Part shown: in pieces, positions 1 to 64,000 of the stretch
Numbering within the stretch: position 1 is the first letter of the stretch
Layout: the number at the start of each line of letters is the position of its first letter
Virus record (IMG/VR): IMGVR_UViG_3300042563_003224
Span: 41,164 to 105,163 of that record
Origin: a virus
Strand: one strand, 5' to 3'
DNA: 64,000 nucleotides
The notes under the pieces: model-generated
What the model was told of the DNA's origin: nothing
Databases searched by the model: none
Seen by the model: the letters and a program-made list of their open reading frames with translations, nothing else
Made by a program: the position numbers and the translations under genes

Positions 1-1299
1 ATTATCCTCATAAACAGTACTGATAGTGACTTCGGTGTCTGTGCCAAATATCAATACAGTACCAGGTTCGTAGTCCAAGTCGGACTGATATTTCTCTGCC
101 AAGTCAGCATATTGTGCTGTGGTGGCCTTGGCAAAGATGGTATTAAATGTATTTGTTGAACTACCAATGTTGCCTGTGCCGGTAGTTCCGTTTTTAGTGA
201 TGCTTGGTAAGGTAATGCCAGCAAAAGTGGGGGTAGCCGCAGTTTGTAAATCTTGTGCAGTATTGATTGTGGCTGTGGAACTACTGATTGTGATGCCTAT
301 ACCATTACCACTGGCAAATGTCAATGTGCCACCACCTGCAACAGATCCCGATCCACCGGTTCCTGCCAGGGTAATTGTGGTTGTTGTTGCGGCAATGTTG
401 CCAGTACCGATTGAAATTATACGACCGTATGCATCTGTCGTTATAACTGGAACCACTGTTGCGCTACCGTAAGTTCCTGCACCTGGTCCTGTTGATGGCA
501 AACTGATTGCATTGCCGCTGATGGTTAAATTACCTGCACCCGAACTAGTACTTACCGCACGAATTCCGTTGTCATACAAACCTTGTCCGTATACAGTACT
601 GTTTACAATAGTATTTCCGCTGACTGCTAGTGCAGTTAATGTTCCGACCGATGTAATCGCAGTTTGTGTGCTGGTAAGAACACTTCCGTACAGATTACTA
701 GATATATTACCAGCGGTTAAGTTTCCAGTAATACTGGCATTGCCAGTTGTTTGTAATGTTCCCGAGGCTGTCAAGTTGCCCGCTGTTATATTACCAACAA
801 ATTGCGCTGTTGTGGCAACAGTTAAACTGGCCACAGTCAAGCCACTGGAAATATTAAGATTACCTGCTGTTAAGTTGCCGGCAATGCTGACCAGACCGCC
901 TACAAACAAATTACCACCTATACCGGCACCACCTACAGCTTGCAATGCGCCAGTGGTTGTACTAGTGCTGGGTGTTGTGTTAGAAAAGATTCCAAGGTCG
1001 CTAACAGTACCGCCTTGCCAATCACCCGAGAGAGCTGTTAAAACTTGAGAACCACCGGAATAAACAATATCGCCTCTAATAGCCTGACCATATACTGTAC
1101 CCGAGTTTGCACTAATGTCGTTGTTTGCTGTGATATAAGTCACAGGATACGTTGCACTTTGAGTTCGTGTGCCGTTGAGTTGATTGTTTAGTTTGTCTGT
1201 GTTTTCGTTGATGATCGTAAATGCGGCTCTGATAGTTGATCCATCACCTGCATTTGCATCTGATCCAGTGTTAACACTGGTAAATTGGGTAGTTGGCAT
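1..1299 (-). CDS. tail-fibre-like virion protein (partial, C-terminus outside window)
   Basis: An open frame runs from an ATG at 1299 to the window edge (433 codons, no stop). The protein is rich in G, T, S, N and A and carries repeated GNLTAGN/GNITAGN units typical of beta-structured phage fibre or baseplate-appendage proteins. Near the visible end, the segment YADLAEKYQSD..YEPGTVLIFG resembles the region that precedes the C-terminal part of many phage fibre proteins of the intramolecular-chaperone type. A T4-late-like box lies about 27 bases upstream of the start. It is probably a receptor-contacting fibre component; the exact role is inferred. The last domain cannot be seen. Confidence 0.7.
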   Translation of the reverse strand, partial: MPTTQFTSVNTGSDANAGDGSTIRAAFTIINENTDKLNNQLNGTRTQSATYPVTYITANNDISANSGTVYGQAIRGDIVYSGGSQVLTALSGDWQGGTVSDLGIFSNTTPSTSTTTGALQAVGGAGIGGNLFVGGLVSIAGNLTAGNLNISSGLTVASLTVATTAQFVGNITAGNLTASGTLQTTGNASITGNLTAGNISSNLYGSVLTSTQTAITSVGTLTALAVSGNTIVNSTVYGQGLYDNGIRAVSTSSGAGNLTISGNAISLPSTGPGAGTYGSATVVPVITTDAYGRIISIGTGNIAATTTTITLAGTGGSGSVAGGGTLTFASGNGIGITISSSTATINTAQDLQTAATPTFAGITLPSITKNGTTGTGNIGSSTNTFNTIFAKATTAQYADLAEKYQSDLDYEPGTVLIFGTDTEVTISTVYEDN

Positions 1300-1325
1300 A
1301 TAGCGAAAATTCCATTATTATAAGT

Positions 1326-1334
1326 TATTTATCG
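1326..1334 (-). promoter_or_regulatory. T4-late-like promoter box
   Basis: GATAAATAA on the minus strand matches the T4 late consensus TATAAATA and lies upstream of the fibre gene starting at 1299. Confidence 0.5.
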
Positions 1335-1399
1335 CTATACCAATCTAGACCAAAATTGGATAATGTGCGTAGATTATACTATCGCAGAATTTTCATTTT

Positions 1400-3316
1400 T
1401 TAGTTTTCTAATTTCAACATAGTTACAGTAATAGTAACATTGGCTGTATCAGCACTGGTTACAGTTGCTTTCAGTGGTATATTGGTATTGGCCGTGTTCT
1501 CGTTGTTAAATCCGTATACCGCCGGAGTAAAAAATTGTGTAATATTTCCCACATTAATAGTTTGGGCAATGATGCCTGTTCCTGTTGGTGGCGTTTCTCC
1601 AACCAGTCTGGAATAGTCTGTTACTCGTGCCGCAAGATTGGAATATATTGTTACCCAAACATTGGCCGTTGTATTGGCTGAAGTTCCTATGCTGTATAAT
1701 GCATAACCTTTAAAACCAGTTATGTTGATGTTGCCACCCACATTAGATGTTAACACAGTTGGTGTAGCAATCACGGCTGTTCGGGAAACAGTCAACGCAG
1801 TAATAGCATCTGCTTGAACACCTGCATTACTAGTCCATGCAGTTGTGACGGTGCTGTTTTGTGCATCAACATATGACTTCATTGAGGTGTTTGCTGTGAC
1901 AATAGCGGCATTGGCACCAATTATAGAATTGTGTTGCGCTAATGCATTACCAGTCAATGCAGTAATGGCATCTGCTTGTACACCGGCATTGCTGGTCAAT
2001 GCAACTATAGAATTGTGTTGCGTGGCCGCATTGGCCGCAACGTTTGCAATAAGAACATGTGTAATTGCAACAATGTTGCCTTGTAGTATGCTAATGGCAT
2101 CTGATTGTACACCGGCATTGCTTTGTAGACTAGAAATGGCATCTGCCTGCACCCCGGCATTGCTGGCCAATGCAGTAATCAATCCCGCTTGACTTGCGGC
2201 ATTGCTTTGTAGACTAGAAATGGCATCTGCCTGCACCCCGGCATTGCTGGCCAATGCAGTAATCAATCCCGCCTGACTTGCGGCGTTGGCAGTCCAGGCA
2301 GTGGTAACGGCTGAATCCTGTGCATCCACATAACTTTTCATTGCTGTATTGGCTAACACAATTGCGGCGTTGGCACCTGTGACCCAACTTTGTGTGGTTG
2401 ATATTTGTTCGTCAGCATATGACTTTAGAGCAGTATTGGCTGTGACAATGGCCGAATTACTGCCAGTAATCTTACTTTCTAAATTGCCCAACCAGGTTAC
2501 CATTACACCACCAAAACTAGCATTGTTGCTCAATGCTGTGCCAATTTCAAGCAGGGTGTCTAGTGCAGTAGAAGCACCACCGGTTAGTGTGGTAAACCGT
2601 GTGTCCACATAACTGGTCAATGTTGTACTGGCCGTGGTTATTTGGTAGTCGGTGTAGGCTTTTAATGCTGTGTTGCCTGCTTCCCACCCATAGGTTCCTG
2701 CATCAACATAATTCTTCATTGCTGTGTTGGCAGTAATAATTGCCGCATTGGCCCCTGCTATCTGATTTGCTTGAGCACCTGCGTTTGCAGTCCATGCTGT
2801 GGAAATTGCAGAAGTTTGTGCATCAACATAGCTCTTCATTGCTGTGTTGGCTGACACAACAACAGCGTTACCAGCACTGACTCTGCTGGTTAATAATATG
2901 TTGCCCAGTTGCAAGTTGTCTACATCTACATCTCTACTGTATTGACTAGATTGTAGTGAGCTAATTTGTCCACGAATGGAAGCGAGATCTTCGGCAGCAA
3001 TGGCAGTTGAAATTTGTGTACCAATTGCAGTAACATTAGGCAATAAACTGTTGACATAAGTTAAATTGGCATAATTAGTCAAGTTGTTTTGTACAATGGT
3101 GCTGACATTGCCAATGCTGACAGCGCCGGGTATATCATTGATGGTCAAAGTGACATTGCCTGACCGAGCATTTATGCTGTATACTCCAGCAGTCAAGTTG
3201 CCGCCGACCAGTGAAACTTGGTAGAAGTTTCGATTTACCTTATCAAATGCAACACGCAATGAATCACCAGAGTGATCTCCTGCGGTTACACCTAAATTAA
3301 TGTTAGCAAAGCTCAT
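1400..3316 (-). CDS. tail-fibre/baseplate-appendage-like protein with internal repeats
   Basis: A 638-residue protein of low complexity. Its first ~60 residues resemble the N-terminal attachment region of the neighbouring fibre gene (both have a T/S..N.G...GDGS/GDSLR.AF..N.N motif), suggesting both dock to the same virion site. The middle carries many copies of an ANTAMKSYVDAQ-type unit and NAG.QADAI.AL units, which look like a trimeric coiled coil or beta-helix shaft. A near-perfect 84-bp tandem duplication lies at 2117-2284. The C-terminal ~130 residues are non-repetitive and could be the tip. Likely virion appendage; receptor unknown. Confidence 0.7.
   Translation of the reverse strand: MSFANINLGVTAGDHSGDSLRVAFDKVNRNFYQVSLVGGNLTAGVYSINARSGNVTLTINDIPGAVSIGNVSTIVQNNLTNYANLTYVNSLLPNVTAIGTQISTAIAAEDLASIRGQISSLQSSQYSRDVDVDNLQLGNILLTSRVSAGNAVVVSANTAMKSYVDAQTSAISTAWTANAGAQANQIAGANAAIITANTAMKNYVDAGTYGWEAGNTALKAYTDYQITTASTTLTSYVDTRFTTLTGGASTALDTLLEIGTALSNNASFGGVMVTWLGNLESKITGSNSAIVTANTALKSYADEQISTTQSWVTGANAAIVLANTAMKSYVDAQDSAVTTAWTANAASQAGLITALASNAGVQADAISSLQSNAASQAGLITALASNAGVQADAISSLQSNAGVQSDAISILQGNIVAITHVLIANVAANAATQHNSIVALTSNAGVQADAITALTGNALAQHNSIIGANAAIVTANTSMKSYVDAQNSTVTTAWTSNAGVQADAITALTVSRTAVIATPTVLTSNVGGNINITGFKGYALYSIGTSANTTANVWVTIYSNLAARVTDYSRLVGETPPTGTGIIAQTINVGNITQFFTPAVYGFNNENTANTNIPLKATVTSADTANVTITVTMLKLEN
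2117..2284 (-). repeat. 84-bp tandem repeat, two copies, in the fibre gene
   Basis: Two adjacent copies (2117-2200, 2201-2284) are nearly identical and encode 28 residues each (N-A-x-S-Q-A-G-L-I-T-A-L then ADAISSLQS). The unit is in frame, so copy-number change would lengthen the shaft without breaking the gene. Confidence 0.8.
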
Positions 3317-3340
3317 GTGAGAAACCTATCGTTTATGCAG

Positions 3341-3347
3341 TATTTAG
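3341..3347 (-). promoter_or_regulatory. T4-late-like promoter box
   Basis: CTAAATA on the minus strand, 24 bases upstream of the fibre gene start at 3316. Confidence 0.45.
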
Positions 3348-3378
3348 CAAAACGAGCAGGTTACTCTACCGGGTGTGT

Positions 3379-3705
3379 TTAGGCTGGACTAAAACTGCTT
3401 CCGCAACCGCAGGTTGTTTGTGCGTTAGGATTTTCGATGGCAAATTGACTGCCCATCAGGTCTTCTTTGTAGTTGATTTTGGCTCCCTGCAGGTATTGAC
3501 TGCTCATCGAGTCCACCAGCAAGTGTACACCATTGATATCCAAATCAAAGTCATCTTCGTTGGCTATTTCGTCAAAGGTAAAGCCATAGCTCATGCCCGA
3601 ACATCCGCCACCCTGCACAAATATGCGTAGTTTAAGATCCGGGTTGTTTTCTTCTGCGATCAAATCGCGTATTTTGTCTGTTGCTGAGTCTGTTAGTGTA
3701 ATCAT
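3379..3705 (-). CDS. IscA/ErpA/HesB-like iron-sulfur carrier
   Basis: A 108-residue A-type carrier protein. The three conserved cysteines are visible: one in [11 protein letters not shown] and two in the C-terminal CGCGSSF. Family members bind and hand on Fe-S clusters or iron to apo-proteins in the cytosol. I chose the ATG at 3705 because it overlaps the stop of the superoxide dismutase gene by ATGA and removes a non-homologous N-terminal extension. Coupling to a superoxide dismutase suggests a shared role in protecting or rebuilding iron centres during infection. Radical-SAM and iron oxygenase genes elsewhere in the window are possible clients. Confidence 0.88.
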
Positions 3706-4253
3706 TGGGTTCCTGATAGTCTGTGGTTTATGATGTTCCAATCAATGATGCGCCACAGCCCATCAATGTATTTGCCTTTGTTTGAGCCATAGTCATTGAC
3801 CCAGGCATGTTCCCACCAATCAATCAACAGAGCAATGTCTGTGCGTTTGGCGTGATTGCTGATGGTTTTGATAGTACCGGCTCGGCTCAGGTAAATCCAA
3901 TTGCTACCCTGTAATTTCATTGCTTGGTCTTTGAGCTCTCGTTTAAAGTCATCAAACGAACCAAACTTTCTTGTAATTAGTGCATCAATGGTGCCAGTGG
4001 GTCGATTGCCTGTGCGTGGACTGCGGAATTGTGTGAACCAGATGTTGTGCAAAAACGCACCTGCTTCGTTGAAATTGCGATCACCTTCTCGATTGTTGTA
4101 ACGGTCAACATAACCTCGGTATAATTTTCCATAATGTAGATCTATGGTGGTCTTGCTCATCACCGGACTCAATGCACCGGTACCGTAGGGCAGTTTGACC
4201 TGTGCCAAGTCCTGTCCGCTTTTGTCTTCAATCAAGTCAATAATTTCACGCAT
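3702..4253 (-). CDS. Fe/Mn-family superoxide dismutase
   Basis: A 183-residue protein of the Fe/Mn SOD superfamily. The metal ligands can be placed at H40 ([11 protein letters not shown]), H69 ([10 protein letters not shown]), D145 and H149 (IDWWEHAW), followed by the family's C-terminal signature around [10 protein letters not shown]. It is a little shorter than bacterial SodB (~192 residues). The usual HHGKHH at the first ligand is reduced to HYGKLY, so it is divergent. It would convert superoxide to oxygen and peroxide in the cytoplasm. It is coupled to the IscA-like gene. A T4-late-like box ends 4 bases before the start codon. Confidence 0.82.
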
Positions 4254-4257
4254 CTAG

Positions 4258-4264
4258 TATTTAT
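4258..4264 (-). promoter_or_regulatory. T4-late-like promoter box abutting the SOD start
   Basis: The minus strand reads ATAAATACTAG then ATG. The box lies inside the stop region of the next gene, and only four bases separate it from the start codon. Confidence 0.5.
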
Positions 4265-4926
4265 GGTTGCAATTGCCATAAATCATCGGCTACTTTTTTC
4301 CAAGATAATGCATCGTTAACATAATCATCATCTGTGCAAACTCTGAGTATTTGTTTTCTACCTGAAAACATGCTGTCGATTGGATCAATGATATCGGTGT
4401 TCTGATGCCAGGCGGCAGTACAGCTGGGAATAGAATACACTTGCAACCATGGTTGATTTTCTCTAATCATTTCTAGTAGATAGTTGAATCCTAGATTCTT
4501 GGTATGTGTACACAACGGCCATGTGCTGCCAACTATAACTAATTTATGTAATCCTGTTTGTCTCATGTATTCTTCAAGTCCGCGAATTGTTGGAATAAAA
4601 ATAGAGTTACTGCCATTGGCCAATTCATGCAACTGAATACATAATGTTTCAGTGCCTAGCATGGAGACATAATCTTGTACGCTTTGTTGTTGTTCTGCCA
4701 ATGTAGTTGCTTGTGCCACCTGGGACTTGAAATAATGCACAACATCTTGTGTTATGATATCCAAACTTAAAAATGTTGTGTGGAATATAAATTGATCAAA
4801 GTCAAATTTGGCCAGGGTTTTGATCATGTTGTCATAAAAATTAACACCAGGCTCTAGTCCGACCCAGTTTATATGATTGAACTGGTCCCAACAATCAATA
4901 AAAACCACATAAGTTTTTTCGTTCAT
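4261..4926 (-). CDS. possible isochorismatase-fold hydrolase
   Basis: A 221-residue cytosolic protein. The N-terminal [10 protein letters not shown] and the later [14 protein letters not shown] resemble the first-strand aspartate and the catalytic-cysteine loop of cysteine hydrolases of the isochorismatase fold. The central lysine of that triad cannot be placed with confidence, so the assignment is tentative. It overlaps the IF-1 gene by ATGA and is probably co-transcribed with it. Other possibility: a phage-specific protein that keeps only the fold. Confidence 0.4.
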
Positions 4927-5141
4927 TTGTTTCGATACACTACTCGTCCTCGAGTTAGATCGTAAGGACTCATTTCTACTTCAACACTGTCGCCTAGTAG
5001 TATGCGTATGTTATTTTGTCGCAGTCTACCGCTGATGGTGGCAGTGATGCTGTGACTTTCGTTGATTCTGATCCTGAACATGGCATTGGGCAACACATCC
5101 TCTACTTTGCCCTCTAACCTAATTAGATCCTCTTTACTCAT
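4923..5141 (-). CDS. infA: translation initiation factor IF-1
   Basis: A 72-residue protein that aligns end to end with bacterial IF-1: [13 protein letters not shown] at the start, a central NAMFR and IRILLGDSV, and a C-terminal [11 protein letters not shown]. This is the single OB-fold that binds the 30S A site next to S12 and helps IF-2 and IF-3 select the initiator tRNA. Length and motifs are complete, so it should be functional. It sits between the isochorismatase-like gene (ATGA overlap) and a 2OG-oxygenase-like gene (8-base overlap), away from any host-type ribosomal operon, so it is phage cargo. Confidence 0.93.
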
Positions 5142-5769
5142 GATAACTTAACATGATTCCATGCCTTTCTTTCAATTTTAAAAACTCCTCTGCTGAAAAA
5201 CTAATACTCAATTGCATCCTGGGACTGGTTAGACCCACCACACCATGTATAACTTTGCCAAAAAGCATGGTCCAAGATTTAACAGGAAAAATCTCTGTAT
5301 GAACAACATTCAAATTACTGTTGTCTGGCCATTGCATTGCATCACCTTCTCTGTAAAGGTTGTATCCGGGTTGTTGATACCAACGTGTTTCAACTTGTTC
5401 GCCACCGGTGTCTATGAGATAATTTAATATATAACGCCTAGGACCACCATCTGTGTGCGGGAAAAATGCATCTCCGTTACGCATGACTTGACTGCCCATT
5501 TGTGAATACTCAGATGCAATATTATCACGAATCCATTCGTCTGTTAATTTTCCTAGATTATATCGTCGATACATTGCACGGCTATATTTTTCTTTGCCAA
5601 CAAAGAAATGACTAGAGTTGTGTATGACTTTTAGTTGTCGATCTGTAATAGTTTTTCTAATGGTAAATTGTGGATCGTTGTCGTTTTTTATAGATGCCAC
5701 AATCTCTGCCACTACACCAGCTGGTGGCAACGGCATATCACAAATACAAAAGAAATCGTTGGCGATCAT
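5134..5769 (-). CDS. 2OG-Fe(II) oxygenase-like protein (group B)
   Basis: A 211-residue protein with the double-stranded beta-helix signature: H105-x-D107 (PHTDGG), distal H175 (KVIHGV) and a 2-oxoglutarate-binding R184. The W.QQPG segment and overall layout match the gene at 24273-24797, so the two are paralogues. Such enzymes hydroxylate proteins or small molecules; the substrate is unknown here. It overlaps the next 2OG-like gene upstream by ATGA. Confidence 0.72.
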
Positions 5770-6296
5770 TGATTTCTATATGCCAATAGGTAATCACGCA
5801 CTTGTTGATAAGTGGCATCTGCAATAGGAACTCGTAATAAGTATCTTGGTTCTCGACTTAGATTAATAACACAATGTTCAACTGTGCTATCAAATACTGT
5901 GGGTCTGAACTGTTCATAGTCGCATTGATATATGTTGTATTGTAAAGGAATATTTGTTTTAGTTCTAAAAAGCGTTATGCATTTGTCAGGGCTAGACAGT
6001 AAAATGTTTATGCCAGTTGTTACTCCACCTTTATCTGTATGCCAATCATATAACCCTTCTGGATCAGTCTTGGCATATACTGCGCCCAATACTCCGGGAA
6101 ATGTTTTTTTTAGCATGATATAAAATGGATGCAACATAAAATGCATCTTAAAGTCTTTGCCAGTCTTACTATTCAAATTGAGTTTTGTAAATGAACCATG
6201 CTCAATGGGGGTTTCGTAATTGAGTTGTTCTGCATGTTCTAAAAACTTGGCGGGTATCAATGGAAGGTGTGTTAAATGACAGAAAAAGTCGTTCAT
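5766..6296 (-). CDS. 2OG-Fe(II) oxygenase-like protein (group A)
   Basis: A 176-residue protein with H86-x-D88 (WHTDKGG), H141 (VEHCVINL) and R151 (EPRYLLRV). It is the same group as 20896-21438 and 23747-24283, which share the order HxD, G-I-N-x-x-x-S, T-x-F, FN/FD..xxH, RY-x-L and a C-terminal tY...dyL. The substrate is unknown. It is coupled to the group B gene downstream, a pairing that recurs at 23.7-24.8 kb. Confidence 0.72.
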   Translation of the reverse strand: MNDFFCHLTHLPLIPAKFLEHAEQLNYETPIEHGSFTKLNLNSKTGKDFKMHFMLHPFYIMLKKTFPGVLGAVYAKTDPEGLYDWHTDKGGVTTGINILLSSPDKCITLFRTKTNIPLQYNIYQCDYEQFRPTVFDSTVEHCVINLSREPRYLLRVPIADATYQQVRDYLLAYRNQ

Positions 6297-6299
6297 AAA

Positions 6300-6692
6300 T
6301 TATCTACGCATATTACTTATAGCCACAGCTTCATCATCACTAAAAATAGGAACAGCATTTGATTTGTGCATGGTACCAATGCCTAGCATTTTGGTACCTG
6401 TGTATTGTGGGATTTTTTTACTGCTGATAGGTCCTGCGTGTCCTGTATCCCTACTAGGGATATGTGCAGTACTACGGTCTGTTGGAGTATTTAGTCGATA
6501 TACCAAAGGTTCGGCCTTCATTGCTCGCTTGCGACGCTTTTCGTCAGCATCAATTTCCCACTTCTTTTGCAGTTGTTTCCACAATTCATCTAGTTCGCGG
6601 GCCTTGCGAGCTTCTTCGGCATTGCGAAATTTTACTCGGCCTTTTTTCTTGCCGTTGAGACTAAGGCTGGGGTGATGTAGGTGCATGGTCAT
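6300..6692 (-). CDS. conserved phage protein, basic, function unknown
   Basis: 130 residues from an ATG at 6692 that overlaps the preceding stop (ATGA). The N-terminal half is a charged helix rich in K, R and E. The C-terminal half has SRDTGHAGPISSKK, YTGTKMLGIGTMHKSN and a final A..ISNMRR, a block I recognise from many unrelated tailed phages without a known function. No membrane segment. Confidence 0.65.
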   Translation of the reverse strand: MTMHLHHPSLSLNGKKKGRVKFRNAEEARKARELDELWKQLQKKWEIDADEKRRKRAMKAEPLVYRLNTPTDRSTAHIPSRDTGHAGPISSKKIPQYTGTKMLGIGTMHKSNAVPIFSDDEAVAISNMRR

Positions 6693-7021
6693 ATTGTTTG
6701 CTTCTGTTTGAAAGGAAAGGAATGCTGTGTGTTTTCGGGCTGTTTGCAAATGCCACTTCGATCTGGCAACATTGATCTATCGGTGCAGATACCTTTTGCA
6801 GTACACATCAAATCGTCTGTGACACTGGGTTTCTCTAGTCTTGACTGCGGCGGGCATTGTTTGTTCTTTTCTTTGGGATCAAAGAACTTTACGCAATAAC
6901 CTCTGTTGCTCCAGTGTAGCCCCATGGGGCATGCCACTCGTTCTGCACTGATTGGGATCATGTCGTTGGCTGTCACTGCCGATGAGCACAGTAACAATCC
7001 AACAAGAAGATCCTTAATCAT
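6689..7021 (-). CDS. small secreted cysteine-containing protein
   Basis: 110 residues with an N-terminal signal peptide (MIKDLLVGLLLCSSAVTA). The mature part has about six cysteines, which suggests disulfides in the periplasm. No family recognised. It is coupled to the downstream gene by ATGA. Confidence 0.55.
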   Translation of the reverse strand: MIKDLLVGLLLCSSAVTANDMIPISAERVACPMGLHWSNRGYCVKFFDPKEKNKQCPPQSRLEKPSVTDDLMCTAKGICTDRSMLPDRSGICKQPENTQHSFPFKQKQTI

Positions 7022-7038
7022 GCCATTATTGTAACAAA

Positions 7039-7362
7039 TTATTCTTTATTTGTCAAATCCAAAACGGCTGTCTTCAGCGTTTCTGCGTAATTGAGTGCTT
7101 GTTGTTGGGTCATAATAATACTGGCCTCGTATTCCACATAACCTCGTGTCAACAAGTGCCATGCGGTGATCCAACGGTTCTGTTCCCAAAATTTGGATTT
7201 TTGTTTGGTATATGTGGTCACTGTGATTGAATTGCTGTCAGTTTCAACCCATACCGTGTGGGTATGATCATCGGCGCCACACTCACACACAACTTGGTAT
7301 GTTTTTGCATCTTCAAATTCTTTTAGTTTTAGGATGCCTTCTGCTGGTGTTTCGGGTGTCAT
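7039..7362 (-). CDS. hypothetical phage protein
   Basis: 107 residues, acidic, with a C-E-C pair and a WHLLTRGYVEYEASI-type core. Similar short proteins occur in T4-like phages, but I cannot name a function. The start overlaps the stop of the gene at 7359-7736 by ATGA. Confidence 0.5.
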   Translation of the reverse strand: MTPETPAEGILKLKEFEDAKTYQVVCECGADDHTHTVWVETDSNSITVTTYTKQKSKFWEQNRWITAWHLLTRGYVEYEASIIMTQQQALNYAETLKTAVLDLTNKE

Positions 7363-7736
7363 GGTATTTCTTTGATGGTATATTTAACTTCGTGAACCCC
7401 ATCGTATTTGACCAATTTCCAATCGGTATTGGCTGTTACAACTTCTTCGGTGGGCAACAAGAATATATGTTCGGGGAATCGATATTTTAGAACTTCTATT
7501 ATATCTTCTACAGTTTGACCTTGTCCCAAAAATGCATGATCATCTTCGTCAAACCAGTAAGTAACTCCGTTGACATCTTCTATTTTAACTCGATGTATAA
7601 CACTATCCAAGTATTGTTTCATAGCCGTATATCGCTGTTCTTTGTTTTCAGCCACAGATTGTGCCACAGATTGTGCCACTCTAAAAATAAAATAGTAAAA
7701 TACTGTCCATCCCAAAAATTCTATAATACCGTCCAT
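7359..7736 (-). CDS. hypothetical protein with N-terminal membrane anchor
   Basis: 125 residues. Residues 5-20 form a hydrophobic anchor (FLGWTVFYYFIFRVA), followed by a duplicated AQSVAQSVA helix. The C-terminal part is a soluble alpha/beta domain with YWFDEDDHAFLGQG. A good ribosome-binding site (GGGAG) and a GTAAATA box precede it. Function unknown. Confidence 0.5.
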   Translation of the reverse strand: MDGIIEFLGWTVFYYFIFRVAQSVAQSVAENKEQRYTAMKQYLDSVIHRVKIEDVNGVTYWFDEDDHAFLGQGQTVEDIIEVLKYRFPEHIFLLPTEEVVTANTDWKLVKYDGVHEVKYTIKEIP

Positions 7737-7752
7737 TTTGATCTCCCTTTAC

Positions 7753-7759
7753 TATTTAC
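7753..7759 (-). promoter_or_regulatory. T4-late-like promoter box
   Basis: GTAAATA on the minus strand, 16 bases before the start at 7736, with a GGGAG ribosome-binding site between them. Confidence 0.4.
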
Positions 7760-7762
7760 ACA

Positions 7763-8590
7763 TTAAGTCCAAAGACCACGCCGGATCTTAACCAACCGAA
7801 TCATCATTGCCTCATCTTCCTGATGTCTTGCTTCTTCGATTTCATGCACACGACCATATATGGCTCTTTTTTCTTTGCGCTCCTGTGCAGTCAGATGTTT
7901 CTCGTCGGGATCAAAATCCATTTTGCCATACTTGGCTGCCATGCGATCATGGAATTCCTTAAACCCTGATTCTTCGTATTCGTCTCTGCGGGTTGCTCTA
8001 ATATCTTTCCACCAGGTGTACAAGGTCAGCACCTCGCGGGCATGTTCTGCTTGACTGAGATTACGGTCCTGCACTGGCAAGGCTGGATCATCTAGGGTCA
8101 TGCACCATTTCAAATAGTCAATGCCGGCCGCGGGACAACGCCACTCGCGCCAGTAAACCAACCAATTGTCTCTCCACCAGGGCATGTTGTGTTTTTTGCG
8201 GGCTTTTTCGTCCCATACACAAGTATGCCAGGCCTGTTCCACTTCAACAAAATCTACTAATTCTGTAAACATGCCGTGCAAGATGCGAGTTTCGTATTCG
8301 TGCCAAACACCGTGTTCCAGATCTGTGCGAACCATGTGTGTTTGTCTGACAAATCGATTACGCAAGTAATAAGACACATTGTAAATTGGATCAACAATCC
8401 ACTGTGCAGGTTTTTCCAACCAGTCGGGTAGTATTTCTGTCACGAAGTATGCAACAGGGCGCGAAGCCTTTAGTTCGTCTTCCCATTTGGCCCATCCGCC
8501 CCAGGCTAGGGCACGAGGCTTTTCAATTCGGAAAACAGATCGTCTCAGCCAAATAAATAGCCAACTGTCTTGATAGTTTCTTGATTGCAT
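7763..8590 (-). CDS. conserved T4-like phage protein, function unknown
   Basis: A 275-residue soluble protein very rich in tryptophan, arginine and acidic residues, with no signal or membrane segment. The C-terminal third is a charged helix (K/E/R) ending in IRRGLWT. I recognise its general type from T4-like environmental phages but know no activity. It overlaps the upstream gene's stop by one base. Confidence 0.5.
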   Translation of the reverse strand: MQSRNYQDSWLFIWLRRSVFRIEKPRALAWGGWAKWEDELKASRPVAYFVTEILPDWLEKPAQWIVDPIYNVSYYLRNRFVRQTHMVRTDLEHGVWHEYETRILHGMFTELVDFVEVEQAWHTCVWDEKARKKHNMPWWRDNWLVYWREWRCPAAGIDYLKWCMTLDDPALPVQDRNLSQAEHAREVLTLYTWWKDIRATRRDEYEESGFKEFHDRMAAKYGKMDFDPDEKHLTAQERKEKRAIYGRVHEIEEARHQEDEAMMIRLVKIRRGLWT

Positions 8591-8868
8591 TAGGTGTTCT
8601 TTAGTATATCCATTACACTACCAATTTTAAACTCAACGCGAGTTGTTGTCAACTGTTTTGGTTTATAATGCACATGGTCACGCAGATGGAATGTGGCAAA
8701 AACCTCAAATCCTCCCCACATGCTGTTCCATTTTTCGGGATTGCCAGGATAGGTTTCGGTACCATCTATGATTAGGTAGTACTTGTCCTTCCGTAATTCG
8801 ACTGTGAGTTTTACCCGCATAGGTTTTACTCGTTCTTGAACTATATCAACAAATGGTATTTCAATCAT
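8590..8868 (-). CDS. hypothetical small protein
   Basis: 92 residues, mostly predicted beta strands, with a W-x-x-M-W-G-G-F-E-V centre. It overlaps the oxidoreductase gene upstream by ATGA and the next gene by one base, so it sits within one transcription unit. It does not show the F-x-L-x-W end of the small-protein array upstream. Confidence 0.45.
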   Translation of the reverse strand: MIEIPFVDIVQERVKPMRVKLTVELRKDKYYLIIDGTETYPGNPEKWNSMWGGFEVFATFHLRDHVHYKPKQLTTTRVEFKIGSVMDILKNT

Positions 8869-9854
8869 TTTAATTCTGGGTTTATATCAATCATAACTTT
8901 ACCTGTAGATTTCCTACTGGAAGCAAACTGTAGTGCATCGGTCGCTTGATCTAAAGGATATCGAGCAGTAATCTTCGGTAACAGTTTACCTTGTGCCAAC
9001 CAATTTAATAGTATACCATAGTTAACATGTATTTCTTGTAGCCCGGCTTTGATAGAAGCTATGTTGTATACTCCAATTATGCTTCGTTCTTTCAATAACG
9101 CCAAGTTCAATGGGATCCTGGGAATTTCACCGGCGGCAAATCCAACACTCAGATATTTGCCTCTAAAAGCCAAACTACGGAAAGCAGGTTCTGCATATCG
9201 ATCGCCCACTGTGTCAAATACAAAATTAACTCCGGCACCTCCGGTGAACTCCTCAACTTGTTCTTGCAAGTTTTCTGTGTTGTAGTTGATACACCAATCG
9301 GCTCCTATATCGCGACAGTATTGTAATTTTTCCTCTGACCCAGCGGCGGCAATAACTCGTGCGCCCATGACTTTGGCTATTTCAACAGCGGCACTACCAG
9401 TACCACCACTGGCTCCCAACACCAATACTGTATTGCCTTCTTGTAATTGTCCTAAGTCCTTTAAACCGTGTAGTGCTGTAGAGTATGTGACACTTAGACA
9501 GGCCGCATGATCTAGTCTAGTATTAGGTGACAATTTTTTAATTGCTTTTTCGTGTACCATTGCCTGTTGAACTATTGCACCTGTACCACATCCAACAAAT
9601 ACTCGATCACCCACCTTGCACGATTTGACAGCGACTCCAACCTTGGATACTATTCCGGAAAATTCATGCCCGGGTACAAACGGTAGCGGTGGCCGGACTT
9701 GATATAGTCCTTGCACAATCAACACATCGGGCCACGACACCGGTGCATAGGCAACATCAACTACTACTTCGGTAGGACCTGGTTTTGGTTCTGGTATGGA
9801 ACGGACACGCATGGTGTCGATGGGTCCGTATTTGTGGCAAATTAATGCTTTCAT
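8865..9854 (-). CDS. NAD(P)H:quinone oxidoreductase-like MDR dehydrogenase
   Basis: A 329-residue member of the medium-chain dehydrogenase/reductase superfamily, zinc-independent quinone-oxidoreductase branch. Visible are GHEFSGIV.KVG, the Rossmann motif GASGGTGSAAVEIAK (residues ~148-162), FDTVGD and a C-terminal STGKV.I. It should use NAD(P)H to reduce quinones or enones, or act on a related acyl substrate, in the cytosol. The length is normal for the family. It is embedded among tiny phage proteins and coupled to both neighbours by ATGA, so it is co-expressed with them. A late-like box lies just before its start. Confidence 0.85.
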   Translation of the reverse strand: MKALICHKYGPIDTMRVRSIPEPKPGPTEVVVDVAYAPVSWPDVLIVQGLYQVRPPLPFVPGHEFSGIVSKVGVAVKSCKVGDRVFVGCGTGAIVQQAMVHEKAIKKLSPNTRLDHAACLSVTYSTALHGLKDLGQLQEGNTVLVLGASGGTGSAAVEIAKVMGARVIAAAGSEEKLQYCRDIGADWCINYNTENLQEQVEEFTGGAGVNFVFDTVGDRYAEPAFRSLAFRGKYLSVGFAAGEIPRIPLNLALLKERSIIGVYNIASIKAGLQEIHVNYGILLNWLAQGKLLPKITARYPLDQATDALQFASSRKSTGKVMIDINPELK

Positions 9855-10090
9855 AAGTATTTCATCCTAAAAAATGTTTCTGCGGCATCATCATAAAAGT
9901 CCAAGTACATGGTTATCCTGTATCCTGATCCCAGGTCACCATCGTTGACCCAGTGTTGGTGCAATCGCGTAGTAAATCCCAGTTCACGCCGCATGGTTTC
10001 TCTAATCAACAACACACTGGGTTTCCAACCGTATTCTGTTTTGAGCTGTTTACGGATTCGGGTCCATTGGTCTTCAGTCAGTGTGATCAT
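9851..10090 (-). CDS. small phage protein, member of tandem array
   Basis: 79 residues from the ATG at 10090, chosen for its ATGA overlap with the gene upstream. The end, YLDFYDDAAETFFRMKYL, follows the pattern aromatic-x-F-x-D-x-x-x-A-x-x-F-x-x-x-Y seen in its neighbours. Function unknown. Confidence 0.55.
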   Translation of the reverse strand: MITLTEDQWTRIRKQLKTEYGWKPSVLLIRETMRRELGFTTRLHQHWVNDGDLGSGYRITMYLDFYDDAAETFFRMKYL

Positions 10091-10335
10091 TTGCTGTACT
10101 TCAATTTCCAAAAGGTATAATCTTTTTCTTCAAGTTCGCCAACCACAGTAATACGGTATCCCCAGTTATCATTGTCTGCGTTGACATAAAAAGTCGGAGA
10201 TTCTACACAATGCGCCATACAGTATTGTCCTGCTTCGGTTTGTTGCCATTCCCACAAAGGTTGTGACGCATACAGTTCTGGATCCTCTACATCACCCATG
10301 CGAAATTCATGCAGTAATGTTTTAACTACAGCCAT
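10087..10335 (-). CDS. small phage protein, member of tandem array
   Basis: 82 residues ending in a strand-turn-strand segment (YRITVVGELEE...FWKLKYSK) related to the C-termini of its neighbours. It overlaps the genes on both sides. Function unknown. Confidence 0.5.
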   Translation of the reverse strand: MAVVKTLLHEFRMGDVEDPELYASQPLWEWQQTEAGQYCMAHCVESPTFYVNADNDNWGYRITVVGELEEKDYTFWKLKYSK

Positions 10336-10571
10336 TGGGCAACATGTTCTACTGTGGTTTCTTCCATGGTGCGTCTATGTCCGGCTGACTTTAATTGAAA
10401 CATAAGTGCATCATGTTCGTCGTCAAATGTAAAGTCCATGAATTCTGCTGTGGGGTGAAACTGCATACGTTCGCCGGGTAGGCCAAATGTTTCTACACAC
10501 CAGGCCAACAGCTCATTCCATGCATCACCGTGATTATATGGATCTTGCCAAGGTACCCTAATAGTTATCAT
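10326..10571 (-). CDS. small phage protein, member of tandem array
   Basis: 81 residues. It has the array's N-terminal W-C helix (WNELLAWCVETFG) and the DFTFDDEHDALMFQLK segment, then a short tail. This is the clearest link between the array members and a shared small alpha/beta fold. Confidence 0.55.
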   Translation of the reverse strand: MITIRVPWQDPYNHGDAWNELLAWCVETFGLPGERMQFHPTAEFMDFTFDDEHDALMFQLKSAGHRRTMEETTVEHVAQWL

Positions 10572-10574
10572 ATA

Positions 10575-10787
10575 TTAACTCCACTTCAGTAAAAATGCTG
10601 ACATGTCTTCTTCTCGGTCAAATCGAAATGTATCAAATGCTGTGCGTCGTACTGTGGGCATGGTGTTCCAACACCAATGTTGTATAGGATCCATTAGGGC
10701 TTCGTTTAGGATATAGCCGGGGTTACTGTAGTCACTGGTAATAGTATCAGCTATTTTCAACTCCATGCCATCTCTAATCCATTTCAT
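10575..10787 (-). CDS. small phage protein, member of tandem array
   Basis: 70 residues from the ATG at 10787 (ATGA overlap with the preceding gene). It has the helix IQHWCWN and a C-terminal TFRFDREEDMSAFLLKWS, matching the array pattern. Confidence 0.55.
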   Translation of the reverse strand: MKWIRDGMELKIADTITSDYSNPGYILNEALMDPIQHWCWNTMPTVRRTAFDTFRFDREEDMSAFLLKWS

Positions 10788-10996
10788 GTCCACACCAATG
10801 CAAATGCTGTTGCATCTCTGTCATGTTTGAATGTAAAAGTTGTTTCTCCAAACATGCTCCATACAGCCCAGGTTCGTTTATCCCAGTCGCCAGGATCGGC
10901 ATACACATGCCCGCCATGGCCAATATGGTCATAGCACCAAGCGGACATTTCTCTGTTGAGATGATATTGTTGTTTACCAATTTTGATTTCGGTCAT
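10784..10996 (-). CDS. small phage protein, member of tandem array
   Basis: 70 residues from the ATG at 10996 (ATGA overlap). It contains SAWCYDHIG and WSMFGETTFTF, and ends DATAFALVWT. It is the same layout as its neighbours: W-C helix, W-x-F strand, F-x-F strand, A-x-x-F-x-L-x-W end. Confidence 0.6.
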   Translation of the reverse strand: MTEIKIGKQQYHLNREMSAWCYDHIGHGGHVYADPGDWDKRTWAVWSMFGETTFTFKHDRDATAFALVWT

Positions 10997-11184
10997 TGCC
11001 ATCGTAAACAAAATAAGGTTGCACCCTCCGGAGTGGGCATTCGAAAAGTCCATACGTGGCTGGGGAATCCACTGCTGAAACTCCAGGCATCTATGCCAAT
11101 TTCTCGTTCACACCAATCAATGATATCGTAGATATCTTTATCTTTACAATCTAAGGTTATGGAAGTCATATCACATTGTAACAT
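10993..11184 (-). CDS. small phage protein, member of tandem array
   Basis: 63 residues from the ATG at 11184; an in-frame ATG at 11169 is an alternative. It has IIDWCEREIG, VWTFRM and a final GATLFCLRWQ. It overlaps the next gene by ATGA. Confidence 0.55.
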   Translation of the reverse strand: MLQCDMTSITLDCKDKDIYDIIDWCEREIGIDAWSFSSGFPSHVWTFRMPTPEGATLFCLRWQ

Positions 11185-11192
11185 TGTTGTCT

Positions 11193-11591
11193 TTATAGGT
11201 CTTGTTTTTTGAGCGTGTCCCATACTTCTTTTTGCTCTCGGAACTTGTCGCGTAGTCGTCTATATTGGATGCCGGCTTCTTTGAGTTCGTCAAATTCTTT
11301 TTCCAATGCAGAGTCCATCTTCATTACACCCAGCATTTCCTGTATGCTCACCAATGTCTCTGTCAAACTCACGCCGTTTATTTTAAGGTCTGCGTTCTTG
11401 CCATTTAGCTCCAAGGTGCCGCTTTGTTTTAGTGTGGCGGCGGTATTGTTGACCGCATAGCCTGGGTTGGCCCAAGTTCCGTTGGTGCCCGAGCTGGTGT
11501 ACACATAGCCATTTTGTCCCATTGGCGGGACGGTGACAGTTACATTACCATATGTGTATGGTGATGCGGTTGTATTCATTGTGTATGACAT
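11193..11591 (-). CDS. conserved phage protein with coiled-coil C-terminus
   Basis: 132 residues from the ATG at 11591. The N-terminal half is G/T/N-rich with NGYVYTSSG and LELNGKNADLKINGVSL, reminiscent of small virion-associated proteins. The C-terminal ~60 residues form a charged helix ending LKKQDL. Its structural role is an inference from composition. Confidence 0.5.
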   Translation of the reverse strand: MSYTMNTTASPYTYGNVTVTVPPMGQNGYVYTSSGTNGTWANPGYAVNNTAATLKQSGTLELNGKNADLKINGVSLTETLVSIQEMLGVMKMDSALEKEFDELKEAGIQYRRLRDKFREQKEVWDTLKKQDL

Positions 11592-11627
11592 AATAGCATT
11601 ATATATCTTTAGCACCAAGATGTCAAA

Positions 11628-11634
11628 CTAAATA
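11628..11634 (+). promoter_or_regulatory. T4-late-like promoter box
   Basis: CTAAATA, followed five bases later by the ATG at 11640, so the predicted message would be essentially leaderless. Confidence 0.45.
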
Positions 11635-11639
11635 TTTCC

Positions 11640-11996
11640 ATGTTAGCACTTAAATATGAATCTTACCGACCAGACCTTTCTGTACCATGGGTATCGGAAC
11701 TACTTACAACAACACAAGATCCTGCATTGCAATCGTTGAGTCAGAGCTATAATCGTTGGCTAGACCTATCACAGGGACAACATGGGTGGCGTATGCAGAT
11801 CGTACACGGCAATGATCCACACGTGGGCATACACATACACGACTTTGGTCCAACCACTACCGAAGAAAGTATATATCACTTGTACGATCTTTATCTATAT
11901 CGCTTCTTGCCAGAGTACCAAGAATGGTACCACTGGCTAAGAAACTATGTGCAACAACATAATTGGCGTATCACTAGAACCATCATAGAGATTTAG
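11640..11996 (+). CDS. hypothetical phage protein
   Basis: 118 residues, soluble, rich in tyrosine, tryptophan and histidine (HVGIHIHDFG, YHLYDLYLYRFLPEYQEWYHWLR). No family recognised. It is one of the few plus-strand genes. It converges on the phosphoesterase gene, and the two stop codons overlap. Confidence 0.5.
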   Translation: MLALKYESYRPDLSVPWVSELLTTTQDPALQSLSQSYNRWLDLSQGQHGWRMQIVHGNDPHVGIHIHDFGPTTTEESIYHLYDLYLYRFLPEYQEWYHWLRNYVQQHNWRITRTIIEI

Positions 11997-12847
11997 ATAT
12001 CAAATCCAAAATTGGGATCAAAGTGTTCTGCTGATTCCTCGTAACCTTTATAGCCACGCGGATTGCATACCACACGACACTCTCCGATCATGTAGTCAAA
12101 TTGATCATGTGTGTGTCCATGCGTCCATACTTTGATTTCTGGATAATCCAACATAAACTCACTGAGATCACTGCTGTAAGCACCATTCATAATGGTGTCA
12201 TTTAAGTAGCGTGGTTTGATACTGACCTTGCTTGGAGCATGGTGAGTGCAGATCACAACCGGACTTGTCTTGCCTTCTGCACGACGATTTGACATCACTG
12301 ACTTGAGATAACCCACAGTTTTATAATGATCTGTCATGGTTTTTTCTGGCTGTAGCCTATGATATGCATTCTTGGTTTCGTTAAACATGGTGATTTGACG
12401 ATAGTCGTTCATCATTGATTTCATATGAAACAAGGTCAACTCGTCACCTCGGTTCATATCGGTCCAAAGCGTAGCACCTAAGAATGTAACACCATCGATG
12501 TCAATACACTCATTTTCCAACAGTTGCACATTGTCGGGCATCTGTTCTTTTAAATGTGAGTAAGTCTTGTGGTACTGGAATCCATAATGCTCGTGGTTAC
12601 CCATGACATAGATCACCTGCCTGTACTTGGGACATTCTTCAAGAAAGAAACGGATATACCGATCTTCGCGTTTTCCATTAAACACCTGTTCTGTTAACAC
12701 CTGATTCAATATGTGGTTTTCTCTGTAACGTTCACGCTTGACATTCTTGGCCTCACAGATGTCTCCAGACAGGATTAGGACATCGCCGCCTGGCAACTCG
12801 AGATCTGCAAACTCAAGGTGTAAATCACTCATAACATTAACACGCAT
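11993..12847 (-). CDS. calcineurin-like metallophosphoesterase
   Basis: 284 residues with all metal-binding blocks of the family: DLHLEF (residues 8-13), GDIC, GNHEHYG, THHAP and GHTHDQFDY. It is a two-metal phosphohydrolase of the cytoplasm; the substrate could be a nucleotide, an RNA end or a phosphoprotein, and cannot be read from sequence. An AGGAGAAG ribosome-binding site and a TATAAT-type box lie upstream. Confidence 0.85.
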   Translation of the reverse strand: MRVNVMSDLHLEFADLELPGGDVLILSGDICEAKNVKRERYRENHILNQVLTEQVFNGKREDRYIRFFLEECPKYRQVIYVMGNHEHYGFQYHKTYSHLKEQMPDNVQLLENECIDIDGVTFLGATLWTDMNRGDELTLFHMKSMMNDYRQITMFNETKNAYHRLQPEKTMTDHYKTVGYLKSVMSNRRAEGKTSPVVICTHHAPSKVSIKPRYLNDTIMNGAYSSDLSEFMLDYPEIKVWTHGHTHDQFDYMIGECRVVCNPRGYKGYEESAEHFDPNFGFDI

Positions 12848-12901
12848 CTTCTTCTCCTATAATAGTAATTATACTATCAATTCCGTTATTGCACAAATAA
12901 A

Positions 12902-12923
12902 AAAAGGCCCCTCGGGGCCTTTT
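12902..12923 (-). terminator. intrinsic terminator
   Basis: Stem AAAAGGCCCC / GGGGCCTTTT with a two-base centre, just after the stop of the HTH gene at 12939. It has U/A tracts on both sides, so it may work in both directions. Confidence 0.8.
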
Positions 12924-12938
12924 GGGTCGCGCCAGGGA

Positions 12939-13205
12939 TTAAACCAAACCCATTGCCAATGCTTTGTAACCAGCGGCTACAACTTTGCGGCTTGGTTTGC
13001 CATGCACATACTCAGTAACAGTAACACCGTTACCAGCTTTGCGGCTGTTTGCATAAATTGCAAAACCAGCTTGACGAATACGACTGGCTTCAGCACTCAA
13101 GTTGCCAATGCCAAAACGCTTACGAGCTTCGCTTGCAGTCAATTTCTCACCATTGAGAACCATGGCTTTAAAAGCCTTACCAGTTTTAGTTTCTAGATTA
13201 ATCAT
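12939..13205 (-). CDS. small helix-turn-helix-type phage protein
   Basis: 88 residues. LTASEARKRFGIGNLSAEASRIRQAGF reads as a helix-turn-helix followed by a wing, like short DNA-binding proteins common in T4-like phages. The C-terminal tail is basic. It has its own sigma70-type promoter (13252-13280) and a terminator, so it is a single-gene unit, probably made early. The target is unknown. Confidence 0.65.
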   Translation of the reverse strand: MINLETKTGKAFKAMVLNGEKLTASEARKRFGIGNLSAEASRIRQAGFAIYANSRKAGNGVTVTEYVHGKPSRKVVAAGYKALAMGLV

Positions 13206-13251
13206 CTTTTTTCCTTTAAAAGTATTTGCAGTAATTTCAACTGCTGATGCT

Positions 13252-13280
13252 AGTATAGCAAAATTATTACACTAGGTCAA
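13252..13280 (-). promoter_or_regulatory. sigma70-type promoter
   Basis: TTGACC, 17-base spacer, TATACT on the minus strand; drives the HTH gene. Confidence 0.75.
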
Positions 13281-13289
13281 CAACTAGTT

Positions 13290-13508
13290 TTACCGTTTGT
13301 AATATGTTTGCCCATAATATATCTTGCGACACACTTCTTGACCTTGGAGCAGTCGATATGTAACGCAATCTTGATGGTAATGGTCACTTAGGGCATGACT
13401 GGCAACCGTTTTTCCAGTTGTGGCGGCCACACCCAAATCCATAACTGTAGTCACGGCACAACCTTGAAGGGTGACCAATAACACCATTAACCACTTATAG
13501 GTTATCAT
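13290..13508 (-). CDS. small lipoprotein
   Basis: 72 residues with a short hydrophobic leader and lipobox LQGC at residues 14-17. Two or three further cysteines are in the mature part. Predicted membrane-anchored lipoprotein of unknown function; overlaps the upstream gene by 14 bases. Confidence 0.55.
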   Translation of the reverse strand: MITYKWLMVLLVTLQGCAVTTVMDLGVAATTGKTVASHALSDHYHQDCVTYRLLQGQEVCRKIYYGQTYYKR

Positions 13509-13869
13509 ATGAAATAGGCATCCATCCTAGTTGTCGTAGGTCTGTTTCAATTTCTTCGGTTACTTGCCCTTCGGGCACAAATCCTTCGCCTGTGCGACAA
13601 CCAAGACCAAATCCTTCTTCTTCGGATCCAATGCCCGAGCAGTACCAATCTATGTAATTACCTTGCTGTCTAATGGTGGCAATGATGCCTCCGGCATAGC
13701 GCCAACTGCAATGCCACAGTTGTTTTTTCAATATGGCCATGACTTCTAGTCGTTGCCACTGCATATTACACAAGGCCGCATAGAGGTTTTGTGCATAGGT
13801 GTCATTGGCCCTGACCTTGTCACAGATCCAGGTGGTATTTTTTAGATCGGTTTCTAAATTATGATCCAT
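13495..13869 (-). CDS. conserved T4-like phage protein, function unknown
   Basis: 124 residues. The block CSWRYAGGIIATIR...IDWYCSG...VPEG.VTEEI..DL..LGW is a pattern I recognise from many marine phages, always without a known activity. The start codon lies only five bases after the -10 box of a perfect promoter, so the message may be leaderless. Confidence 0.6.
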   Translation of the reverse strand: MDHNLETDLKNTTWICDKVRANDTYAQNLYAALCNMQWQRLEVMAILKKQLWHCSWRYAGGIIATIRQQGNYIDWYCSGIGSEEEGFGLGCRTGEGFVPEGQVTEEIETDLRQLGWMPISYDNL

Positions 13870-13874
13870 ACCTT

Positions 13875-13903
13875 ATTATAAACTATTTTAAATTTTGTGT
13901 CAA
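13875..13903 (-). promoter_or_regulatory. consensus sigma70-type promoter, leaderless geometry
   Basis: TTGACA, 17 bases, TATAAT on the minus strand, then five bases to the ATG at 13869. Confidence 0.8.
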
Positions 13904-13949
13904 CTAAAAAGTGGTCTACGGCGTTGTATATATGTAACATAAAAAACAA

Positions 13950-14294
13950 ATGAAATTACTTGCCATTTTAATTGCTGTATCAGTATTTGCGGTAGAACCT
14001 GCTGGCGCGGTAGTAACGGTCACACCAAAAACGGCCAAAGCGCATCTACCACGAGTGCCTAGAGTCAAACTGCTTCGTAGTAATCCACACAGGTTTACTG
14101 CCATTCGGTTGCAGGGTACCAATCCGTATGATGCACCAGATGATGATTTCCTTTGTGTCAGTAGTGCTCGCAAACCAAAAGTTATCAATCCCAATCTTGT
14201 GGATGACGATGAAGAACTTTCGGAATATGTGACCATACGATTGATGGTGGCCCGTGCCAGAGCCATGCAAAAGTACAGAGAAGTCCGTGCATAA
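13950..14294 (+). CDS. small secreted protein
   Basis: 114 residues with a clear signal peptide (MKLLAILIAVSVFAVEPAGA). The mature part is basic then acidic (DDDEELSEY) with a helical end. No family recognised. It is a plus-strand single gene, divergent from the gene at 13495-13869 and followed by a terminator. Confidence 0.55.
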   Translation: MKLLAILIAVSVFAVEPAGAVVTVTPKTAKAHLPRVPRVKLLRSNPHRFTAIRLQGTNPYDAPDDDFLCVSSARKPKVINPNLVDDDEELSEYVTIRLMVARARAMQKYREVRA

Positions 14295-14318
14295 AAAAAG
14301 GCCCTAAGGGGCCTTTTT
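14295..14318 (+). terminator. intrinsic terminator, bidirectional
   Basis: Stem AAAAAGGCCC / GGGCCTTTTT with loop TAAG between two convergent genes. Confidence 0.8.
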
Positions 14319-14525
14319 GGTTAATGTAACTTGCCGGGTGCGTTCATCAATGCCCCAAGTCAGCTCATCACCGATTCGCCAACCATTGGCCTCCAATGCG
14401 TCTGGGGGCAAGGGCATAACAATGTCGCCAGTTTCGGGATCCTCCTCCAACTCAACCGTCCAAGTTGTGGCAGATTGGCGAGTAATCCGGGCATCTAGCA
14501 CACTTGCCTCAATCTGACTTTTCAT
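14304..14525 (-). CDS. AbrB/SpoVT-like swapped-hairpin protein
   Basis: 73 residues. ETGDIVMPLPPDALEANGWRIGDELTW matches the swapped-hairpin beta-barrel DNA-binding fold of AbrB/MazE-type proteins (P-x-x-x-L...G...GD-x-L). Likely a small transcription regulator. It overlaps the DUF2693 gene. Confidence 0.6.
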   Translation of the reverse strand: MKSQIEASVLDARITRQSATTWTVELEEDPETGDIVMPLPPDALEANGWRIGDELTWGIDERTRQVTLTKKAP

Positions 14526-14814
14526 TTATAATCCTAACATCAGTTACATTCATCACACGAAATGATCTCCATTCGTTTTTGTCTAGACAGAATACGCTAA
14601 GTGTTTCGGGTTTGTATAAACGAGTTTGGTGATGTTCGTTTACGGCCCGAGCAGGCATTGCCGCCGCTCTAAGGGTGCAAGGCATGGTGCGTACAGAGCC
14701 ATCTACCTTGGTAAAAGTAATTTCGCAATCGTGTTCACTTAACAGATTACGGATATAACGATTGCGACTATCAGCATCACCTGCTAATTCTAGTACTATT
14801 TCAGTGTCGGTCAT
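14509..14814 (-). CDS. DUF2693-like SH3-barrel phage protein
   Basis: 101 residues. The segments SVRTMPCTLRAA and LSVFCLDKNEWRSFRVMNVTDV fit the DUF2693 family of phage proteins that contain a conserved R-x-M-x-C-T-L and W-R-S-F-R. Function unknown. It is coupled to the gene upstream by ATGA. Confidence 0.65.
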   Translation of the reverse strand: MTDTEIVLELAGDADSRNRYIRNLLSEHDCEITFTKVDGSVRTMPCTLRAAAMPARAVNEHHQTRLYKPETLSVFCLDKNEWRSFRVMNVTDVRIINEKSD

Positions 14815-14981
14815 TTGTCGCCCTTGTTACGACTAGTGCGTTGTCTAGAACCGTCTTGTTCGATTACAACATAACTACGCACAAAGGCACCACGAGTATG
14901 GTTGTCTAAAATCAGTGACGCGGCACGTTTTACACTCTTGCTGATCTTAACAGCTTTTGGATCATATCCTCTACAGGTCAT
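14811..14981 (-). CDS. small conserved phage protein (56 residues)
   Basis: Starts MTCRGYDPKAVKISKSVKRAA and ends RNKGDK with a TGA that overlaps the next ATG. The CRGYDPKAVK start and the central R.YVV are a pattern I know from T4-like phages. Basic, soluble, function unknown. Confidence 0.6.
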   Translation of the reverse strand: MTCRGYDPKAVKISKSVKRAASLILDNHTRGAFVRSYVVIEQDGSRQRTSRNKGDK

Positions 14982-15222
14982 TTTGTGTTTCCTTTTTAAA
15001 TTGTTTACGACAGGCTCGTTTCATAGCAGGAGTAAAGTCTGGATGTATCTCTGCTACACTGCAATTATACACATGATCTCTATCGTTGAGCAAGAGCTTT
15101 TGAACAATATTAATGCCAAGCCAAATCAAACCAAACAATGCAATCACAATGACTACATCTAATACCATAACTGTTAGTTTAAATAATTTTGTGTTTTCTT
15201 TGCTGGTGATTACAAATTTCAC
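14971..15222 (-). CDS. small single-pass membrane protein
   Basis: 83 residues with one long hydrophobic segment (about residues 15-42) and a basic C-terminal tail with two cysteines. Function unknown; overlaps genes on both sides. Confidence 0.5.
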   Translation of the reverse strand: MKFVITSKENTKLFKLTVMVLDVVIVIALFGLIWLGINIVQKLLLNDRDHVYNCSVAEIHPDFTPAMKRACRKQFKKETQNDL

Positions 15223-15413
15223 GCCAATGTGTCTACCTTTGTTCCTAACCCTCGACTTTTACCACCGATATCAAGTCGCCTTAGACGCATACGCTCGTTA
15301 TCAATGATGTCTGCGTTAATCTTTAATGATTGATGTTTGAGTTCCATTATGTGCTGATCTAACTGCTGGAGTTCCATTTGTTTCTGGTAAGATTGGACTA
15401 CATCAATTCTCAT
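15219..15413 (-). CDS. small helical protein
   Basis: 64 residues, mostly a charged helix (YQKQMELQQLDQHIMELKHQ). ATGA overlap with the ligase gene upstream and its downstream neighbour. Function unknown. Confidence 0.45.
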   Translation of the reverse strand: MRIDVVQSYQKQMELQQLDQHIMELKHQSLKINADIIDNERMRLRRLDIGGKSRGLGTKVDTLA

Positions 15414-16711
15414 AATTTCTCTCCTATTTCAAAGCCACGGAATCGAAGGAACCTAGGAAAGCGCAAACTGTAAGTACCATCTTGGTTCTGTGTTATGGCA
15501 TCGGCTCGCACTTCGACCACCTGGCCTGCACACTTGGCGCGATCCTGCCAAAAGTCTTCTCGCTGTTGGTCACTGAGTCCTGAACCTACATTGACTTGAA
15601 TGGCTCGTTCATCGTCAACACCTTCACATACCAGGGCACCTAACTTGCCCACATTGCGTCCTGTACCTTCTTCTGTATTTACGACAGTTAGGCTAACTTC
15701 AATAAAGGGTTTTTGTTTTAACCATGCGGTGCTTCTTTTACATTCGTAAACTGCATAAGGATCTTTGATCATAATGCCTTCGTATCCGCCTGCAATGGCA
15801 TCTGCATTGATTTGGGTAAAACGATCGGCACCCTCATCGGTATCTAGGTTCACAAGTTCCTGTCCCACAACTGACACATTGGGCATATGGTCTGCAATTG
15901 GCAAGTACCAGGCCAATAATTGCTCACTGCGTTTGTGCTGTGGACAACTGCTGACGCCTGATTGAAATTCCTTCAGTGGTAAGATGTCAAACAGGTTCAG
16001 CACCGCATCGTCGGTTCGGGCATCACCTTTGCGATGAATCTGCCGCATCAAGTCTTGAAAGTTTCCCGACATGATCTCACCATCTAACACTATTGGCTCT
16101 CGAAGAAACACCGCATGTTTGGCAATCTGTCGTTTAACTTCTTCAAAGTTCACCAGTTCTTTGCCATTGCGACTGTACTGATCAACTTGACCATTTGGGT
16201 ACACAATGGTAATCACACGCACACCATCAAGTTTGACTTCGATGACTTTTTCGCCAGAAACTTTACCTTCATGCTTGGCACCATCAAATGCCAATTGGCA
16301 CTCAAACACCGGCACATGAAACTTGGGATCTGCATGTTTGTTAATAGTACTATCACTAGTGCCACAACGCATGTCTTTGATCAAGATGCGTCGATACCAC
16401 AGATTCCATTCTGCTTCACGGGCATTCATACGCAGATAGTTCACTGCGGTAACGGCAGTATTGCCAGTGATACGGCGGTCGGCCAAGTCCTGTGCTGTTT
16501 TCCAAAACACTTCGCTAGTAAGTCCTTTGCCATCACCTGTTTTCTCGTCGACTTTTTTAACACCAAATGTGATCATGGCATCATATGCCGCACGGAATCC
16601 GCGGAACAATTCGGCATTGTCTGCCGCACTCTCTCGACGAATGATGGCTTCTTTTACTAGACGACTGTTGTCGGCTTCCAGCTCGGCAACAACTTCCCAG
16701 GGTTTGTTCAT
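15410..16711 (-). CDS. ATP-dependent DNA ligase
   Basis: 433 residues. The nucleotidyltransferase motif I is KLDGVR with K160 as the adenylated lysine. Further motifs include VLDGEIM, EGIMIKD and WLKQKPF, followed by an OB-fold with GRNVGKLGALVCEG. The N-terminal ~150 residues match the DNA-binding part of T4 gp30-like ligases. It seals nicks in phage DNA replication and repair. The gene is overlapped by ATGA at both ends, within an operon of small unknown proteins. Confidence 0.93.
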   Translation of the reverse strand: MNKPWEVVAELEADNSRLVKEAIIRRESAADNAELFRGFRAAYDAMITFGVKKVDEKTGDGKGLTSEVFWKTAQDLADRRITGNTAVTAVNYLRMNAREAEWNLWYRRILIKDMRCGTSDSTINKHADPKFHVPVFECQLAFDGAKHEGKVSGEKVIEVKLDGVRVITIVYPNGQVDQYSRNGKELVNFEEVKRQIAKHAVFLREPIVLDGEIMSGNFQDLMRQIHRKGDARTDDAVLNLFDILPLKEFQSGVSSCPQHKRSEQLLAWYLPIADHMPNVSVVGQELVNLDTDEGADRFTQINADAIAGGYEGIMIKDPYAVYECKRSTAWLKQKPFIEVSLTVVNTEEGTGRNVGKLGALVCEGVDDERAIQVNVGSGLSDQQREDFWQDRAKCAGQVVEVRADAITQNQDGTYSLRFPRFLRFRGFEIGEKL

Positions 16712-16953
16712 TTTGTTTCTCCATAGTGGATTGATTGGCCGGGCTTGATGCCCAAATAGTTCATGGCCATGATCAACATGAAATTGGCATGTTCTTTATT
16801 TTTGGGCAGTACAACTCTTTCACCTTCATTCAGTTGGCGTAGTTCTTCTTTGAGTTGTTCAAGTTCAAACACCAGGGGTCGAACTTCTAACCTCATAACT
16901 TCACGGGCTATGGCTTCAGCTTGACTTCTAGTAACTGGTACGGTATCTATCAT
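16708..16953 (-). CDS. hypothetical protein
   Basis: 81 residues from the ATG at 16953 (ATGA overlap). A charged helix (AIAREVMRLEV...LEQLKEELRQL) precedes a short domain. Possibly a ligase-operon partner. No family recognised. Confidence 0.5.
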   Translation of the reverse strand: MIDTVPVTRSQAEAIAREVMRLEVRPLVFELEQLKEELRQLNEGERVVLPKNKEHANFMLIMAMNYLGIKPGQSIHYGETK

Positions 16954-17321
16954 AATTGTTCCTCTTGTAGGGTTTCCCACATCATTCGCTTTTCACACTC
17001 GGCGCGAAACTGCTCGCGAAGCTCAGGGCTTTTACACCAGGCCTTGATGTTGGCATAACTGCCCTGTGCCTTGTTAGGTACATTTTCTCGTATCCACATG
17101 GCAGTGGCCCAAAACACCGTACGGCTCTGCCTGTCTGTGTTAAACAGGGCCCGTTCATATTCATGTGCCAACATGGCCTCCATGTGTCCACCGGGCAACA
17201 AGCCATCAAACAAGTAACGGTCCATTGCGGCCATTTGGTTGTCACTCCAACGCATGCCAACATATCGGGCATCGTGGTACATGCTACGATTATAATCAAT
17301 TGCGTTGGGCTTGTAAATCAT
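16950..17321 (-). CDS. hypothetical protein
   Basis: 123 residues from the ATG at 17321 (ATGA overlap with the SWIM gene stop). Helical, with RYVGMRWSDNQ and a charged end. No family recognised. Confidence 0.5.
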   Translation of the reverse strand: MIYKPNAIDYNRSMYHDARYVGMRWSDNQMAAMDRYLFDGLLPGGHMEAMLAHEYERALFNTDRQSRTVFWATAMWIRENVPNKAQGSYANIKAWCKSPELREQFRAECEKRMMWETLQEEQL

Positions 17322-17671
17322 TTTGCACTTTCGAATTCTTTGACATGTCGACAAGCACCGCGGAATTGGAATCCGCTACAAGTGCAATTATACACATTTT
17401 CTTCTAAGGTCACAATGTATATATCACCTTTTGAACCTGTGACTTCCCAACGATTGGGATTTGTAGTAACTTCAATCTCAAAGTTAGGTTGATTTTTTAA
17501 TGCAACAAATTTACGACCGCGGAGATCAATGCGTATGGCCGTTTTGAATGTTTTGATTTCTGTTGAGCCGGGTTTAATGTATGCATACATTTTGGTCTTG
17601 GAGTCATCCAACAAGTAAACACCGTTGCCAAATGGATCAGCCCATGTAGTAGTTTCTTGATAAAATTTCAT
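17318..17671 (-). CDS. SWIM zinc-finger protein
   Basis: 117 residues. The C-terminus carries C-x-C...C-x-H (CTCSGFQFRGACRH), the SWIM zinc-binding motif that mediates DNA or protein binding. The N-terminal ~85 residues are beta-rich. Probably a nucleic-acid-associated accessory protein. Confidence 0.65.
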   Translation of the reverse strand: MKFYQETTTWADPFGNGVYLLDDSKTKMYAYIKPGSTEIKTFKTAIRIDLRGRKFVALKNQPNFEIEVTTNPNRWEVTGSKGDIYIVTLEENVYNCTCSGFQFRGACRHVKEFESAK

Positions 17672-17874
17672 CGTGTCTCCTCAACCATACGCATGAATGC
17701 CCGCATCATGGTCTGTGCCTGTGCCAGGTTCTGCTCGGGTGTCTGCTGTTGCACACAGGCCGCTGTCACCTGCTGACGATGAAACTGTGCCAGGTTTGCT
17801 TGACAAGCGGTTTGTTCTGCATAGGTGCCAACTGTGGTGATACCTGTTGCAAGGATGATAATTAGATTGTACAT
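17668..17874 (-). CDS. small secreted protein
   Basis: 68 residues from the ATG at 17874. A signal-peptide-like start (MYNLIIILATGITTVGTYA) is followed by a Q-rich mature part with two cysteines. Function unknown. Confidence 0.45.
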   Translation of the reverse strand: MYNLIIILATGITTVGTYAEQTACQANLAQFHRQQVTAACVQQQTPEQNLAQAQTMMRAFMRMVEETR

Positions 17875-17875
17875 G

Positions 17876-18193
17876 TTAGTCGGCTCTTGAGCAGGCATAC
17901 GCATTCAGGCCTGCCTTACGCAGAACTTCGGCAAACGCATGAGCACCGGCTTCTTTGATGTCCATACTCTGTGTGAACGAACCACCGGGGTTCCAAACAC
18001 TCAGGCATTTTGGTTTGTAATCTTTCTTGAAACCTGCCGCAATCAATTCCTTGGCCTCTTTGGAGTTGGTACGATCCACAAACACATCAACCCAGGCAAA
18101 ACCACAGTAGCCAGGTTCACCATGACGAGCACGAAAGTCTGCTTCGGCTTGGCGGGCGGCTTCGAAAGCTTCTTGGACAATTTGATTCAACAT
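17876..18193 (-). CDS. conserved phage protein
   Basis: 105 residues from the ATG at 18193, which has an AAGGAG ribosome-binding site. It has RHGEPGYCGFAWVDVFVDRTNSKEAKELI, a pattern seen in other large phages. Driven by the promoter at 18224-18252; probably early. Function unknown. Confidence 0.55.
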   Translation of the reverse strand: MLNQIVQEAFEAARQAEADFRARHGEPGYCGFAWVDVFVDRTNSKEAKELIAAGFKKDYKPKCLSVWNPGGSFTQSMDIKEAGAHAFAEVLRKAGLNAYACSRAD

Positions 18194-18223
18194 GTCTGAC
18201 TCCTTTTTAATTACAATACAACA

Positions 18224-18252
18224 ATTATACAAAAGATCGCCTTTTCGGGCAA
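18224..18252 (-). promoter_or_regulatory. sigma70-type early promoter
   Basis: TTGCCC, 17 bases, TATAAT on the minus strand. The spacer (GAAAAGGCGATC) resembles that of the operator-bearing early promoters. Confidence 0.6.
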
Positions 18253-18253
18253 A

Positions 18254-18529
18254 TCACATGCTCCAAAAAGTTTCACTAGCAGGCGAGCAACAATTTGGGG
18301 TGTTGACATCTTCTTCAAATGTTTTGCCCGACATCAAATTTGTGCGGGTGACCATCTTGGGCTTGTAGTGTTTGGTGTCAATGATGTTGAGTTGATCAAC
18401 TGTATAACCTGCCTTGTTGCACAAGCGGGTTCTTGTTGCACGAGCTGACCCAAAAGTTTTGTAGGCTCTAGTACGATTTGGACCGTCTGTAACAATAAGT
18501 CCGGTACCTCTAGCGACAATATAAAACAT
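18254..18529 (-). CDS. conserved phage protein, early
   Basis: 91 residues, basic N-terminal half (YKTFGSARATRTRLC), then Q-L-N-I-I-D-T. No known fold by eye. It stands alone behind an operator-bearing early promoter, so it is likely made soon after infection. Confidence 0.5.
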   Translation of the reverse strand: MFYIVARGTGLIVTDGPNRTRAYKTFGSARATRTRLCNKAGYTVDQLNIIDTKHYKPKMVTRTNLMSGKTFEEDVNTPNCCSPASETFWSM

Positions 18530-18548
18530 CTCAACTCCTTTTTAGCTT

Positions 18549-18587
18549 CAATACATGTATTGTATAATAGATGCCATTCGGAGTCAA
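18549..18587 (-). promoter_or_regulatory. early promoter with palindromic operator
   Basis: Minus strand: TTGACT, 17 bases, TACAAT; the palindrome CAATACATGTATTG (18549-18562) overlaps the -10 box and the start site. Confidence 0.65.
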
Positions 18588-18623
18588 ATTTTGGGCAAAT
18601 TGGGTGTTGTAAATGAGCCACAA

Positions 18624-18652
18624 AAAAGCCCCGCAAATCTTGCAGGGCTTTT
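18624..18652 (-). terminator. intrinsic terminator after the porin gene
   Basis: Stem AAAAGCCC(T)GCAAG / CTTGC-like arm and GGGCTTTT with a U tract on the minus strand. Confidence 0.75.
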
Positions 18653-18662
18653 GTAGTACTTT

Positions 18663-18688
18663 AGTATTACTTTTTGATCAGTAATACT
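18663..18688 (-). repeat. 3' inverted repeat between porin stop and terminator
   Basis: AGTATTAC and GTAATACT form a perfect 8-bp inverted repeat around a 10-base loop. A related AGTACTAC/GTAGTACT repeat lies at 41690-41713, also between a stop codon and a terminator. Confidence 0.6.
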
Positions 18689-18694
18689 TTGGTA

Positions 18695-19792
18695 TTAGAA
18701 CGTGTGACGCAAGCCAACTGCGGTGCGCTTTGTTACACCAGCGGTGGCTGTGGCACCTGCGGTGTTGGTGTCAGCATCACGAGTGTCAAAACGTGCATAC
18801 AAGTTGGTTCTCTTGCTGAGTTCATGATCCACACCGTAACCAAGAATTTTCTTGTCTACATTGGCTGTGCTCTTTTCATTGCTGGAACCAGTTGACCACA
18901 TGACGCTGGTAGCACCAACGGTGTACTTGGCACCAAACATTTGTCCAGTCTGGTCGATAGCGGTGGCTGTGTTTTGTTTTTCTGTCCAACGACCACCATA
19001 CACAGTTGCGGCACCAATCTTGTAGTTGGCAGACAACATGCTGAGAGTGTTGTTGGTACCATCAGTCAAGGCCTGTGAACCAGTGGCAATGAATGATGCA
19101 GTGGTAGTGGCCAAAGTGCCTGACTGCTCAATGCGTTGAGCGGCATACTGCACACTCACGGGACCATTGGCATATTTTACACCATAGTCAACCACACTCT
19201 GAGCATTGACGCTGGCACTTGGTGGCACATACAAATAAGAACCACTTACACCTGCCACTGCTGGAGACTCATAACGAATGGCTCCATTGAAGCGAGTAGG
19301 TGCAGATTGTGCTGTGTGAGTTGCTGTGGCACTGTAACGAGTAAAGATGTTACCGTTTGATCCATAACCTGAACCAATGGCTGTACCAAACACAGATCCG
19401 TTGCCCCAGGCATCTAGGATGTTGGAATTCACACGACCAAGTTTCACAGTGCCCCAATTGGCTTCTGTGCCTATAAAGGCTTCTTGACCCACACCCACAG
19501 TGCCTGCTGTGGTTGAGTTGTATGTGGTGCCTTCAACTCCGGCACCATTGATGAAATCAGGTGTTAGTTGTAGTTTGAAATTGGCACGGAGTCCGCCGCC
19601 TAGATCATCTGTACCGGCAATGTTCAGCACCGTAGTGGCTGAATTATTGGCTGCAAGACCTTTGGTGTTGACACCAGTGGCTGCATTGGTAAACAACAGG
19701 CCGGTATCAACCAGGCCAGTGATATTGACAGCACTTTGAGCAAACACAGAGGTGGCCGCAAGTGCAATCATGATTGCGAAGATTTTCTTCAT
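18695..19792 (-). CDS. outer-membrane porin, Burkholderiales type
   Basis: 365 residues from the ATG at 19792, which has an AAAGGA ribosome-binding site. Signal peptide MKKIFAIMIALAATSVFAQS, then NITGLVDTGL and a 16-stranded general-porin pattern with alternating strands (GSYGYG-, FIGTEANWGTVKLGR- and RYESPAVAGVSG-type blocks). It ends in the barrel signature G-L-R-H-T-F. Length and motifs are typical of trimeric porins of Comamonadaceae, so it looks intact and recently acquired from a host. It could change nutrient uptake or replace a phage receptor. It has a single-gene unit with terminator and 3' inverted repeat. Confidence 0.9.
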   Translation of the reverse strand: MKKIFAIMIALAATSVFAQSAVNITGLVDTGLLFTNAATGVNTKGLAANNSATTVLNIAGTDDLGGGLRANFKLQLTPDFINGAGVEGTTYNSTTAGTVGVGQEAFIGTEANWGTVKLGRVNSNILDAWGNGSVFGTAIGSGYGSNGNIFTRYSATATHTAQSAPTRFNGAIRYESPAVAGVSGSYLYVPPSASVNAQSVVDYGVKYANGPVSVQYAAQRIEQSGTLATTTASFIATGSQALTDGTNNTLSMLSANYKIGAATVYGGRWTEKQNTATAIDQTGQMFGAKYTVGATSVMWSTGSSNEKSTANVDKKILGYGVDHELSKRTNLYARFDTRDADTNTAGATATAGVTKRTAVGLRHTF

Positions 19793-19898
19793 TGAGTTTT
19801 CCTTTTTAATAAAAATCATGGTCTTTCGATCCATGTGTTATTATATAGCCTTCTGAACTGAAGAGCAATATATTCTGTTAATTTTGGCTAAATTTCTG

Positions 19899-20438
19899 CT
19901 ATTTGCCAAAAATCTTCTTTAGTCTACCAAAAGTCACATTGTCTTTTTTAACCGGATCGGTAATAACCATGCTGTAACACCAGCGTTCTTCACCGGGGTT
20001 TACTATATTGTGTGGTATTCCCACTTGTACCAAACTGGGGTTCTTAATTGTTGCTGTATGCAGTAGTTGAACTTCGGTTGGATCAAATATGGTATACTTG
20101 CTACCCACTGGTGTTTCTAACATAGCCTTTGGCAAACTGTTTGTAATTCTATACCAATGCATGGTAGACCCTTTGCCACCGAACACCCAGTTAATTTTAC
20201 CCCTATCACCGGGTCCGTTGTCAATATGAATACCTAGCGTGTACGGAGTCTCAGGCGGGCCATAAAATAGCTCTAGTCGTTCAAACAATAACCCGTGCCC
20301 TTTTAACAGTTTAATCCAGGCCGGATTAACTGCATTAGAATCTGCATCTATATGACAGCGTTGACTATAATGGGGGTGTTCATAGTCTGGAACAAACAGT
20401 GGAGGTTGTAAGCCTAGCGGTATACAAAATAAACTCAT
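19899..20438 (-). CDS. 2OG-Fe(II) oxygenase-like protein (group D)
   Basis: 179 residues from the ATG at 20438. H71-x-D73 (GIHIDN), H143 (IPHNIVN) and R152 (EERWCYSM) give the iron and 2OG ligands. It does not closely match the other groups. A late-like box lies four bases before the start codon. Substrate unknown. Confidence 0.65.
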   Translation of the reverse strand: MSLFCIPLGLQPPLFVPDYEHPHYSQRCHIDADSNAVNPAWIKLLKGHGLLFERLELFYGPPETPYTLGIHIDNGPGDRGKINWVFGGKGSTMHWYRITNSLPKAMLETPVGSKYTIFDPTEVQLLHTATIKNPSLVQVGIPHNIVNPGEERWCYSMVITDPVKKDNVTFGRLKKIFGK

Positions 20439-20442
20439 AAAG

Positions 20443-20449
20443 TATTTAT
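20443..20449 (-). promoter_or_regulatory. T4-late-like promoter box
   Basis: ATAAATA, four bases before the ATG at 20438. Confidence 0.5.
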
Positions 20450-20482
20450 TGCTGGTCGTGCCTGGCAATATTATTAAAATAC

Positions 20483-20629
20483 TTACTTGCTTTTCTCTAC
20501 TTGCTTTTCTTCCGTTTTCTCCACTTTCTTTTCGATGGGTGGTGGGAAATGCGGTTCAATCACATAGTGTGTGGCACCCCACCAACCAAATGCTGAGATA
20601 AAACCGTATAAAAATATTTCAATTACCAT
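20483..20629 (-). CDS. small membrane protein of T4-like phages
   Basis: 48 residues from the ATG at 20629. MVIEIFLYGFISAFGWWGATHYVIEPHFPPPIEKK matches a short protein pattern (AFGWWGA.HYVI.PHFPPPI.KK) I know from cyanophage-like genomes. One hydrophobic segment and a K/E-rich tail. An ATG further upstream is possible. Confidence 0.6.
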   Translation of the reverse strand: MVIEIFLYGFISAFGWWGATHYVIEPHFPPPIEKKVEKTEEKQVEKSK

Positions 20630-20660
20630 AGCCTGTATTATACAAGCAAGTAAATTTTTG

Positions 20661-20828
20661 TCAATGTTTTCGGGTAAGATTGCAAGCAGGATCTTTACAA
20701 GCTGTAATTCGTTTACGATCACAGTCCGGGCAGTTTTTAATAACTCTGCCTAAGTTGACAGGCATAAATCTTACTATTTCATTTTTACCTGGTTTATCCC
20801 AACTGTCACATTTAGTAGCATGTATCAT
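20661..20828 (-). CDS. small putative zinc-ribbon protein
   Basis: 55 residues from the ATG at 20828. The C-terminal half has C-x-x-C (NCPDCDRK) and two further cysteines (ACKDPACN), enough for one zinc site. Function unknown. Confidence 0.5.
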   Translation of the reverse strand: MIHATKCDSWDKPGKNEIVRFMPVNLGRVIKNCPDCDRKRITACKDPACNLTRKH

Positions 20829-20895
20829 CGATGTCTCCTTGACATACATATACAACGCCTTAGCCTGCAAAAGGGTTTACACACTTGGTAATATG

Positions 20896-21438
20896 TTAAT
20901 AATGCGAAGGATCCATTGGTCCAAGTTGATTTAGATAAGCCAGCATATCCTCATAAGTTTGGTCGTACACGGTGATTGCCAGTGTGTATCTATTTGTGGT
21001 TCCCAAAGTCAACACTGAATGTTCTACCTGTGTATTAAACAATATTGGTTGATATCTTATGTACTCAACCGGCTTGACCATAAACATGGACGAATTCTGT
21101 TCGCCCACCTTGAATAAAGTGGTGGCATCAGGGCTATCACTTAGTAGTACATTTATTCCGCATAATCTTGTTCCGCGGGAATTAATTAAATCTTTGTGAA
21201 ATTTGTAATATGTTCCTGGACTAAATCTCATATAGTCAAATGCCACATTCTTAAATTCACGCATTAATTTTTTCCCAAAGAGACTGCGTTCAAATCGCAT
21301 ACAGCGAGCTGTGGTTATTTTTGTTGGCATCTTGTGTTGGGTTGGATTACGGTAAGCCGCTTGTAATGCGTCATAGTAGTAAGAGATTGGTATCGGGGGT
21401 AAACCAGTTGATTGATAACAGTCGTTGATATTGATCAT
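20896..21438 (-). CDS. 2OG-Fe(II) oxygenase-like protein (group A)
   Basis: 180 residues. H81-x-D83 (FHKDL), H140 (VEHSVL) and R150 (NRYTLAITVYDQTYE). It is a clear paralogue of 5766-6296 and 23747-24283. It lies directly downstream of the tmRNA terminator. A late-like box (TTAAATA) is four bases before the start. Confidence 0.72.
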   Translation of the reverse strand: MININDCYQSTGLPPIPISYYYDALQAAYRNPTQHKMPTKITTARCMRFERSLFGKKLMREFKNVAFDYMRFSPGTYYKFHKDLINSRGTRLCGINVLLSDSPDATTLFKVGEQNSSMFMVKPVEYIRYQPILFNTQVEHSVLTLGTTNRYTLAITVYDQTYEDMLAYLNQLGPMDPSHY

Positions 21439-21442
21439 ACAG

Positions 21443-21449
21443 TATTTAA
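21443..21449 (-). promoter_or_regulatory. T4-late-like promoter box
   Basis: TTAAATA on the minus strand, four bases before the ATG at 21438. Confidence 0.45.
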
Positions 21450-21457
21450 CTTAAGAG

Positions 21458-21477
21458 AAACCCGCCGAAGCGGGTTT
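21458..21477 (-). terminator. intrinsic terminator of the tmRNA locus
   Basis: Stem AAACCCGC / GCGGGTTT with loop TTCG, directly after the tmRNA coding piece. Confidence 0.8.
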
Positions 21478-21637
21478 CCTGAGTTTCTGTTACGAGGTAT
21501 GTCTTACCCTAGGCTACTTTACGCGGCCAATGCGAACTGTGAGTCGTTAGCGTTTACTTTTTTTGCTTGATTAACGGTCATCGCCTACCGAGCGCCATTA
21601 CTTGTACTCTTGACCCAATCGATCCTGTGTCAGGCCC
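21478..21637 (-). ncRNA. ssrA: tmRNA coding piece (two-piece, permuted)
   Basis: The minus strand begins GGGCCTGA (acceptor-stem 5' strand), followed by a D-like region GGATCGATTGGGTC. It then has GCAAAAAAAGTAAAC directly before an open tag frame GCT AAC GAC ... GCG TAA at 21551-21519. The encoded tag is ANDSQFALAA, closely matching bacterial tags such as ANDENYALAA and ANDERFALAA, with the usual LAA degron. The pre-tag sequence aligns with GCAAAAAATAGTC of E. coli ssrA. The 5' strand GGGCCTG pairs with CAGGTCC of the acceptor piece, and TTGGGTC pairs with GATTCAA there. It would tag stalled nascent chains and release ribosomes. The 3' end is placed at the terminator and is approximate. Confidence 0.88.
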
Positions 21638-21638
21638 A

Positions 21639-21851
21639 TCATAAGAAAACTTCTTCACCGTGTTCATCGCATAAACTAATATAGTGTTTGTTAGGACCAA
21701 CAAACTTATACATCAAGTGACCTTGCTCTTTGTCCCGCTTGGTAAGAACCAAGTAATGCACTTGACCAAATTGGTTGGGCACTTCTTGAAACTTCTCGCC
21801 GTGGAATACAGGCAATATCTCTCCGTCACTTGTTTTTACACAAATCTTCAC
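21639..21851 (-). CDS. small protein encoded between the two tmRNA pieces
   Basis: 70 residues from a GTG at 21851 with AAGGAAG just upstream; the frame is open further up but would then run into the tmRNA acceptor. The protein is beta-rich (VKICVKTSDGEILPVFHGEKF, YISLCDEHGEEVFL) and its composition looks real. Its stop codon ends two bases before the coding piece begins. No family recognised. Whether it is translated from the precursor RNA is open. Confidence 0.5.
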   Translation of the reverse strand: MKICVKTSDGEILPVFHGEKFQEVPNQFGQVHYLVLTKRDKEQGHLMYKFVGPNKHYISLCDEHGEEVFL

Positions 21852-21862
21852 AAACTTCCTTA

Positions 21863-21932
21863 TGGTGGACCTGGGCGGCACTGCCCCGCCGTCTTGAATC
21901 CTTTTCTCAGTAACAGTTTACGCTGTTCTTGT
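21863..21932 (-). ncRNA. ssrA: tmRNA acceptor piece (two-piece, permuted)
   Basis: On the minus strand the 3' end reads GGCGG-GGCAGTG-CCGCC, a 5-bp T-stem with a 7-base loop. It is followed at once by CAGGTCC, A and an encoded CCA (21865-21863). CAGGTCC pairs with GGGCCTG of the coding piece (one G-U), giving a full acceptor stem. GGATTCAAGAC just before the T-arm provides the other half of helix P2. The T-loop GGCAGTG differs from TTCRANY, as I recall for permuted tmRNAs. The 5' end is set by an ATAAATA box at 21940-21946 and is approximate. Confidence 0.82.
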
Positions 21933-21939
21933 TATTATA

Positions 21940-21946
21940 TATTTAT
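21940..21946 (-). promoter_or_regulatory. T4-late-like promoter box of the tmRNA locus
   Basis: ATAAATA with an overlapping downstream TATAAT on the minus strand, just ahead of the acceptor piece. Confidence 0.5.
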
Positions 21947-21979
21947 TTTGATTGCGTGTCAACCTATTTGGTACTTGGG

Positions 21980-22063
21980 TTACATCTGGCTACTATTTTT
22001 TTGTTTTGAGCCCGGTATTCTTCTTGCTTTTGGGACCTGGCCTGCTCTATTTCCGTCACTCAT
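21980..22063 (-). CDS. possible 27-residue basic peptide
   Basis: MSDGNRAGQVPKARRIPGSK..., preceded by GAGTTGAAGA, the same leader sequence as the gene at 22357-22635. It follows a 19-residue frame by ATGA-type overlap. Coding status uncertain. Confidence 0.3.
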   Translation of the reverse strand: MSDGNRAGQVPKARRIPGSKQKNSSQM

Positions 22064-22115
22064 TCTTCAACTCCAATGGACGCCAGACTGGATCGTAGGG
22101 TAAAGTCACTGTCAT
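22056..22115 (-). CDS. possible 19-residue peptide
   Basis: MTVTLPYDPVWRPLELKNE, with ATGA overlap to the stop of the gene at 22112-22360. It is short, but the spacing and overlap are typical of this genome. Low confidence. Confidence 0.3.
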   Translation of the reverse strand: MTVTLPYDPVWRPLELKNE

Positions 22116-22360
22116 GAACTCCACCTCAACGCAAACCATGTGGCCAACTTGGGATCTTTGACTGTGATGGTGGGCACATATTTTGGTGCCAGGTTAAACC
22201 CTTCAAACGCTTCATGTCCTTGTGGATACACACGCTCACGCCGGTAGAACCAAGCATACTCGTCACTGTCTTTGATATCAGTCATATTGCCTCGGCCCAC
22301 ATGCTGGTACAGCCATTCAACGCAACCTTCAGGCACACCTTGATTGAACTCTACTCTCAT
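22112..22360 (-). CDS. small phage protein related to the 10-11 kb array
   Basis: 82 residues. It has the helix CVEWLYQHVG, then YAWFYRR, and ends PTITVKDPKLATWFALRWSS. This is the same W-helix, strand, A-x-x-F-x-L-x-W layout as the array at 9851-11184, so it is a dispersed copy. Confidence 0.55.
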   Translation of the reverse strand: MRVEFNQGVPEGCVEWLYQHVGRGNMTDIKDSDEYAWFYRRERVYPQGHEAFEGFNLAPKYVPTITVKDPKLATWFALRWSS

Positions 22361-22635
22361 TCAACTCCGAAATGTTGCTCAATATATGCCGCGGCTTTTA
22401 GTTGCCCGTTATACAATTCATCGTTCATACCACGATTATAGCATTGATCCAAACATTCCCGCACAATCAGTTCGGCGAACTTTGACTCATATGCCTCCGA
22501 CCAAAAACTCTCACCCTTGAAGTTATAGTCGGCATACTTTTCAGCCTGTTCAGCAAGTTGTTTAATTCGTTCGTTCATTTCAGTTTCCAATTTGGGGAAG
22601 TCAACAGGATTGTTAGTGTTTGATTTATGTGTCAT
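22357..22635 (-). CDS. conserved phage protein
   Basis: 92 residues from the ATG at 22635, or 73 from the ATG at 22578 (MNERIKQLAEQAEKYAD), which is the start I know from related phage proteins. The block FAELIVRECLDQC and A..YIEQHFGVE is widespread in T4-like phages; function unknown. ATGA overlap with the gene downstream. Confidence 0.6.
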   Translation of the reverse strand: MTHKSNTNNPVDFPKLETEMNERIKQLAEQAEKYADYNFKGESFWSEAYESKFAELIVRECLDQCYNRGMNDELYNGQLKAAAYIEQHFGVE

Positions 22636-22659
22636 TCTTCAACTCTACATTGCGCGGTA

Positions 22660-22745
22660 ATAAGACACACGGTGGCTTTATGGTTACGCAGGGTTAAGCA
22701 CCCCCGGGTCTTGAATCCATTTTTATCTGCTTCATACAGCAATAA
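22660..22745 (-). repeat. intergenic element sharing parts of the tmRNA acceptor piece
   Basis: Begins at the stop of the gene at 22746. TTGCTGTATGAAGCAG can fold as a hairpin. GGATTCAAGAC is identical to the segment before the tmRNA T-arm, then CCGGGGGTGCTTAACCCTG gives a weak T-arm-like hairpin. There is no matching acceptor stem or CCA. Confidence 0.4.
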
Positions 22746-23024
22746 TCATTTGTCTCTAAAAAGGCTTTCAACCTTAGAGACAGCATCTGGTGTTGACCCT
22801 TCCGCCACACCTTGTTCTTTATCCTTCTTTGCTTTCTCTATTGCGTCCCATTCGGCTCCGGTCTTTTCACCTCGTTTTTTCTTCACAGGAGGTTTAGATG
22901 AACGAACACCAGTGTGGCTGTTTTGGTAATCACCACTTGGTAGTTTAGTCCAGCCCTCTGCTACTTCTTCACTTTGGGCATTTTCAATAAGGTTGATATA
23001 ATCGCGGAAAGATTTATTTGTCAT
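22746..23024 (-). CDS. small basic protein with T4-capsid-targeting-like N-terminus
   Basis: 92 residues from the ATG at 23024. It starts MTNKSFRDYINLIENAQSEEVAEG and contains EQGVAEG. These L-x-E and A-E-G sites resemble those cut by the T4-type prohead protease. The middle is K-rich (PPVKKKRGEK). It is possibly an internal head protein; this is inference. A late-like box sits seven bases before the start. Confidence 0.5.
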   Translation of the reverse strand: MTNKSFRDYINLIENAQSEEVAEGWTKLPSGDYQNSHTGVRSSKPPVKKKRGEKTGAEWDAIEKAKKDKEQGVAEGSTPDAVSKVESLFRDK

Positions 23025-23031
23025 AGTATAG

Positions 23032-23038
23032 TATTTAT
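23032..23038 (-). promoter_or_regulatory. T4-late-like promoter box
   Basis: ATAAATA, seven bases before the ATG at 23024; a start at the ATG itself would be expected. Confidence 0.55.
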
Positions 23039-23181
23039 CCTTCACGCTTCCAAAATCTAAAAGATTCTGTGAGTTTGTTGCGGATGTATTCTTCTGTTTC
23101 AGTATCGCAAGATGCTAACTCACTATCCACTAAATCGTGAATTTTTGTCCATAATTCATTATATAGGTCTTGCGAATCCAT
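23035..23181 (-). CDS. small acidic helical protein
   Basis: 48 residues (MDSQDLYNELWTKIHDLVDS...FRFWKREG), amphipathic, with no membrane segment. Its stop overlaps the late-like box of the next gene. Function unknown. Confidence 0.5.
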   Translation of the reverse strand: MDSQDLYNELWTKIHDLVDSELASCDTETEEYIRNKLTESFRFWKREG

Positions 23182-23189
23182 AATATCCT

Positions 23190-23260
23190 AACACGGTAGT
23201 CCTACCCTTGCGTCCAGGACCTGTTTCTCTTTGCTTCATATAGCAATAACTTACATTGTA
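23190..23260 (-). repeat. intergenic element, second copy
   Basis: TTATTGCTATATGAAGCAAAG here matches TTATTGCTGTATGAAGCAGAT at 22745 downward, and again folds as a hairpin. It follows the stop of the gene at 23264 by about 20 bases and ends in GGGTAGGACTACC, another small hairpin. Confidence 0.4.
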
Positions 23261-23263
23261 TAT

Positions 23264-23725
23264 TTATTTTCGACCAATGTCAACCGGTATACTCAATGCT
23301 TTTAATCGTTGCAATACCGCAGGCTTGATTTCCTCAGGGTAATCAATGATGTTTACCAGTTTGATGTATTGATTAGTAAAAGGAATCGCTTGTGCAATTC
23401 GTTCTTCTTCTTCTCCGGTTGCTGGTCCACCTGTATAACCCGGTAAGTTACTTTGCCAAGCATGACTTTGGACATTGGCTAGTTTTCTCACGGCTCGGCC
23501 ATCAACTGTGATCATTACAGAGTTGGCAAGATCATTGAAATGGTACCAGTCTGGATTTCTTGTTAAACTTACATTACCGTAGTCACTATAATCAAAATCA
23601 GGATCAACATTGTCAGCACCGCTAACATCCAGCTTGCCACTGCGAACCATACCATTTAACCCTTGTGTAGTAGTTTTGTGGTAAAGTAGATCGGTTGATT
23701 CTGTTAGAATTTCATTTATACGCAT
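23264..23725 (-). CDS. possible ADP-ribosyltransferase-like protein with head-targeting N-terminus
   Basis: 153 residues. The start MRINEILTES resembles T4 capsid-targeting peptides. It is followed by LLYHKTTTQGLNGMVRSGKL and VSLTRNPDW, the layout (Y-H-x-T, helix, S-L-T-R) seen in phage proteins of the RNA-2'-phosphotransferase/ART-like fold. The catalytic residues cannot be fixed by eye. If both readings hold, it would be an injected modifier comparable in concept to T4 Alt. A late-like box is four bases before the start. Confidence 0.4.
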   Translation of the reverse strand: MRINEILTESTDLLYHKTTTQGLNGMVRSGKLDVSGADNVDPDFDYSDYGNVSLTRNPDWYHFNDLANSVMITVDGRAVRKLANVQSHAWQSNLPGYTGGPATGEEEERIAQAIPFTNQYIKLVNIIDYPEEIKPAVLQRLKALSIPVDIGRK

Positions 23726-23729
23726 CTAG

Positions 23730-23736
23730 TATTTAT
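23730..23736 (-). promoter_or_regulatory. T4-late-like promoter box
   Basis: ATAAATA followed by CTAG and the ATG at 23725, identical in layout to the box at the superoxide dismutase gene. Confidence 0.55.
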
Positions 23737-23746
23737 TACACCAGAT

Positions 23747-24283
23747 TCAATCATAACTGTCAAGTTTCAAATCTTTCAAATGATCCAATGCTTCAGCATA
23801 GGCAACTTGGTACAAACTCACACTTAAAATATATCTAGGTTGGTCGGTAGGATTTAATACTGCATGTGGATGTTGTGTGTTAAAAAGCGTAGCTCCTAAG
23901 AATGTGTAGTCACAAACTACTATACCGTGATTCATTTTATTAAATGAATGATCTTTAAACATGGTAACTGCCCCAGGATTCTCGCTAACAACATAGTTGA
24001 TACAGCATTGTCTTGTTCCGTATTTTACACCACTTAGATCACAATGCCAATCATAAAAACTGTAGGGTTCATTTCTAAAAAAAGTAACAATTGTGGTTGA
24101 AAACTTTTTTGACAGGTCATTTACAAAGTTGGTACCTTGAAACTTTATACAGGAAGCCAAGGTAATTTGATTGGGTTTCTTGTGTTCCTCTGGAAAAAAA
24201 TACTTGGCTCGTTTTGCCAAGTCTGTATATTTCTCCGATAACTTTGGTAAATTTGGTAAGTGATGAAAATAATCATGTTCCAT
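23747..24283 (-). CDS. 2OG-Fe(II) oxygenase-like protein (group A)
   Basis: 178 residues with H80-x-D82 (DWHCDLSG), H140 (HPHAVLN) and R150 (PRYILSVSLYQ). Paralogue of 5766-6296 and 20896-21438. It overlaps a group B gene, repeating the A/B pairing at 5.1-6.3 kb. Confidence 0.72.
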   Translation of the reverse strand: MEHDYFHHLPNLPKLSEKYTDLAKRAKYFFPEEHKKPNQITLASCIKFQGTNFVNDLSKKFSTTIVTFFRNEPYSFYDWHCDLSGVKYGTRQCCINYVVSENPGAVTMFKDHSFNKMNHGIVVCDYTFLGATLFNTQHPHAVLNPTDQPRYILSVSLYQVAYAEALDHLKDLKLDSYD

Positions 24284-24797
24284 TGAGCTGTCCTTGATAA
24301 TGTTTAATCAACGAAAACGGATCAGTGTTGTTTAATCCCACCGTTATAGCAGACCGTTCTGTCTTGATTCCTTTGACTGAATGTAGCACACGAGTATTCA
24401 GTATATGCCACCTACTGGGCTCAATGCATACACTTTCAAGTATATTTAATTTGGCATATTCTGGAATTTTGACCCTGGGCTCTCTCGAAACAGGTTGTCC
24501 GGGCTGTTGCCAAAGTGTAGTGGTCACGGTTGGTCCACCAGTGTTGATTATATAGTTTATTGCCCATAATCTTTTATCACAGTGAGCATTAACATCTTCC
24601 GAAATAACCTGATACCCTGCGAGATCGACATCACTACTGATATTTTCAGCAAGCCAAGATTTTAATTCAGGATGTACGGCCCATCGTGCATAGCCGGCAT
24701 CTTGGAATCCAATTTGAGTCGGGTCTGGTATGTAAGGATTCTTCAATAATTCTTCAGGAATCCTGGGCAGTTGATCTAGATATTGGAATAGAATCAT
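24273..24797 (-). CDS. 2OG-Fe(II) oxygenase-like protein (group B)
   Basis: 174 residues with H72-x-D74 (AHCDKRL), H139 (VLHSVKG) and R148. It shares NYIINTGGPTV and WQQPGQP with 5134-5769. Overlaps both neighbours. Confidence 0.7.
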   Translation of the reverse strand: MILFQYLDQLPRIPEELLKNPYIPDPTQIGFQDAGYARWAVHPELKSWLAENISSDVDLAGYQVISEDVNAHCDKRLWAINYIINTGGPTVTTTLWQQPGQPVSREPRVKIPEYAKLNILESVCIEPSRWHILNTRVLHSVKGIKTERSAITVGLNNTDPFSLIKHYQGQLNGT

Positions 24798-25336
24798 AAT
24801 ATTAGTATATCTTCTAGATTTTGTTTTTCAAATCCAATTGTACAAGTAATTCTCGGTTCTAAACATTTAGGATTAATAACCACGCCGTGACAAATTTTAG
24901 TATTGAATACCATTGGTCGTAATAATTCAATTGACTCAATTTCTTTTAGTGGAAACTTTCTCTCTGGTTCTAGATATGATTCTCGCCCCTGGTGTCTTTG
25001 AATTTTGTTGCCGTTTGTATCATAAAATTTTGTATAACTGCCTGCACAATTAATCACCGGCCACAGCACTCGGTGTATGTGCTTACCAGTATCGAGATGG
25101 ACAGGACCGTTTACCAAAGGCTCCCACCGCAAAATTGTTATCATGTTTATTTTTGATTTTATAACCTTGGCAAGCTCTTCTTCCAATTCAGGCACAAAAT
25201 CTAATACCGATTCGGCATTTGCAGTAGTCCAACCCCATCTGTTAAATAACTCACTGTTTTCTGTGACATATTGATAAAGTTTATCAGAAATTAGTTGTTG
25301 TTGATCTACATCTAGAAATTTATAAATTCGACGCAT
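24794..25336 (-). CDS. 2OG-Fe(II) oxygenase-like protein (group C)
   Basis: 180 residues from the ATG at 25336, chosen because a late-like box lies four bases before it. H80-x-D82 (VHLDTGK), H150 (ICHGVVIN) and R162 (EPRITCTIGF). Third of three consecutive oxygenase-like genes. Confidence 0.68.
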   Translation of the reverse strand: MRRIYKFLDVDQQQLISDKLYQYVTENSELFNRWGWTTANAESVLDFVPELEEELAKVIKSKINMITILRWEPLVNGPVHLDTGKHIHRVLWPVINCAGSYTKFYDTNGNKIQRHQGRESYLEPERKFPLKEIESIELLRPMVFNTKICHGVVINPKCLEPRITCTIGFEKQNLEDILIL

Positions 25337-25340
25337 TAGG

Positions 25341-25347
25341 TATTTAT
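25341..25347 (-). promoter_or_regulatory. T4-late-like promoter box
   Basis: ATAAATA ahead of the three-gene oxygenase cluster; four bases to the ATG. Confidence 0.5.
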
Positions 25348-25354
25348 AAAAAGG

Positions 25355-25385
25355 AAAAAGGCACACTTGAAAAAGGTGCCTTTTT
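25355..25385 (-). terminator. intrinsic terminator
   Basis: Stem AAAAAGGCAC / GTGCCTTTTT after the gene at 25409-25744. Confidence 0.75.
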
Positions 25386-25408
25386 AAAGAGGGACAAGCC
25401 CTCTGTGC

Positions 25409-25744
25409 TTACTCAGCAATCACTTCTTTAGTGGACTTGGTAGCACGAGCTTTGATAGCTTCCATGCTGGGCTTTGCGGCCTTGCCCTTGGTAACTTTGA
25501 CCACGCCATTGTACTTGGCATCAGCCATGTCGATGGCCTCACGGTATGCAGGGTTTGCATACAGGTCGTGGGTCTTAAGGAACGCAACCAGGGCTGGCTT
25601 GTCCATTGCAGTTGGCAATTCAAACAGCTGGATATCGCTGTCAGTTTTTGCCAAGATCTTGACACGAGTTGTATCAGTTGCAAAGCGAACCTTGTAACCA
25701 CCTTTAGATTTACTAACACCACCGACTTTGAAAAGTTTAGTCAT
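25409..25744 (-). CDS. conserved phage protein, lysine-rich
   Basis: 111 residues. VGGVSKSKGGYKVRFATDTTRVKILAKTDSDIQLFELP followed by a helical, A/K-rich end. I recognise the type from large environmental myophages but not its function. It has its own promoter region and terminator. The basic tail could bind nucleic acid. Confidence 0.55.
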   Translation of the reverse strand: MTKLFKVGGVSKSKGGYKVRFATDTTRVKILAKTDSDIQLFELPTAMDKPALVAFLKTHDLYANPAYREAIDMADAKYNGVVKVTKGKAAKPSMEAIKARATKSTKEVIAE

Positions 25745-25857
25745 TTAAGACACTCCATTTAGTTAAGTTGAAAAACAATACAGACACACTCTGTATATTC
25801 GAATTATAGTTGAAAACGAATTTCGTGTCAACCACAATTTGAACTCTTTTACCCATT

Positions 25858-25986
25858 TTACTGAGCCAATTCTTTACTGTGCGTTTTGACCGCACCAATA
25901 CCATTGTCCAACATTCGGGCCACACCCGAAAAGCCCACAGTTGCAACAACAATACCTAACACAAATCCAATGATGAGATTACGCAT
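25858..25986 (-). CDS. small single-pass membrane protein
   Basis: 42 residues: MRNLIIGFVLGIVVATVGFSGV forms the membrane segment, with a short polar tail. Overlaps the end of the upstream gene by eight bases. Confidence 0.5.
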   Translation of the reverse strand: MRNLIIGFVLGIVVATVGFSGVARMLDNGIGAVKTHSKELAQ

Positions 25987-26455
25987 TTTCTGTCTCCTTT
26001 ACAGAGGCCAGGGCCTCGTCCAAGCGAACCAGGCGACGAGCAAAGTTGCCGTACATGCTACCACAGTACCATACACTGTTTTCCATCACATAGTAGTACT
26101 CGCCGACACAGGCATCAACCTGCTCTAAGAATTCTTCAAATGTGTGCGATACTTTCCAGCCGACATCTTTTTCGCCGCGATCGCGACCGTAAAAGGTACA
26201 CATATCCTGCGTGGTCTCTTCGTGCAAGCGTTGTTCAATTTGGCTAGCCAAGTCAAACTTGCTAAAGGCGTGCTTCTCGCCAATGTCCTTACGCAGGCTA
26301 CTCATGTCACCCAGGGCCACCAATTGATTGGCTTTGCCGGAGTCATAGTGCTCAGCCAAAATTTCTCCATTGTGTTCCAAATAACCATCCCAATGGCAAT
26401 AAACTGATTTACAAACTGTACCGTGCATGACTGCAATACGACTTCTAGTTCCCAT
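25979..26455 (-). CDS. conserved phage protein, early
   Basis: 158 residues from the ATG at 26455. MGTRSRIAVMHGTVCKSVYCHWDGYLEHNGEIL is a start I know from several large phages (R-S-x-I-A...Y-C-H-W-D-G). Function unknown. It is driven by an operator-bearing early promoter. Confidence 0.6.
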   Translation of the reverse strand: MGTRSRIAVMHGTVCKSVYCHWDGYLEHNGEILAEHYDSGKANQLVALGDMSSLRKDIGEKHAFSKFDLASQIEQRLHEETTQDMCTFYGRDRGEKDVGWKVSHTFEEFLEQVDACVGEYYYVMENSVWYCGSMYGNFARRLVRLDEALASVKETENA

Positions 26456-26476
26456 TTTGGATTCCTTTTTAAGTTT

Positions 26477-26515
26477 CAATACAAGTATTGTACAATAGAT
26501 GCCTTTTCGAGTCAA
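26477..26515 (-). promoter_or_regulatory. early promoter with palindromic operator
   Basis: TTGACT, 17 bases, TACAAT on the minus strand; the palindrome CAATACTTGTATTG (26477-26490) overlaps the -10 side. Nearly identical to 27407-27445 and 27912-27950. Confidence 0.7.
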
Positions 26516-26518
26516 CCA

Positions 26519-26707
26519 TTATTTGCGTGTAATAGTTGTTTTGAAAACACCGCTCAAAACCACCACTGCACACCAAGTTTCAAATGTCAGTGGTATGGCC
26601 AGTGTAGGGAAAAGTGTGTTCATGCTCCAAATTACTGCAACCGGGCCAAGTATGACCAGGGCAATAATAATCACAGCCCACAGAATAATTTTATTTGCAT
26701 CGCTCAT
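26519..26707 (-). CDS. small membrane protein
   Basis: 62 residues from the ATG at 26707 (MSDANKIILWAVIIIALVIL). Two hydrophobic segments, basic C-terminus. Function unknown. Confidence 0.5.
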   Translation of the reverse strand: MSDANKIILWAVIIIALVILGPVAVIWSMNTLFPTLAIPLTFETWCAVVVLSGVFKTTITRK

Positions 26708-26717
26708 GATGATTTCT

Positions 26718-26867
26718 TTAACTGTTGATTGTTTTAAACGGGCTGAGTTCTTCTTGCTCTGCTTCCATATAGACCCAATCCACTGGGATATTGAGAAGTC
26801 GTGCAATATCTTGTGGGGCGATATCGTCCTCCAGCATTTCTTGGATGTCGATTGAAATATCACTCAT
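26718..26867 (-). CDS. small HTH-like protein
   Basis: 49 residues. DIAPQDIARLLNIPVDWVYMEAEQ looks like a short helix-turn-helix of the kind found in tiny phage proteins. Acidic overall. Function unknown. Confidence 0.5.
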   Translation of the reverse strand: MSDISIDIQEMLEDDIAPQDIARLLNIPVDWVYMEAEQEELSPFKTINS

Positions 26868-26878
26868 TGAGATTCGAT

Positions 26879-27073
26879 TCATATAGTCTTTCTACATTCA
26901 AAAACACCGGGAAACATCCGGTTCTCCCGCACCAATTGGTCCATGTATGTGACCATGGAAGTCCGGGTCTTTTCACAGTCCTCTAGTTCTCTAAACTGAC
27001 TCATGCGCTCTATGTGAAAGCCCGGAAGCCCGGCCTTGGTTACTACTAAGAATGTAAATATTAATTCGTACAT
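26879..27073 (-). CDS. small protein with N-terminal hydrophobic segment
   Basis: 64 residues. MYELIFTFLVVTKAGLPGF, then a soluble tail with two cysteines. The start overlaps the upstream stop. Function unknown. Confidence 0.4.
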   Translation of the reverse strand: MYELIFTFLVVTKAGLPGFHIERMSQFRELEDCEKTRTSMVTYMDQLVRENRMFPGVFECRKTI

Positions 27074-27384
27074 TATGCAGTCCTCATCTGACCTTCAACG
27101 ATTTCCAGCATGTTGGCCGGAATCTTCCACAATGTGCCGTCACTATCTTTACGGACTGTGACATACTTGATGGCAATCTTTGTAACTGTACCGTGAGCAC
27201 CCCAGGTGTGTTTGGGACTGGACCAGCGAACTTGAACACCCACATCCAGGCTACGCTTGATCTGCTTGCGAAGATTGGTCTGTGCAAAACGAATGGCGTC
27301 GGTCATGCTACGAAGTTCTACATCAGTCCATGTGCCAAACATGATAGATCTATTAAGTTGCTGAATGTCTAAAAGTCGTTCCAT
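27073..27384 (-). CDS. conserved phage protein, KOW/SH3-like
   Basis: 103 residues from the ATG at 27384. An N-terminal helix pair is followed by VGVQVRWSSPKHTWGAHGTVTKIAIKYVTVR, which reads as a small beta barrel of KOW/SH3 type. Probably nucleic-acid or RNA-polymerase related; inference. Driven by an operator-bearing early promoter. Confidence 0.5.
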   Translation of the reverse strand: MERLLDIQQLNRSIMFGTWTDVELRSMTDAIRFAQTNLRKQIKRSLDVGVQVRWSSPKHTWGAHGTVTKIAIKYVTVRKDSDGTLWKIPANMLEIVEGQMRTA

Positions 27385-27406
27385 TTTCAAGTTCCTTTTT
27401 AAGTTT

Positions 27407-27445
27407 CAATACAAGTATTGTATAATAGATACCATTTCTAGTCAA
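27407..27445 (-). promoter_or_regulatory. early promoter with palindromic operator
   Basis: CTAGAAATGG-type spacer after TTGACT; operator CAATACTTGTATTG at 27407-27420. Confidence 0.7.
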
Positions 27446-27638
27446 CCAAACGCTGAAAAATTGTCTGTTGTAAAATAGCAACATCTTCCGACGGCACATA
27501 AAAGTCTGTGGCAGGGTCGTAATACTCACCTGCTTTGGGGTCATAATAAAGTACTACACCGCTGGGATAGTGAAAAGGACCTTCTAGCCCGGCTCTAGGA
27601 CCCCACTTGGGGTCATGTTGGAAAACAGTATTTGCCAT
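27438..27638 (-). CDS. hypothetical phage protein
   Basis: 66 residues, tyrosine- and proline-rich (GVVLYYDPKAGEYYDPATDFYVPSED). It is followed one base downstream of the next gene's stop, so co-transcribed with it. Function unknown. Confidence 0.5.
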   Translation of the reverse strand: MANTVFQHDPKWGPRAGLEGPFHYPSGVVLYYDPKAGEYYDPATDFYVPSEDVAILQQTIFQRLVD

Positions 27639-27639
27639 T

Positions 27640-27891
27640 TTAGTTTGCCATCAATGTGATTTGAACTTCGTGACCTTCGTGGGTGATGTTTACTCCCACT
27701 GGGCGGCCTTCCCCGCGGAAACTACTGTGACGACGATCGTAAGCCAATTTTTGTATTGCAAGGCGCAGAGCCGCACCGTGCGTGACTGTGGCTGTTTTTG
27801 TATAGATGTCGTTGATAGTACCATACATGCCAAAACCGTTGATAACAAAACGAATTCGGGTGCTGTTACTAAATCCTGCTACATGACGCAT
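27640..27891 (-). CDS. hypothetical phage protein, early
   Basis: 83 residues from the ATG at 27891. Basic, beta-rich with GFGMYGTINDIYTKTATVTHG and a final VQITLMAN. First gene behind an operator-bearing early promoter. Confidence 0.5.
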   Translation of the reverse strand: MRHVAGFSNSTRIRFVINGFGMYGTINDIYTKTATVTHGAALRLAIQKLAYDRRHSSFRGEGRPVGVNITHEGHEVQITLMAN

Positions 27892-27911
27892 CGCTGACTC
27901 CTTTTTAGCTT

Positions 27912-27950
27912 CAATACAAGTATTGTATAATAGATGCCTTTTCGAGTCAA
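27912..27950 (-). promoter_or_regulatory. early promoter with palindromic operator
   Basis: TTGACT, 17 bases, TACAAT; operator CAATACTTGTATTG at 27912-27925. The AAAAAGGAG ribosome-binding site follows. Confidence 0.7.
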
Positions 27951-28010
27951 CCAAAAAAAGTAGTACTTGAGTAGTACATGTTGTTTTATTACAACAGAGC
28001 AGGTATAGTA

Positions 28011-28017
28011 CTAAATA
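28011..28017 (+). promoter_or_regulatory. T4-late-like promoter box of the CoA operon
   Basis: CTAAATA, 33 bases before the ATG at 28051. No strong ribosome-binding site is seen before the start. Confidence 0.45.
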
Positions 28018-28050
28018 TCTATATCAACCCTAACCCTGTTATTAGATTAC

Positions 28051-29559
28051 ATGGCTATTTCAACTCGTTTCCTTATTGATTTTCCTCTCACACCAAATCT
28101 TAGTATTACAGATACAGGTCAGGAAGGCATGCCGACCTACAACCATGATACCATTGATCGACGAATCAACGCTGTTGCGTCGGGCTTAACCCGTTTAAAT
28201 TTTCCAGACAATAGTAGAATTACAATTATAGATTATCTATCATATAATTTTGTTACATTCAACGTCGGCGTATACCGAGCCAGGCATACCATAGCACCGA
28301 TTAATTTTAAACTTTCAGCCGAACAGGTTGAACATTGTATTAGAGATTCGGGTTCTGTAATAGTTTTTTGCAATCAACATTTTACACATCTTGTACCACC
28401 TGGTATGAAATTTATTGTGTTTGATTCAACAGAATTCAATGATTTTTTAGGAGACGAGAATTTTATTCCCGTTCCACCTTCTACTAATTATGAAGATTTT
28501 GAAAATAGAAATGTAACAATGATGTACACTTCGGGAACAACCGGTAATCCCAAAGGGGTAGTAAATAATTATAGAAATAGATTTTTTCAAATCAGCCGCG
28601 GAATTGACAATCCCATTGTCAAATATAAACGATTGGTTTCGTTGGCTCCATTACCAATATATCATTTAGCAGGACTTAACAATATCGAGCAAGATATGTT
28701 TTTTAGTTATTCTGAAGAAACACAGATTGTACTAATGCCACATTTTGATACTAAAAAATACATACAACACGTACAGGATTTTAAAATAACAAGATTGCGA
28801 CTAGTCTCACCAATGATGGCTATGGTTCTTCAAGAAACAGAATTACTAGAAAAAGCTGATTTTTCTCGCGTGGTAGGAATTGCATTAAACTCAAGTTTTG
28901 CTCCAAAGAAAATGCAAGATGACATAAGAAAATACTTTAAAGATTTAAAATGGTTAGACAATCCCTACGGTTTAACGGAAACAGGTCCACTGTTTGGAAA
29001 AGAAAACCCCAGGAACTTGCCTAAACCGATGATGAGTGTGGGATATCCGCTGCCGGAGGTTAGTTGTCGTATTAACAAAGATAATGTACTCGAAGTTAAA
29101 GCACCAGCGTGTTTGTCTCAATACCATAATAGACCCGAGTTACAGACTTCGTTTACCGACGATGGATATTTTATCACAGGTGATTTATTTAGAGTTAACT
29201 ATAATGGATTTTATTTTTACATGGGTCGTGCCGATGACATGTTTAAAAGTGGTGGTGAAAAAATCTATCCATCTGAAATTGAACCAGTTATTGAACGCCA
29301 CCCCGGTGTTGCGCTAAGTACGGTAGTGGGTGTAGAAGATGAAATCAAAGGGCATAAACCATATGCATTTGTAGAGCTCAAAATCGGAGCCAAAGCCACA
29401 GCCGAAGAAATTAAACAGTTTACCATTGAAAATGTTGCAACATATCAAATTCCTCGTCGAGTATGGATTTTAGATTCATTGCCGAGAACCAACATAGGCA
29501 AGATTGATCGCAAAACATTAAAAAATCTTGCCATTGATCTTTTAAAGGAAAATACATGA
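28051..29559 (+). CDS. acyl-CoA synthetase (AMP-forming, class I adenylate-forming enzyme)
   Basis: 502 residues, full length for the family. The ATP/AMP signature MMYTSGTTGNPKGV is at residues 157-170. Further motifs are YGLTETGP, YFITGDLF.....GFYFYMGRADDMFKSGGEKIYPSEIE, and the C-terminal NIGKIDRKTL with the catalytic lysine. It activates a carboxylic acid as acyl-AMP and then transfers it to CoA. No carrier-protein domain is fused, so a free acid is the likely substrate; its identity cannot be read. First gene of a three-gene plus-strand operon; its TGA overlaps the next ATG. Confidence 0.9.
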   Translation: MAISTRFLIDFPLTPNLSITDTGQEGMPTYNHDTIDRRINAVASGLTRLNFPDNSRITIIDYLSYNFVTFNVGVYRARHTIAPINFKLSAEQVEHCIRDSGSVIVFCNQHFTHLVPPGMKFIVFDSTEFNDFLGDENFIPVPPSTNYEDFENRNVTMMYTSGTTGNPKGVVNNYRNRFFQISRGIDNPIVKYKRLVSLAPLPIYHLAGLNNIEQDMFFSYSEETQIVLMPHFDTKKYIQHVQDFKITRLRLVSPMMAMVLQETELLEKADFSRVVGIALNSSFAPKKMQDDIRKYFKDLKWLDNPYGLTETGPLFGKENPRNLPKPMMSVGYPLPEVSCRINKDNVLEVKAPACLSQYHNRPELQTSFTDDGYFITGDLFRVNYNGFYFYMGRADDMFKSGGEKIYPSEIEPVIERHPGVALSTVVGVEDEIKGHKPYAFVELKIGAKATAEEIKQFTIENVATYQIPRRVWILDSLPRTNIGKIDRKTLKNLAIDLLKENT

Positions 29560-30326
29560 CATTTAACGCATGGGACACATTGGAAGGTAAAACTGCTGTG
29601 ATAACCGGTGTTACCGGAGGAATTGGGTTTGCTACCGCACAAAGACTTGCCAGACGCGGAGCCCGAATAATTGGTATAGTCAGAAGAAATTTAGAAGATG
29701 CACAGGCTAAATTAAACACATTACCATGTAGTAGTAAAGAACCTCATCTAGCATTACTAGCAGATGTATCCAACAAGGTTCAACTACAAGAAGCAATTCT
29801 ATCCATTGATCGTTGCGATATATTGGTACAAAGCACTGGCAATACCAAAAGAATTCCACACGAAAAAATTCAGTTAATGACTGATACCTACTTTGATGAG
29901 ATGACCAGAGATAACCTAAGAAGTTATTTTACTGTTATAAGGTCGTTTGAACCATTGCTGAGAAAAAGTCGAGAATCTGTCGTTGTCAATATTGGATCTG
30001 TTGCGGGCAATGCACACAGCGCCGGGGGCGGCAGCAATATTGCCTACTGTGCCGCCAAAGCCGGACTTGATGCATTGACTAGAAATTTATCCAAGGCATT
30101 AGCGCCAGACATTCGTGTGGTTGGTGTTAGTCCCGGTATAGTAGATACTACGTTTGTTACCAAGGCCATCGACAACTACCCTAATTTAGAGTCAATTGCC
30201 AATAGCACTCCACTTAAACGAATTGCCACAGTAGAAGATATAGCGGCAAATGTAGAAGCTTTAACTACCTTAATGAGATATTCCACAGGCATTGTAATCT
30301 GTGTAGACGGAGGAAGAACCCTATGA
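29556..30326 (+). CDS. short-chain dehydrogenase/reductase (FabG/hydroxyacid dehydrogenase type)
   Basis: 256 residues. Cofactor motif TGVTGGIGFA near residue 18, NIGSVAG with the catalytic serine region, Y-C-A-A-K with the catalytic Tyr and Lys, and a C-terminal GIVICVDGG, all typical of the SDR family. It interconverts a hydroxyl and a keto group using NAD(P)H. Coupled by ATGA to the acyl-CoA synthetase before it and the cleavage enzyme after it. In this company a beta-hydroxy-acid dehydrogenase or beta-ketoacyl reductase is likely; that is inference. Confidence 0.88.
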   Translation: MTFNAWDTLEGKTAVITGVTGGIGFATAQRLARRGARIIGIVRRNLEDAQAKLNTLPCSSKEPHLALLADVSNKVQLQEAILSIDRCDILVQSTGNTKRIPHEKIQLMTDTYFDEMTRDNLRSYFTVIRSFEPLLRKSRESVVVNIGSVAGNAHSAGGGSNIAYCAAKAGLDALTRNLSKALAPDIRVVGVSPGIVDTTFVTKAIDNYPNLESIANSTPLKRIATVEDIAANVEALTTLMRYSTGIVICVDGGRTL

Positions 30327-31216
30327 TCATCAGACCAGAAAAAACTATTATGACTTGCGCCATTACTGGCGCCATCACAGATCCCAATTCAACACCGTAT
30401 TTGCCAATCAGTCCAGAAGAGATAGCAGATAGTGCATTAGGTGCCGCAGAAGCAGGAGCCTCAATAGTGCATTTACATGTTAGAGATCCTGCAACTAAAA
30501 TGGCCAGCATGAGCACCGAACTGTATATAAAAGTAGTTGAGATGATCAAAAAAGACAATCCAGATCTTATTATCAATTTGACCACAGGTCCTGGAGCACT
30601 ATTTGTTCCCGGTGCTAGACTATTGCAAGTTGGTGAAAAAAGTAGTGTCATGAGAAGTGCTAGACAGAGAACCGAACATATAACTGAAATTAGACCAGAT
30701 ATCTGTAGTTTTGATTTCAATACCATGCATCATGGCGGACCAAGTATTCGTTTAAATTTTATGCCTGTGCTAAGAGAAATGGCAGTTATTATTAAAGAAG
30801 CAGGAACCAAACCTGAACTTGAATGCTTTGACTCCGGAGATGTTAGAATTGCCATGCAGTTGCAAAAAGAAGGTTTAATTGAAGAACACCCGCTGTGGCA
30901 GTTTGCAATGGGTGTCAAATATGGATGGGATAATACTCCCGAGGCATTAAACTATGCCCGATGTGCGATACCACACGGTTCGTTATGGTCGGCGTTTGGT
31001 ATCAGTCGGGAAGAAATGCCAATGGTGGCCAATACTTGGTTGTTAGGCGGGCATGTTAGGGTTGGTCTCGAAGACAACATTTACCTAAGTAAAAATGTGT
31101 TGGCAAAAACCAATGCTGAGTTAGTTACCAAAGGTCGTCGTGTTGTTGAGGATTTGGGTGGTCAGTTGGCCAACTATGCAGAAGCTAGGGCAATATTAAA
31201 TCTCCCTAGCAAGTAA
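30323..31216 (+). CDS. BKACE family beta-keto acid cleavage enzyme (DUF849)
   Basis: 297 residues. It has TCAITGAITDPN, the zinc-binding HLHVRDP (H-x-H), FNTMHHGG, and the late RVGLEDNIYL with the third zinc ligand Glu. These mark the Kce/BKACE family, which condenses a beta-keto acid with acetyl-CoA to give acetoacetate and a new CoA ester. The substrate varies between family members and is not readable. The length is typical. It ends the operon and converges on the gene at 31219. Confidence 0.9.
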   Translation: MIIRPEKTIMTCAITGAITDPNSTPYLPISPEEIADSALGAAEAGASIVHLHVRDPATKMASMSTELYIKVVEMIKKDNPDLIINLTTGPGALFVPGARLLQVGEKSSVMRSARQRTEHITEIRPDICSFDFNTMHHGGPSIRLNFMPVLREMAVIIKEAGTKPELECFDSGDVRIAMQLQKEGLIEEHPLWQFAMGVKYGWDNTPEALNYARCAIPHGSLWSAFGISREEMPMVANTWLLGGHVRVGLEDNIYLSKNVLAKTNAELVTKGRRVVEDLGGQLANYAEARAILNLPSK

Positions 31217-31218
31217 TA

Positions 31219-31761
31219 TTAGGGTTGAGTATAACCTTCTACATGTTGATCAATTACGCTGTCGTCTGGTAGTTCCATCCCGGGAGCAATGACCAATACT
31301 TCTTCTTCACTGAGAACACAGGCACGTTCTGCCCCAAATGCCAAGCACCAGTCGATCCATTCTTGTGCATGTTCTGCCTTGAGAACTCTCAAACTTTTCC
31401 ACGATTCGGGGACTGTTCGTAAATGCGGATAATCAGCTATAACTACATTTCTTACAGTATCGTGCGTATAATAGGTATTACAGGCCCAATGGCGGTATTT
31501 CACATTCCAATCGATTTTTCTGCCTGCATGTGGCGAAGGTATATCATAGGGTATGTAGGTGTCTCCACCGGGTGTGTCCGGCGAAGATCTAGTCCCTAAT
31601 GTTCCCTTGACCATTTTTCCGGCATCAACCAGTTCGGCAACTTTAGCAACCAGTGCATCATTGTTGGCTTTTGTGGGCGCTTCCAGGGTGCCAGGCAGGG
31701 GAATCGAAAAAGTTTCTGGCGGAAATGAGTTGGTAACGATAACATATTTTGCTGATGGCAT
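31219..31761 (-). CDS. hypothetical phage protein
   Basis: 180 residues, soluble, with an ordered N-terminus (KYVIVTNSFPPETFSIPLPGT) and a central YIPYDIPSPH. No family recognised. An AGGAG ribosome-binding site and a GTAAATA box (31784-31790) lie upstream. Confidence 0.5.
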   Translation of the reverse strand: MPSAKYVIVTNSFPPETFSIPLPGTLEAPTKANNDALVAKVAELVDAGKMVKGTLGTRSSPDTPGGDTYIPYDIPSPHAGRKIDWNVKYRHWACNTYYTHDTVRNVVIADYPHLRTVPESWKSLRVLKAEHAQEWIDWCLAFGAERACVLSEEEVLVIAPGMELPDDSVIDQHVEGYTQP

Positions 31762-31783
31762 TTTAAAAATCTCCTATTACTAG

Positions 31784-31790
31784 TATTTAC
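31784..31790 (-). promoter_or_regulatory. T4-late-like promoter box
   Basis: GTAAATA ahead of the gene at 31219-31761, with a normal leader and ribosome-binding site. Confidence 0.45.
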
Positions 31791-31791
31791 C

Positions 31792-32943
31792 TTAGTGAAA
31801 CATTAAGAATTGATTTTGCACATCAAGTCTGGTTGCACCTAGATCACCGTGTCCTGCTGGAAATACCACAACATTCCATTGCGGCTTGGGTCCTTCGGGT
31901 ATACGATTCATTTGATCGTATGTGATAATTGATGCAGGGTCAATACGGTATTTTGCCGACAACTGCTGTTTAAATTCGTCCCATGCTTCGGCACTACGGA
32001 CCTGTGTACGACCCTGTTCGTCCTTGACATACTTGCCCTTGGCATCGGTGACAAACAAGTTACGGAACATGTCCTTGGGAATGGTGGGTGCGCCTTTTAG
32101 GTTTTTTCCGGCATTGCGATGGAATTCAACTTTTTTGACTTCACGACTCTTGGCGCCACCGTCACTGAAGTTGGGTAGTGTATTGGCCGGTGTGTTGGGG
32201 TCAGTTACTGGATCACCCATTTTACTATAGAAGTAAAAACGCACATCAGGATTGTTGAGTTGTACCTTTTTACTCAGGTCCCAGTATTGTTTACTGAAGA
32301 AGTCTCCAGCATCATGAATACGCACCAACAGTTTGATACCGTTTTTGTCTGCCAGGGCTTTTGTTCGTTTGATTTCTGTGTCAAACATCTGCATGTATTC
32401 GTCAGGGTGGTTGACCAAGAAGTTCAAGGCTTGTGCGGCACTCATTGATGCGGCCGGGAACATGACATAGCCACCTTTGCGGGCATAGCAGAACAGTTGG
32501 CATTCGCCGGCTCCGGGACAAGTTGTGATTTCCACAAACTCTCCAGTCTCTTCATCCACAACAATACCGCTCAGTGCTGGCAAGGTCAAGTCATATGTGA
32601 TAGCGCCTTCTTTTTTGCTCTTGCTCATTTTGGCATTTGATCCCAAAATAGCTCTTGGCGGTGTGGTAATTTGACGCTTTAGATCTTCCAGGTCCCATTC
32701 TTCGGTGCCATCATCTTTGGTAATGGCCTTGACATTGCTGCCGTGAATGATGGGTTTAAAGCGATCTTGTTTTGTTTTAGTACCAGTCTTGATACGAGTC
32801 AAGTAGGCCTGCATGTCTTGTCGGGACCATGACTTTTGTGGAGCATCTAGTTTGATTGCTTCTTCTACATCGCCCTGCTCAATATGAAGCGGCTTGACTG
32901 TAAAGCCACCTAATTTTGTTTCAATAAGTTGTGAATATCGCAT
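31792..32943 (-). CDS. Gp88-family phage protein
   Basis: 383 residues from the ATG at 32943. The core TCPGAGECQLFCYARKGGYV, RIHDAGDFFSKQYW and FYFYSK match a phage protein family (gene product 88) of unknown activity, with conserved cysteines that may bind metal. The start MRYSQLIETKLGG resembles a T4-type capsid-targeting peptide with an L-I-E cleavage site. A late-like box is five bases before the start. Confidence 0.72.
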   Translation of the reverse strand: MRYSQLIETKLGGFTVKPLHIEQGDVEEAIKLDAPQKSWSRQDMQAYLTRIKTGTKTKQDRFKPIIHGSNVKAITKDDGTEEWDLEDLKRQITTPPRAILGSNAKMSKSKKEGAITYDLTLPALSGIVVDEETGEFVEITTCPGAGECQLFCYARKGGYVMFPAASMSAAQALNFLVNHPDEYMQMFDTEIKRTKALADKNGIKLLVRIHDAGDFFSKQYWDLSKKVQLNNPDVRFYFYSKMGDPVTDPNTPANTLPNFSDGGAKSREVKKVEFHRNAGKNLKGAPTIPKDMFRNLFVTDAKGKYVKDEQGRTQVRSAEAWDEFKQQLSAKYRIDPASIITYDQMNRIPEGPKPQWNVVVFPAGHGDLGATRLDVQNQFLMFH

Positions 32944-32948
32944 AGTTG

Positions 32949-32955
32949 TATTTAT
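32949..32955 (-). promoter_or_regulatory. T4-late-like promoter box
   Basis: ATAAATA, five bases before the ATG at 32943; it overlaps the stop of the gene at 32952. Confidence 0.5.
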
Positions 32956-34133
32956 AGGAATGTGTCTGCCAATTGCTGACACTTGTCCCTTATATCCTTG
33001 TTGTTGGTCACGGTGACTGAAAAGTCTTGCTCGCTGTGGTCATGTTGTGTGGGATCTGCATATCCAGCATACACTTTGTGTACATTGGTGTTGTTGATCA
33101 AATCGGTACAACTGCCGCCTGCTCGCTCATCGGCCATGTCAGTTTCATATTCGTTGCAAGGACTCAGGGTTGTAATGATAATCGAACCCTTGGGTATTTC
33201 ACCGTACTGCTTGTTATATTTGTTGATAGCAACTCGTTCAGCATGTATTCGTGTGTCACCGTCACCGGGTAAGTTTATACCTGTGACAATGTTATCATCT
33301 GGATCCACCACAGCGGCCGCAACCTTGCCATAACGGTCTGGGTCTTTGGCCTGGCCATCTACGATCATCTGTATCAACTGGGTCAGTATGCGATCCAATT
33401 TGGGGGTGTTGTGTACACGATAATCGTCAACGCTTTCCATGCTGAACTCGCGGTCTTGTGTGGTGTGGTATGCTTTACCAAGTCGATCTAAATAGCCCAA
33501 ATTGCGTACAACTTTAAATGCCAGGTTCTCTACACTGAACTCACCACCCGCATCCAGGCCTGCTCGGCGCATCTTACGCAGTTTATCTGTGATGCGCTTG
33601 ATGTCACGACTGTCATCTGCCGTTGCCAGGGCATGTCGTATTTGTACCAATAAGTCTTGTACCTTGTGATTTACAGCACCTGTGCTGATCTTGGGCTGTA
33701 GGTACTTGGGTGTGTGTACCCAACGATTGTTTGTGATGCTGTATACGCCTTGACTCACAGGTGGTTGTTTGACATCTTCTACATATAACTCTACATCATG
33801 TCCACGAATACGAATATTGTGTGCATCATTCCAAATCTTTTTCTTGGCTTGGTAAAGTGCTTCTGCCAAGTCATCACATTGCAAGTTGTTGTAGTCAGTG
33901 ACCACATGCAGATCAAAGTCACTAAACCGGGTCCAGTTGTAGTTGCTCATTGATCCAGTCAACACAATGTCTATGACTTCAAAGTCGGGTATTTCAAGAT
34001 AGTCAACAAAGGTGCCAACAATGGCCAGCAGTCGCTCTCTAACTTCGGGACGCATTTGATCGCCGGTCCAAGTGGCTGGATTCAGCCGGTTGTGATATGC
34101 AATATTGCCTGCGACGAAGTCTTGTGCTCTCAT
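32952..34133 (-). CDS. nucleotidyltransferase - cytidine-deaminase-like fusion protein
   Basis: 393 residues. Residues ~55-130 form a polymerase-beta-type nucleotidyltransferase: G60-S61...S-D72-x-D74-L-H (LTGSMSNYNWTRFSDFDLHVV). A helical region follows. The C-terminal ~120 residues hold a zinc deaminase: H-A-E at 297-299, then P-C at 325-326 and a further C at 342, wider spaced than the usual P-C-x-x-C. Such a pairing is unusual. One reading is a phage effector that modifies and deaminates nucleotides or RNA; the activity is unknown. Late-like box just upstream. Confidence 0.75.
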   Translation of the reverse strand: MRAQDFVAGNIAYHNRLNPATWTGDQMRPEVRERLLAIVGTFVDYLEIPDFEVIDIVLTGSMSNYNWTRFSDFDLHVVTDYNNLQCDDLAEALYQAKKKIWNDAHNIRIRGHDVELYVEDVKQPPVSQGVYSITNNRWVHTPKYLQPKISTGAVNHKVQDLLVQIRHALATADDSRDIKRITDKLRKMRRAGLDAGGEFSVENLAFKVVRNLGYLDRLGKAYHTTQDREFSMESVDDYRVHNTPKLDRILTQLIQMIVDGQAKDPDRYGKVAAAVVDPDDNIVTGINLPGDGDTRIHAERVAINKYNKQYGEIPKGSIIITTLSPCNEYETDMADERAGGSCTDLINNTNVHKVYAGYADPTQHDHSEQDFSVTVTNNKDIRDKCQQLADTFL

Positions 34134-34137
34134 TGTA

Positions 34138-34144
34138 TATTTAC
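34138..34144 (-). promoter_or_regulatory. T4-late-like promoter box
   Basis: GTAAATA, four bases before the ATG at 34133. Confidence 0.45.
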
Positions 34145-34836
34145 GCTAGATGCGTCATTAGCGCATCCATTTGTTCTATACCACCTCGGGACAACTGAAA
34201 GCCTTGTTGCCGGGCTTTGTCCATGCGTTGATCGTATGTGGGGTGTGTGCTGTTGGGTTGGCTGGCTAATTTTTTCATATATTCCAACTCGCCTTTCTTG
34301 GCATGCATGAATTTAAACACACCAGCTTTGTTGTAGCCCAGGGCTTTACATAACCTAACAGCAAAATCATCAGCATCCATTTCATCTTTACGGGATTGTT
34401 CTGGACTTGGCTCATCATCTACATGTCCTAGCGCAATGTGTCCTAGTTCATGTGCTATGGCAAAAGTCAATACATCTGCTGGAGCGTCCCAGAATACAGT
34501 TAAGTCTATGCTGATGTATCGGTTCTCAGGATCACTTTGTATGTATTGTCTATTAGACTTTACACCGATGGTAGCTCCCTGCAACGGTGCGGCCCATGAG
34601 GCACCTGCAGTTCTAATCAACTTGGCAAGTACAGCGTTACATTTTTCCTGTAAGGCCTGCATTCGTGGAGCCCAAATCTTAACCAAAGCCTGTGGGTCTT
34701 GTTTGGTTATGTCTTGGTATTCACCGGCTTGTGCCGTGGAAGCCATTGACCCCAGGGCGGCTGCTCCTGCCGCACCGGCAAGGCCCTTGAGTATATCACG
34801 GCGACCTATTTCTGTGATAAACTCACGAGCTCTCAT
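34141..34836 (-). CDS. M48-type metallopeptidase with Tat-like/head-targeting N-terminus
   Basis: 231 residues. The zinc site is HELGHIALGH (about residues 130-139) with a later E in KDEMDADDFA, as in M48 peptidases. The N-terminus is MRAREFITE, like T4 capsid-targeting peptides, followed by GRRDILKGLAGAAGAAALG, which looks like a twin-arginine export signal ending near AQAGE. It overlaps the nuclease gene by one base. Either export by the Tat route or packaging in the head is possible. Confidence 0.7.
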   Translation of the reverse strand: MRAREFITEIGRRDILKGLAGAAGAAALGSMASTAQAGEYQDITKQDPQALVKIWAPRMQALQEKCNAVLAKLIRTAGASWAAPLQGATIGVKSNRQYIQSDPENRYISIDLTVFWDAPADVLTFAIAHELGHIALGHVDDEPSPEQSRKDEMDADDFAVRLCKALGYNKAGVFKFMHAKKGELEYMKKLASQPNSTHPTYDQRMDKARQQGFQLSRGGIEQMDALMTHLA

Positions 34837-35657
34837 TAGTCAGCGTTCTTCCCGCACTTGGCTCTTTTGGCATTTGTTAATGCACCAAAGTCAACTTTCC
34901 ACTCTGCACCAGGTTGAACTTCTATCACACCTGCGGGGAACTTGTAGTCTACACCGGCTACTTTTTCTATCTCTGCAATGGACCGACGGAATACTGTCAA
35001 GTCGTTGCCCAGGTTAACATAGGGTTTGGTGTGCGGGAATACCCAACCTGCGGCCTGCTTGGTTGTGTTGTTGATCACAATCTTGTAGTATCCATGTGGA
35101 ACAACAACACCGTTGCCGATAGTGGGATCACCGGCACCGTACAATGCACCCACATAAATTGTAAAGGGTTGATTCAGTTGTACAGTCCATCCACGAACTG
35201 CTGTTTCCAACAGTTTCCAAATGCCACGATTCAAACTACCGTGTTGTGGATACATGTTGGTCATTAAGAAACTTTCGTATTCTACTTGTTGACTCCATGA
35301 AAGGTCACCGTCAGGTGCGGCATGGCCTTTGTCGTAGCCTGTGCCAGCATAGTCGTCTGGGCGAGCACCTGTACCATTTAAACTGGCATCAGCAACAAAC
35401 GCATTTGTGCGGGGAAAGCAACCAAGTGCGTTCTGTGGTAGCAGGGTGTAGGCCACATAAGCAGGAATCTTTACCGGAGCATCATATGCCACAAGATATG
35501 CTTCACGGCAAATGGCCTGCACTGGTCGTTTGACTACAGCAAATCCATAAGGGCTATGGACTGCACAGGCTTGTACAGGATTAGGAGGCCGTTGGTCCCA
35601 GGCTTGTGCAGAAAATACACCCGTTGCTAGGGCAATTGATAACAAAAACTTCTTCAT
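34836..35657 (-). CDS. secreted DNA/RNA non-specific endonuclease
   Basis: 273 residues. Signal peptide MKKFLLSIALATGVFSAQA, then a NUC1/NucA-type domain with YDKGHAAPDGD (the D-R/K-G-H catalytic motif) and MTNMYPQHGSLNRGIWKLLE with the metal-binding Asn. It would degrade nucleic acid in the periplasm or outside the cell. A secreted nuclease could salvage nucleotides or destroy DNA of competing phages. It has a GGACC-type ribosome-binding site and a late-like box. Confidence 0.85.
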   Translation of the reverse strand: MKKFLLSIALATGVFSAQAWDQRPPNPVQACAVHSPYGFAVVKRPVQAICREAYLVAYDAPVKIPAYVAYTLLPQNALGCFPRTNAFVADASLNGTGARPDDYAGTGYDKGHAAPDGDLSWSQQVEYESFLMTNMYPQHGSLNRGIWKLLETAVRGWTVQLNQPFTIYVGALYGAGDPTIGNGVVVPHGYYKIVINNTTKQAAGWVFPHTKPYVNLGNDLTVFRRSIAEIEKVAGVDYKFPAGVIEVQPGAEWKVDFGALTNAKRAKCGKNAD

Positions 35658-35681
35658 TGATGGTCCTTTTAAAACAGTTTA

Positions 35682-36296
35682 TTAACTATTTATGGCAGGA
35701 TCTATGAAGCTTTGAGTGTAGTCGTAATTGACCATTGTGCTGTAGCTCTGTGTGCGTCGGCGCTCACTGTTGTCAGCATTGGGAATAACACGCAATATTT
35801 TTGCACCATTGCGTATATGGAACTTGGCCACTGGATCTTTTTGTGCAGATAAAAACTCCATGATGGCATTCATCGTGGGTGGCTCGGCAAAATGTGCGCT
35901 CAAATTTGGAATAGGGCTCATTGTGACAAACTGTTGAATTTCAGGCCGGTTGGCATGAATCCAAGTGGCAGCTTCGCGAATTAGTCGAGCACCAGTGTTT
36001 TGTACACCGCTGGGTTTATCAGTTCTAAACACGCTGTAAAAGACGGCATGGTCTGCTTGAAGGCACACAGCACTAGCAACATCTAGTATCTCATCAATAT
36101 TGTCGGTTAGACCTTGGATGTAGGCCACACACAACACCGCTGTGGGTACATTGTTCTCTATCCAGAAAAATATATTACGGTCGAATTCGCATCTTCGGTC
36201 AAGGCTACGACTCTCAGTTAAACTGTGAACTGGGTCCTGATGAACATATTGTAAGTAATCTGGATGGAACTCTGCTGACCGTAAGTGAACAAGCAT
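35682..36296 (-). CDS. malonyl-CoA-decarboxylase-like protein, C-terminal domain only
   Basis: 204 residues. The TMSPIPNL, AKFHIRNGAKI.RV..NADNS and QSYSTMVNYDY segments match the C-terminal (GNAT-fold) catalytic domain of malonyl-CoA decarboxylase, including the S-P-I-P and F-H-x-R-N-G-A blocks. The N-terminal helical half of the enzyme is missing, and the gene has normal signals, so it is a natural short form, not a wreck. It may bind a CoA ester; whether it decarboxylates malonyl-CoA is unknown. Confidence 0.68.
   Translation of the reverse strand: MLVHLRSAEFHPDYLQYVHQDPVHSLTESRSLDRRCEFDRNIFFWIENNVPTAVLCVAYIQGLTDNIDEILDVASAVCLQADHAVFYSVFRTDKPSGVQNTGARLIREAATWIHANRPEIQQFVTMSPIPNLSAHFAEPPTMNAIMEFLSAQKDPVAKFHIRNGAKILRVIPNADNSERRRTQSYSTMVNYDYTQSFIDPAINS
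35687..35693 (-). promoter_or_regulatory. T4-late-like promoter box
   Basis: ATAAATA ahead of the secreted nuclease gene (start 35657), with a normal leader. Confidence 0.45.
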
Positions 36297-36324
36297 ATTG
36301 AAAGCCCTCGTGCTATTATATGCG

Positions 36325-36331
36325 TATTTAT
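36325..36331 (-). promoter_or_regulatory. T4-late-like promoter box
   Basis: ATAAATA ahead of the MCD-like gene (start 36296). Confidence 0.45.
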
Positions 36332-36368
36332 TCTAGAATGAATAAATGATATAAATTAGTCTATAAAT

Positions 36369-36452
36369 TTAAGATTGTTTGGCCGGCGTTGGCAAACGAC
36401 CGTAGTTGACCCATTCCCAATCATCGTCGGTCATTGGTAACCAATTGCACAT
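36369..36452 (-). CDS. tiny phage protein (27 residues)
   Basis: MCNWLPMTDDDWEWVNYGRL, acidic and tryptophan-rich. It overlaps the stop of the gene before it. Function unknown. Confidence 0.4.
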   Translation of the reverse strand: MCNWLPMTDDDWEWVNYGRLPTPAKQS

Positions 36453-36454
36453 GA

Positions 36455-36544
36455 TCAATACCATCCGTAACGAACAGCCTTTTCAGCTCGCACACGACCA
36501 TAGGCTTCAAAGAAAGCCCAAACCTTTGTTAGAATTTTTTTCAT
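36455..36544 (-). CDS. tiny basic phage protein (29 residues)
   Basis: MKKILTKVWAFFEAYGRVRA, amphipathic and basic. ATGA overlap with the gene upstream. Confidence 0.45.
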   Translation of the reverse strand: MKKILTKVWAFFEAYGRVRAEKAVRYGWY

Positions 36545-36693
36545 ATTGCCCACTTTTTTTGTTGTTCTTGGTTATAGAAATTGATCCAATACTCAACTTC
36601 GGCAGTTGATTTTGGTTGCTTGCTAACTACATAATATTCCACGCTGTCTTGGTAAGTTGGCGTTGTGAATAGACTTTTGATCCATTTTAACAT
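36541..36693 (-). CDS. small phage protein (50 residues)
   Basis: Starts MLKWIKSLFTTPTYQDSVEYYVVS at 36693 with an AAGGAG ribosome-binding site. A longer frame exists but would run into the upstream gene. Ends QEQQKKWAI. Function unknown. Confidence 0.5.
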   Translation of the reverse strand: MLKWIKSLFTTPTYQDSVEYYVVSKQPKSTAEVEYWINFYNQEQQKKWAI

Positions 36694-36734
36694 TTTAATC
36701 TCCTTAGTAGAAACCTTATTAGTGTTTCTACTAG

Positions 36735-36741
36735 TATTTAT
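36735..36741 (-). promoter_or_regulatory. T4-late-like promoter box
   Basis: ATAAATA followed by CTAG, with a normal ribosome-binding site before the ATG at 36693. Confidence 0.5.
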
Positions 36742-36758
36742 CATGCACTGCAACAAAG

Positions 36759-37613
36759 TTAAGAGAATCGCACCGATTTTACAAATTGCCTTGCGGCCAA
36801 ATGATCTAAGTCTAGGGGAGTCGTTAGGTCTGCTAGGGGAAAACTGGCATTGGTGTAACAGTACTGCCAAGCACCAAAGAACTCTTGATTTTTGAGATAG
36901 TAGTTGTACATCTGCATGTACTTCGCATCTGCTTGCTCTGGTGTTCTAGCAAAAAAACGCACAACAAAATCTGCACTATAGTGTCTAAAAGGCTTGAACG
37001 CTTCCGCGGCTATGTACTGATCATTGTCTTCGGCCAGGTCCTGTATAGTTTTGCCAATTTCCGCATAGTTTAAAAAAACTGTGCCCGGGCGCCAAATATG
37101 TACAGCATGAGTATAATCGGAATCTCTTAGCACTTGGTCTTTGGGCAAACCAAACCAGGTGACCACATGCCTGGCGTCAGCGCCGCGGGCAACACTTTCA
37201 CAACGATGTACTAGTATGTTTAGATCCGCTAGTGCTCGGCGCACAGAATCTGGCGCTCGTAACCAAAATTCGCTATTCTGTTGGTCCAGTAAACCGTGAT
37301 AGCGTTCAAAGATATTATGTAAGTAGTTTAGGGTGTCTTGATCTGTGACGGTGTCAAGTGTACGATCAATGATTGGTTGATGAGAATTTATTAGACTAAT
37401 ACATTTGTTGATCTGTAGCAATGCCGTTTCAACCTGATCGCTGCCTAGGCCATAAAATCTAGCAGGATCATCAATGGGGTACTGGGCTTGTGCTGTTTCC
37501 ACACGCTCTATCCAACGAGCAACCACAGGATTATTTCTTAACTGAAATTCTAAGGTAATACAATCATCTAGATCTTCGGGGTCAGCATAATCGATTAACA
37601 GTTTTTTATACAT
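36759..37613 (-). CDS. conserved T4-like phage protein, function unknown
   Basis: 284 residues, all-helical appearance, with a HVVTWFGLPKDQ and RPGTVFLNYAEIG section and a tyrosine-rich C-terminal region. The layout recalls proteins of cyanophage-like genomes without known function. A TATAAT box lies six bases before the start codon. Confidence 0.5.
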   Translation of the reverse strand: MYKKLLIDYADPEDLDDCITLEFQLRNNPVVARWIERVETAQAQYPIDDPARFYGLGSDQVETALLQINKCISLINSHQPIIDRTLDTVTDQDTLNYLHNIFERYHGLLDQQNSEFWLRAPDSVRRALADLNILVHRCESVARGADARHVVTWFGLPKDQVLRDSDYTHAVHIWRPGTVFLNYAEIGKTIQDLAEDNDQYIAAEAFKPFRHYSADFVVRFFARTPEQADAKYMQMYNYYLKNQEFFGAWQYCYTNASFPLADLTTPLDLDHLAARQFVKSVRFS

Positions 37614-37619
37614 CTAGCA

Positions 37620-37648
37620 ATTATACTAGAAAATCAGCACTTTGTAAA
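37620..37648 (-). promoter_or_regulatory. sigma70-type promoter, leaderless geometry
   Basis: TTTACA, 17 bases, TATAAT, then six bases to the ATG at 37613. Confidence 0.7.
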
Positions 37649-38119
37649 GTCTTGGTACTTGAACCACTTTTTCATTCTGTGAGCTGTTTTTAAGTTTATT
37701 CCGTATTCGGCCATTCTGTCACGGTATATGAAGAAGGCTGATCGATGTGTCATTCTACGATCTTCCCCGCGACTTTCATAGTATTCGCCTACGACATCCC
37801 ATTCGTATTGGTGTGCCATTTCGTGTGCCACTGTTGTGACCATCCACTGAACACAAAACCACTTGTCGCTGATCTTCATAGTGCAATACGTGCCGGGATT
37901 GGTCATTTCGTCATGTCCGGTACATTCACCCCAGAATCCTTTGAATTGTCCCACTGTGATTGGTGGCCGCTTTAGTTCGTTGTCAAAAATATAACGGTTT
38001 ACAATATTATATGTGTATATAATTTCATCAGTGGTAGGTCGGTACAGTTTCCGTCGTTGCTCTGTTAAAGAGGGCAACGGAGCCTGCATCATCGCTCGAA
38101 TTGGGTTGGGTCTTGCCAT
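37634..38119 (-). CDS. SprT-like zinc metallopeptidase
   Basis: 161 residues from the ATG at 38119. VAHEMAHQ is the zinc/catalytic motif. It is preceded by a helix (IYTYNIVNRYIFDNEL) and followed by THRSAFFIYRDRM, as in SprT-domain proteins. Related proteases act on DNA-bound proteins; a role in clearing protein-DNA crosslinks is possible. A TTAAATA box (38141-38147) lies upstream. Confidence 0.75.
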   Translation of the reverse strand: MARPNPIRAMMQAPLPSLTEQRRKLYRPTTDEIIYTYNIVNRYIFDNELKRPPITVGQFKGFWGECTGHDEMTNPGTYCTMKISDKWFCVQWMVTTVAHEMAHQYEWDVVGEYYESRGEDRRMTHRSAFFIYRDRMAEYGINLKTAHRMKKWFKYQDFTKC

Positions 38120-38184
38120 AGAAAATGCTCCAGACAATCGTATTTAACGACTGTGCTGGAGCAATTATACTATGCTAAAACTAC

Positions 38185-38994
38185 TTATCTGAATGTAATT
38201 TGTCCAACTACAGCATTGGGTTTTGCCAATGCTTCTGCCCGCTTTTGCTTATATTCTGTGTTATCCACATCTAAGAGCTTGATTTCTGTACCGGATGTGG
38301 TACTAACCTTTTCTGCGGGTTTTGCGGCTTCGGGAACCACAACAGGCTCAACTTTAGATTGGGGTTGTACTATGGTTTCTCCACGATCCAGGCTTTCACG
38401 ATCAAGCTCGGCCTTGCGATTGCGCTCAACTTGCTCTTTCAATTCCTGTTCTGCGCGACGGGCATTTACAGCCTGGTTTCGTTGTGCTCGAGATGCAAGT
38501 TCTGCAGTCAACAACTGATTGGCATCTCCTAGGGGGTAACGCATCAACACAAACACACGGAAGGTCGACCCTTCTTGTGTGATCTGACTGTCTACTTTGT
38601 GGTGCCCAATAATGGTTGCACTAGCAACTTTACGAGTCAACATCTCAGCACTCTCAGCACCATACTTGCCTCCGGTGTCTGTCTTGAAGCTCTTGATCAT
38701 GGCTTCGACTTGACTCTTCATTTGGAATGCCAACTTGGCGTCGGCATCCAGCGTGGCTTTCTGCACAGTCATGCCCAAGAATGGACCTGTTGCTTCGCCC
38801 ACAACAAAGATATGTTGTGCTGTGTTCTCAGGTGGTTGTATAAACCAGTCCGGAACTTTCAGTGTGGGCACCACTGTGCCTTGTGCTTTCAGCACCGTGG
38901 TAGGTAAGGTTTGTTCAACCTTGGTCTGTGGATTTGCCGCACAGCCTGCAAACAGCAAACTCAAAACACTCAATGCAATTAAACTACGATTCAT
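38185..38994 (-). CDS. lipoprotein, LPP20-like
   Basis: 269 residues with signal peptide and lipobox FAGC (residues 15-18). WFIQPPENTAQHIFVVGEA..., then A..DA..KLAFQMKS and VFVLMRYPLG, resemble LPP20-type outer-membrane lipoproteins. The C-terminal ~90 residues are a charged, repetitive linker. It probably sits on the inner face of the outer membrane. It has a normal ribosome-binding site. Confidence 0.6.
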   Translation of the reverse strand: MNRSLIALSVLSLLFAGCAANPQTKVEQTLPTTVLKAQGTVVPTLKVPDWFIQPPENTAQHIFVVGEATGPFLGMTVQKATLDADAKLAFQMKSQVEAMIKSFKTDTGGKYGAESAEMLTRKVASATIIGHHKVDSQITQEGSTFRVFVLMRYPLGDANQLLTAELASRAQRNQAVNARRAEQELKEQVERNRKAELDRESLDRGETIVQPQSKVEPVVVPEAAKPAEKVSTTSGTEIKLLDVDNTEYKQKRAEALAKPNAVVGQITFR

Positions 38995-39046
38995 TTTAAA
39001 CCTCTCGGGTTAGTTAATATAACACAACTATACTATAGAACTCTTT

Positions 39047-39598
39047 TTAGAACAAGTCTACAACTTGCCATTTTCCGGGTTGCATAGTACACATGATTCC
39101 AGCAAAACCAACAGGTTTTCCCAAGTGTGCTTCTTTATAGGAAAACCACTTGCAGTCGGTGCCTTGGTGCCTAAATGGTCGAGGATAGCGGTGGAACACG
39201 CCCACTTCACTTTCCTGTATCCAATCACCAACCTGAATCCGTTCACGAATTCGGATAGGTGGGGCATCAGTACACACCATACTGGATTCTGAGTTAACCA
39301 CAGGGTCATCTACAGGGATTAAAAATCTTGCCTGTGCAATATCACGAGCATTGGAACAGGCCTGCTGATCCGTCTCTGCGATTCCTTCGCCTTCTGCGTC
39401 TTGCCATTCGTTATTGATCTGCACACGCATGGTGGCTATACATTTACGAAGCCCGTTATAGGGCAGTTTGATTTCTTTTACATCTGCAATTCGTTGCAAT
39501 TGGCTGGTGCCAGAAACAACTGTTGCTGAACGCACATAACACTGGGCCGCCGCCGAAGTGGCCATAGCCAGTGCTATGGCCGTTATGAGCGGGCGCAT
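39047..39598 (-). CDS. secreted protein with cysteines
   Basis: 183 residues from the ATG at 39598, chosen because it gives a clean signal peptide (MRPLITAIALAMATSAAAQ). Five or six cysteines in the mature part. YRHP/WFSYKEAHLGKPVG has no known family. It overlaps the small lipoprotein gene upstream, with which it probably forms an operon. Confidence 0.5.
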   Translation of the reverse strand: MRPLITAIALAMATSAAAQCYVRSATVVSGTSQLQRIADVKEIKLPYNGLRKCIATMRVQINNEWQDAEGEGIAETDQQACSNARDIAQARFLIPVDDPVVNSESSMVCTDAPPIRIRERIQVGDWIQESEVGVFHRYPRPFRHQGTDCKWFSYKEAHLGKPVGFAGIMCTMQPGKWQVVDLF

Positions 39599-39873
39599 TC
39601 TGTTCTTAGTGTCCATATCTTCAACTTTGTTAGAGTATAAAATTTCTTACTAATTGTGTCGGGCCGGTCATTGCCCACCACGCCATCTACCACATAAAAT
39701 TTTCTTGCGGTCAACTGTTGTTCCAATTGTGCAATTTGACTTGCCTGACGACGGCAATCAATTTGAAATGCGGCAACTTCTTGTTCAGTCATCAAACGGA
39801 CTGGCGCAGGCGGGGGAGCCGACGCACAGCCAGTCAGGGCCAGGGCTAGTATTAGACCGTAACGGATTTCCAT
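39583..39873 (-). CDS. small lipoprotein
   Basis: 96 residues with lipobox LTGC (residues 13-16), then APPPAPVRLM and a helix CRRQASQIAQLEQQLTARKF. Possible spanin-like helical lipoprotein, but no partner is obvious; function unknown. Confidence 0.5.
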   Translation of the reverse strand: MEIRYGLILALALTGCASAPPPAPVRLMTEQEVAAFQIDCRRQASQIAQLEQQLTARKFYVVDGVVGNDRPDTISKKFYTLTKLKIWTLRTECARS

Positions 39874-40040
39874 GAGTCTGCCTTGGGTTGGCGATGGAAT
39901 GTCGCCACAGAGCGAATGGCTCGCTCGGCCTCTTTCTCCTGAACTTGGGCGTTACGCATGACATAACGCACAGCCTCGCGGGTGCGAAACTGTAGTTGGA
40001 ACACGGCTTGATTAGCCATCTCTTCGGTACGCTCATTCAT
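39852..40040 (-). CDS. small basic phage protein
   Basis: 62 residues, mostly a charged helix (EEMANQAVFQLQFRTREAVRYVMRNAQVQ). Overlaps neighbours. Function unknown. Confidence 0.5.
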   Translation of the reverse strand: MNERTEEMANQAVFQLQFRTREAVRYVMRNAQVQEKEAERAIRSVATFHRQPKADSWKSVTV

Positions 40041-40188
40041 CGTTTTCTCCTTGGTTGCGATGTTTAGGGTTGCGTTGAAACTTGTTTTTAACAGTCACAG
40101 TCTTGGGACGAAACGGAGTGTTTTGTGCAAACAGCACAAAGTGCGCCCGTGGACTGGGATTCTGTTTCAGTTTCAGTTTGATTTTCAC
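40033..40188 (-). CDS. small basic phage protein (51 residues, GTG start)
   Basis: Starts VKIKLKLKQNPSPRAHFVLF from a GTG at 40188; a longer frame would overlap the zinc-finger gene. Very basic end (KFQRNPKHRNQ). Function unknown. Confidence 0.4.
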   Translation of the reverse strand: MKIKLKLKQNPSPRAHFVLFAQNTPFRPKTVTVKNKFQRNPKHRNQGENDE

Positions 40189-40189
40189 T

Positions 40190-40474
40190 TCAGTCTCCGC
40201 TGTCAATCTGATAACAGTCATTACAGTGTTGGCAAGTGTATTCAGTTAAACAACGACCAACAGTCTTACTGGTGTAAGAATGTGTGCATGGCTCGCCATG
40301 CTGATTGTGATTGACCTTGCCAGTGGAACGACCAAACATGTATTGGCTGCCACAATTTCTACACGGTAGTGTGTCAGTTTCACGATCATATCCGGCTAGT
40401 ACACTTTTGTGTTGATGTCCACCAGCAGGTACGCGACAGGTTCCGTTGCAAACGGGGCAGGTTCCTTGTGTCAT
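40190..40474 (-). CDS. zinc-finger protein
   Basis: 94 residues with three cysteine clusters: CPVCNGTC near the start, CRNCG in the middle, and C..H...C...CQHC near the end. It resembles DnaJ-type zinc ribbons found in T4-like phages. Likely binds nucleic acid or a protein; function unknown. Confidence 0.6.
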   Translation of the reverse strand: MTQGTCPVCNGTCRVPAGGHQHKSVLAGYDRETDTLPCRNCGSQYMFGRSTGKVNHNQHGEPCTHSYTSKTVGRCLTEYTCQHCNDCYQIDSGD

Positions 40475-40557
40475 TTTACAAATTCCTCAATTAATACACA
40501 GGCCAACATTAGCCAAACAGGAGCCATAACAATGGCCAAATTTACGATTGCTTGCAT
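40471..40557 (-). CDS. tiny membrane protein (28 residues)
   Basis: MQAIVNLAIVMAPVWLMLAC and a short tail; ATGA overlap with the zinc-finger gene. One hydrophobic segment. Confidence 0.45.
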   Translation of the reverse strand: MQAIVNLAIVMAPVWLMLACVLIEEFVK

Positions 40558-40568
40558 ACTGATTCCTA

Positions 40569-40796
40569 TCATTTCAAAATATGATTGACCACTTGCGAAC
40601 GCACAAATGCATTTTCAATCTTGTCCAAATTTTGTATGGCTTGCACTTTTAACATTCTTGCGGCAGGGTCTGTTTCTTGATATTGCACATAAGTCATCAA
40701 TGCACTCTGCTCCATGCCTTTGGCACAGGCACCAAGAATCGCTAATCCGCCAACTACCAAAACCCATGTGGGTAGTGATAAGATAAAATCAATCAT
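40569..40796 (-). CDS. small membrane protein
   Basis: 75 residues; the N-terminal 22 are hydrophobic (MIDFILSLPTWVLVVGGLAIL). The tail is helical. It directly follows the stop of the gene at 40797. Confidence 0.5.
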   Translation of the reverse strand: MIDFILSLPTWVLVVGGLAILGACAKGMEQSALMTYVQYQETDPAARMLKVQAIQNLDKIENAFVRSQVVNHILK

Positions 40797-41168
40797 TTAA
40801 GCCACCTTTCGAAAATAACCATAGGGCAAGCCCTGGGTGAAAGCAAAATACTCCGAGTCGCCATTGGCGTGTTCGGCCTCCATGAGCCATGCAATCACAC
40901 GCTCGCGGTTTGTACCAGTGTGCATAAGATTCAGCACACGGTCTTCAAACCGCACAATGGCTTCGGCTTCTGCGGCCTTGCGAGCCGTTTCTTCTTGCTC
41001 GATCGCTTCGCCCAGTATTTTAAATTCGGCTTCAAAGTATTCCAGGGTCCAACCACTGGTGTCGACACCACGAGGGCGGACGCCATAAGCATCTTTGTAC
41101 ATGTCACTGTAGGTGGCCTGAGCTTGCTCCAGTGCAGACATTTCTTCCCAACTTTTGAACTGTTCCAT
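40797..41168 (-). CDS. conserved phage protein, early
   Basis: 123 residues from the ATG at 41168 with AAAAAGGAG upstream. Contains YSDMYKDAYGVRPRG, a motif frequent in small early proteins of environmental myophages, then a helical, E-rich part and a tail GLPYGYF. Function unknown. The promoter (41186-41226) resembles the operator-bearing ones without the palindrome. Confidence 0.6.
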   Translation of the reverse strand: MEQFKSWEEMSALEQAQATYSDMYKDAYGVRPRGVDTSGWTLEYFEAEFKILGEAIEQEETARKAAEAEAIVRFEDRVLNLMHTGTNRERVIAWLMEAEHANGDSEYFAFTQGLPYGYFRKVA

Positions 41169-41185
41169 TGCTGACTCCTTTTTAC

Positions 41186-41226
41186 TTACTATGCCACTAT
41201 TATACAAAAGAAATCTTTTCGAGTCA
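41186..41226 (-). promoter_or_regulatory. sigma70-type early promoter
   Basis: GGTTGACTCGAAAAG then TATAAT-like box on the minus strand, the same -35 and spacer start as at 26477 and 27912, without the palindrome. Confidence 0.55.
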
Positions 41227-41325
41227 ACCGTTTAACTGCTTGATCAGCAACTGATGCAGGGTGGGTTTGAGCCCCATGCGTTTGCGAAACAGTTCGCCCA
41301 GTGTTGGCTTTTTGGTTTTTGTCAT
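41224..41325 (-). CDS. tiny basic protein (33 residues)
   Basis: MTKTKKPTLGELFRKRMGLK; basic helix, own promoter upstream. Its stop lies inside the -35 region of the next gene's promoter. Confidence 0.45.
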   Translation of the reverse strand: MTKTKKPTLGELFRKRMGLKPTLHQLLIKQLNG

Positions 41326-41380
41326 CTGCTTTTCCTTTTTTGTTTTCATGTTCTAATTATACTAATGATTCCATTTCGGA

Positions 41381-41614
41381 TCAACCAAATACTTTATACA
41401 AACCCAAAACACACAGGACTATGGCTACGCCATTAATGATCATCTGTTGTTTATTTGCAACACGAATAGCCCATGCAAAAAAGCATACAGCACCGCCTAG
41501 TCCCATTATAATGTTCCAGGGGTAGAGATTGGGGAAAAAGTTCATAATTGCATACATCACTAAGATAAATGCTGTTCCAATCCACTGTATAATTTCATTG
41601 ATTTTTAAGTTCAT
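41381..41614 (-). CDS. small membrane protein, early
   Basis: 77 residues from the ATG at 41614. Three hydrophobic segments (IGTAFILVMYAIM, IIMGLGGAVCFFAWAIRVA, IINGVAIVLCVLGLY). Possibly a host-membrane effector. A TTGACT..TATAAT promoter lies at 41620-41651. Confidence 0.5.
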   Translation of the reverse strand: MNLKINEIIQWIGTAFILVMYAIMNFFPNLYPWNIIMGLGGAVCFFAWAIRVANKQQMIINGVAIVLCVLGLYKVFG

Positions 41615-41656
41615 ACAAATATTATACAAAAGATACCATTGTGAGTCAACCAAAAG

Positions 41657-41678
41657 AAAAGCCCCAAACGGGGCTTTT
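41657..41678 (-). terminator. intrinsic terminator
   Basis: Stem AAAAGCCCC / GGGGCTTTT with loop, after the phasin-like gene. Confidence 0.8.
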
Positions 41679-41689
41679 TTGTAACAGAA

Positions 41690-41713
41690 AGTACTACCGG
41701 TAAAAGTAGTACT
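41690..41713 (-). repeat. 3' inverted repeat
   Basis: AGTACTAC and GTAGTACT, perfect 8-bp arms around an 8-base loop, between the stop at 41720 and the terminator. Confidence 0.6.
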
Positions 41714-41719
41714 AGAGTA

Positions 41720-41998
41720 TTACTTTGCTTTAGCGGTCTTGGGAGCGAAAACTGCCAACATGTCTTGAGTGGCTTTGACATAGTCAAATTTTGTCACGGC
41801 TTCCATTTGCTTGACCATTTCACTGGTCAATGTGGTCACTGTATCAGTGCCAACTTTGGCGGCTCGTTTGGTGTAGTCGGCTTGTGCGTCAATGAATTTG
41901 ATCATTGCTTCTTTGGTTGCTTCGTTTGTAACAAATGTGTTAACAAATGTTTTTTTACCAGTTTGAACTGTGTCGATGATTGCGTCTGCTGTAAACAT
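41720..41998 (-). CDS. phasin-like helical protein
   Basis: 92 residues, no membrane segment, one long amphipathic helix pair (FIDAQADYTKRAAKVGTDTVTTLTSEM) and a lysine/alanine tail (PKTAKAK). It resembles short phasins that coat PHB granules, but similar helical proteins exist in phages without that role. It has an AAGGAAAG ribosome-binding site, a terminator and a 3' hairpin, so it is a single-gene unit. Confidence 0.45.
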   Translation of the reverse strand: MFTADAIIDTVQTGKKTFVNTFVTNEATKEAMIKFIDAQADYTKRAAKVGTDTVTTLTSEMVKQMEAVTKFDYVKATQDMLAVFAPKTAKAK

Positions 41999-42156
41999 AA
42001 TTTCTTTCCTTTATATAAGCGAAATTTACTTTTCTAAGAGCCCACCTGATTGCGGCACCCTACAAAGTATTTAGCAATTATACTAGTGGTAAACCATGAA
42101 AGTCAATGGTTTTCTCTAGTGAGCTGTCACTAAATAATAGTGTAATACTTAAAAGA

Positions 42157-42163
42157 GTAAATA
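42157..42163 (+). promoter_or_regulatory. T4-late-like promoter box
   Basis: GTAAATA with a second box CTAAATA at 42130-42136; AGGAG ribosome-binding site before the ATG at 42192. Confidence 0.5.
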
Positions 42164-42191
42164 CAAGTATATTTCAATTTAGGAGATCAAA

Positions 42192-42467
42192 ATGGAAATT
42201 TTAATTGTTGCTCTAGTAGCAGTGGGCTTTTGGTTAGTTTGGCAAGCAAACAAATCTAAAAGGTTTGATATTAACAAAGACGGCAAAGTAGACATGGCAG
42301 ATGCTCAAGCCGCAGTGGTCAAAGTTGAGGAAGCTGTTGTTGCCGAAGTTAAAGAAGCTGTTGAAGAAGTCAAAGTTGTTGCCAAGAAAACTGCTACTCG
42401 GGCCAAAGCCGCTGGTGACGCAGTAAAAAAGGCCACTACACGGACTAAAAAAACCACCGCTGAGTAA
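42192..42467 (+). CDS. membrane-anchored protein with EF-hand/dockerin-like loop and histone-H1-like tail
   Basis: 91 residues. Residues 1-18 form a membrane anchor (MEILIVALVAVGFWLVWQA). DINKDGKVDMADAQ (about residues 28-41) is a textbook calcium-binding loop of dockerin/EF-hand type. The rest is A/K/V/E-rich, ending in KK..TRTKKTTAE, like H1-type DNA-binding tails. Its stop overlaps the glycosyltransferase start (TAATG). Role unknown. Confidence 0.6.
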   Translation: MEILIVALVAVGFWLVWQANKSKRFDINKDGKVDMADAQAAVVKVEEAVVAEVKEAVEEVKVVAKKTATRAKAAGDAVKKATTRTKKTTAE

Positions 42468-43564
42468 TGTCAAGACTTGATTTTGGGGTGTTGGTAAACA
42501 GTCCAACCTGTAAATTCCATCTCGATCATTTTCAGAACAACAACATCCAAGAGTGGGCCATCTATCATGATTCGCCCACTTATTTTCTGCAATTTCAACA
42601 TCGTGCTCGTGCGGCATTATTGCATTGGCCATTTCCCGATAATCCCGAATTTGATACGCTAGTTGATCAGTTATACGATCATTGCGAAATTATTGTAATC
42701 ACAATAACTGAATTACATAATAGTAGTATCAATTTTATGCGTCGATTTGACCGACCTAAGATTGTGTTTTATATTGCTGGTTTTATACAAGAACCGTTAA
42801 AGTCAGCTCAAGTAAAAAACTACATGGATTGGTTCCACACCAGCAGGCATTTTTATCGAAACTACCTGCCTGAGATCCTACAGCGAATCAAACCTGGTGC
42901 TATTGAAAATTATTTTGACATACTGTTGGGTCGTAAAAAACCACACAGGGATTATATCAATCAATATGTTACTAAAAATCTTCGTACTGAACAATATTTC
43001 CTAACCTATTTCAACGAGCACGACATTGACTTTGCTGAAAATGAATTGCTATGGGCTTGGGAACAGCCCGGCCTTCGTTTCATTGATCGTCCAAAATGGA
43101 CAGTAGACATGGTTGAATACTTTGGTTTGAAGATGAGTATTAGCCAAGTAATTCCCATCGACATATACAATCGCACTGCTTATTCAGTTGTAGCAGAGAC
43201 TTGCTACTCAAACGAGTTTGTATTCTTTACTGAAAAAACTGCCAAGCCAATAATTGCCAGGCGTCTATTTGTTATGTTTGCCGGACAAGGGTATCTGGCA
43301 CGCCTACAACAACTAGGCTTTCGAACCTTTGACAGTATAATTGATGAAAGTTATGATCAAGAATCAGATCCTGTTCGTAGATGGGGCATGGCCTGTGATC
43401 AACTACTATTGTTAACACAAAAACCTCAGGACCAAGTATTAACACAGATAAAGCCCATTGTGGATCATAATTTTAAAATTATGATGAACAGCAATTGGTA
43501 TACTGATTTTAGTTCTGATTTAGAAAACCTGCTTGGTACACTTGCTGAGCAAACTCGGCGCTAG
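42467..43564 (+). CDS. putative glycosyltransferase (TEK..KPI family of T4-like phages)
   Basis: 365 residues. The C-terminal core FTEKTAKPIIARRLFVMFAGQGYLARLQQLGFRTFDSIIDESYD is shared with the gene at 50958-52094 and with phage proteins assigned to fucosyltransferase-like glycosyltransferases. The N-terminal ~200 residues differ. It probably transfers a sugar to a surface or virion glycan; donor and acceptor unknown. It overlaps the UvdE gene convergently by 56 bases. Confidence 0.6.
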   Translation: MSRLDFGVLVNSPTCKFHLDHFQNNNIQEWAIYHDSPTYFLQFQHRARAALLHWPFPDNPEFDTLVDQLYDHCEIIVITITELHNSSINFMRRFDRPKIVFYIAGFIQEPLKSAQVKNYMDWFHTSRHFYRNYLPEILQRIKPGAIENYFDILLGRKKPHRDYINQYVTKNLRTEQYFLTYFNEHDIDFAENELLWAWEQPGLRFIDRPKWTVDMVEYFGLKMSISQVIPIDIYNRTAYSVVAETCYSNEFVFFTEKTAKPIIARRLFVMFAGQGYLARLQQLGFRTFDSIIDESYDQESDPVRRWGMACDQLLLLTQKPQDQVLTQIKPIVDHNFKIMMNSNWYTDFSSDLENLLGTLAEQTRR

Positions 43565-44552
43565 CCAGGTTCTTGCCCTTGGCCTCGCACATGATATCAA
43601 ATTTCTGGCTAAATTGTGCGGCCCACTGATTGGTAGCTTGATTCCAAAAGAAATCACTGTGTGCCCGTAGTTTTTGTTTCTTGCGACCTTCTGCCAACAA
43701 GGCCTGATAGTCGGGACGCACAGTGGCATCATGTCCTACTAGGTAGTCTTCACGACTACAGGAATAATGCATAGTAGGACGTATGCCGCGCCAACTGTTA
43801 AGAATCCGTGAAATTCGGGCATCGCCGGGATCCAAGTAATCCCCTTCTCGTATCCAATAATGATGGATGTCAAGAACAGTAGGTATAATATCGCTAAGAC
43901 TGAGACAAGTATCAAGACCATGTGAATTCTCCTCGTTTTCTACGGTGATGCAGTTACGGGCCTCGGGACTGAGACGACCATGCACAGCTCGCATGCCTTC
44001 AGCACCGCGTTTGCCTGAAATATGTATGTTGATTTTAAAATCCTGAAAAGACTTACCAAATCCCATCCACCGTGCCAGGTCTGCATGGTATTCAAATTCC
44101 AGTATGCTACGCTCCACAATCGCATCCGATTCAGAAGCCAACACACAAAATTGTCCAGGATGGAAACTAAGGCGCACACCCAGGCGTCGTGCCGCTTCAC
44201 CCACAGGGGCAAATATCTTTGCACAATGGTCTTGGATTTCTGTTCGTTGCCACCAGTCAATCCAGTCTTTCTCAGTATAACCCTGTAACATTTCGCTACC
44301 TAGTCGAACCATGCGTAAATGTGGTGCAAGACTACCCACACGCTCAACCAGTCTGGTAGCGGCAGCCGCATTGTGGTTCATGATGTCCCACTGGCGTTGG
44401 TCAGCCTCGCCCTTGTGCTCTCTGAGCCAACGCATGGTAGTTGACCTACCGTTTAGGTCACGGTCCACAGCATTGACTTTCATGCCCCCACATTCACTGG
44501 GGTCATTGAGCCATTTGCAAGCAAAACCTATTCGGGGTGTAACTGTAGTCAT
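43509..44552 (-). CDS. uvsE: UV damage endonuclease UvdE
   Basis: 347 residues, a TIM-barrel UvdE. Markers: RIGFACKW at the start, LSFHPGQFCVL, INIHISGK, ENEE and LDIHHYW with metal ligands, and HYS. It nicks DNA 5' to UV photoproducts independently of nucleotide excision repair. It has a perfect promoter whose -10 box is six bases before the ATG. Confidence 0.92.
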   Translation of the reverse strand: MTTVTPRIGFACKWLNDPSECGGMKVNAVDRDLNGRSTTMRWLREHKGEADQRQWDIMNHNAAAATRLVERVGSLAPHLRMVRLGSEMLQGYTEKDWIDWWQRTEIQDHCAKIFAPVGEAARRLGVRLSFHPGQFCVLASESDAIVERSILEFEYHADLARWMGFGKSFQDFKINIHISGKRGAEGMRAVHGRLSPEARNCITVENEENSHGLDTCLSLSDIIPTVLDIHHYWIREGDYLDPGDARISRILNSWRGIRPTMHYSCSREDYLVGHDATVRPDYQALLAEGRKKQKLRAHSDFFWNQATNQWAAQFSQKFDIMCEAKGKNLASAEFAQQVYQAGFLNQN

Positions 44553-44558
44553 ACTTGT

Positions 44559-44587
44559 ATTATATACATACTTTATTTTATTGTCAA
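44559..44587 (-). promoter_or_regulatory. consensus sigma70-type promoter, leaderless geometry
   Basis: TTGACA, 17 bases, TATAAT, ACAAGT, ATG on the minus strand. Identical in layout to 60912-60940. Confidence 0.8.
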
Positions 44588-45021
44588 CTGTAGATCCACC
44601 CTAAATGTTCCTTTTGGTGTAACCAAGTAAAAATAGGTACCGTAAATGCCAATTCCCATCTGCCATTCCATCCCAAATGGGTCGCACCCCGAAGTATTTG
44701 ATCCAGACTACTTTGTGAGTCTGCCCAAGGTTGTGGATAGTTGGGTGTATATGTTCCAGACCATTTTAGCCTGTCAGTTGTGATTCCTTCTACCGAGACC
44801 GAATCTACAACAACCATCATGTCTGGGGTGTCGTTGGTTTTGTTGGCAAACTCAAAGAAGAACCTGTGTGCTGTTGTAGATAAGTCTAGACTAAAGTGTA
44901 GCGTTACCTCATTGTCGATGAAAATTTTATTACATACTTCATTGTCTATGCCATAGGTAATCTCGGGACGACCCACACCCCGTAATGTAACAGCAAAGCT
45001 AGTATTATACTTGGTATCCAT
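44584..45021 (-). CDS. hypothetical beta-sandwich-like protein
   Basis: 145 residues, strand-rich, with LRGVGRPEITYGIDNEV and LHFSLDLS. HLGWNGRWELAFTVPIFTWLHQKEHLGWIYS ends it. It is coupled to the radical-SAM gene upstream. It may be a carbohydrate-binding-type fold; no family name can be given. Confidence 0.45.
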   Translation of the reverse strand: MDTKYNTSFAVTLRGVGRPEITYGIDNEVCNKIFIDNEVTLHFSLDLSTTAHRFFFEFANKTNDTPDMMVVVDSVSVEGITTDRLKWSGTYTPNYPQPWADSQSSLDQILRGATHLGWNGRWELAFTVPIFTWLHQKEHLGWIYS

Positions 45022-46297
45022 GCTCTAATAAAAATTCTCGGTACTCGGGATAAATCTCTCGAGCATCCAATTTGAACTCGTTGTCCCATCTGGCCAACCA
45101 ATGTATCAACTGCTCTCGTAATTCTACAACATTGTCAGGTTCAGGTGCAGACAACATATTGATAACGGTTTCTGTGTGTCTGGCCAACATTTGTTCTATG
45201 TTGGCTACATTTCTTCCTGTGGTAAGTCCAACACGATCCGGAACCAGTTCAGTTAACTGTGCAAGTAGTTCTGTATATTTGGGAATCAAACCAGTTCTAA
45301 TTTCCAAAGGCAATACACAGATTTGTAAATATTCTGGTTCAGTCAACGGAATGCTTTGAATTGCCAACTTGTTTTGTAACGCCCATCTAATCAATTCATC
45401 ATAGTTGTTCACGCTCAACAATTGTGGCACTGTACGCAATACAATATTAAAAGTGTCGCTTTGATGTTGAGTCAATTCTAAAATAGTTTGCTTTACATCC
45501 GCGGTAACAGATCCTTGCCTAATGTAATGGTTGTTGTCTTTGACACTTTCTATGCTGATTTCAATATCGCATGATCTAAATTGTTTTAGTCTAGCGACTG
45601 CTTGATCGTACAACATTGTGCCATTGCTTACAAAACTAATGCTGATATCTGTGCGCCCCTGTGCTATTAGAAAATCCAGTAGTTCAATGAATCGTTTACT
45701 GAGCATGGGTTCGCCACCCATGAAATGTAGTCTATTTAAATGCTTGGTTTCTAGTATGCTGGTCTTAAAAGATTCCCAGGCTTGATCGTCCGCAGTCCAA
45801 TTACGATTGGCAGTCGCATCTATTAGTTTCCATTTTTGATAAATGCTACTAATCTTACTGCTGGCTCTAGGATAGCACATCTTACAGGCCAGGTTACACT
45901 CATTGCCCAAGTCTATGTGCCAATCAACAGGCTGTCGATCTGTTACAGTAGCAAATGCATCACGCATGGGACTTTGAATATAACTGCGTTCGAATGCCCG
46001 CTCTGTAAAGATTACAGTTTTAAAGTTTTCACGGATGCGTCGACTTTCGTGCCCGTGTGCTTCTTCTTTGTAACAGTCCCTACAACCATTGATGGGTTCT
46101 GCTCCTTGGATAGCCCGACGCTTGGCCTGCATGGGCACAGAGTTGTACCACTGACCCACTGTCATGTTTTTAATATTGTATTGTGCAGGATCTGTGTGTG
46201 GCTGTTCTCGTTCACTGCAACACAGGCCAAAACTGCCGTCCCAATAGATATGTGTATTCGTCCAAGGAACGCTACAAAATATTCGCTGATCAGGCAT
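45005..46297 (-). CDS. radical SAM protein (twitch/SPASM-like)
   Basis: 430 residues. The cluster motif is C134-x3-C138-x2-C141 (ECNLACKMC). Upstream are two cysteine sites (CC at 26-27, GCRDC at 72-75) that resemble an auxiliary Fe-S region at the N-terminus. LHFMGGEPML and ISFVSNGTML are the typical SAM-binding blocks. Enzymes of this type occur in T4-like phages and modify peptides or other substrates; the target is unknown. The IscA-like carrier may supply clusters. Confidence 0.85.
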   Translation of the reverse strand: MPDQRIFCSVPWTNTHIYWDGSFGLCCSEREQPHTDPAQYNIKNMTVGQWYNSVPMQAKRRAIQGAEPINGCRDCYKEEAHGHESRRIRENFKTVIFTERAFERSYIQSPMRDAFATVTDRQPVDWHIDLGNECNLACKMCYPRASSKISSIYQKWKLIDATANRNWTADDQAWESFKTSILETKHLNRLHFMGGEPMLSKRFIELLDFLIAQGRTDISISFVSNGTMLYDQAVARLKQFRSCDIEISIESVKDNNHYIRQGSVTADVKQTILELTQHQSDTFNIVLRTVPQLLSVNNYDELIRWALQNKLAIQSIPLTEPEYLQICVLPLEIRTGLIPKYTELLAQLTELVPDRVGLTTGRNVANIEQMLARHTETVINMLSAPEPDNVVELREQLIHWLARWDNEFKLDAREIYPEYREFLLEHGYQV

Positions 46298-46298
46298 G

Positions 46299-47555
46299 TT
46301 ACTCTATTATGCCAAAGTTAGCCCAGCGAGCTTGCCCTAAACTAACCCACCCAAGCGGGCCACCAATGCTGGGATTACTGTTGAACACAATTGATCCTTT
46401 TTCGGTATCGTTATTGGGTGGAGTAGGCGATGTGCTAATACTAGTTGTTCCTAGTTGTAGTCGTGGAATAGTCACAGATCCATCGGTGTTCAACAACAAG
46501 TTAGATTTACCATTGGTCCCGATGACCAATAACTGGTCTCTATTAGACCATATCTGTGCTACCCCTTGTTGTCGTTTGCCAATGTTAATATCAATTTCTT
46601 CTTCCCATATAGTCAGAGCACTACTTGGTTCCATTGTATTAACACCCACTCGTTTACTTCCAGTATACAAAGTATTATATATTAAGGTTTCACCACGAAC
46701 CATAAGTTCATGTAACACGCCAACTTTTTGTAAATTACTTTCTATTATAGCATTGTCTAGTCTGTTACCAACTACTAGATCAACACCGTTTAATTTTATT
46801 TGATTAAGATCAAGTCCGTTGGCATCTATTTCGTTATATAAATGCTTACTAAATTTTGTAAACAGTTCGTCGTTTAATTCTTCTTGTACTTGCTTTTTAG
46901 CGGCACTAACCACAGTGACAAAACCCGGACTGGTTTCTACTATAGTTCCGTTTAAAGATAAATTACCTTCAAATATGGTATTACCTTTAACAATTAGATC
47001 TTTAGTTAATAAATTATTTTCAATTACTGTGACATCATCCATGATGGTAACACGACAACCGGTTGCTTTGTCATCTATGCCTGTGCTACCAAACTCTGTA
47101 ATGATGCCGCCTTTGACTGTATCTCCGCTGATTGTACCTACTTGTTTAATTGCGGTACTGTTGATACTTTCGTTGGGGAATGTAAAATCTTTTAATTTAC
47201 TGTCGATAATGGATGTTAATGCAGAAGCAATAGCTCCATTAAAATCTATACTGCTGATTCTAGCTGTTATTGCTTCATTAACCAATCTCGACGCGGTATT
47301 GGAGATATTATCTACAATGGCCTTTGTTGATGCGGCAAGTTGTTTATCAATTTCACCCAACTTTGGTTTATATTGTACCGCGGCAACTCGGGCCTCAGCC
47401 TTTGCGGCTTCATCCACCCGTGCGGCAACATTTATTGCATCAAGTTGTCTATTGATTGTATCTTGTAGACTGTTATTGACTTTAGCTGATACTTCTTTAA
47501 GTATCTGTTGCGAAAGATTGTCAACTAAGCCAGATAGTATATTGTTAGATTCCAT
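46299..47555 (-). CDS. structural protein with beta-solenoid repeats
   Basis: 418 residues. N-terminal coiled coil (about residues 1-110), then a strand-rich region with LIVKGNTIFEGNLSLNGTIVETSPG and LMVRGETLIYNTLYTG. It ends SLGQARWANFGIIE. It resembles appendage or baseplate-associated proteins of T4-like phages. Separate from the fibres at the start of the window. Confidence 0.6.
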   Translation of the reverse strand: MESNNILSGLVDNLSQQILKEVSAKVNNSLQDTINRQLDAINVAARVDEAAKAEARVAAVQYKPKLGEIDKQLAASTKAIVDNISNTASRLVNEAITARISSIDFNGAIASALTSIIDSKLKDFTFPNESINSTAIKQVGTISGDTVKGGIITEFGSTGIDDKATGCRVTIMDDVTVIENNLLTKDLIVKGNTIFEGNLSLNGTIVETSPGFVTVVSAAKKQVQEELNDELFTKFSKHLYNEIDANGLDLNQIKLNGVDLVVGNRLDNAIIESNLQKVGVLHELMVRGETLIYNTLYTGSKRVGVNTMEPSSALTIWEEEIDINIGKRQQGVAQIWSNRDQLLVIGTNGKSNLLLNTDGSVTIPRLQLGTTSISTSPTPPNNDTEKGSIVFNSNPSIGGPLGWVSLGQARWANFGIIE

Positions 47556-48288
47556 CGAATGTTATTGAAATTACATGCTCATAATTTCGCTTGACCAAGC
47601 TCTTGTACATAAGATTTTTATGAACTAAAAAGTTACTTGCTCCTGAGTCTAAGCTGAATTTGGCTAATTGTTTGAAATACATAGTTCTGCGACTAAAAGG
47701 TCCGTGTGTTGTTAACTCATTTATAGATTGATCAATTTCGTATACTGCTGTTTTCCATGACGCACGATCTTTAAGGTCCCAATCGTGACTTTCTATGTAG
47801 GTAGTTTTAGACAGCCCCGATCTTACCAAAACTGGTTGACTGTATTCACGGTCTTTGTAGTCTTGATTTTTATAATCCTTTAAAGTACTTATTAAAAATT
47901 CTCGGGCCAGGCTACAAAATAATTTAATTTGGTGTTGCTGTTCTGCATCCGATTGAGCAAATGTAAAATACTCATCTAGTGCCACCACAACATCAAATCC
48001 TTTTTGATATTTGTGTAGATCTACATAATCTATGTATCTAAATTTAACTCCGCGGTCTGTCAATGATTTTTGCGCCTCGGAACTAATTTCAGTGACTGCA
48101 ATATCGCCAACAGTGGATGCAATAATAGCTGGATTGTATCCAACAAACAAAATTGAATCAGGTGCCAGATTGTAAAAATCGTACACTCCGATTATAATTT
48201 CGTTTTTCTTGTTTATAACATCTTGTGCATGAGAGTTGCGATTAAATGCAGATAAGATACTGTCTGTATAGCTGTCAAATTCGGTCAT
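47545..48288 (-). CDS. possible methyltransferase-fold protein
   Basis: 247 residues. IIGVYDFYNLAPDSILFVGYNPAI and FDVVVALDEYFTFAQS resemble the first strand and the post-IV region of Rossmann-type methyltransferases, but the SAM-binding glycine motif is weak. Overlaps the structural gene by 11 bases. Low confidence. Confidence 0.4.
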   Translation of the reverse strand: MTEFDSYTDSILSAFNRNSHAQDVINKKNEIIIGVYDFYNLAPDSILFVGYNPAIIASTVGDIAVTEISSEAQKSLTDRGVKFRYIDYVDLHKYQKGFDVVVALDEYFTFAQSDAEQQHQIKLFCSLAREFLISTLKDYKNQDYKDREYSQPVLVRSGLSKTTYIESHDWDLKDRASWKTAVYEIDQSINELTTHGPFSRRTMYFKQLAKFSLDSGASNFLVHKNLMYKSLVKRNYEHVISITFDGI

Positions 48289-48309
48289 AGTTTTATTCTA
48301 ATAATGCTA

Positions 48310-49230
48310 TTATTTAGCGACCCGAACCAAATCCAATGTAACACAATGAAACCCACCTCCCAGTGTACGACTGTGGCGTAGCTCCAAGGGAATGACTGTA
48401 AATTTATAACTCTCAAGAGACTTGATCAATTCTGTTTGATGTCGATCTACAATAACTGTATGTTGATCTACCACCAGCATGTTCATGGCAATCCACTTGC
48501 TGGCATAGGGATATTGATAGAAGTCTTGTGTCACCACATCATTGATCCATATCTTGTGCCATCCATCAAATGCACGGGGTACGGTGTCTGCGGTGACACG
48601 ACTTCCGTTCAGCATTACCAGACCTGGTCTCAAGGGAACTATGGTGCTGTCAATGTGTACTCCACTGTAGAAGTTACATAATTCGATGCTGGTGGTTGGG
48701 GGCAAGTTGGCCAATAGCCAATAGTATGCCAGCCGATTGCCACTGGCACTTTCTAAGTACAGTAATTTATTCTCACCCAGTCGTAATATATTGGCCGCAT
48801 CCAACACAAGTCCTTGATCTCTAGGCATGTGTAAGACCCGAGCATCTCGAAGTATGTCGTGATAACATTGTAGTTCCATATCCCTGCAGGGATACATCAT
48901 TGGTGTGTCCACTACTGTATCACCTAGCACTAATAATCTATCTCGGGGGCAGTAGTTATACATGCCATCGTGAGTTTGAAAGTTTAACGGGTCAGGTCGT
49001 ACGACTTCAACACCCAGACTTGTCAATGTCGTGGCCAGTGTATCTAAGTCTTCGTTAGTTTCTTCTATTATGCGTTGTGGGACAGGGCCTCGTGGCACCG
49101 GAGTTTCTTTCCAAGTGGTCTTTTCGCTCTCTTTGTTAAAAACAGGATCGTTAACTGGCCAATTGGCATCGGTAGCATCACCAACTACAACTCTTTTTAA
49201 ACTATCCCATTCATTCCATGTTGATATCAT
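48310..49230 (-). CDS. amidinotransferase (AGAT/StrB-like)
   Basis: 306 residues. Catalytic set of the guanidino-group-modifying family: D in LDAANIL, H in GVHIDST, and the nucleophile C296 in GGGFHCVT. It moves an amidino group from arginine to an amine (glycine, inosamine or other). Next to sugar-nucleotide and glycosyltransferase genes, an amidino-decorated sugar is a plausible product; inference. It overlaps the 2OG-like gene upstream by ATGA. Confidence 0.8.
   Translation of the reverse strand: MISTWNEWDSLKRVVVGDATDANWPVNDPVFNKESEKTTWKETPVPRGPVPQRIIEETNEDLDTLATTLTSLGVEVVRPDPLNFQTHDGMYNYCPRDRLLVLGDTVVDTPMMYPCRDMELQCYHDILRDARVLHMPRDQGLVLDAANILRLGENKLLYLESASGNRLAYYWLLANLPPTTSIELCNFYSGVHIDSTIVPLRPGLVMLNGSRVTADTVPRAFDGWHKIWINDVVTQDFYQYPYASKWIAMNMLVVDQHTVIVDRHQTELIKSLESYKFTVIPLELRHSRTLGGGFHCVTLDLVRVAK
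48311..48317 (-). promoter_or_regulatory. T4-late-like promoter box
   Basis: CTAAATA at the end of the amidinotransferase gene, upstream of the gene at 47545-48288. Confidence 0.4.
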
Positions 49231-49745
49231 ACATGCCCTGTAATTTGTAATGTGTAGCGCGGTTCCAATCCCATGTTGGCTGCCATATGTGGCGCATCAT
49301 AACTCCACTCATTGGCCCAGCCTGCTGTCCAACCGACAAAAGGTTGATCATTATACTCAGCATAATGCCCAGGCTTCCAATCTTCTAAGAACACAACGGT
49401 ACGCCGTATGGTCTGCTCTTGCCCTCGAAGTTTAAAAATATCAATATACCTCGTATACAAGTCACTGTGTGTGGGCAATATGGTTCCAGGCATCATTCTG
49501 TAGTAACTGGTGCCAACATCTTGCCAACCCAATTGTTCAAATATATTGACGAATTGTCGATTCCAGGTGGGCTGTACACTACGCATGTCACACATATCAC
49601 CAGTGAACTTGTTTGCAAAACCTGATTCCGTCCAACGCTTCAAATTTTCATCGTCATTGAATGATTCATTGACATATGGTAACGACTTAAACTCGTCGTC
49701 CCAAAATTTGGGAATCTTATACTTGGTTATTGCGTGTGTTACCAT
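49227..49745 (-). CDS. 2OG-Fe(II) oxygenase-like protein (group E)
   Basis: 172 residues. H93-x-D95 (PTHSDLY), H153 (APHMAAN) and R163 (EPRYTLQI). The layout recalls aspartyl/asparaginyl-beta-hydroxylase-type folds. Coupled to the amidinotransferase and overlapping the dehydrogenase gene, so probably part of the same pathway. Confidence 0.65.
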   Translation of the reverse strand: MVTHAITKYKIPKFWDDEFKSLPYVNESFNDDENLKRWTESGFANKFTGDMCDMRSVQPTWNRQFVNIFEQLGWQDVGTSYYRMMPGTILPTHSDLYTRYIDIFKLRGQEQTIRRTVVFLEDWKPGHYAEYNDQPFVGWTAGWANEWSYDAPHMAANMGLEPRYTLQITGHV

Positions 49746-50955
49746 AATGTATTACCTTAATATCGGGGTTAGTCGTCTTGTATGTTCGCCACGGATCAAT
49801 GATTGTGCTACCTGATCCTATTTCACAGTACAGCGGTTGTTCAACAATATTGCCACTATAGCCATAAGTGATCTGCTGATTATGTGCCAACAAGAATACA
49901 CCAATTGCAAATTGTAATTGTGTATCTTCGGCCAACGGATCAATGTAGTAAGGTTTGATACCCATTTCTTCTAGATAGTATCCCACTAGCAAACTGTAAC
50001 TTCCTTCAGTATAGGCCACATTAGGTTTATATGCTTTGCCGTGAATGTAAACCGATTTATCAAGTCCCTGCTCAACAGCAACATCACGAATAAACCTTGC
50101 CATATTTTTGGCCTGTTGTTCTCTTGCTTTCATTATAGCATCAAATAAGTCATAACCCAAATCTAATTCTTCCGCAAGATAGCGCAAGGCAATATTATCC
50201 CTGGGATGACAAGGACCTGCATCGCCCAAACCTGCAGTCATGTATTTTGGTCCCATAATACGCATTTTGCTATTGGCCAGGGCATTGGTAACTACATCTA
50301 CATCGATGTTGCCTTGCTTCATTGCTACATCTTGTATCATGTTGGCTAGTCCAAGTTTGGCACTGATAAATGTATTATAAAATACCTTGATACACTCAGC
50401 CTCATCCCAGGTGCCAACTTCGTATCGTGGATCATTTTGCATTATGGTTTTGTAAAATGTAATTAATTCTCGAGCATCGCCTGTTTCACTGCCGTCTTCT
50501 GTGCCAATAATAACCATTTCTGGATTGACCATATCCCACTCCACTGAGCCCATGGCAATTAAGTACGGATTGTAAATGAAACGAGCATTGGTAATGTTGG
50601 GTCTTAGTAGTCTACGGGTAGTACCGGGCAGTACTGTACTAATTAACACAACCAATTGATCGGGTTGTGCCCAAGCATCAACATCTTTTAACACCTGTGT
50701 GACTTTTGTGTAGTCAAAATCTTTGTTCTTCAAGTGTGTGATAGGTTGTTCGCCTCCGTAAACAGGATCGTGCGGAGTTTGTACAGCAATAAAGATTATG
50801 TCTTGATTGACCACTGCACCACGCAGGCTATCGGATATTCTAATCTTGTCACTTTTTCGTGGATAAATATCATACCCAGTAACTTCATGCTGAGTAGCCA
50901 TTACTTCGGCGCACGACATTCCCAATTTGCCTATTCCAATAAATCCTATTTTCAT
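49717..50955 (-). CDS. UDP-glucose/GDP-mannose dehydrogenase family protein
   Basis: 412 residues from the ATG at 50955. N-terminal Rossmann motif GFIGIGKLGMSCA, middle domain with N-P-Y-L-I-A-M-G and a catalytic cysteine in AGPCHPRDNIAL, and a C-terminal domain with GKAYKPN. It oxidises a nucleotide sugar at C6 to a uronic acid in two NAD-linked steps. The exact sugar is unknown. It starts two bases from the divergent glycosyltransferase gene. Confidence 0.82.
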   Translation of the reverse strand: MKIGFIGIGKLGMSCAEVMATQHEVTGYDIYPRKSDKIRISDSLRGAVVNQDIIFIAVQTPHDPVYGGEQPITHLKNKDFDYTKVTQVLKDVDAWAQPDQLVVLISTVLPGTTRRLLRPNITNARFIYNPYLIAMGSVEWDMVNPEMVIIGTEDGSETGDARELITFYKTIMQNDPRYEVGTWDEAECIKVFYNTFISAKLGLANMIQDVAMKQGNIDVDVVTNALANSKMRIMGPKYMTAGLGDAGPCHPRDNIALRYLAEELDLGYDLFDAIMKAREQQAKNMARFIRDVAVEQGLDKSVYIHGKAYKPNVAYTEGSYSLLVGYYLEEMGIKPYYIDPLAEDTQLQFAIGVFLLAHNQQITYGYSGNIVEQPLYCEIGSGSTIIDPWRTYKTTNPDIKVIHYGNTRNNQV

Positions 50956-50957
50956 CA

Positions 50958-52094
50958 ATGAGTTCCTTTAATTTCGTTAGTTTTACCAATTGGTATCGAA
51001 TTTTACATAGATACTTTTTTTCTAATTTAGATTTTGATCTGCACTATGTATCATCAATGCTGGATGAATCACCTTATTATCATATTTCATCCGATGGTAC
51101 TAAAATAGATAACAGCAAACATAGTATCTTGTTTTTTGACCAAGAACCTATTCACCCAGAGTTAATTCATTATGTCAGATCTGCGGCCGATTGGTATTTT
51201 ACCCCAGGACGGCGTTTTTTTGTAACCAGTGAAAAGTCTAACACAGTTGATCGATATACACATGGCATGAATGCCCAAAGTATTTATTATTTCTTTCATG
51301 CCATTGCGGCAAATGAGTGGTATCACCAATACAGATGGCGCAAACCTGTTTATAAAGATCATCAGCACCTGTATATAAGCTACAATAATCTAGTTAATCC
51401 TTACAGAGCGCATCGCATTGATTTGCTGTGTAGATTATACAGCAAAAATCTAATAGATCAAGGGCTTGTTAGTTTTAATTCGCCCGGACAGAAATACCTG
51501 GCAAAGATAGTGGACGAATGCACTTGGTATAGCACAAAGTCTCGAGACCTATTTCAACAACACACACATCAATTAACTAATAGAACTATCGACACAGACT
51601 CAATCGATGGCTTTCTAAGTGCCACCATTGATGTAGATCATTCAACTCAGTGCTTGCTTCAGATTGTAACCGAAACAGATTTTTACAAAGATAAATTGCA
51701 TTTAACTGAAAAAGTATTTAAACCTATAGTGAGCGGACAACCGTTTATGTTATTGGCAGGTCGAGGAAATTTAGCATACTTGCGTGAATATGGTTTTAAA
51801 ACATTTGATGATTACTGGGATGAATCATATGATGACATATCTGATCCTGGTGACAGAGTGGGTGCTGTGGTAAATCAGCTAGAGCGACTTGCCAATTTGA
51901 GTCACACCCAACAACAATCAATGCGACAAGATATGCAACATATCGTAGAACATAATTTTAATCACTTGTTCTTTGATCTAAGACTGTGCGTAGTAGCAGA
52001 ACTTACAAACAACATAGCACAGGCATTGAAATTGCAAGATATTGCCTACAATCCTGCAGATTTACGCGAGCTTTACCGCCAGCTGGTCAATTAG
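50958..52094 (+). CDS. putative glycosyltransferase (TEK..KPI family)
   Basis: 378 residues. LTEKVFKPIVSGQPFMLLAGRGNLAYLREYGFKTFDDYWDESYD matches the gene at 42467-43564. The N-terminal half has FFDQEPIHPEL. Same family, different acceptor part. Converges on the D,D-peptidase gene with an 8-base overlap. Confidence 0.6.
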   Translation: MSSFNFVSFTNWYRILHRYFFSNLDFDLHYVSSMLDESPYYHISSDGTKIDNSKHSILFFDQEPIHPELIHYVRSAADWYFTPGRRFFVTSEKSNTVDRYTHGMNAQSIYYFFHAIAANEWYHQYRWRKPVYKDHQHLYISYNNLVNPYRAHRIDLLCRLYSKNLIDQGLVSFNSPGQKYLAKIVDECTWYSTKSRDLFQQHTHQLTNRTIDTDSIDGFLSATIDVDHSTQCLLQIVTETDFYKDKLHLTEKVFKPIVSGQPFMLLAGRGNLAYLREYGFKTFDDYWDESYDDISDPGDRVGAVVNQLERLANLSHTQQQSMRQDMQHIVEHNFNHLFFDLRLCVVAELTNNIAQALKLQDIAYNPADLRELYRQLVN

Positions 52095-52833
52095 TATTGT
52101 AGATAAACTCAGCCTCGGGTATGCGAGTTCGCCCGTCTTTACTGCCCAACACAACAACACGGCGTAATCCTCGTTCTGTTTCTACAGTTAAAACAATGCA
52201 CCCACCGGCAGCATTTGTGGTTCCTGTTTTACTTACTATGAACTTATGTTTATGTCCTATTAGGGGATTGGTCTGTTTGAATACTAGCCACTTCTTTTTG
52301 TTTTTTATTGTAACCTTAGTCTTGCCGGCGGCACCAACAATTAAGTAATTTTTTTCGGCTATAGTTAATAGCTTTAACAGGTCTTCGGCTGTGCTGACAT
52401 TACCAGACGATAAACCCGATGCATCTGCAAATCGAGTATTTTCTAATCCGTATTTAATTGCCAGGTCGTTCATTGCTTCTATGCATTTTTTATAACCGCC
52501 CAAGTAGTTGTTACACAACACATCTGCGGCATGATTGTCACTGCGTACCAATGTTATTTCTATCAACTCCTGCCTTGTTAGTCGAAGTTTTTTATTGTAA
52601 GTCAGATGTTGATCCATTAAAGGACGAGATTCCATTACAGCCAATACAGTCATAATTTTGGTAATACTACCAATGGAACGAACTGTTGTGGTATCTTTAC
52701 TGGCCAAGATTCGATTGTCGGCATCGGCCACAAGCCAGCTTTGTGCAGTGAGATCATTGGTATCAGTGATCAATTTGGCTGTTGCTGTGGTTGCCAAGGA
52801 AACAACCACCCATGTGATCCATTTCTTCAGCAA
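52087..52833 (-). CDS. D-alanyl-D-alanine carboxypeptidase/endopeptidase (peptidase S11)
   Basis: 248 residues from a TTG at 52833, two bases after the upstream stop; the frame is open further but would overlap the 2OG-like gene. A signal-like segment (LKKWITWVVVSLATTATA) precedes S-x-x-K (SITK), S-D-N and K-T-G-T-T motifs of the penicillin-binding-protein fold, PBP7-like. It would trim or cut peptidoglycan stem peptides in the periplasm. Unusual cargo for a lytic phage; could remodel the wall or resist antibiotics/competitors. Confidence 0.82.
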   Translation of the reverse strand: MLKKWITWVVVSLATTATAKLITDTNDLTAQSWLVADADNRILASKDTTTVRSIGSITKIMTVLAVMESRPLMDQHLTYNKKLRLTRQELIEITLVRSDNHAADVLCNNYLGGYKKCIEAMNDLAIKYGLENTRFADASGLSSGNVSTAEDLLKLLTIAEKNYLIVGAAGKTKVTIKNKKKWLVFKQTNPLIGHKHKFIVSKTGTTNAAGGCIVLTVETERGLRRVVVLGSKDGRTRIPEAEFIYNTN

Positions 52834-52835
52834 TG

Positions 52836-53543
52836 TTAAATTTCCAATTGGTCTATATTTTTTCTTATGTGATCCCAAACACCTGTGGGATTACCATCTT
52901 CGAATGTAATAGTAGTGCCAACCACATATCTGAAGCCGTCGCCCTGTATAACATGGTGAGCCAACTCTGTTCTTACCAGGGCACTGGGGCATGTAGTAAC
53001 CGATGAAAATGCAGGTTTGGGTATGTTATCCCAGGAGATCTTGCCTTGATGTAGATCTTCTACAAAATCAGCTATGCCTTTGACCCGAATAGGACCTGGG
53101 CGCAATGCCAAAGTAATTTTTACATCATCTTCACTCCACCAACGAATTGCACCCGGACCGTCGCATAGTTCATAAAACGACATCCTTGCTTCTAATGTTG
53201 ATACAGTATTGTTCAATCGATCTTGTTCGGTGAAGTATCCATCTTTGTGTACTGTCCATCCTGTTTGGTTTTTGTTACTTACAAAAGATGTCAAGTTGCG
53301 GCACACCAGGCCAATCGGGTTGAGAAATTTGTTACAGATTGCCAATGTTTTTTGCCACTGTGCTGGGTTTGCAGGCAATACCACATGTCCAACTTTTATA
53401 TATCCATACTGTTCTCTTAGCTGGGCAACCGTGGTGTTAATTGCTAGTTCGCGTTCTTCAGGATCAATTCGAAACTGTAACGGTATAAAGTAATCTAAAT
53501 TGCGTTTAGGCAACTGTGTAAAATCATAATCTATGTTGAGCAT
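52836..53543 (-). CDS. 2OG-Fe(II) oxygenase-like protein (group F, copy 1)
   Basis: 235 residues. H99-x-D101 (WTVHKDGYF), H196/H197 (LAHHVIQGDGFRY) and R205. About two thirds of its residues match the adjacent gene at 53563-54282, so the two arose by tandem duplication. A CTAAATA box is four bases before the start. Confidence 0.65.
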   Translation of the reverse strand: MLNIDYDFTQLPKRNLDYFIPLQFRIDPEERELAINTTVAQLREQYGYIKVGHVVLPANPAQWQKTLAICNKFLNPIGLVCRNLTSFVSNKNQTGWTVHKDGYFTEQDRLNNTVSTLEARMSFYELCDGPGAIRWWSEDDVKITLALRPGPIRVKGIADFVEDLHQGKISWDNIPKPAFSSVTTCPSALVRTELAHHVIQGDGFRYVVGTTITFEDGNPTGVWDHIRKNIDQLEI

Positions 53544-53547
53544 TGAA

Positions 53548-53554
53548 TATTTAG
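53548..53554 (-). promoter_or_regulatory. T4-late-like promoter box
   Basis: CTAAATATTCA then ATG at 53543; the same sequence precedes the second copy (54287-54293). Confidence 0.5.
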
Positions 53555-53562
53555 TGATAAGG

Positions 53563-54282
53563 CTAAACTGCCAATTGGTCTATATTTTTTATAATATGGT
53601 CCCATACCCCAATTGGATTACCATCATCAAATGTAATAGTGAATCCAACAACATATCTAAAACCATCACCTTGTATAACATGATGTGCTAAATTTGTTCT
53701 TACTAATGCACTGGGACATGTGGTCACTGATGAAAATGCAGGTGCTGGTATTTCATTCCAGGAGATCTTGCCTTGCTGTAGATCTTCTACAAAATCGGCA
53801 TTGCCTTTGACTCGTCTTGGGCCAATCATTAACCCAGAGTTCACTTCTAGATTAATTTTCACATCATCCTCACTCCACCAACGAATTGCACCCGGGGCTG
53901 TAGATAGTCCATAAAATGATATCCTTGCCTCCAACGATGAAATTGTGTTGTTTAATCGATCATCATTGGTAAAGTATCCATCTTTGTGTACATTCCAGGC
54001 TGTTTGATTTTTGTTGCTGACAAAGACTGTCACATACCGACTTGCAAGTCCAATTGGATTAAGAAATTTGTTGCAAATTGCAAGGGTTTGGGTCCAGTCG
54101 GCCATATTGCCAGCTGACCCATAATGACCAGTTTTCTTATGACCTTGGCTTGCTATTGCCCGAGGGACTGTGGTGTTGACTGCTGTGGCATACTCTGCGG
54201 GATCTGGCTGCAGATCCATTGGTATAAAGTAATCTAAATTGCGTTTAGGCAACTCTGTAAAATCATAATCTATGTTGAGCAT
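53563..54282 (-). CDS. 2OG-Fe(II) oxygenase-like protein (group F, copy 2)
   Basis: 239 residues. WNVHKDGYF carries H-x-D and LAHHVIQGDGFRYVVG the distal H and R. Upstream and start sequences (CTAAATATTCAATGCTCAAC) are identical to copy 1, so the duplication included the promoter. Four extra residues lie before PRRVKG. Confidence 0.65.
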   Translation of the reverse strand: MLNIDYDFTELPKRNLDYFIPMDLQPDPAEYATAVNTTVPRAIASQGHKKTGHYGSAGNMADWTQTLAICNKFLNPIGLASRYVTVFVSNKNQTAWNVHKDGYFTNDDRLNNTISSLEARISFYGLSTAPGAIRWWSEDDVKINLEVNSGLMIGPRRVKGNADFVEDLQQGKISWNEIPAPAFSSVTTCPSALVRTNLAHHVIQGDGFRYVVGFTITFDDGNPIGVWDHIIKNIDQLAV

Positions 54283-54923
54283 TGAATATTTAGTTGTTGT
54301 ACAAAGTCTAAAAGTAATGCGTGATGTTGCCCATTATGATATCGGTCTCGCATCCATGAGTAACTGTCATACCAAAATTCTTCGCTTTCAGGATGGCAAC
54401 CAATCAAACCGATATTGTTTTGTATGATGGCCATGCTGTCACCGTTGGCGTAGGTGGCAATGGTTTTAAATCGTCTATGATCTCCGGTCAAGGTACATCC
54501 ATCATACCAAAACATATTGATAGGTTGTCCTTGCCAGGTGATGGGCATGTTCTTGGCATGTGGTCTACGAGTGTCTGAGCCTGGGCGTTTTAAATACTGC
54601 ACAGCATCAACACCGTCTAAGATATCAAGGTAATAACTACCGGCCCAGTATGCACCCATACATATACCCAAATATCTACCACCCTGTTTGACAAATTTTT
54701 TCACAGCCGACATGTTGTGTTTGAACCCAACATCAAAACTGGCTGCGTCTCCAAATCCCCCCGGAACTGCAACTATATCAACATCATCAAAGAAGTTATC
54801 TTCAATTTTGTTCTTGCTAAAGATTTTGAAATTATAATGATTTTGTAAGGCTCGGATTATGCCATTACCCGACTGTACAGAGCATTTTGGATCATACAAA
54901 AATAACGCAATGGTGGGTTTCAT
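54270..54923 (-). CDS. glutamine-amidotransferase-fold protein (BPL_N type)
   Basis: 217 residues. VAVPGGFGDAASF, RYLGICMGAYWAG (putative nucleophile Cys) and GLIGCHPESEE (putative His-x-Glu) follow the class I amidotransferase/BPL_N pattern. Family members are known next to biotin-ligase-like or glycan genes; activity uncertain. A CTAAATA box at 54945-54951 and the terminator at 54960 lie upstream. Confidence 0.65.
   Translation of the reverse strand: MKPTIALFLYDPKCSVQSGNGIIRALQNHYNFKIFSKNKIEDNFFDDVDIVAVPGGFGDAASFDVGFKHNMSAVKKFVKQGGRYLGICMGAYWAGSYYLDILDGVDAVQYLKRPGSDTRRPHAKNMPITWQGQPINMFWYDGCTLTGDHRRFKTIATYANGDSMAIIQNNIGLIGCHPESEEFWYDSYSWMRDRYHNGQHHALLLDFVQQLNIQCST
54287..54293 (-). promoter_or_regulatory. 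T4-late-like promoter box
   Basis: CTAAATA, four bases before the ATG at 54282. Confidence 0.5.
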
Positions 54924-54959
54924 GTTTGAATATCAGTGTTTCTGTATTTAGTCATAAAA

Positions 54960-54979
54960 AAACGGGCCTAAGCCCGTTT
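54960..54979 (-). terminator. intrinsic terminator
   Basis: Stem AAACGGGC / GCCCGTTT with loop, after the solute-binding protein gene. Confidence 0.8.
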
Positions 54980-54994
54980 CTTCAATAAGCCATA

Positions 54995-55951
54995 TTAGGC
55001 TTGCTTACGGATAGCATCAACCAATCCTGGTGTGAACATGTCACGGAACTGATCATAAACTACAGCAGTTTGTGCTTTGGCCCAAGCCAATTCTTCTGTG
55101 CTCAAAGGTTGAATCTTTGCACCTTCGGCAGTTAGCTTTTGCTTGGCAATTTCGCCATCACGGATTGTTTCTAAACGCTCTTCACGCCCGGCTTCAATTG
55201 CGGCCTGCTTGATAACAGCCTTGACCGCAGGGCTCAGACTTTCCCAGAAACGGTCACCAATGATCATAGTGGTCAAGAACAAACTGTGTTCTGTGTCTAA
55301 CACAGTCTTGGTAACAGCATTTTGACCCAATGGGTAAATACGTGGATAATTAGTTTCTGCACCTTCACAGTTACCAGCTGTCATGTTGTCTACGATTTCT
55401 TCTAGTTCGCAAACAAATGGGTTCAATCCCAATGCACGGTAAGTTGCTTGTGCGACTGGGTTACGGTTGCTACGCTGTGTAGTTCCAGCCAACTCTGCCA
55501 GTGTACTGACTTCTTTGTTGGAAATCATTTGACGGAAACCACCCGAGTATGTGTAGCTCAAGCCACGAACATTGCTCTTTTCTTTCAATTTGGCCAACAA
55601 GCCTTCGCCAACTTCGCCTTCTAACACGCGAGTTGCGTGGTCATGACCTGCAAAGATGTATGGCAAATCAAATGCCAACATGTCTTGCTCATAGTGTTCA
55701 GCCAACCATGTGGTGTACATTTGGCTCATTTCAATCTTGCCTTGATCCATTAGATCTAACAAGTCGTGTTTTGTAACCAAGACGCCATCGTTATACTTGT
55801 GACTGTATTCAGTCAAAGTCATGATTTCAACTTGAACTTTTTCGCTGTCATTGCTGATAGCGGCATTCAAGTGGTCTTGGAAGTCTTTGGCGGCACGAAC
55901 AAATAGATTTAGTGGCTCGTGTGCGATTACCCAGCGGATTTTTGTAGTCAT
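54995..55951 (-). CDS. TRAP-type (DctP-like) solute-binding protein without signal peptide
   Basis: 318 residues from the ATG at 55951 with a GGAGA ribosome-binding site. The fold markers of DctP proteins are present: MSQMYTTWLAEHYEQDMLAFDLPYIF, the RSNRNPVAQATYRALG block around the binding arginine, NYPRIYPLGQNAVTKTV and a C-terminal helix. The N-terminus (MTTKIRWVIAHEP) has no signal peptide, and no DctQ/DctM membrane genes are near. It is either a cytosolic ligand binder or exported by other means. Confidence 0.75.
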   Translation of the reverse strand: MTTKIRWVIAHEPLNLFVRAAKDFQDHLNAAISNDSEKVQVEIMTLTEYSHKYNDGVLVTKHDLLDLMDQGKIEMSQMYTTWLAEHYEQDMLAFDLPYIFAGHDHATRVLEGEVGEGLLAKLKEKSNVRGLSYTYSGGFRQMISNKEVSTLAELAGTTQRSNRNPVAQATYRALGLNPFVCELEEIVDNMTAGNCEGAETNYPRIYPLGQNAVTKTVLDTEHSLFLTTMIIGDRFWESLSPAVKAVIKQAAIEAGREERLETIRDGEIAKQKLTAEGAKIQPLSTEELAWAKAQTAVVYDQFRDMFTPGLVDAIRKQA

Positions 55952-56085
55952 ATATGGTTTCTCCATTTAAAATTTAGTAAGGGTTTGCAAGCGTTCTAGG
56001 CATTGTATGCTAGTAAAAGGGTCTCTACCCTAAGCGTTTCGACAGCGTCGTCGTCGTCAACATTGCGTTGGCGTTTGCATAATAA

Positions 56086-56092
56086 TATTTAT
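56086..56092 (-). promoter_or_regulatory. T4-late-like promoter box
   Basis: ATAAATA about 135 bases upstream of the solute-binding protein gene. The leader between them (55952-56085) holds no convincing gene; it has a short GGGTAGAGACCC hairpin. Confidence 0.4.
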
Positions 56093-56110
56093 CTTTTGTG
56101 AATAAAATTG

Positions 56111-56410
56111 TTATATACTGATGCCAAAGCGCAACAATGTTGATTGTTCTCCTGTACCAATTATGCAGGCCATGGTATTGGTATATTCAATCAGAGTCCA
56201 GGTCTGAGTTTTGGGATTAACAAGCATGGTAAATTTGGTTTCGGCGCCCGAGCCGTTCCATTGCGGTTCTTCGCCGTAAGTCTTGGTTATTTGTTCTACA
56301 ATCATACTAAATGTACCACAAACAACTGGTTTGTTAAGTTGAACTATAGATTGGGCGTTTGCTACTGAGCCATACAAGCAGAATAGGAACGCCATTGCTA
56401 ATCTTCGCAT
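56111..56410 (-). CDS. small secreted protein
   Basis: 99 residues with signal peptide MRRLAMAFLFCLYGSVANAQ and two or three cysteines in the mature part. FTMLVNPKTQTWTLIEY has the appearance of a small beta domain. Pattern known from T4-like phages; no function. Confidence 0.5.
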   Translation of the reverse strand: MRRLAMAFLFCLYGSVANAQSIVQLNKPVVCGTFSMIVEQITKTYGEEPQWNGSGAETKFTMLVNPKTQTWTLIEYTNTMACIIGTGEQSTLLRFGISI

Positions 56411-56432
56411 ACTGGCTCCTTTATTATACTTA

Positions 56433-58529
56433 TTAAAAACGCATCATTCCCCGTATAAACCAATTGTTAGTGGCTATATCGTCTTTTTGCTGTCTACTTG
56501 CATACACACCAATCGATTGATCTCGTGCTGGACTAAAAGCAACTCCTACTTCGGTATTTCTATATCCGTTGCTGGTACTAGATACATCACCCGATACGGT
56601 AAACTCATCAATTGCTTTTGCTACACGCACACCTGCTTCGGCATAACCTGTGGAATTATTAACACCATCTATAGTTCTAGCACTTTGTATATCGCCTGAC
56701 TCAGTATAACCGTTTCTGCGTGAAGTACCAAAAGTGTAGCCCACATAAGGGCGTACTTCTGCGGATTCTACGGGCAAGGTTGGTACATATAATCTGTTGC
56801 TAATCCAGGTGTCTGTGCCATTGGTTGTGTATGCATTGTTGAACAATCCACCAACACTACGATTTGTGGCTATATTGTTTCTAGCATGACCCAAATTGGT
56901 TGCCAATATATGCCCGTCATCAAATGTATAGATGCTGTATAAACCTGCCGCAACTTTGCCTTGTGTGGTTGTGCTGTCAGTGCCGGTCATTGTGGTATTG
57001 AATTGACTGTATTGAGCACCAACACGCCAATTTGGTTCAACTTTAACATCGCCACCAATGTTGTACATGTTGCTGGCAGCACCATAGCCGTCGCCCGCGC
57101 CAGTTGTTTGTCTACCACCGCGAATAAAGAAACTCTTTTGACCATCTTCGCTTTTGTAAACATCCATACGGAACGGATCCATGTTTAAACTGCGATTAAT
57201 ACCTGTGTTAAGGACGGACAACTTGGCCTGTTGGTCAATACGACCACTGAAACTGTCATTGACCACTGCGGTATCCACATTGTTTTCTACCGTGACTATA
57301 CTGGTAGGAGCCGCATCAGTGAATGTAGTGGTACCATCACTCCATGTAGATGTGGTACGAACCCGAGTTGTCACTGTACGATCATATGGTGTTGTGGTAT
57401 TTGTAGTTGTTTCTCTACCAACAGTCTGTACTGTGGCAGTTTCACCCGGAGTATGATGCGCCAGGCTGGCAATGATGACCGGAAATGAGGTATTAATAGT
57501 TCGTGTGTCGGACACTGCAATGGTTGATGTTGCTGTGCTTACCACTGTAGGAGAACTACTACCGCCAGTTGCCGCCGCATCAGTTGCTGAACCAACATCA
57601 GTTAAAGTGCCGCCACCTGGAACAGAGCCTGCCGTGCCGCCACCTGCACCTCCGGTTATGGCATAGTTAGCCGCGCCAAAAGCGTTTGGTCCGAATATGT
57701 AAGCATACTGAAAGTTAACTATGTCACCAGGTGCTACATTGTTTACTAGAAAGCCAAGCCCGATTGTAACATCACCGCGACCGTAGTCTACGGTAACACC
57801 ACCTGATGTGTATGGACTGTACCCGTTGTAGTATATCACCGGGTTAGTGGTCCAATTGTTGGCGTCACCACCAATACCTGCGCCCACATTTGCGGCCGCA
57901 CTATACAGGCCCAGGGCATAACGACTGGTTGTGGCTTCAGCGAAGGCCACATTTGTGCGTGGGATGGCACCGTAGCCCAACACATTGTCTGTGGCACTGG
58001 TATCACCGGTCATGGGCATGGCGTCTGGATCAATGAAACGACCAAAGTACAATCTGCCTATAGCAACACTAGCGGTAATGCCGGTGTTGATGTTGATGTA
58101 GCGTTGACCGCTGGGTAAACTATAGTTATTTGTGATGGTGAAGTCGCTAGTAGAGGCACTCCATATGGCACCGGCGGCTGTGGGTGTTCCAACCCAGGCG
58201 CCGGTTGTGATACTTCTAGCACCATTATTGTTGTTTGTGTATGTACTAACTAGTGTTCCGCTACTGTCTTCTAAACGAACAGTAAAGCCTTCAAAAGGTG
58301 AACCGGGTGTTAGGTAGTCACCTTGACATGTATCGCACGGAAATGTACCGGTACCAGTGTTGTCGTACTGTAGACCGGGACGAGTACTACCACCTGAGCC
58401 CAAGGTACCAGTAGATAGGTTTACACCTGCACGAACATATTCGTTTTCAATTATGACATTTTGTGATATGGCTGTGGTGGCCACGAAGACAGAGAAGGCC
58501 GCGAGGGCCTTCGAAAAATAATAGCGCAT
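56433..58529 (-). CDS. large outer-membrane beta-barrel protein
   Basis: 698 residues. Signal peptide MRYYFSKALAAFSVFVATTAISQ; a long passenger-like region of T, G, A, N and S-rich strands (about residues 24-440); and a C-terminal ~250-residue barrel-like domain (RGGRQTTGAGDGYG, YRPYVGYTF-type strands) that ends in NNWFIRGMMRF, with the aromatic last residue needed for barrel assembly. It resembles autotransporter-type proteins. It is likely displayed on the infected cell. Function could be adhesion, receptor masking or superinfection exclusion. Confidence 0.75.
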   Translation of the reverse strand: MRYYFSKALAAFSVFVATTAISQNVIIENEYVRAGVNLSTGTLGSGGSTRPGLQYDNTGTGTFPCDTCQGDYLTPGSPFEGFTVRLEDSSGTLVSTYTNNNNGARSITTGAWVGTPTAAGAIWSASTSDFTITNNYSLPSGQRYININTGITASVAIGRLYFGRFIDPDAMPMTGDTSATDNVLGYGAIPRTNVAFAEATTSRYALGLYSAAANVGAGIGGDANNWTTNPVIYYNGYSPYTSGGVTVDYGRGDVTIGLGFLVNNVAPGDIVNFQYAYIFGPNAFGAANYAITGGAGGGTAGSVPGGGTLTDVGSATDAAATGGSSSPTVVSTATSTIAVSDTRTINTSFPVIIASLAHHTPGETATVQTVGRETTTNTTTPYDRTVTTRVRTTSTWSDGTTTFTDAAPTSIVTVENNVDTAVVNDSFSGRIDQQAKLSVLNTGINRSLNMDPFRMDVYKSEDGQKSFFIRGGRQTTGAGDGYGAASNMYNIGGDVKVEPNWRVGAQYSQFNTTMTGTDSTTTQGKVAAGLYSIYTFDDGHILATNLGHARNNIATNRSVGGLFNNAYTTNGTDTWISNRLYVPTLPVESAEVRPYVGYTFGTSRRNGYTESGDIQSARTIDGVNNSTGYAEAGVRVAKAIDEFTVSGDVSSTSNGYRNTEVGVAFSPARDQSIGVYASRQQKDDIATNNWFIRGMMRF

Positions 58530-58573
58530 TTTTAGTTCCTTGTTATTTTTATTATTGCTAATAAATGCGTAAG

Positions 58574-58580
58574 TATTTAC
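58574..58580 (-). promoter_or_regulatory. T4-late-like promoter box
   Basis: GTAAATA, upstream of the barrel protein gene (start 58529), with an AAGGAAC ribosome-binding site between. Confidence 0.45.
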
Positions 58581-58607
58581 GCTAACAAAGTCTAGAGATT
58601 TATTATG

Positions 58608-58766
58608 CTATTTGGATTTTTTTGATTTAGTAGTTTTGCCACGCACCTGTTTTTTTATTTCCTCTAAGATCTTTTCGCTGACTGGACTTGATCGGTGCGG
58701 ATGGGACACCGACCCTGTTGATGTGTGGGGCGGGTATTTTGGGGGCTTGTGTTTAAACCAACTCAT
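58608..58766 (-). CDS. small conserved phage protein (52 residues)
   Basis: MSWFKHKPPKYPPHTSTGSV..., then ILEEIKKQVRGKTTKSKKSK. The MSWFK.KP start is common in T4-like phages. Proline-rich then basic. Function unknown. Confidence 0.55.
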   Translation of the reverse strand: MSWFKHKPPKYPPHTSTGSVSHPHRSSPVSEKILEEIKKQVRGKTTKSKKSK

Positions 58767-58817
58767 ATTGTATATATATGTAGTTTAGTTTTCGAGAGAA
58801 TAATCTAAATATATTAT

Positions 58818-58958
58818 ATGAGTAGCTTTTTTGAAGACCTAAACGACATAGTTGCAGAAACACCAGTGGGTAAAGTATTGGGTGTTACTCTGTTGATTCT
58901 TGTTTTTGCCGGAGTCGTTGCACTTGGATTTGCCTACTGGTTTACCCACAGCCATTGA
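58818..58958 (+). CDS. small membrane protein (46 residues)
   Basis: MSSFFEDLNDIVAETPVGKV followed by a membrane segment (LGVTLLILVFAGVVALGFAYWF). A CTAAATA box at 58805-58811 precedes it. It is divergent from the gene at 58608-58766. Function unknown. Confidence 0.5.
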   Translation: MSSFFEDLNDIVAETPVGKVLGVTLLILVFAGVVALGFAYWFTHSH

Positions 58959-58959
58959 G

Positions 58960-59739
58960 TTATCTTCCTGAATATCGCTTGGGTTCAGCTTCTAGTTGTC
59001 GTTGACGATCTGTCTTGGGTATGATGCCGGTACCCAATTGTGGATATTTTTCGATCCTATCTTGTATAACTATGGCAAAGATCAAGCCAACAGCAGCCGC
59101 AACAACTATACAGGCTATGCCCCAGGCAGCATTGGCCCACACAGCATCCATACGTTGTCGTTTACGAACTGCTCTAACATGATCATCTTGCATTTGCTTG
59201 GCCACAAGTAGTTTTTGTTGCTTGCCCATGACCTTCATCATCTGTTCCACTTCGGTGTGTAGGGCACCCAGTTCTTTTGGACTTTGATAAACCATTACTT
59301 CACGCAATTCCACACCCATTTGTTCCAGTTGCTTACGCATAAGCACACGTTGTAAAGCACGTTTGCCCAGGCTAGCGTCACCTTGGTATATTTCATGTTG
59401 GTGGTGTTTTTCTTCTTCTTCAAAGACAGCCATGCACTTGTAATAGTTGTCATAGTAGGTGCCCAGGTGCTCACCAAGTTCTTGATAGATGCTTACAGTC
59501 TCACCATCACGTTTGTTCAGTTCAATTACACGATTCTTTTCTTTTACAAACTGGTTGCGTTGTTCAACTGTGGCAGTTTTACCCTTGGCCTCAAATGCGC
59601 CATGGAACTGTGCATCGAGATCCTTGAGCACATCCTTGACATCTCCCGCGGCACCTTTGATGTCTTTGTAAAGTTTGCAGCCGGCTTTGACTGCAGAAAC
59701 TGCACCATTGGCCAGTGCAAACAGGGTTAAGGGATCCAT
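58960..59739 (-). CDS. conserved coiled-coil membrane-anchored phage protein
   Basis: 259 residues. A long charged helical region (about residues 50-190) then one membrane segment (WGIACIVVAAAVGLIFAIVI, near residue 205) and a short tail. I recognise the type from cyanophage genomes, where it lies near structural genes. Function unknown. Overlaps the upstream gene by one base. Confidence 0.55.
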   Translation of the reverse strand: MDPLTLFALANGAVSAVKAGCKLYKDIKGAAGDVKDVLKDLDAQFHGAFEAKGKTATVEQRNQFVKEKNRVIELNKRDGETVSIYQELGEHLGTYYDNYYKCMAVFEEEEKHHQHEIYQGDASLGKRALQRVLMRKQLEQMGVELREVMVYQSPKELGALHTEVEQMMKVMGKQQKLLVAKQMQDDHVRAVRKRQRMDAVWANAAWGIACIVVAAAVGLIFAIVIQDRIEKYPQLGTGIIPKTDRQRQLEAEPKRYSGR

Positions 59740-60014
59740 TACTTAACCTCCTTCTTCAAGCGATACTCAACACAGATCAAGGTTCTGTTGTTGACATCTC
59801 CTATCCAGGCTGTTCTAACACATTCAGCTGTGCCAGAATTAAGCCGGACTTCTCGTTCTCGAGGGGGTAGCTCTCGTGCTACAGCAGATTTATCGTAGTG
59901 ATGTCGATCTCCGCCGTACAGGGGAGATGATACAGTGTGTTGAGATCGTGACAATCCCAGCAACAACAAAGTCGCCAGGACAAATACCTTGAAGTACTGT
60001 AGTATTATTGACAT
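59739..60014 (-). CDS. small secreted protein
   Basis: 91 residues with a signal-peptide-like start (VFVLATLLLLGLSRS), then RHHYDKSAVARELPPREREV and a two-cysteine C-terminal part (ECVRTAWIGDVNNRTLICVEYR). The last segment resembles phage-lysis-operon helper proteins only loosely. Function unknown. Confidence 0.45.
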   Translation of the reverse strand: MSIILQYFKVFVLATLLLLGLSRSQHTVSSPLYGGDRHHYDKSAVARELPPREREVRLNSGTAECVRTAWIGDVNNRTLICVEYRLKKEVK

Positions 60015-60069
60015 GATCCGATCCCACTTATCTCTATTTAAGTGGAAAACGGATAAAAATTATCTAGTG

Positions 60070-60375
60070 TTAGATACTTATTCTTTGTATAATTTCTTGG
60101 TAAAAAGTGTCTACTTCTCCGCCAAACTTACCAATTATGTGCGGAAAAAGATCGTTACAGATCTTGTAGTCTTTGATGTTATAAGCATCAACAAATGCTT
60201 GATGTAACTTGCAGTTGTGATCAAGTTGTGGTAATTCTGACAAGTTAATTCGATCCGCGGGAATAACACAATATGCATCTAAAGTTATGCCATCTTTCAC
60301 AATGGTTTCTAACTCCAACACAGTATGTTGTTTTCGTAATTCTTCTGCTACCACACGACTAAAAATTATTTGCAT
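60070..60375 (-). CDS. hypothetical phage protein
   Basis: 101 residues, soluble, alpha/beta, with QLDHNCKLHQAFVDAYNIKDYKICNDLF. The pattern is known to me from large environmental phages. Shares one base with the exonuclease gene upstream. Confidence 0.55.
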   Translation of the reverse strand: MQIIFSRVVAEELRKQHTVLELETIVKDGITLDAYCVIPADRINLSELPQLDHNCKLHQAFVDAYNIKDYKICNDLFPHIIGKFGGEVDTFYQEIIQRISI

Positions 60376-60905
60376 TATTGTTTTTGTATCCCTAGTTTAT
60401 TATATACCTGTTGTACCGCAGTGGCTTGGCTAACACAGTCTTCCAAGGCATTGTGTAGTCCTGCTTTGCCTTTGACTCTTGGATCTCCGTGTACTCCAAA
60501 TAGTGTACGACTGTCACGGATTTGCCAGTATTGCCAAGGAGTAGGCCACCCCATCTGTCTATACAAGTTTTCCAATATAGCAAAATCGAACAAAGGACCT
60601 TGAGCCCAAATATTGTTGGCGCCTACTAGAAATCTATTTAAGTCTCGATACAGGGTATCTAAACTAACACGCTCGTTTTCGCCCAGGGCTTCTTCACGGA
60701 TGTCATCGGCCTGGCTAATCCACCAAGCAAGAGTGTCTTCTTGCACTTCGCGACCCAGTGCTGTTTGTTCATCTACATCCACACGAAAGTAAATACCTGG
60801 TCCCGGGTCACTTAATGTATAAGGGTCAAACTTAATTGCACCCAGAGTAAGTATGACGCAATCTGGGCGAGTTCCTAGTGTTTCTAAATCAAGCATGATG
60901 TCCAT
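60375..60905 (-). CDS. DEDDh 3'-5' exonuclease
   Basis: 176 residues. MLDLETLG holds the first D-x-E, WAQGPLFDFAILENLY the middle Asp, and GLHNALEDC the H-x-x-x-x-D end. This is the exonuclease VIII/RNase T-like family seen in T4-like phages (dexA-like). It degrades single-stranded DNA or RNA 3' ends. It has a perfect promoter with the -10 box six bases before the ATG. Confidence 0.85.
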   Translation of the reverse strand: MDIMLDLETLGTRPDCVILTLGAIKFDPYTLSDPGPGIYFRVDVDEQTALGREVQEDTLAWWISQADDIREEALGENERVSLDTLYRDLNRFLVGANNIWAQGPLFDFAILENLYRQMGWPTPWQYWQIRDSRTLFGVHGDPRVKGKAGLHNALEDCVSQATAVQQVYNKLGIQKQ

Positions 60906-60911
60906 ACTTGT

Positions 60912-60940
60912 ATTATATGCTATTATTTACTTTGTGTCAA
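60912..60940 (-). promoter_or_regulatory. consensus sigma70-type promoter, leaderless geometry
   Basis: TTGACA, 17 bases, TATAAT, ACAAGT, ATG on the minus strand. The ten bases before the start match those of the UvdE gene. Confidence 0.8.
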
Positions 60941-61402
60941 GAGTTTTTGGCTTTCTGCGGCAACCACACGGCTACGCAGACCCGAACTGGAGAACGAATG
61001 ATCTCTGCCGTTGAACACTAGTTCAATCCCGCGCATTCCACATTCCTCCATGCCAGAGAAATTTATATGTTGATATTCCACACCCAAGATGCGTACATCC
61101 ACAGGCAAGATCAACAACAGGTCCCTAAGGTCCTGTTCAGTTTGATACACAACAACTTCGTCCACATAACGGCATGCGGCCAATTGTATTTGTCGTTCCA
61201 CAATACTTTGTACAGGTTTGTTTTTGGTATCCGGGCGATCGATTGTGGGATCTGTTTGCAAGCCACAAATTAGATAATCGCAATGATTCTTGGCTTCACT
61301 CAACATGGCAATATGTCCGGCATGGAGCATGTCGAATGTGCTGAATGTTATACCAATTTTTTTACCTGCGTCTTTGAGTTCTCTAATGTGATTGAATATC
61401 AT
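60923..61402 (-). CDS. cytidylyltransferase-like nucleotidyltransferase (TagD type)
   Basis: 159 residues. GITFSTFDMLHAGHIAML carries the H-x-G-H motif, and SFSSSGLRSR the second nucleotide-binding block. Activates a phospho-alcohol with CTP (glycerol-3-phosphate, or a heptose or other sugar phosphate). It may feed a surface polymer pathway with the dehydrogenase and glycosyltransferases. ATGA overlap with the ClpS gene upstream. Confidence 0.75.
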   Translation of the reverse strand: MIFNHIRELKDAGKKIGITFSTFDMLHAGHIAMLSEAKNHCDYLICGLQTDPTIDRPDTKNKPVQSIVERQIQLAACRYVDEVVVYQTEQDLRDLLLILPVDVRILGVEYQHINFSGMEECGMRGIELVFNGRDHSFSSSGLRSRVVAAESQKLLTQSK

Positions 61403-61710
61403 GTTTCTATTTCAAGTTTGACACTCAGCGGGAATCCGTGACTGCGAGCCAGCAAGGTGACTTCGACACCTTTTTGTTCTGCAATCTCATAGGGTAGTAC
61501 TGCTACCACCGCCGATCCTGCTTCGTGAATCTTTTCTGTGATTGCCACAGCGGCCGATTCATCATAGTAAAACATTATCTTTAATGTTTCCACAACAAAT
61601 TCCATGGTGGTTACTTCATCATTGATGTAGATCACTCTATATTGACTAGGTTCTTTGAGTTTAACCTTAGGAGCAATCTTTGGTTTATTTTTAGTTTCAG
61701 GTTCTGCCAT
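61399..61710 (-). CDS. clpS: ClpS-like adaptor
   Basis: 103 residues. A basic N-terminal extension (PKIAPKVKLK) is followed by the ClpS core: YRVIYINDEVTTMEFVVETL with the D-E pair that binds N-degrons, A...I..H..G.AVV, and a C-terminal SHGFPLSVKLE. It binds ClpA and delivers N-end-rule substrates. A late-like TTAAATA box lies seven bases upstream of the start. Confidence 0.88.
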   Translation of the reverse strand: MAEPETKNKPKIAPKVKLKEPSQYRVIYINDEVTTMEFVVETLKIMFYYDESAAVAITEKIHEAGSAVVAVLPYEIAEQKGVEVTLLARSHGFPLSVKLEIET

Positions 61711-61717
61711 AGTATAG

Positions 61718-61724
61718 TATTTAA
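61718..61724 (-). promoter_or_regulatory. T4-late-like promoter box
   Basis: TTAAATACTATACT then ATG at 61710; seven bases between box and start codon, the same layout as at 23032. Confidence 0.5.
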
Positions 61725-61761
61725 CACAAGGGTGGATGAGTCCACCCTTGCTTAGATTATA

Positions 61762-62205
61762 TTACTTTGTGAAAGTAATTGCAATCTTTTTGGGCTTGTC
61801 TTCTTCAGGCACTAGTTGTTCTAGTGCAATAGAAAGAATACCGTTTTTAACAGTGGCCCCACAAACTTCAATATGTTCTGCCAATGGAAATGTGCGAGCA
61901 AAATTGCGGGCACTAATACCTTTGTGTAGGTATTCAACTTCTGTTTCGTCTTTGGCTTTGTCGCCACGGACTGTCAAGATGTTGTCCTTTAGTTCTACAT
62001 CAATTTCGCTGTCAGCAAAGCCAGCAACTGCCAACTCAATCACATAGTGTGTGTCGTCAATTTTGATTACATTATGTGGGGGATAGTTGCCATCGCTTTT
62101 GCTGTTGGCAAAAGTGCGATTTAACTGTGCAAACAATTGGTCAAAGCCAATGGCATGACGGTGTAGGCTAGGTAAATCGAGGGTGTGAAGTGTGAATTGT
62201 GTCAT
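61762..62205 (-). CDS. Hsp20 small heat-shock protein (IbpA-like)
   Basis: 147 residues. GFDQLFAQLNRTF, YPPHNVIKIDDTHYVIELAVAGF and a final IAITF are typical of the IbpA branch, with the alpha-crystallin domain at residues ~40-130 and a C-terminal I-x-I-type motif. It holds unfolding proteins. Cyanophages carry similar genes. It has a good ribosome-binding site (AAAGGAG). Confidence 0.9.
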   Translation of the reverse strand: MTQFTLHTLDLPSLHRHAIGFDQLFAQLNRTFANSKSDGNYPPHNVIKIDDTHYVIELAVAGFADSEIDVELKDNILTVRGDKAKDETEVEYLHKGISARNFARTFPLAEHIEVCGATVKNGILSIALEQLVPEEDKPKKIAITFTK

Positions 62206-62272
62206 GTTGTTTCTCCTTTAATAAGCAAGTTATGACTTTTGTAATGTAGCCCCATAATGGGCGCTACATGTT

Positions 62273-62279
62273 TATTTAT
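62273..62279 (-). promoter_or_regulatory. T4-late-like promoter box
   Basis: ATAAATA, about 67 bases upstream of the Hsp20 start. Confidence 0.45.
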
Positions 62280-62296
62280 TATACAGAAAAAATTAT

Positions 62297-62536
62297 TTAA
62301 TACAACTTTTTTGGTAATTCTTGGTCACGCAACTTTTTACGCCAACGGGCCTGTGCCGCACCTCGTTTGCGTTTGCGTTCGGTTGTGGGTTTTTCAAAAT
62401 GTTGGCGTTCTTTTATTTCTTCAAGTAGTCCCGACTCTTGGATTTTTTTCTTGAATTTGCGTAGAGCTTTATCCACTTGATCATTTTGAACAATTACGCT
62501 ACATCCGCGAATTGGTTTTGGTTTGTAATATGACAT
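62297..62536 (-). CDS. rpsU: ribosomal protein bS21
   Basis: 79 residues. RGCSVIVQNDQVDKALRKFKKKIQESGLLEEIKERQHFEKPTTERKRK is the bS21 fold, with its very basic C-terminal tail. bS21 sits at the 30S platform next to the anti-Shine-Dalgarno region and helps choose initiation sites. A late-like box is four bases before the start, so it is probably made late. Confidence 0.93.
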   Translation of the reverse strand: MSYYKPKPIRGCSVIVQNDQVDKALRKFKKKIQESGLLEEIKERQHFEKPTTERKRKRGAAQARWRKKLRDQELPKKLY

Positions 62537-62540
62537 GTAC

Positions 62541-62547
62541 TATTTAC
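62541..62547 (-). promoter_or_regulatory. T4-late-like promoter box
   Basis: GTAAATA, four bases before the bS21 start at 62536. Confidence 0.5.
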
Positions 62548-64000
62548 TTAAATTTTACCTTGTTGTTGATTTTTTAAATATTCAGCTATTTGGGTTTGTT
62601 CTGTTTCACTGAGCTCGTCCGGATCGTACTCGCCCGAAGCAATTTTATCTACCAGATGTTTGATATATGCTTCATTAAATACGTAGTTATCTGTTAGTGA
62701 TTTATCACTTTCAACCCACTTGGACCCATTCCATTTGAACAATTTACTGGGTAGATAATCTGTACGCAAAAACATGTCACCCTTGTTTGGCTTCAACGGA
62801 AACGATGTTCCGAAGTCAGCATTTGATGCGTTGCCTAAACTGGGATGATTATCTGCTAGGGCACTTAATTCTGGAAACTGTTGTTTAAACGAGTCAATGC
62901 TATAACTACGGCCGTTATGCATTAAATGATCGCTGTTTGTTAAAAATACCAAGTTATCGTCGGGTGGTAGCGGTTCATCTAATGCCGCAACTTCCGCTTC
63001 AGTAAAAGGTCTAGTTTCAACAGCGGAAATCTCCCCAGGGGCGAGTATAGCCATTGCGGCCGCATCTTCGTGTATGGCATGTGTGCTGGGTGGGGGTGGC
63101 GCCACCATGGGCATAAGATTCTTAAAATGTTCAAATGGCCGTTTTAAATATGCCAAAGGGTCAAACTTAGTTTGAGGTTCATCGGGCTCGTTCTGAGCTA
63201 TGGGCTCAGCGACTTCCGGCGCTGTTGGTGCCTCTACCGTTGGTTCATCTAAAATTGATCCCGATTCTTTCTTGTCTCGTTCTTCTTGGGCCCACTTGAT
63301 GCTTTGTTGTGCGGCTAGTATTAATACCAGTGCCAAGGGATCAAACACCAGCACAATAATAATGATCACCAGCCTGACAGCTCGTTCTAATACATTCTGA
63401 TCAGGATTGTCGCCATACACCAGGGCCGCTATGTATTTTATAGGACCGACTTCTGATTCGATCTTCCTGTTCTCTGCGGCGAGAGGTGCCCGGTCTTCAT
63501 TAAGTTGACTAATTTTTTTCTGTTCGGCCTCGATCTCGGCTTGTAAACGGGTTCGCTCTTTTTGCTGAGATCTGCGTATAGAGACTGCTTTATCGGCACC
63601 CTTTTCATCTGAGCTTCGGCCCATGACTTGATCCACTGCCTCATCATACTGTTTAAGAACTTTGCGGTTAGCATCGATATTGTCCCTTGCTATTTTGATT
63701 TTTTCATCGTATATGGCTACCCGGGCCATTGAATCACCTGATACTAAACTTTGATCACTGTGTGCTTTACTCAGGAATCCAAAGATGCCCATGCTTGTTA
63801 ACAGCATTAAGAATGCCACAGCCGGAACAAGATAAAACTTGTACAACAGGCTGGCTCGTTCCCAATACATCTTTAGCCAAATAGCCGCAGTGACTTTGCC
63901 AACTTCTAGGCTGGCACCCATGATCATGATGGGGATCACAGCGGCTGAGAAAATGGCAGTTAGGCCTATAATACTGTAGTAGGCCGCAATGGCACTGATG
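62548..64000 (-). CDS. large membrane/coiled-coil phage protein (partial, N-terminus outside window)
   Basis: The frame is open through the window edge; the residues before the GTG near 63939 (IGLTAIFSAAVIPIMIMG) continue a membrane segment, so the true start is outside. Visible: two N-terminal membrane segments (one at LLYKFYLVPAVAFLMLLTSMGIFGF), a long coiled coil with K, E, Q and R, a further membrane segment near VRLVIIIIVLVFDPLALVLIL, and a proline-rich then ordered C-terminal part ending LKNQQQGKI. It is a protein type found in T4-like environmental phages; function unknown. Confidence 0.6.
   Translation of the reverse strand, partial: ISAIAAYYSIIGLTAIFSAAVIPIMIMGASLEVGKVTAAIWLKMYWERASLLYKFYLVPAVAFLMLLTSMGIFGFLSKAHSDQSLVSGDSMARVAIYDEKIKIARDNIDANRKVLKQYDEAVDQVMGRSSDEKGADKAVSIRRSQQKERTRLQAEIEAEQKKISQLNEDRAPLAAENRKIESEVGPIKYIAALVYGDNPDQNVLERAVRLVIIIIVLVFDPLALVLILAAQQSIKWAQEERDKKESGSILDEPTVEAPTAPEVAEPIAQNEPDEPQTKFDPLAYLKRPFEHFKNLMPMVAPPPPSTHAIHEDAAAMAILAPGEISAVETRPFTEAEVAALDEPLPPDDNLVFLTNSDHLMHNGRSYSIDSFKQQFPELSALADNHPSLGNASNADFGTSFPLKPNKGDMFLRTDYLPSKLFKWNGSKWVESDKSLTDNYVFNEAYIKHLVDKIASGEYDPDELSETEQTQIAEYLKNQQQGKI

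Follow-up and report, generated by a model that had tools for sequence, protein, structure and literature searches.

Breakdown of deoxyribonate in Pseudomonas simiae relies on an SDR and a BKACE (beta-keto acid cleavage enzyme), an established oxidise-then-cleave pair (Price 2019, PMC6365646). A dehydrogenase and a BKACE, TfD and TAL, likewise form a pair in the phloroglucinol breakdown of Clostridium scatologenes, and in Kce, the BKACE of lysine fermentation, Glu14 binds the 5-amino group of the substrate (PMC10470551).

The viral operon described here encodes an acyl-CoA synthetase (ACS), an SDR and a BKACE. It resembles the deoxyribonate system of P. simiae and Burkholderiales (PMC6365646) in that a beta-keto acid made by the SDR would be cleaved by the BKACE with acetyl-CoA, giving acetoacetate that then needs activation. 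The deoxyribonate genes differ in lying on a bacterial chromosome, with MFS transporters and without a dedicated ACS in the operon, and the likeness is one of enzyme classes that does not imply the same substrate. TfD and TAL also combine a dehydrogenase with BKACE-family cleavage, and the residue equivalent to Kce Glu14 is replaced both there and in the phage; however, TfD is annotated as a 3-hydroxyacyl-CoA dehydrogenase, the replacing residue is Trp rather than Ile or Val, and C. scatologenes is an anaerobic bacterium. Kce shares with the phage BKACE its fold, its predicted Zn ligands and the equivalents of Arg226, Asp231 and Glu143, whereas the phage copy falls under the NCBIfam equivalog cut-off and has the amine-binding Glu14 replaced. 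Closest among the bacterial matches listed are SDR-BKACE pairs from aromatic-degradation loci of Burkholderiales (L045 and similar), at about 54% for BKACE and 46% for SDR and with TctC nearby, but these have no ACS and adjoin an intradiol dioxygenase and a FAD monooxygenase. On the viral side, the operon is comparable to the auxiliary metabolic genes of T4-like aquatic phages, where a phage genome likewise holds enzymes of host type preceded by a phage-type promoter motif. It differs in that we found no report of a BKACE among such genes; the one related transporter case found was a tctA domain match in a SUP05 virus (PMC4164917).

Layout, promoter motif and active sites of the operon

The window (the whole stretch of 64,000 nucleotides that was analysed) spans positions 41164-105163 of a linear IMG/VR record of 105,163 bases. 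The same record codes for a T4-type DNA polymerase (phrog_262, 8e-190), a clamp loader, an ATP-dependent protease and a DNA ligase. Because relatives found through GP88 reach 345-353 kb, the record probably represents part of the genome of a jumbo T4-like phage.

The operon lies on the plus strand and consists of an AMP-forming acyl-CoA synthetase of the ANL superfamily (28051-29559, 502 aa; Pfam AMP-binding 4.7e-39 and AMP-binding_C 1.9e-16), a classical, FabG-like SDR (29556-30326, 256 aa; adh_short and adh_short_C2, the latter at 5.9e-37) and a BKACE (30323-31216, 297 aa; full-length PF05853, 5.6e-88). An earlier sequence-only reading of this DNA had named these three enzyme classes and described full-length genes coupled by overlaps. 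The Pfam matches bear out the classes, the domains are complete, and the ORFs, all full-length, are joined by 4-nt overlaps. That reading had also placed the operon against most of the phage genes, and among selected window ORFs of 150 aa or more only five are indeed on the plus strand, three of them being the operon, with the rest on the minus strand; the orientation opposes almost all other genes of the 105-kb fragment. At its 3' end the operon converges with the next gene (31219-31761), whose stop is 2 bases away from that of the BKACE and which had no relatives in an IMG/VR scan. The scan with this downstream neighbour found no second contig of the same strain spanning the cassette. For window positions 40001-64000, no near-identical DNA was found in GenBank phages. 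An empty-site search (blastn, window 20000-42000) showed that the GP88 relatives have only the GP88 gene in common with this stretch and therefore do not reveal an empty site.

Several other genes of the window were recorded. The ORF at 32952-34133 (-) combines a C-terminal dCMP/cytidine deaminase zinc domain with an N-terminal region matching phrog_36119; a UvdE endonuclease, a radical SAM/SPASM protein and a UDP-glucose dehydrogenase-like protein cluster at 43509-50958; and a 698-aa phage protein at 56433-58529 (-) carries an autotransporter beta-domain (PF03797, 2e-15), which is unusual for a phage.

A CTAAATA sequence at 28011-28017 (+), containing the late-promoter-like TAAATA at 28012-28017, is located 33 nt before the ACS start. 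TAAATA occurs at most 60 nt upstream of 23 window genes, compared with 3.2 expected, and 0 of 300 rotations reached 23. It was also present upstream of the ACS in 9 of 13 cassettes examined (this one and 8 of the 12 others). The T4 late promoter core is TATAAATA; since the TAAATA motif of the window resembles this core, the operon may be expressed late in infection.

The active sites on which the proposal of a working operon depends (ANL motifs, SDR Ser-Tyr-Lys, BKACE Zn and catalytic residues) are all kept. The ACS motifs YTSGTTGNPKG, YGLTETG, GRADDMFKSGGEKIYPSEIE and GKIDRK are intact and the C-terminal Lys is present; these core motifs and that Lys, together with the AMP-binding and AMP-binding_C domains, identify an ANL acyl-CoA synthetase, which had no match above cut-off to a curated subfamily. 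The SDR shows the classical features, with TGxxGxG in the form TGVTGGIG and with Ser148, Tyr164 and Lys168, which are invariant in the SDR alignment. An Arg, and no Asp, follows beta2, which predicts the use of NADP(H).

The BKACE scores 295 bits against PF05853 (curated cut-off 24.8) over positions 1-274 of 274. Its AlphaFold model (pLDDT 83.7) has as its best 21 PDB matches only BKACE/DUF849 structures (query TM 0.80-0.89), and the predicted structure is a TIM-barrel BKACE fold. By mapping to a Kce sequence whose sole check is its agreement with the published Glu14, we take His50, His52 and Glu250 to be the predicted Zn ligands, and Arg246, Asp251 and Glu167 to be the equivalents of Kce Arg226, Asp231 and Glu143. 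All six residues are invariant across 8 phage sequences. The sequence-only reading had offered 3-keto-5-aminohexanoate as an example substrate, which finds no support here: the BKACE reaches 235 bits against the Kce equivalog NF052387, below the cut-off of 382, and by the same Kce mapping the Glu14 position is Ile18 in the window BKACE and Ile, Val, Gly or Asp in phage copies, being non-acidic in all but one. Lysine-type specificity is therefore unlikely.

Recurrence and descent of the viral BKACE

This BKACE is carried by 35 further IMG/VR contigs (a protein scan gave 12 and a profile scan 35). A search of viral databases for a BKACE with adjacent SDR and ligase, as the earlier reading had advised, recovered the order ACS-SDR-BKACE in 18 of the 36 records, this one included. 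One of the 18 (L013) has a broken BKACE, split over two ORFs at L013:7927-8623 through a sequencing error or as a decaying copy, and in three of them ACS and SDR are fused into a single 721-codon ORF. The other records have SDR-BKACE (L097, L111, L119), ACS-BKACE without SDR (L010, L101) or BKACE alone, with neither SDR nor ACS in L105-L110. In many records the cassette is antiparallel to its neighbours, and these vary by lineage. This opposed orientation with lineage-specific neighbours suggests that the cassette was placed several times.

Chance or misassembly is an unlikely source of the operon, because 17 further IMG/VR contigs, whose neighbouring genes differ, have the three genes in the same order. 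Contamination, misassembly or decaying host genes would fit the single metagenome contig seen here and the split BKACE of L013, but we consider this very improbable. The gene is found in 36 viral records, several of which carry gp23, terminase or T4-type polymerase, and in one (L010) the cassette has a terminase gene immediately upstream; a viral-only clade, purifying selection and the phage promoter motif also speak against it. Pairwise dN/dS was 0.02-0.14 for BKACE where measurable, and 0.07-0.08 for ACS and SDR in the one measurable close pair, showing that the operon genes are under purifying selection.

A tree of 76 sequences placed 30 viral BKACEs in a single clade (SH-aLRT 100), with 43 bacterial homologues outside it; these homologues are among the matches listed, and closer bacterial relatives may exist. 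Distances of ACS and BKACE were correlated (Mantel r 0.69), and the correlation between SDR and BKACE was weak (r 0.25), so exchanges of the SDR may have occurred. Among the matches listed, the nearest bacterial relatives of the BKACE belong to Burkholderiales and mostly form SDR-BKACE pairs. The nearest bacterial operon examined, L045, contains a dioxygenase and a FAD monooxygenase and is of the aromatic-degradation type, so kinship does not reveal the substrate.

The sequence-only reading knew of no described phage with this gene set, and our searches agree: BKACE had 0 matches in 50,697 GenBank phage records and none in PHROGs, and in the literature searched we found no earlier report of BKACE together with phage, nor of the whole operon. 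Matches to ACS and SDR in GenBank phage records were distant (<60% identity), many of them in unannotated records. The same reading had regarded the operon as phage cargo. Its location in a phage is upheld, and on its position in a phage genome among phage genes the operon appears to belong to the phage auxiliary metabolic genes; a single odd event is too narrow a description for a module that recurs, whose BKACE forms a clade of its own in viruses, and which has a phage-type promoter motif and a linked carboxylate-binding protein. This recurrent phage metabolic module appears to be undescribed so far.

A DctP-type protein and the wider module

The window also encodes a DctP-type TRAP solute-binding protein of 323 aa at 54995-55966 (-) (Pfam PF03480, 2.6e-43). 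The best PDB matches of its model (pLDDT 93.7) are TRAP binding proteins, at a query TM of about 0.8-0.86, and the protein is accordingly modelled with a TRAP binding-protein fold. The carboxylate-binding Arg is kept in phage DctP, in a KVRTSRSPVA stretch aligned with PDB DctP chains. No signal peptide was detected in this protein or in the other phage DctP copies listed, and neither a DctM nor a TctA permease was found in 19 records, some of them fragments. Without an export signal, DctP cannot serve normal TRAP uptake.

Of the 17 BKACE records that reach 40 kb, 15 have DctP. It is absent from all of 13 backbone relatives, which were also at least 40 kb, were picked by polymerase or GP88 homology and all lack BKACE (Fisher p about 2e-6, a guide only, since the relatives compared are mainly kin of this phage and fragments are frequent among the records). 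The two genes are at most 7 kb apart in 14 of 19 records, and about 100 bp apart in four lineages (L009, L097, L119 and the L106-L110 group). That DctP is a mere lineage marker is opposed by the closest backbone relatives, which are without it. DctP is often present where BKACE is missing, which suggests that BKACE was added to a more general DctP module of phages. The signal-less DctP-like family is widespread, with 436 viral stretches matched; in GenBank phage records its matches were few, partial, <60% identical and mostly in unannotated records. Literature matches for 'dctp' that we read referred to the nucleotide dCTP and not to the DctP protein. In L106-L110, L163, L168 and L172, two ORFs of about 156 and 162 aa take the place of a single DctP gene and may encode a two-chain binding protein.

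Among DctP loci (L155-L234), a PP-loop gene adjoins in 34 of 80 and TctC in 27 of 80. Phage TctC proteins carry signal peptides, and the record studied here encodes a TctC-type periplasmic binding protein with a signal peptide outside the window (L015:3281-4249, -). TctC was rejected as a BKACE-specific partner, being found in 5 of the 13 backbone relatives too. The PP-loop family (about 420 aa, SGGIDST motif, weak Asn-synthase match) recurs near BKACE or DctP, at L014:3567-4748 (-) and in L009, L097, L100, L104, L106 and L112, and often lies beside a gene for F254, an unknown family of about 254 aa. In L100, all of these module genes fall within one same-strand run. Fatty acid desaturase-like proteins were seen in module phages as well (L014:5419-6066 (-), L097, L104, L112, L119).

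Direction, substrate and meaning of the proposed route

We give a probability of about 0.5 to the explanation that this is a phage-borne, catabolic carboxylate metabolism operon read as one late transcript. A single late mRNA would start at the TAAATA-type phage promoter; the SDR would oxidise a beta-hydroxy acid to a beta-keto acid, and the BKACE would convert this with acetyl-CoA into acetoacetate and a new acyl-CoA. The ACS could then use ATP to turn acetoacetate into acetoacetyl-CoA, from which host thiolase would restore acetyl-CoA, or could instead load the starting acid. A carboxylate of the route may be kept in the cytosol by the DctP-like protein, which lacks a signal peptide; periplasmic TctC, whose gene lies elsewhere in the genome, may aid import via host permeases. 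For the phage, the net gain late in infection would be acyl-CoA/acetyl-CoA carbon and reducing power. The intact genes with their catalytic residues and fold, the conserved gene order, the ACS-SDR fusions, the virus-only clade, the low dN/dS, the promoter motif, the DctP linkage and the comparable enzyme pairs of bacteria support this explanation. Against the full route stand the phages with BKACE but no SDR or ACS and those with ACS-BKACE but no SDR, which suggest that some phages can dispense with one or two of these reactions. The release of acetoacetate and acyl-CoA, as proposed from the sequence alone, is a plausible direction for which bacteria offer precedents (PMC6365646; PMC10470551); both it and the substrate are inferred.

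A point against oxidation is the apparent NADP(H) preference of the SDR, which is often the sign of a reductase. BKACE chemistry is reversible, and the C. scatologenes enzyme (CsTAL) has been shown to run both ways (PMC10470551). The NADP-type SDR motif and this reversibility leave room for a biosynthetic direction, in which the ACS would activate an acid, the BKACE would run in reverse from acyl-CoA and acetoacetate to a beta-keto acid and acetyl-CoA, and the SDR would reduce the product to a beta-hydroxy acid, perhaps conjugated with the help of PP-loop and F254. The ACS-SDR fusion and the linked PP-loop (weakly Asn-synthase-like) and F254 genes fit such a route; bacterial SDR-BKACE pairs studied so far act in breakdown, SDR-BKACE without ACS is common, and no acceptor molecule is known, so we hold it to be unlikely, though worth weighing.

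Two narrower substrates were considered. All three enzyme classes can meet at acetoacetate, which, once made by the BKACE, could be activated by the ACS and reduced by the SDR to 3-hydroxybutyryl-CoA as storage carbon, or the reverse could mobilise polyhydroxybutyrate (PHB). Many Burkholderiales store PHB, and the nearest bacterial BKACE relatives among the matches listed are from this order. We nevertheless doubt this reading, given that the SDR has a score of 99 for acetoacetyl-CoA reductase, where the cut-off is 302, and that no PHB genes were seen. Deoxyribonate oxidation, a special case of the catabolic explanation, is slightly less probable still. The SDR would yield ketodeoxyribonate and the BKACE glyceryl-CoA and acetoacetate, by the same enzyme pair as in P. 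simiae (PMC6365646). As deoxyribonate comes from DNA turnover, this route would be attractive for a phage degrading host DNA, and the mostly non-acidic Glu14 position is compatible with it, whereas the aromatic-degradation type of L045 points elsewhere.

Beyond the catabolic explanation, we tentatively consider a dedicated carboxylate-handling system of T4-like/jumbo phages. It would join the virus-only BKACE, cytosolic DctP, the PP-loop ligase-like protein, F254 and periplasmic TctC acting via host permeases, as a phage-evolved set without a cellular counterpart that perhaps makes a small molecule and does not only burn carbon. We count the operon among a known kind, the phage auxiliary metabolic genes, and see a real possibility that it is a phage-specific carboxylate system. 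Known phage metabolic genes mostly concern photosynthesis, nucleotides, and phosphate or carbon shunts. If the proposal is true, a CoA pathway of several enzymes, one of them forming a separate viral clade, that is coupled to carboxylate-binding proteins would mean that large aquatic phages handle specific organic acids during infection.

Follow-up and report, generated by a model that had tools for sequence, protein, structure and literature searches.

ClpS is known as the adaptor that makes the ClpAP protease turn to N-degron substrates in place of ssrA-tagged ones (PMC9663308). Iyer et al. (2021) noted ClpS in phages, proposed that it uses the host ClpAP, and described ClpS phages as having ClpS "instead" of ClpP. 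For the Agrobacterium jumbo phage Atu_ph07, the available part of Attai et al. (2018, PMC6102473) lists ClpX, ClpA, a ClpP-like protein, ClpS, and DnaJ together and cites a role of ClpS in aggregate removal for this set; linkage and wide distribution of the Clp set are not discussed in that part. In phages encoding ribosomal protein bS21, the available part of Chen et al. (2022, PMC9723584) places bS21 with structural genes, reports its late expression in other phages, and counts, within ten genes of it, Hsp20 in 127 genomes and two groups of Clp proteases (50 and 47). Permuted tmRNA is also known from aquatic phages (PMC9004378).

Here we describe a locus at the end of a 64,000-nucleotide stretch of viral DNA (the window), which corresponds to positions 41164–105163 of the 105,163-base IMG/VR record IMGVR_UViG_3300042563_003224. 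The record is a linear fragment without end repeats, and its last ORF continues past the end. Transcription of the minus strand runs through a membrane/coiled-coil protein, bS21, Hsp20, ClpS, a nucleotidyltransferase, a 3'-5' exonuclease, and a 101-residue ORF (Table 1). The adjacency of ClpS, Hsp20, and bS21 noticed in a previous sequence-only reading of this DNA is confirmed, with all three ORFs in place on the minus strand and above their Pfam gathering cut-offs. The membrane/coiled-coil protein has a homologue in Salicola phage SCTP-2 (2.7e-35), where it lies ahead of ClpX-bS21-ClpS.

Table 1. Features of the locus and associated elements (window coordinates).
Feature	Position	Strand	Support
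Translation initiation factor IF-1	4923..5141	-	PF01176 77.5 bits vs cut-off 30.2
Permuted (two-piece) tmRNA, tag AKKVNANDSQFALAA	21475..21966	-	RF04321 113.5 bits; RF01849 73.7 bits
Conserved 101-aa ORF without assigned function, last gene of the syntenic block	60070..60375	-	59/81 loci
3'-5' exonuclease, Rv2179c-like/phrog_255	60375..60905	-	profile matches
Cytidylyltransferase-like nucleotidyltransferase downstream of ClpS, 4-base overlap with ClpS	60923..61402	-	PF01467 3e-12
ClpS adaptor, 103 aa (∼20-residue N-terminal extension and canonical ClpS core)	61399..61710	-	PF02617 E=1.4e-24, 86 bits vs 23
Hairpin between Hsp20 and ClpS, 11-bp stem, no U tract	61727..61750	-	-19.7 kcal/mol, z=-3.0
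Hsp20, IbpA-type small heat-shock protein, 147 aa	61762..62205	-	PF00011 E=1e-19, 71 bits vs 20.8; phrog_432 2e-39
Hairpin in Hsp20 5' leader; Shine-Dalgarno further downstream, outside the stem	62244..62269	-	-18.6 kcal/mol, z=-3.9
Late-promoter-like box TATAATAAATA upstream of the Hsp20 leader hairpin	62272..62283	-	consensus match only
bS21 ribosomal protein, 79 aa	62297..62536	-	PF01165 E=1e-15, 57.7 bits vs 27; TIGR00030 over cut-off; PDB bS21 chains 3e-14
Membrane/coiled-coil protein upstream of bS21, 5' end past record end	62548..63999	-	phrog_11591 virion structural, 2e-6, C-terminal part only

Two other genes of the record are unusual for a phage. These are a TRAP-type DctP solute-binding protein (window 54995–55966, minus strand) and a 698-residue protein with an autotransporter β-barrel domain (window 56433–58529, minus strand), whose barrel has homologues in a few related loci. 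Outside the window, the record also encodes a CoA-transferase domain protein (L083:12591-13943) and a fatty-acid desaturase-like protein (L082:5419-6066).

The AlphaFold model of the phage ClpS (pLDDT 86) finds its best PDB match in ClpS bound to the ClpA N-domain (1mbx, rmsd 0.8 Å, TM 0.90), and TM-scores normalised by target reach 0.90–0.97 against E. coli and Caulobacter ClpS. Residues N30, D31, and H62 are equivalent to N34, D35, and H66, which together with the substrate pocket we take to provide recognition of the free N terminus, and the T38 equivalent is also kept. E75 and K80 are equivalent to E79 and K84, presumably the residues by which ClpS contacts the ClpA N-domain. Among 56 distinct ClpS relatives, the equivalents of N34, D35, T38, E79, and K84 are present in all and that of H66 in 54. 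The first 20 residues of the ∼20-residue N-terminal extension have low pLDDT and are predicted to be disordered, so that an extension of the type able to enter the ClpA channel is predicted to be present. The proline at its junction with the core (P21) is invariant, and some relatives carry a tandem PP. The gatekeeper position equivalent to M40 is methionine in 35 of the 56 relatives, glutamine in 14, valine and threonine in three each, and histidine in one. In the ClpS proteins studied, this position governs which N-terminal residues are tolerated; because it varies here, part of the clade may have shifted its specificity. Phage ClpS remains under the NCBIfam equivalog cut-offs (72 vs 149).

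The neighboring Hsp20 comprises an α-crystallin domain and a C-terminal IAI motif of the IxI type (the sequence ends KKIAITFTK). It scores 149 bits against NCBIfam IbpA, under the equivalog cut-off of 212.

A ClpS scan of viral contigs returned at least 593 ClpS-encoding stretches. Among the best 80 of these, every locus has Hsp20 as the gene immediately before ClpS, in the same orientation (80 of 80; median gap ∼38 bases), and the arrangement is therefore not due to chance. Together with our own locus (81 in all, again from the best 80 of at least 593), bS21 is found in 57 loci, the nucleotidyltransferase in 74, the exonuclease in 70, and the upstream membrane protein in 63; some loci are short contigs, so these counts are lower bounds. 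The same query patterns gave one match in 84,980 bacterial and archaeal genomes, compared with at least 593 in viral contigs, and a recent capture of a bacterial clpS operon is thus not supported. Scans with the single ClpS proteins of PA5oct and Atu_ph07 retrieved one locus each, and the lineages taken together diverge too far for their joint alignment to serve as a scan query.

The bacterial-type order clpS-clpA was seen only in contigs of Acinetobacter "phage" MD-2021a, which we excluded for their bacterial-looking gene content; in one of them (CAKLQF020000008, L091), clpS-clpA sits beside argC, aroF, and other chromosomal genes. An actinobacterial MAG contig (CAINSH010000125, L097) carries a phage-type ClpS near its end beside bacterial scpA/scpB-like genes and is possibly a chimera or an insertion.

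In more distant cultured jumbo phages, the order is ClpX-bS21-x-QueD-Hsp20-ClpS in PA5oct, bS21-x-x-Hsp20-TK-ClpS in Atu_ph07, Hsp20-TK-ClpS in Phosso, and IF3-bS21-ClpS in Vibrio 2.275. Salicola SCTP-2 has ClpX-bS21-ClpS behind the homologue of the upstream protein, and its bS21 is annotated as hypothetical. In viral contig L095, Hsp20-ClpS is preceded by DnaK-GroES-GroEL (these three identified by eye from sequence), which makes a compact row of chaperones and adaptor. The bS21/Hsp20/ClpS genes are closely preceded by ClpX in 20 loci of the same set (the best 80 of at least 593 relatives and our own), and this ClpX overlaps or abuts bS21 where bS21 is found; it is likewise upstream of bS21 in SCTP-2 and directly before it in PA5oct. 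Because the TIGR02639 search also catches ClpX-like AAA pieces, those beside bS21 were assigned to ClpX by phmmer with PA5oct ClpX.

Such linkage could arise without joint function, if the upstream membrane protein, ClpX, bS21, Hsp20, ClpS, the nucleotidyltransferase, and the exonuclease were independently useful late genes in an old conserved block, kept together by shared timing or slow rearrangement. The entire block is indeed syntenic, unrelated enzymes included, some ClpS-encoding members lack bS21 and tmRNA, and the available part of Chen et al. (PMC9723584) would lead one to expect bS21 beside late structural genes. We nevertheless regard this explanation as quite improbable: the adjacency or near-adjacency of Hsp20 and ClpS is kept in PA5oct, Atu_ph07, and Phosso despite their otherwise different neighbors, and also in L095, and ClpA and ClpP co-occur with ClpS although unlinked to it. 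In PA5oct, Atu_ph07, and this clade, the shared block may go back to common ancestry and not to repeated selection.

Outside the window, the record encodes a ClpA of 764 amino acids (record positions 14767–17061, minus strand), directly preceded by a DnaJ/CbpA-like gene (record positions 17112–17966). This ClpA is divergent, since it scores 825 bits against TIGR02639, under the equivalog cut-off of 993. Its best PDB match is E. coli ClpA (1ksf, 9e-185) with an alignment over almost the entire length, and it possesses the Clp_N domain, both AAA modules, both Walker pairs, and the pore loops KYRG and GYVG. The ClpP-docking tripeptide IGF is intact (within RKSIGFGS). Among 80 viral ClpA loci, IGF is found in 72, with close variants in the others, and DnaJ adjoins ClpA in 78, as it does in PA5oct and Atu_ph07.

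ClpP was not found in the 105-kb record, including the ∼40-kb interval from ClpS to the tmRNA where relatives carry it; the order ClpS...ClpP...tmRNA on one strand holds in 12 of 13 IMG/VR records having all three, and the span also lacks ClpP in G010, G013, and G025. As far as this incomplete fragment can tell, a local loss of phage ClpP is likely in this lineage, so that host ClpP would be needed and is probably the peptidase on which the phage machine docks here. Elsewhere, ClpP accompanies ClpS in 17 of 22 ClpS-positive IMG/VR records and in 10 of 10 cultured ClpS-positive phages, and the nucleophile motif (GQACSMG/GIAASMG) is intact in all eight sequences read directly.

We searched 54 whole records for ClpS, ClpA, ClpP, Hsp20, bS21, and permuted tmRNA. 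The 22 IMG/VR records with ClpS contain Hsp20 in 22 cases, bS21 in 19, ClpP and permuted tmRNA in 17 each, and ClpA in 15, whereas the 16 records without ClpS contain no Hsp20, bS21, or ClpP, two tmRNAs, and 16 ClpAs, a contrast confounded by fragments and by how the records were chosen. Among the ClpS-positive IMG/VR records that reach 150 kb or more, ClpA and Hsp20 are present in 14 of 14, ClpP in 13, and bS21 and tmRNA in 12 each; ClpA was the basis for choosing eight of these records and ClpS for the other six, and the counts overstate the number of independent events because some records are near-duplicates. Ten cultured phages have a ClpS match (XaC1 weakly, 5e-4); all ten, five of which were chosen for having ClpA, encode ClpA and ClpP, and four encode Hsp20. 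None of ClpS, ClpA, and ClpP was found in T4, Syn1, HTVC103P, or Melnitz, apart from a 135-base AAA-type match in Syn1. Of 21 records chosen by ClpA, 13 lack both ClpS and ClpP. Five of these 13 are 155–208 kb long, one of them (G022) with a tmRNA, and fragmentation may not explain all such cases.

From these counts in the long (≥150 kb) IMG/VR records and the cultured phages, ClpS-ClpA-ClpP is a tight unit, Hsp20 is tightly associated within the clade, and bS21, tmRNA, and IF-1 are separable. The sequence-only reading had been made to depend beforehand on co-occurrence beyond chance, which is found for ClpS with Hsp20 and, in this clade, with bS21. Within the clade, IF-1 is common, occurring in 11 of 12 tested IMG/VR records, but of the ten cultured ClpS-positive phages only one has it and most lack tmRNA. 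The co-occurrence also contradicts the view that phages have ClpS "instead" of ClpP (Iyer et al., 2021).

The same counts bear on which protease the adaptor serves. The sequence-only reading, close to Iyer et al. (2021), had the cluster feed the host Clp proteases; phage ClpS would retarget host ClpAP, shielding ssrA-tagged phage proteins and sending host N-degron proteins to destruction. Binding to host ClpA is plausible given the invariant E79/K84 equivalents, our own record lacks ClpP, and host ClpAP is what Iyer et al. proposed for phage ClpS. We still find this account unlikely, as ClpA is carried by every ClpS-positive IMG/VR record that is 150 kb or longer and by every cultured ClpS-positive phage tested, and nearly all of them carry ClpP as well, which would be needless if the host machine were the target. 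Because this phage has its own ClpA and most relatives their own ClpP, the client of ClpS is probably the phage ClpA, and of the proposed host dependence there is left at most a host ClpP acting as peptidase here.

The tmRNA does end its tag in LAA, as the sequence-only reading had stated (AKKVNANDSQFALAA, ...ALAA). It was not detected by ARAGORN, probably owing to its long intervening segment, most of which is filled by an 80-residue open frame (window 21639–21881, minus strand) without a Pfam match or a relative among the fetched sequences. Long tmRNA spans (412–603 bases) also occur in G009, G013, G024, and Phosso. No tmRNA above the Rfam cut-offs was found in the ClpS-positive phages PA5oct, Atu_ph07, Vibrio 2.275, SCTP-2, CBB, RaK2, Munch, GAP32, and XaC1 or in the ClpS-positive G003/G005/G007 clade; standard tmRNA (RF00023) gave sub-threshold matches only, which are left out of the counts. 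Since ClpS persists without a tmRNA passing these cut-offs in many phages, tmRNA is not a consistent partner of ClpS. The suggestion that the two are balanced against each other is accordingly weak, and we rejected it as the main reading because most cultured ClpS carriers lack tmRNA.

A late-like box had been proposed for each of the three genes, which is true in a loose sense only. By a T4-type late criterion (a TATAAATA-type promoter with a leader length upstream of each gene), only Hsp20 has a good box (TATAATAAATA near 62280, a consensus match). For bS21 and ClpS, TAAATA stands just 4 and 7 bases ahead of the ATG, too near to allow for the leader that a T4-type late promoter would have, and the motif discriminates poorly because the 80 bases preceding each of the 133 minus-strand genes contain it 30 times in all. 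Across the 105-kb record, ATAAATA is found 23 times on the minus strand and twice on the plus strand, a bias consistent with a motif of late-promoter type on the strand that carries most genes. An RNA thermometer in the Hsp20 leader is not supported, as the strong hairpin leaves the Shine-Dalgarno sequence uncovered.

We favor, with moderate confidence, a reading in which the phage encodes a machine for unfolding and degradation built around ClpA, with ClpS as its adaptor and Hsp20 as its holdase, both encoded beside a phage bS21. Drawing on the genes, their intact motifs, the predicted fold, gene order, and co-occurrence, we infer that a complex would form, along with its substrates, its timing, and its benefit. 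The IbpA-type Hsp20 would hold misfolded or over-produced proteins, and the phage DnaJ would pass them to host DnaK or phage ClpA. ClpS would dock on the N-domain of phage ClpA and steer it toward proteins that are aggregated or have destabilizing N termini, diverting it from those that bear an ssrA tag. ClpA would then thread substrates into ClpP, encoded by the phage in most relatives and probably supplied by the host here. Protein quality control in a late, assembly-heavy cell, the removal of host regulators or defense proteins, or both could be the benefit. Quality control combined with targeted degradation seems the simplest reading because an IbpA-type holdase lies beside ClpS and DnaJ beside ClpA.

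More tentatively, and with rather less than even confidence, large environmental phages might possess an entire N-degron protease of their own, made up of ClpA, ClpP, and ClpS and assisted by Hsp20 and DnaJ, with which they would rewrite the proteome of the infected cell. Its ClpS would have changed substrate choice in part of the clade (position 40 from M to Q/V/T/H); lineages like this one would keep motor and adaptor and plug into host ClpP.

Phage proteases and chaperones are usually listed singly. The set described here is fixed, comes back in large phages that are only distantly related, and is plentiful in environmental viromes. This points to a virus-owned pathway of targeted degradation and speaks against the published proposal that phages with ClpS just make use of host ClpAP; probably the virus has a degradation route of its own and does not rely solely on that of the host. 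The Clp genes of Atu_ph07 and the counts of Hsp20 and Clp genes near bS21 were already known from the available parts of the respective papers. The strict coupling of Hsp20 to ClpS and the co-occurrence of ClpS, ClpA, and ClpP appear undescribed in the openly searchable literature, outside of which most subscription papers lie.

Among known systems, cyanophage Syn1, pelagiphage HTVC103P, and Methylophilales phage Melnitz share the Hsp20 family with this phage, and Melnitz also bS21 and a permuted tmRNA, but they lack the Clp set. The bS21-encoding phages of Chen et al. (2022, PMC9723584) differ in that, in the available part of the paper, ClpS is not named, no link to ClpA/ClpP is drawn, and the new clades are predicted to infect Bacteroidetes. 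Atu_ph07 has dnaJ and clpA adjacent and hsp20 near clpS, as here, whereas a thymidine kinase separates hsp20 from clpS, the genome measures 490 kb, and a permuted tmRNA match is lacking. Pseudomonas phage PA5oct (Arenbergviridae) resembles our phage in ClpX-bS21-...-Hsp20-ClpS and DnaJ-ClpA and has ClpP; it differs in two other genes between bS21 and Hsp20, a ClpS only ∼38% identical, and no tmRNA match over the cut-off. In comparison with the E. coli ClpAPS N-degron protease, the phage genes are dispersed (clpS by hsp20, clpA by dnaJ) instead of forming the bacterial clpS-clpA pair, the gatekeeper at position 40 varies, and ClpP is apparently absent in this phage. The likeness to ClpAPS lies in the ClpS pocket and ClpA-contact residues, in the domain layout, pore loops, and ClpP-docking tripeptide of ClpA, and in the ClpP active-site motif found in phage relatives.
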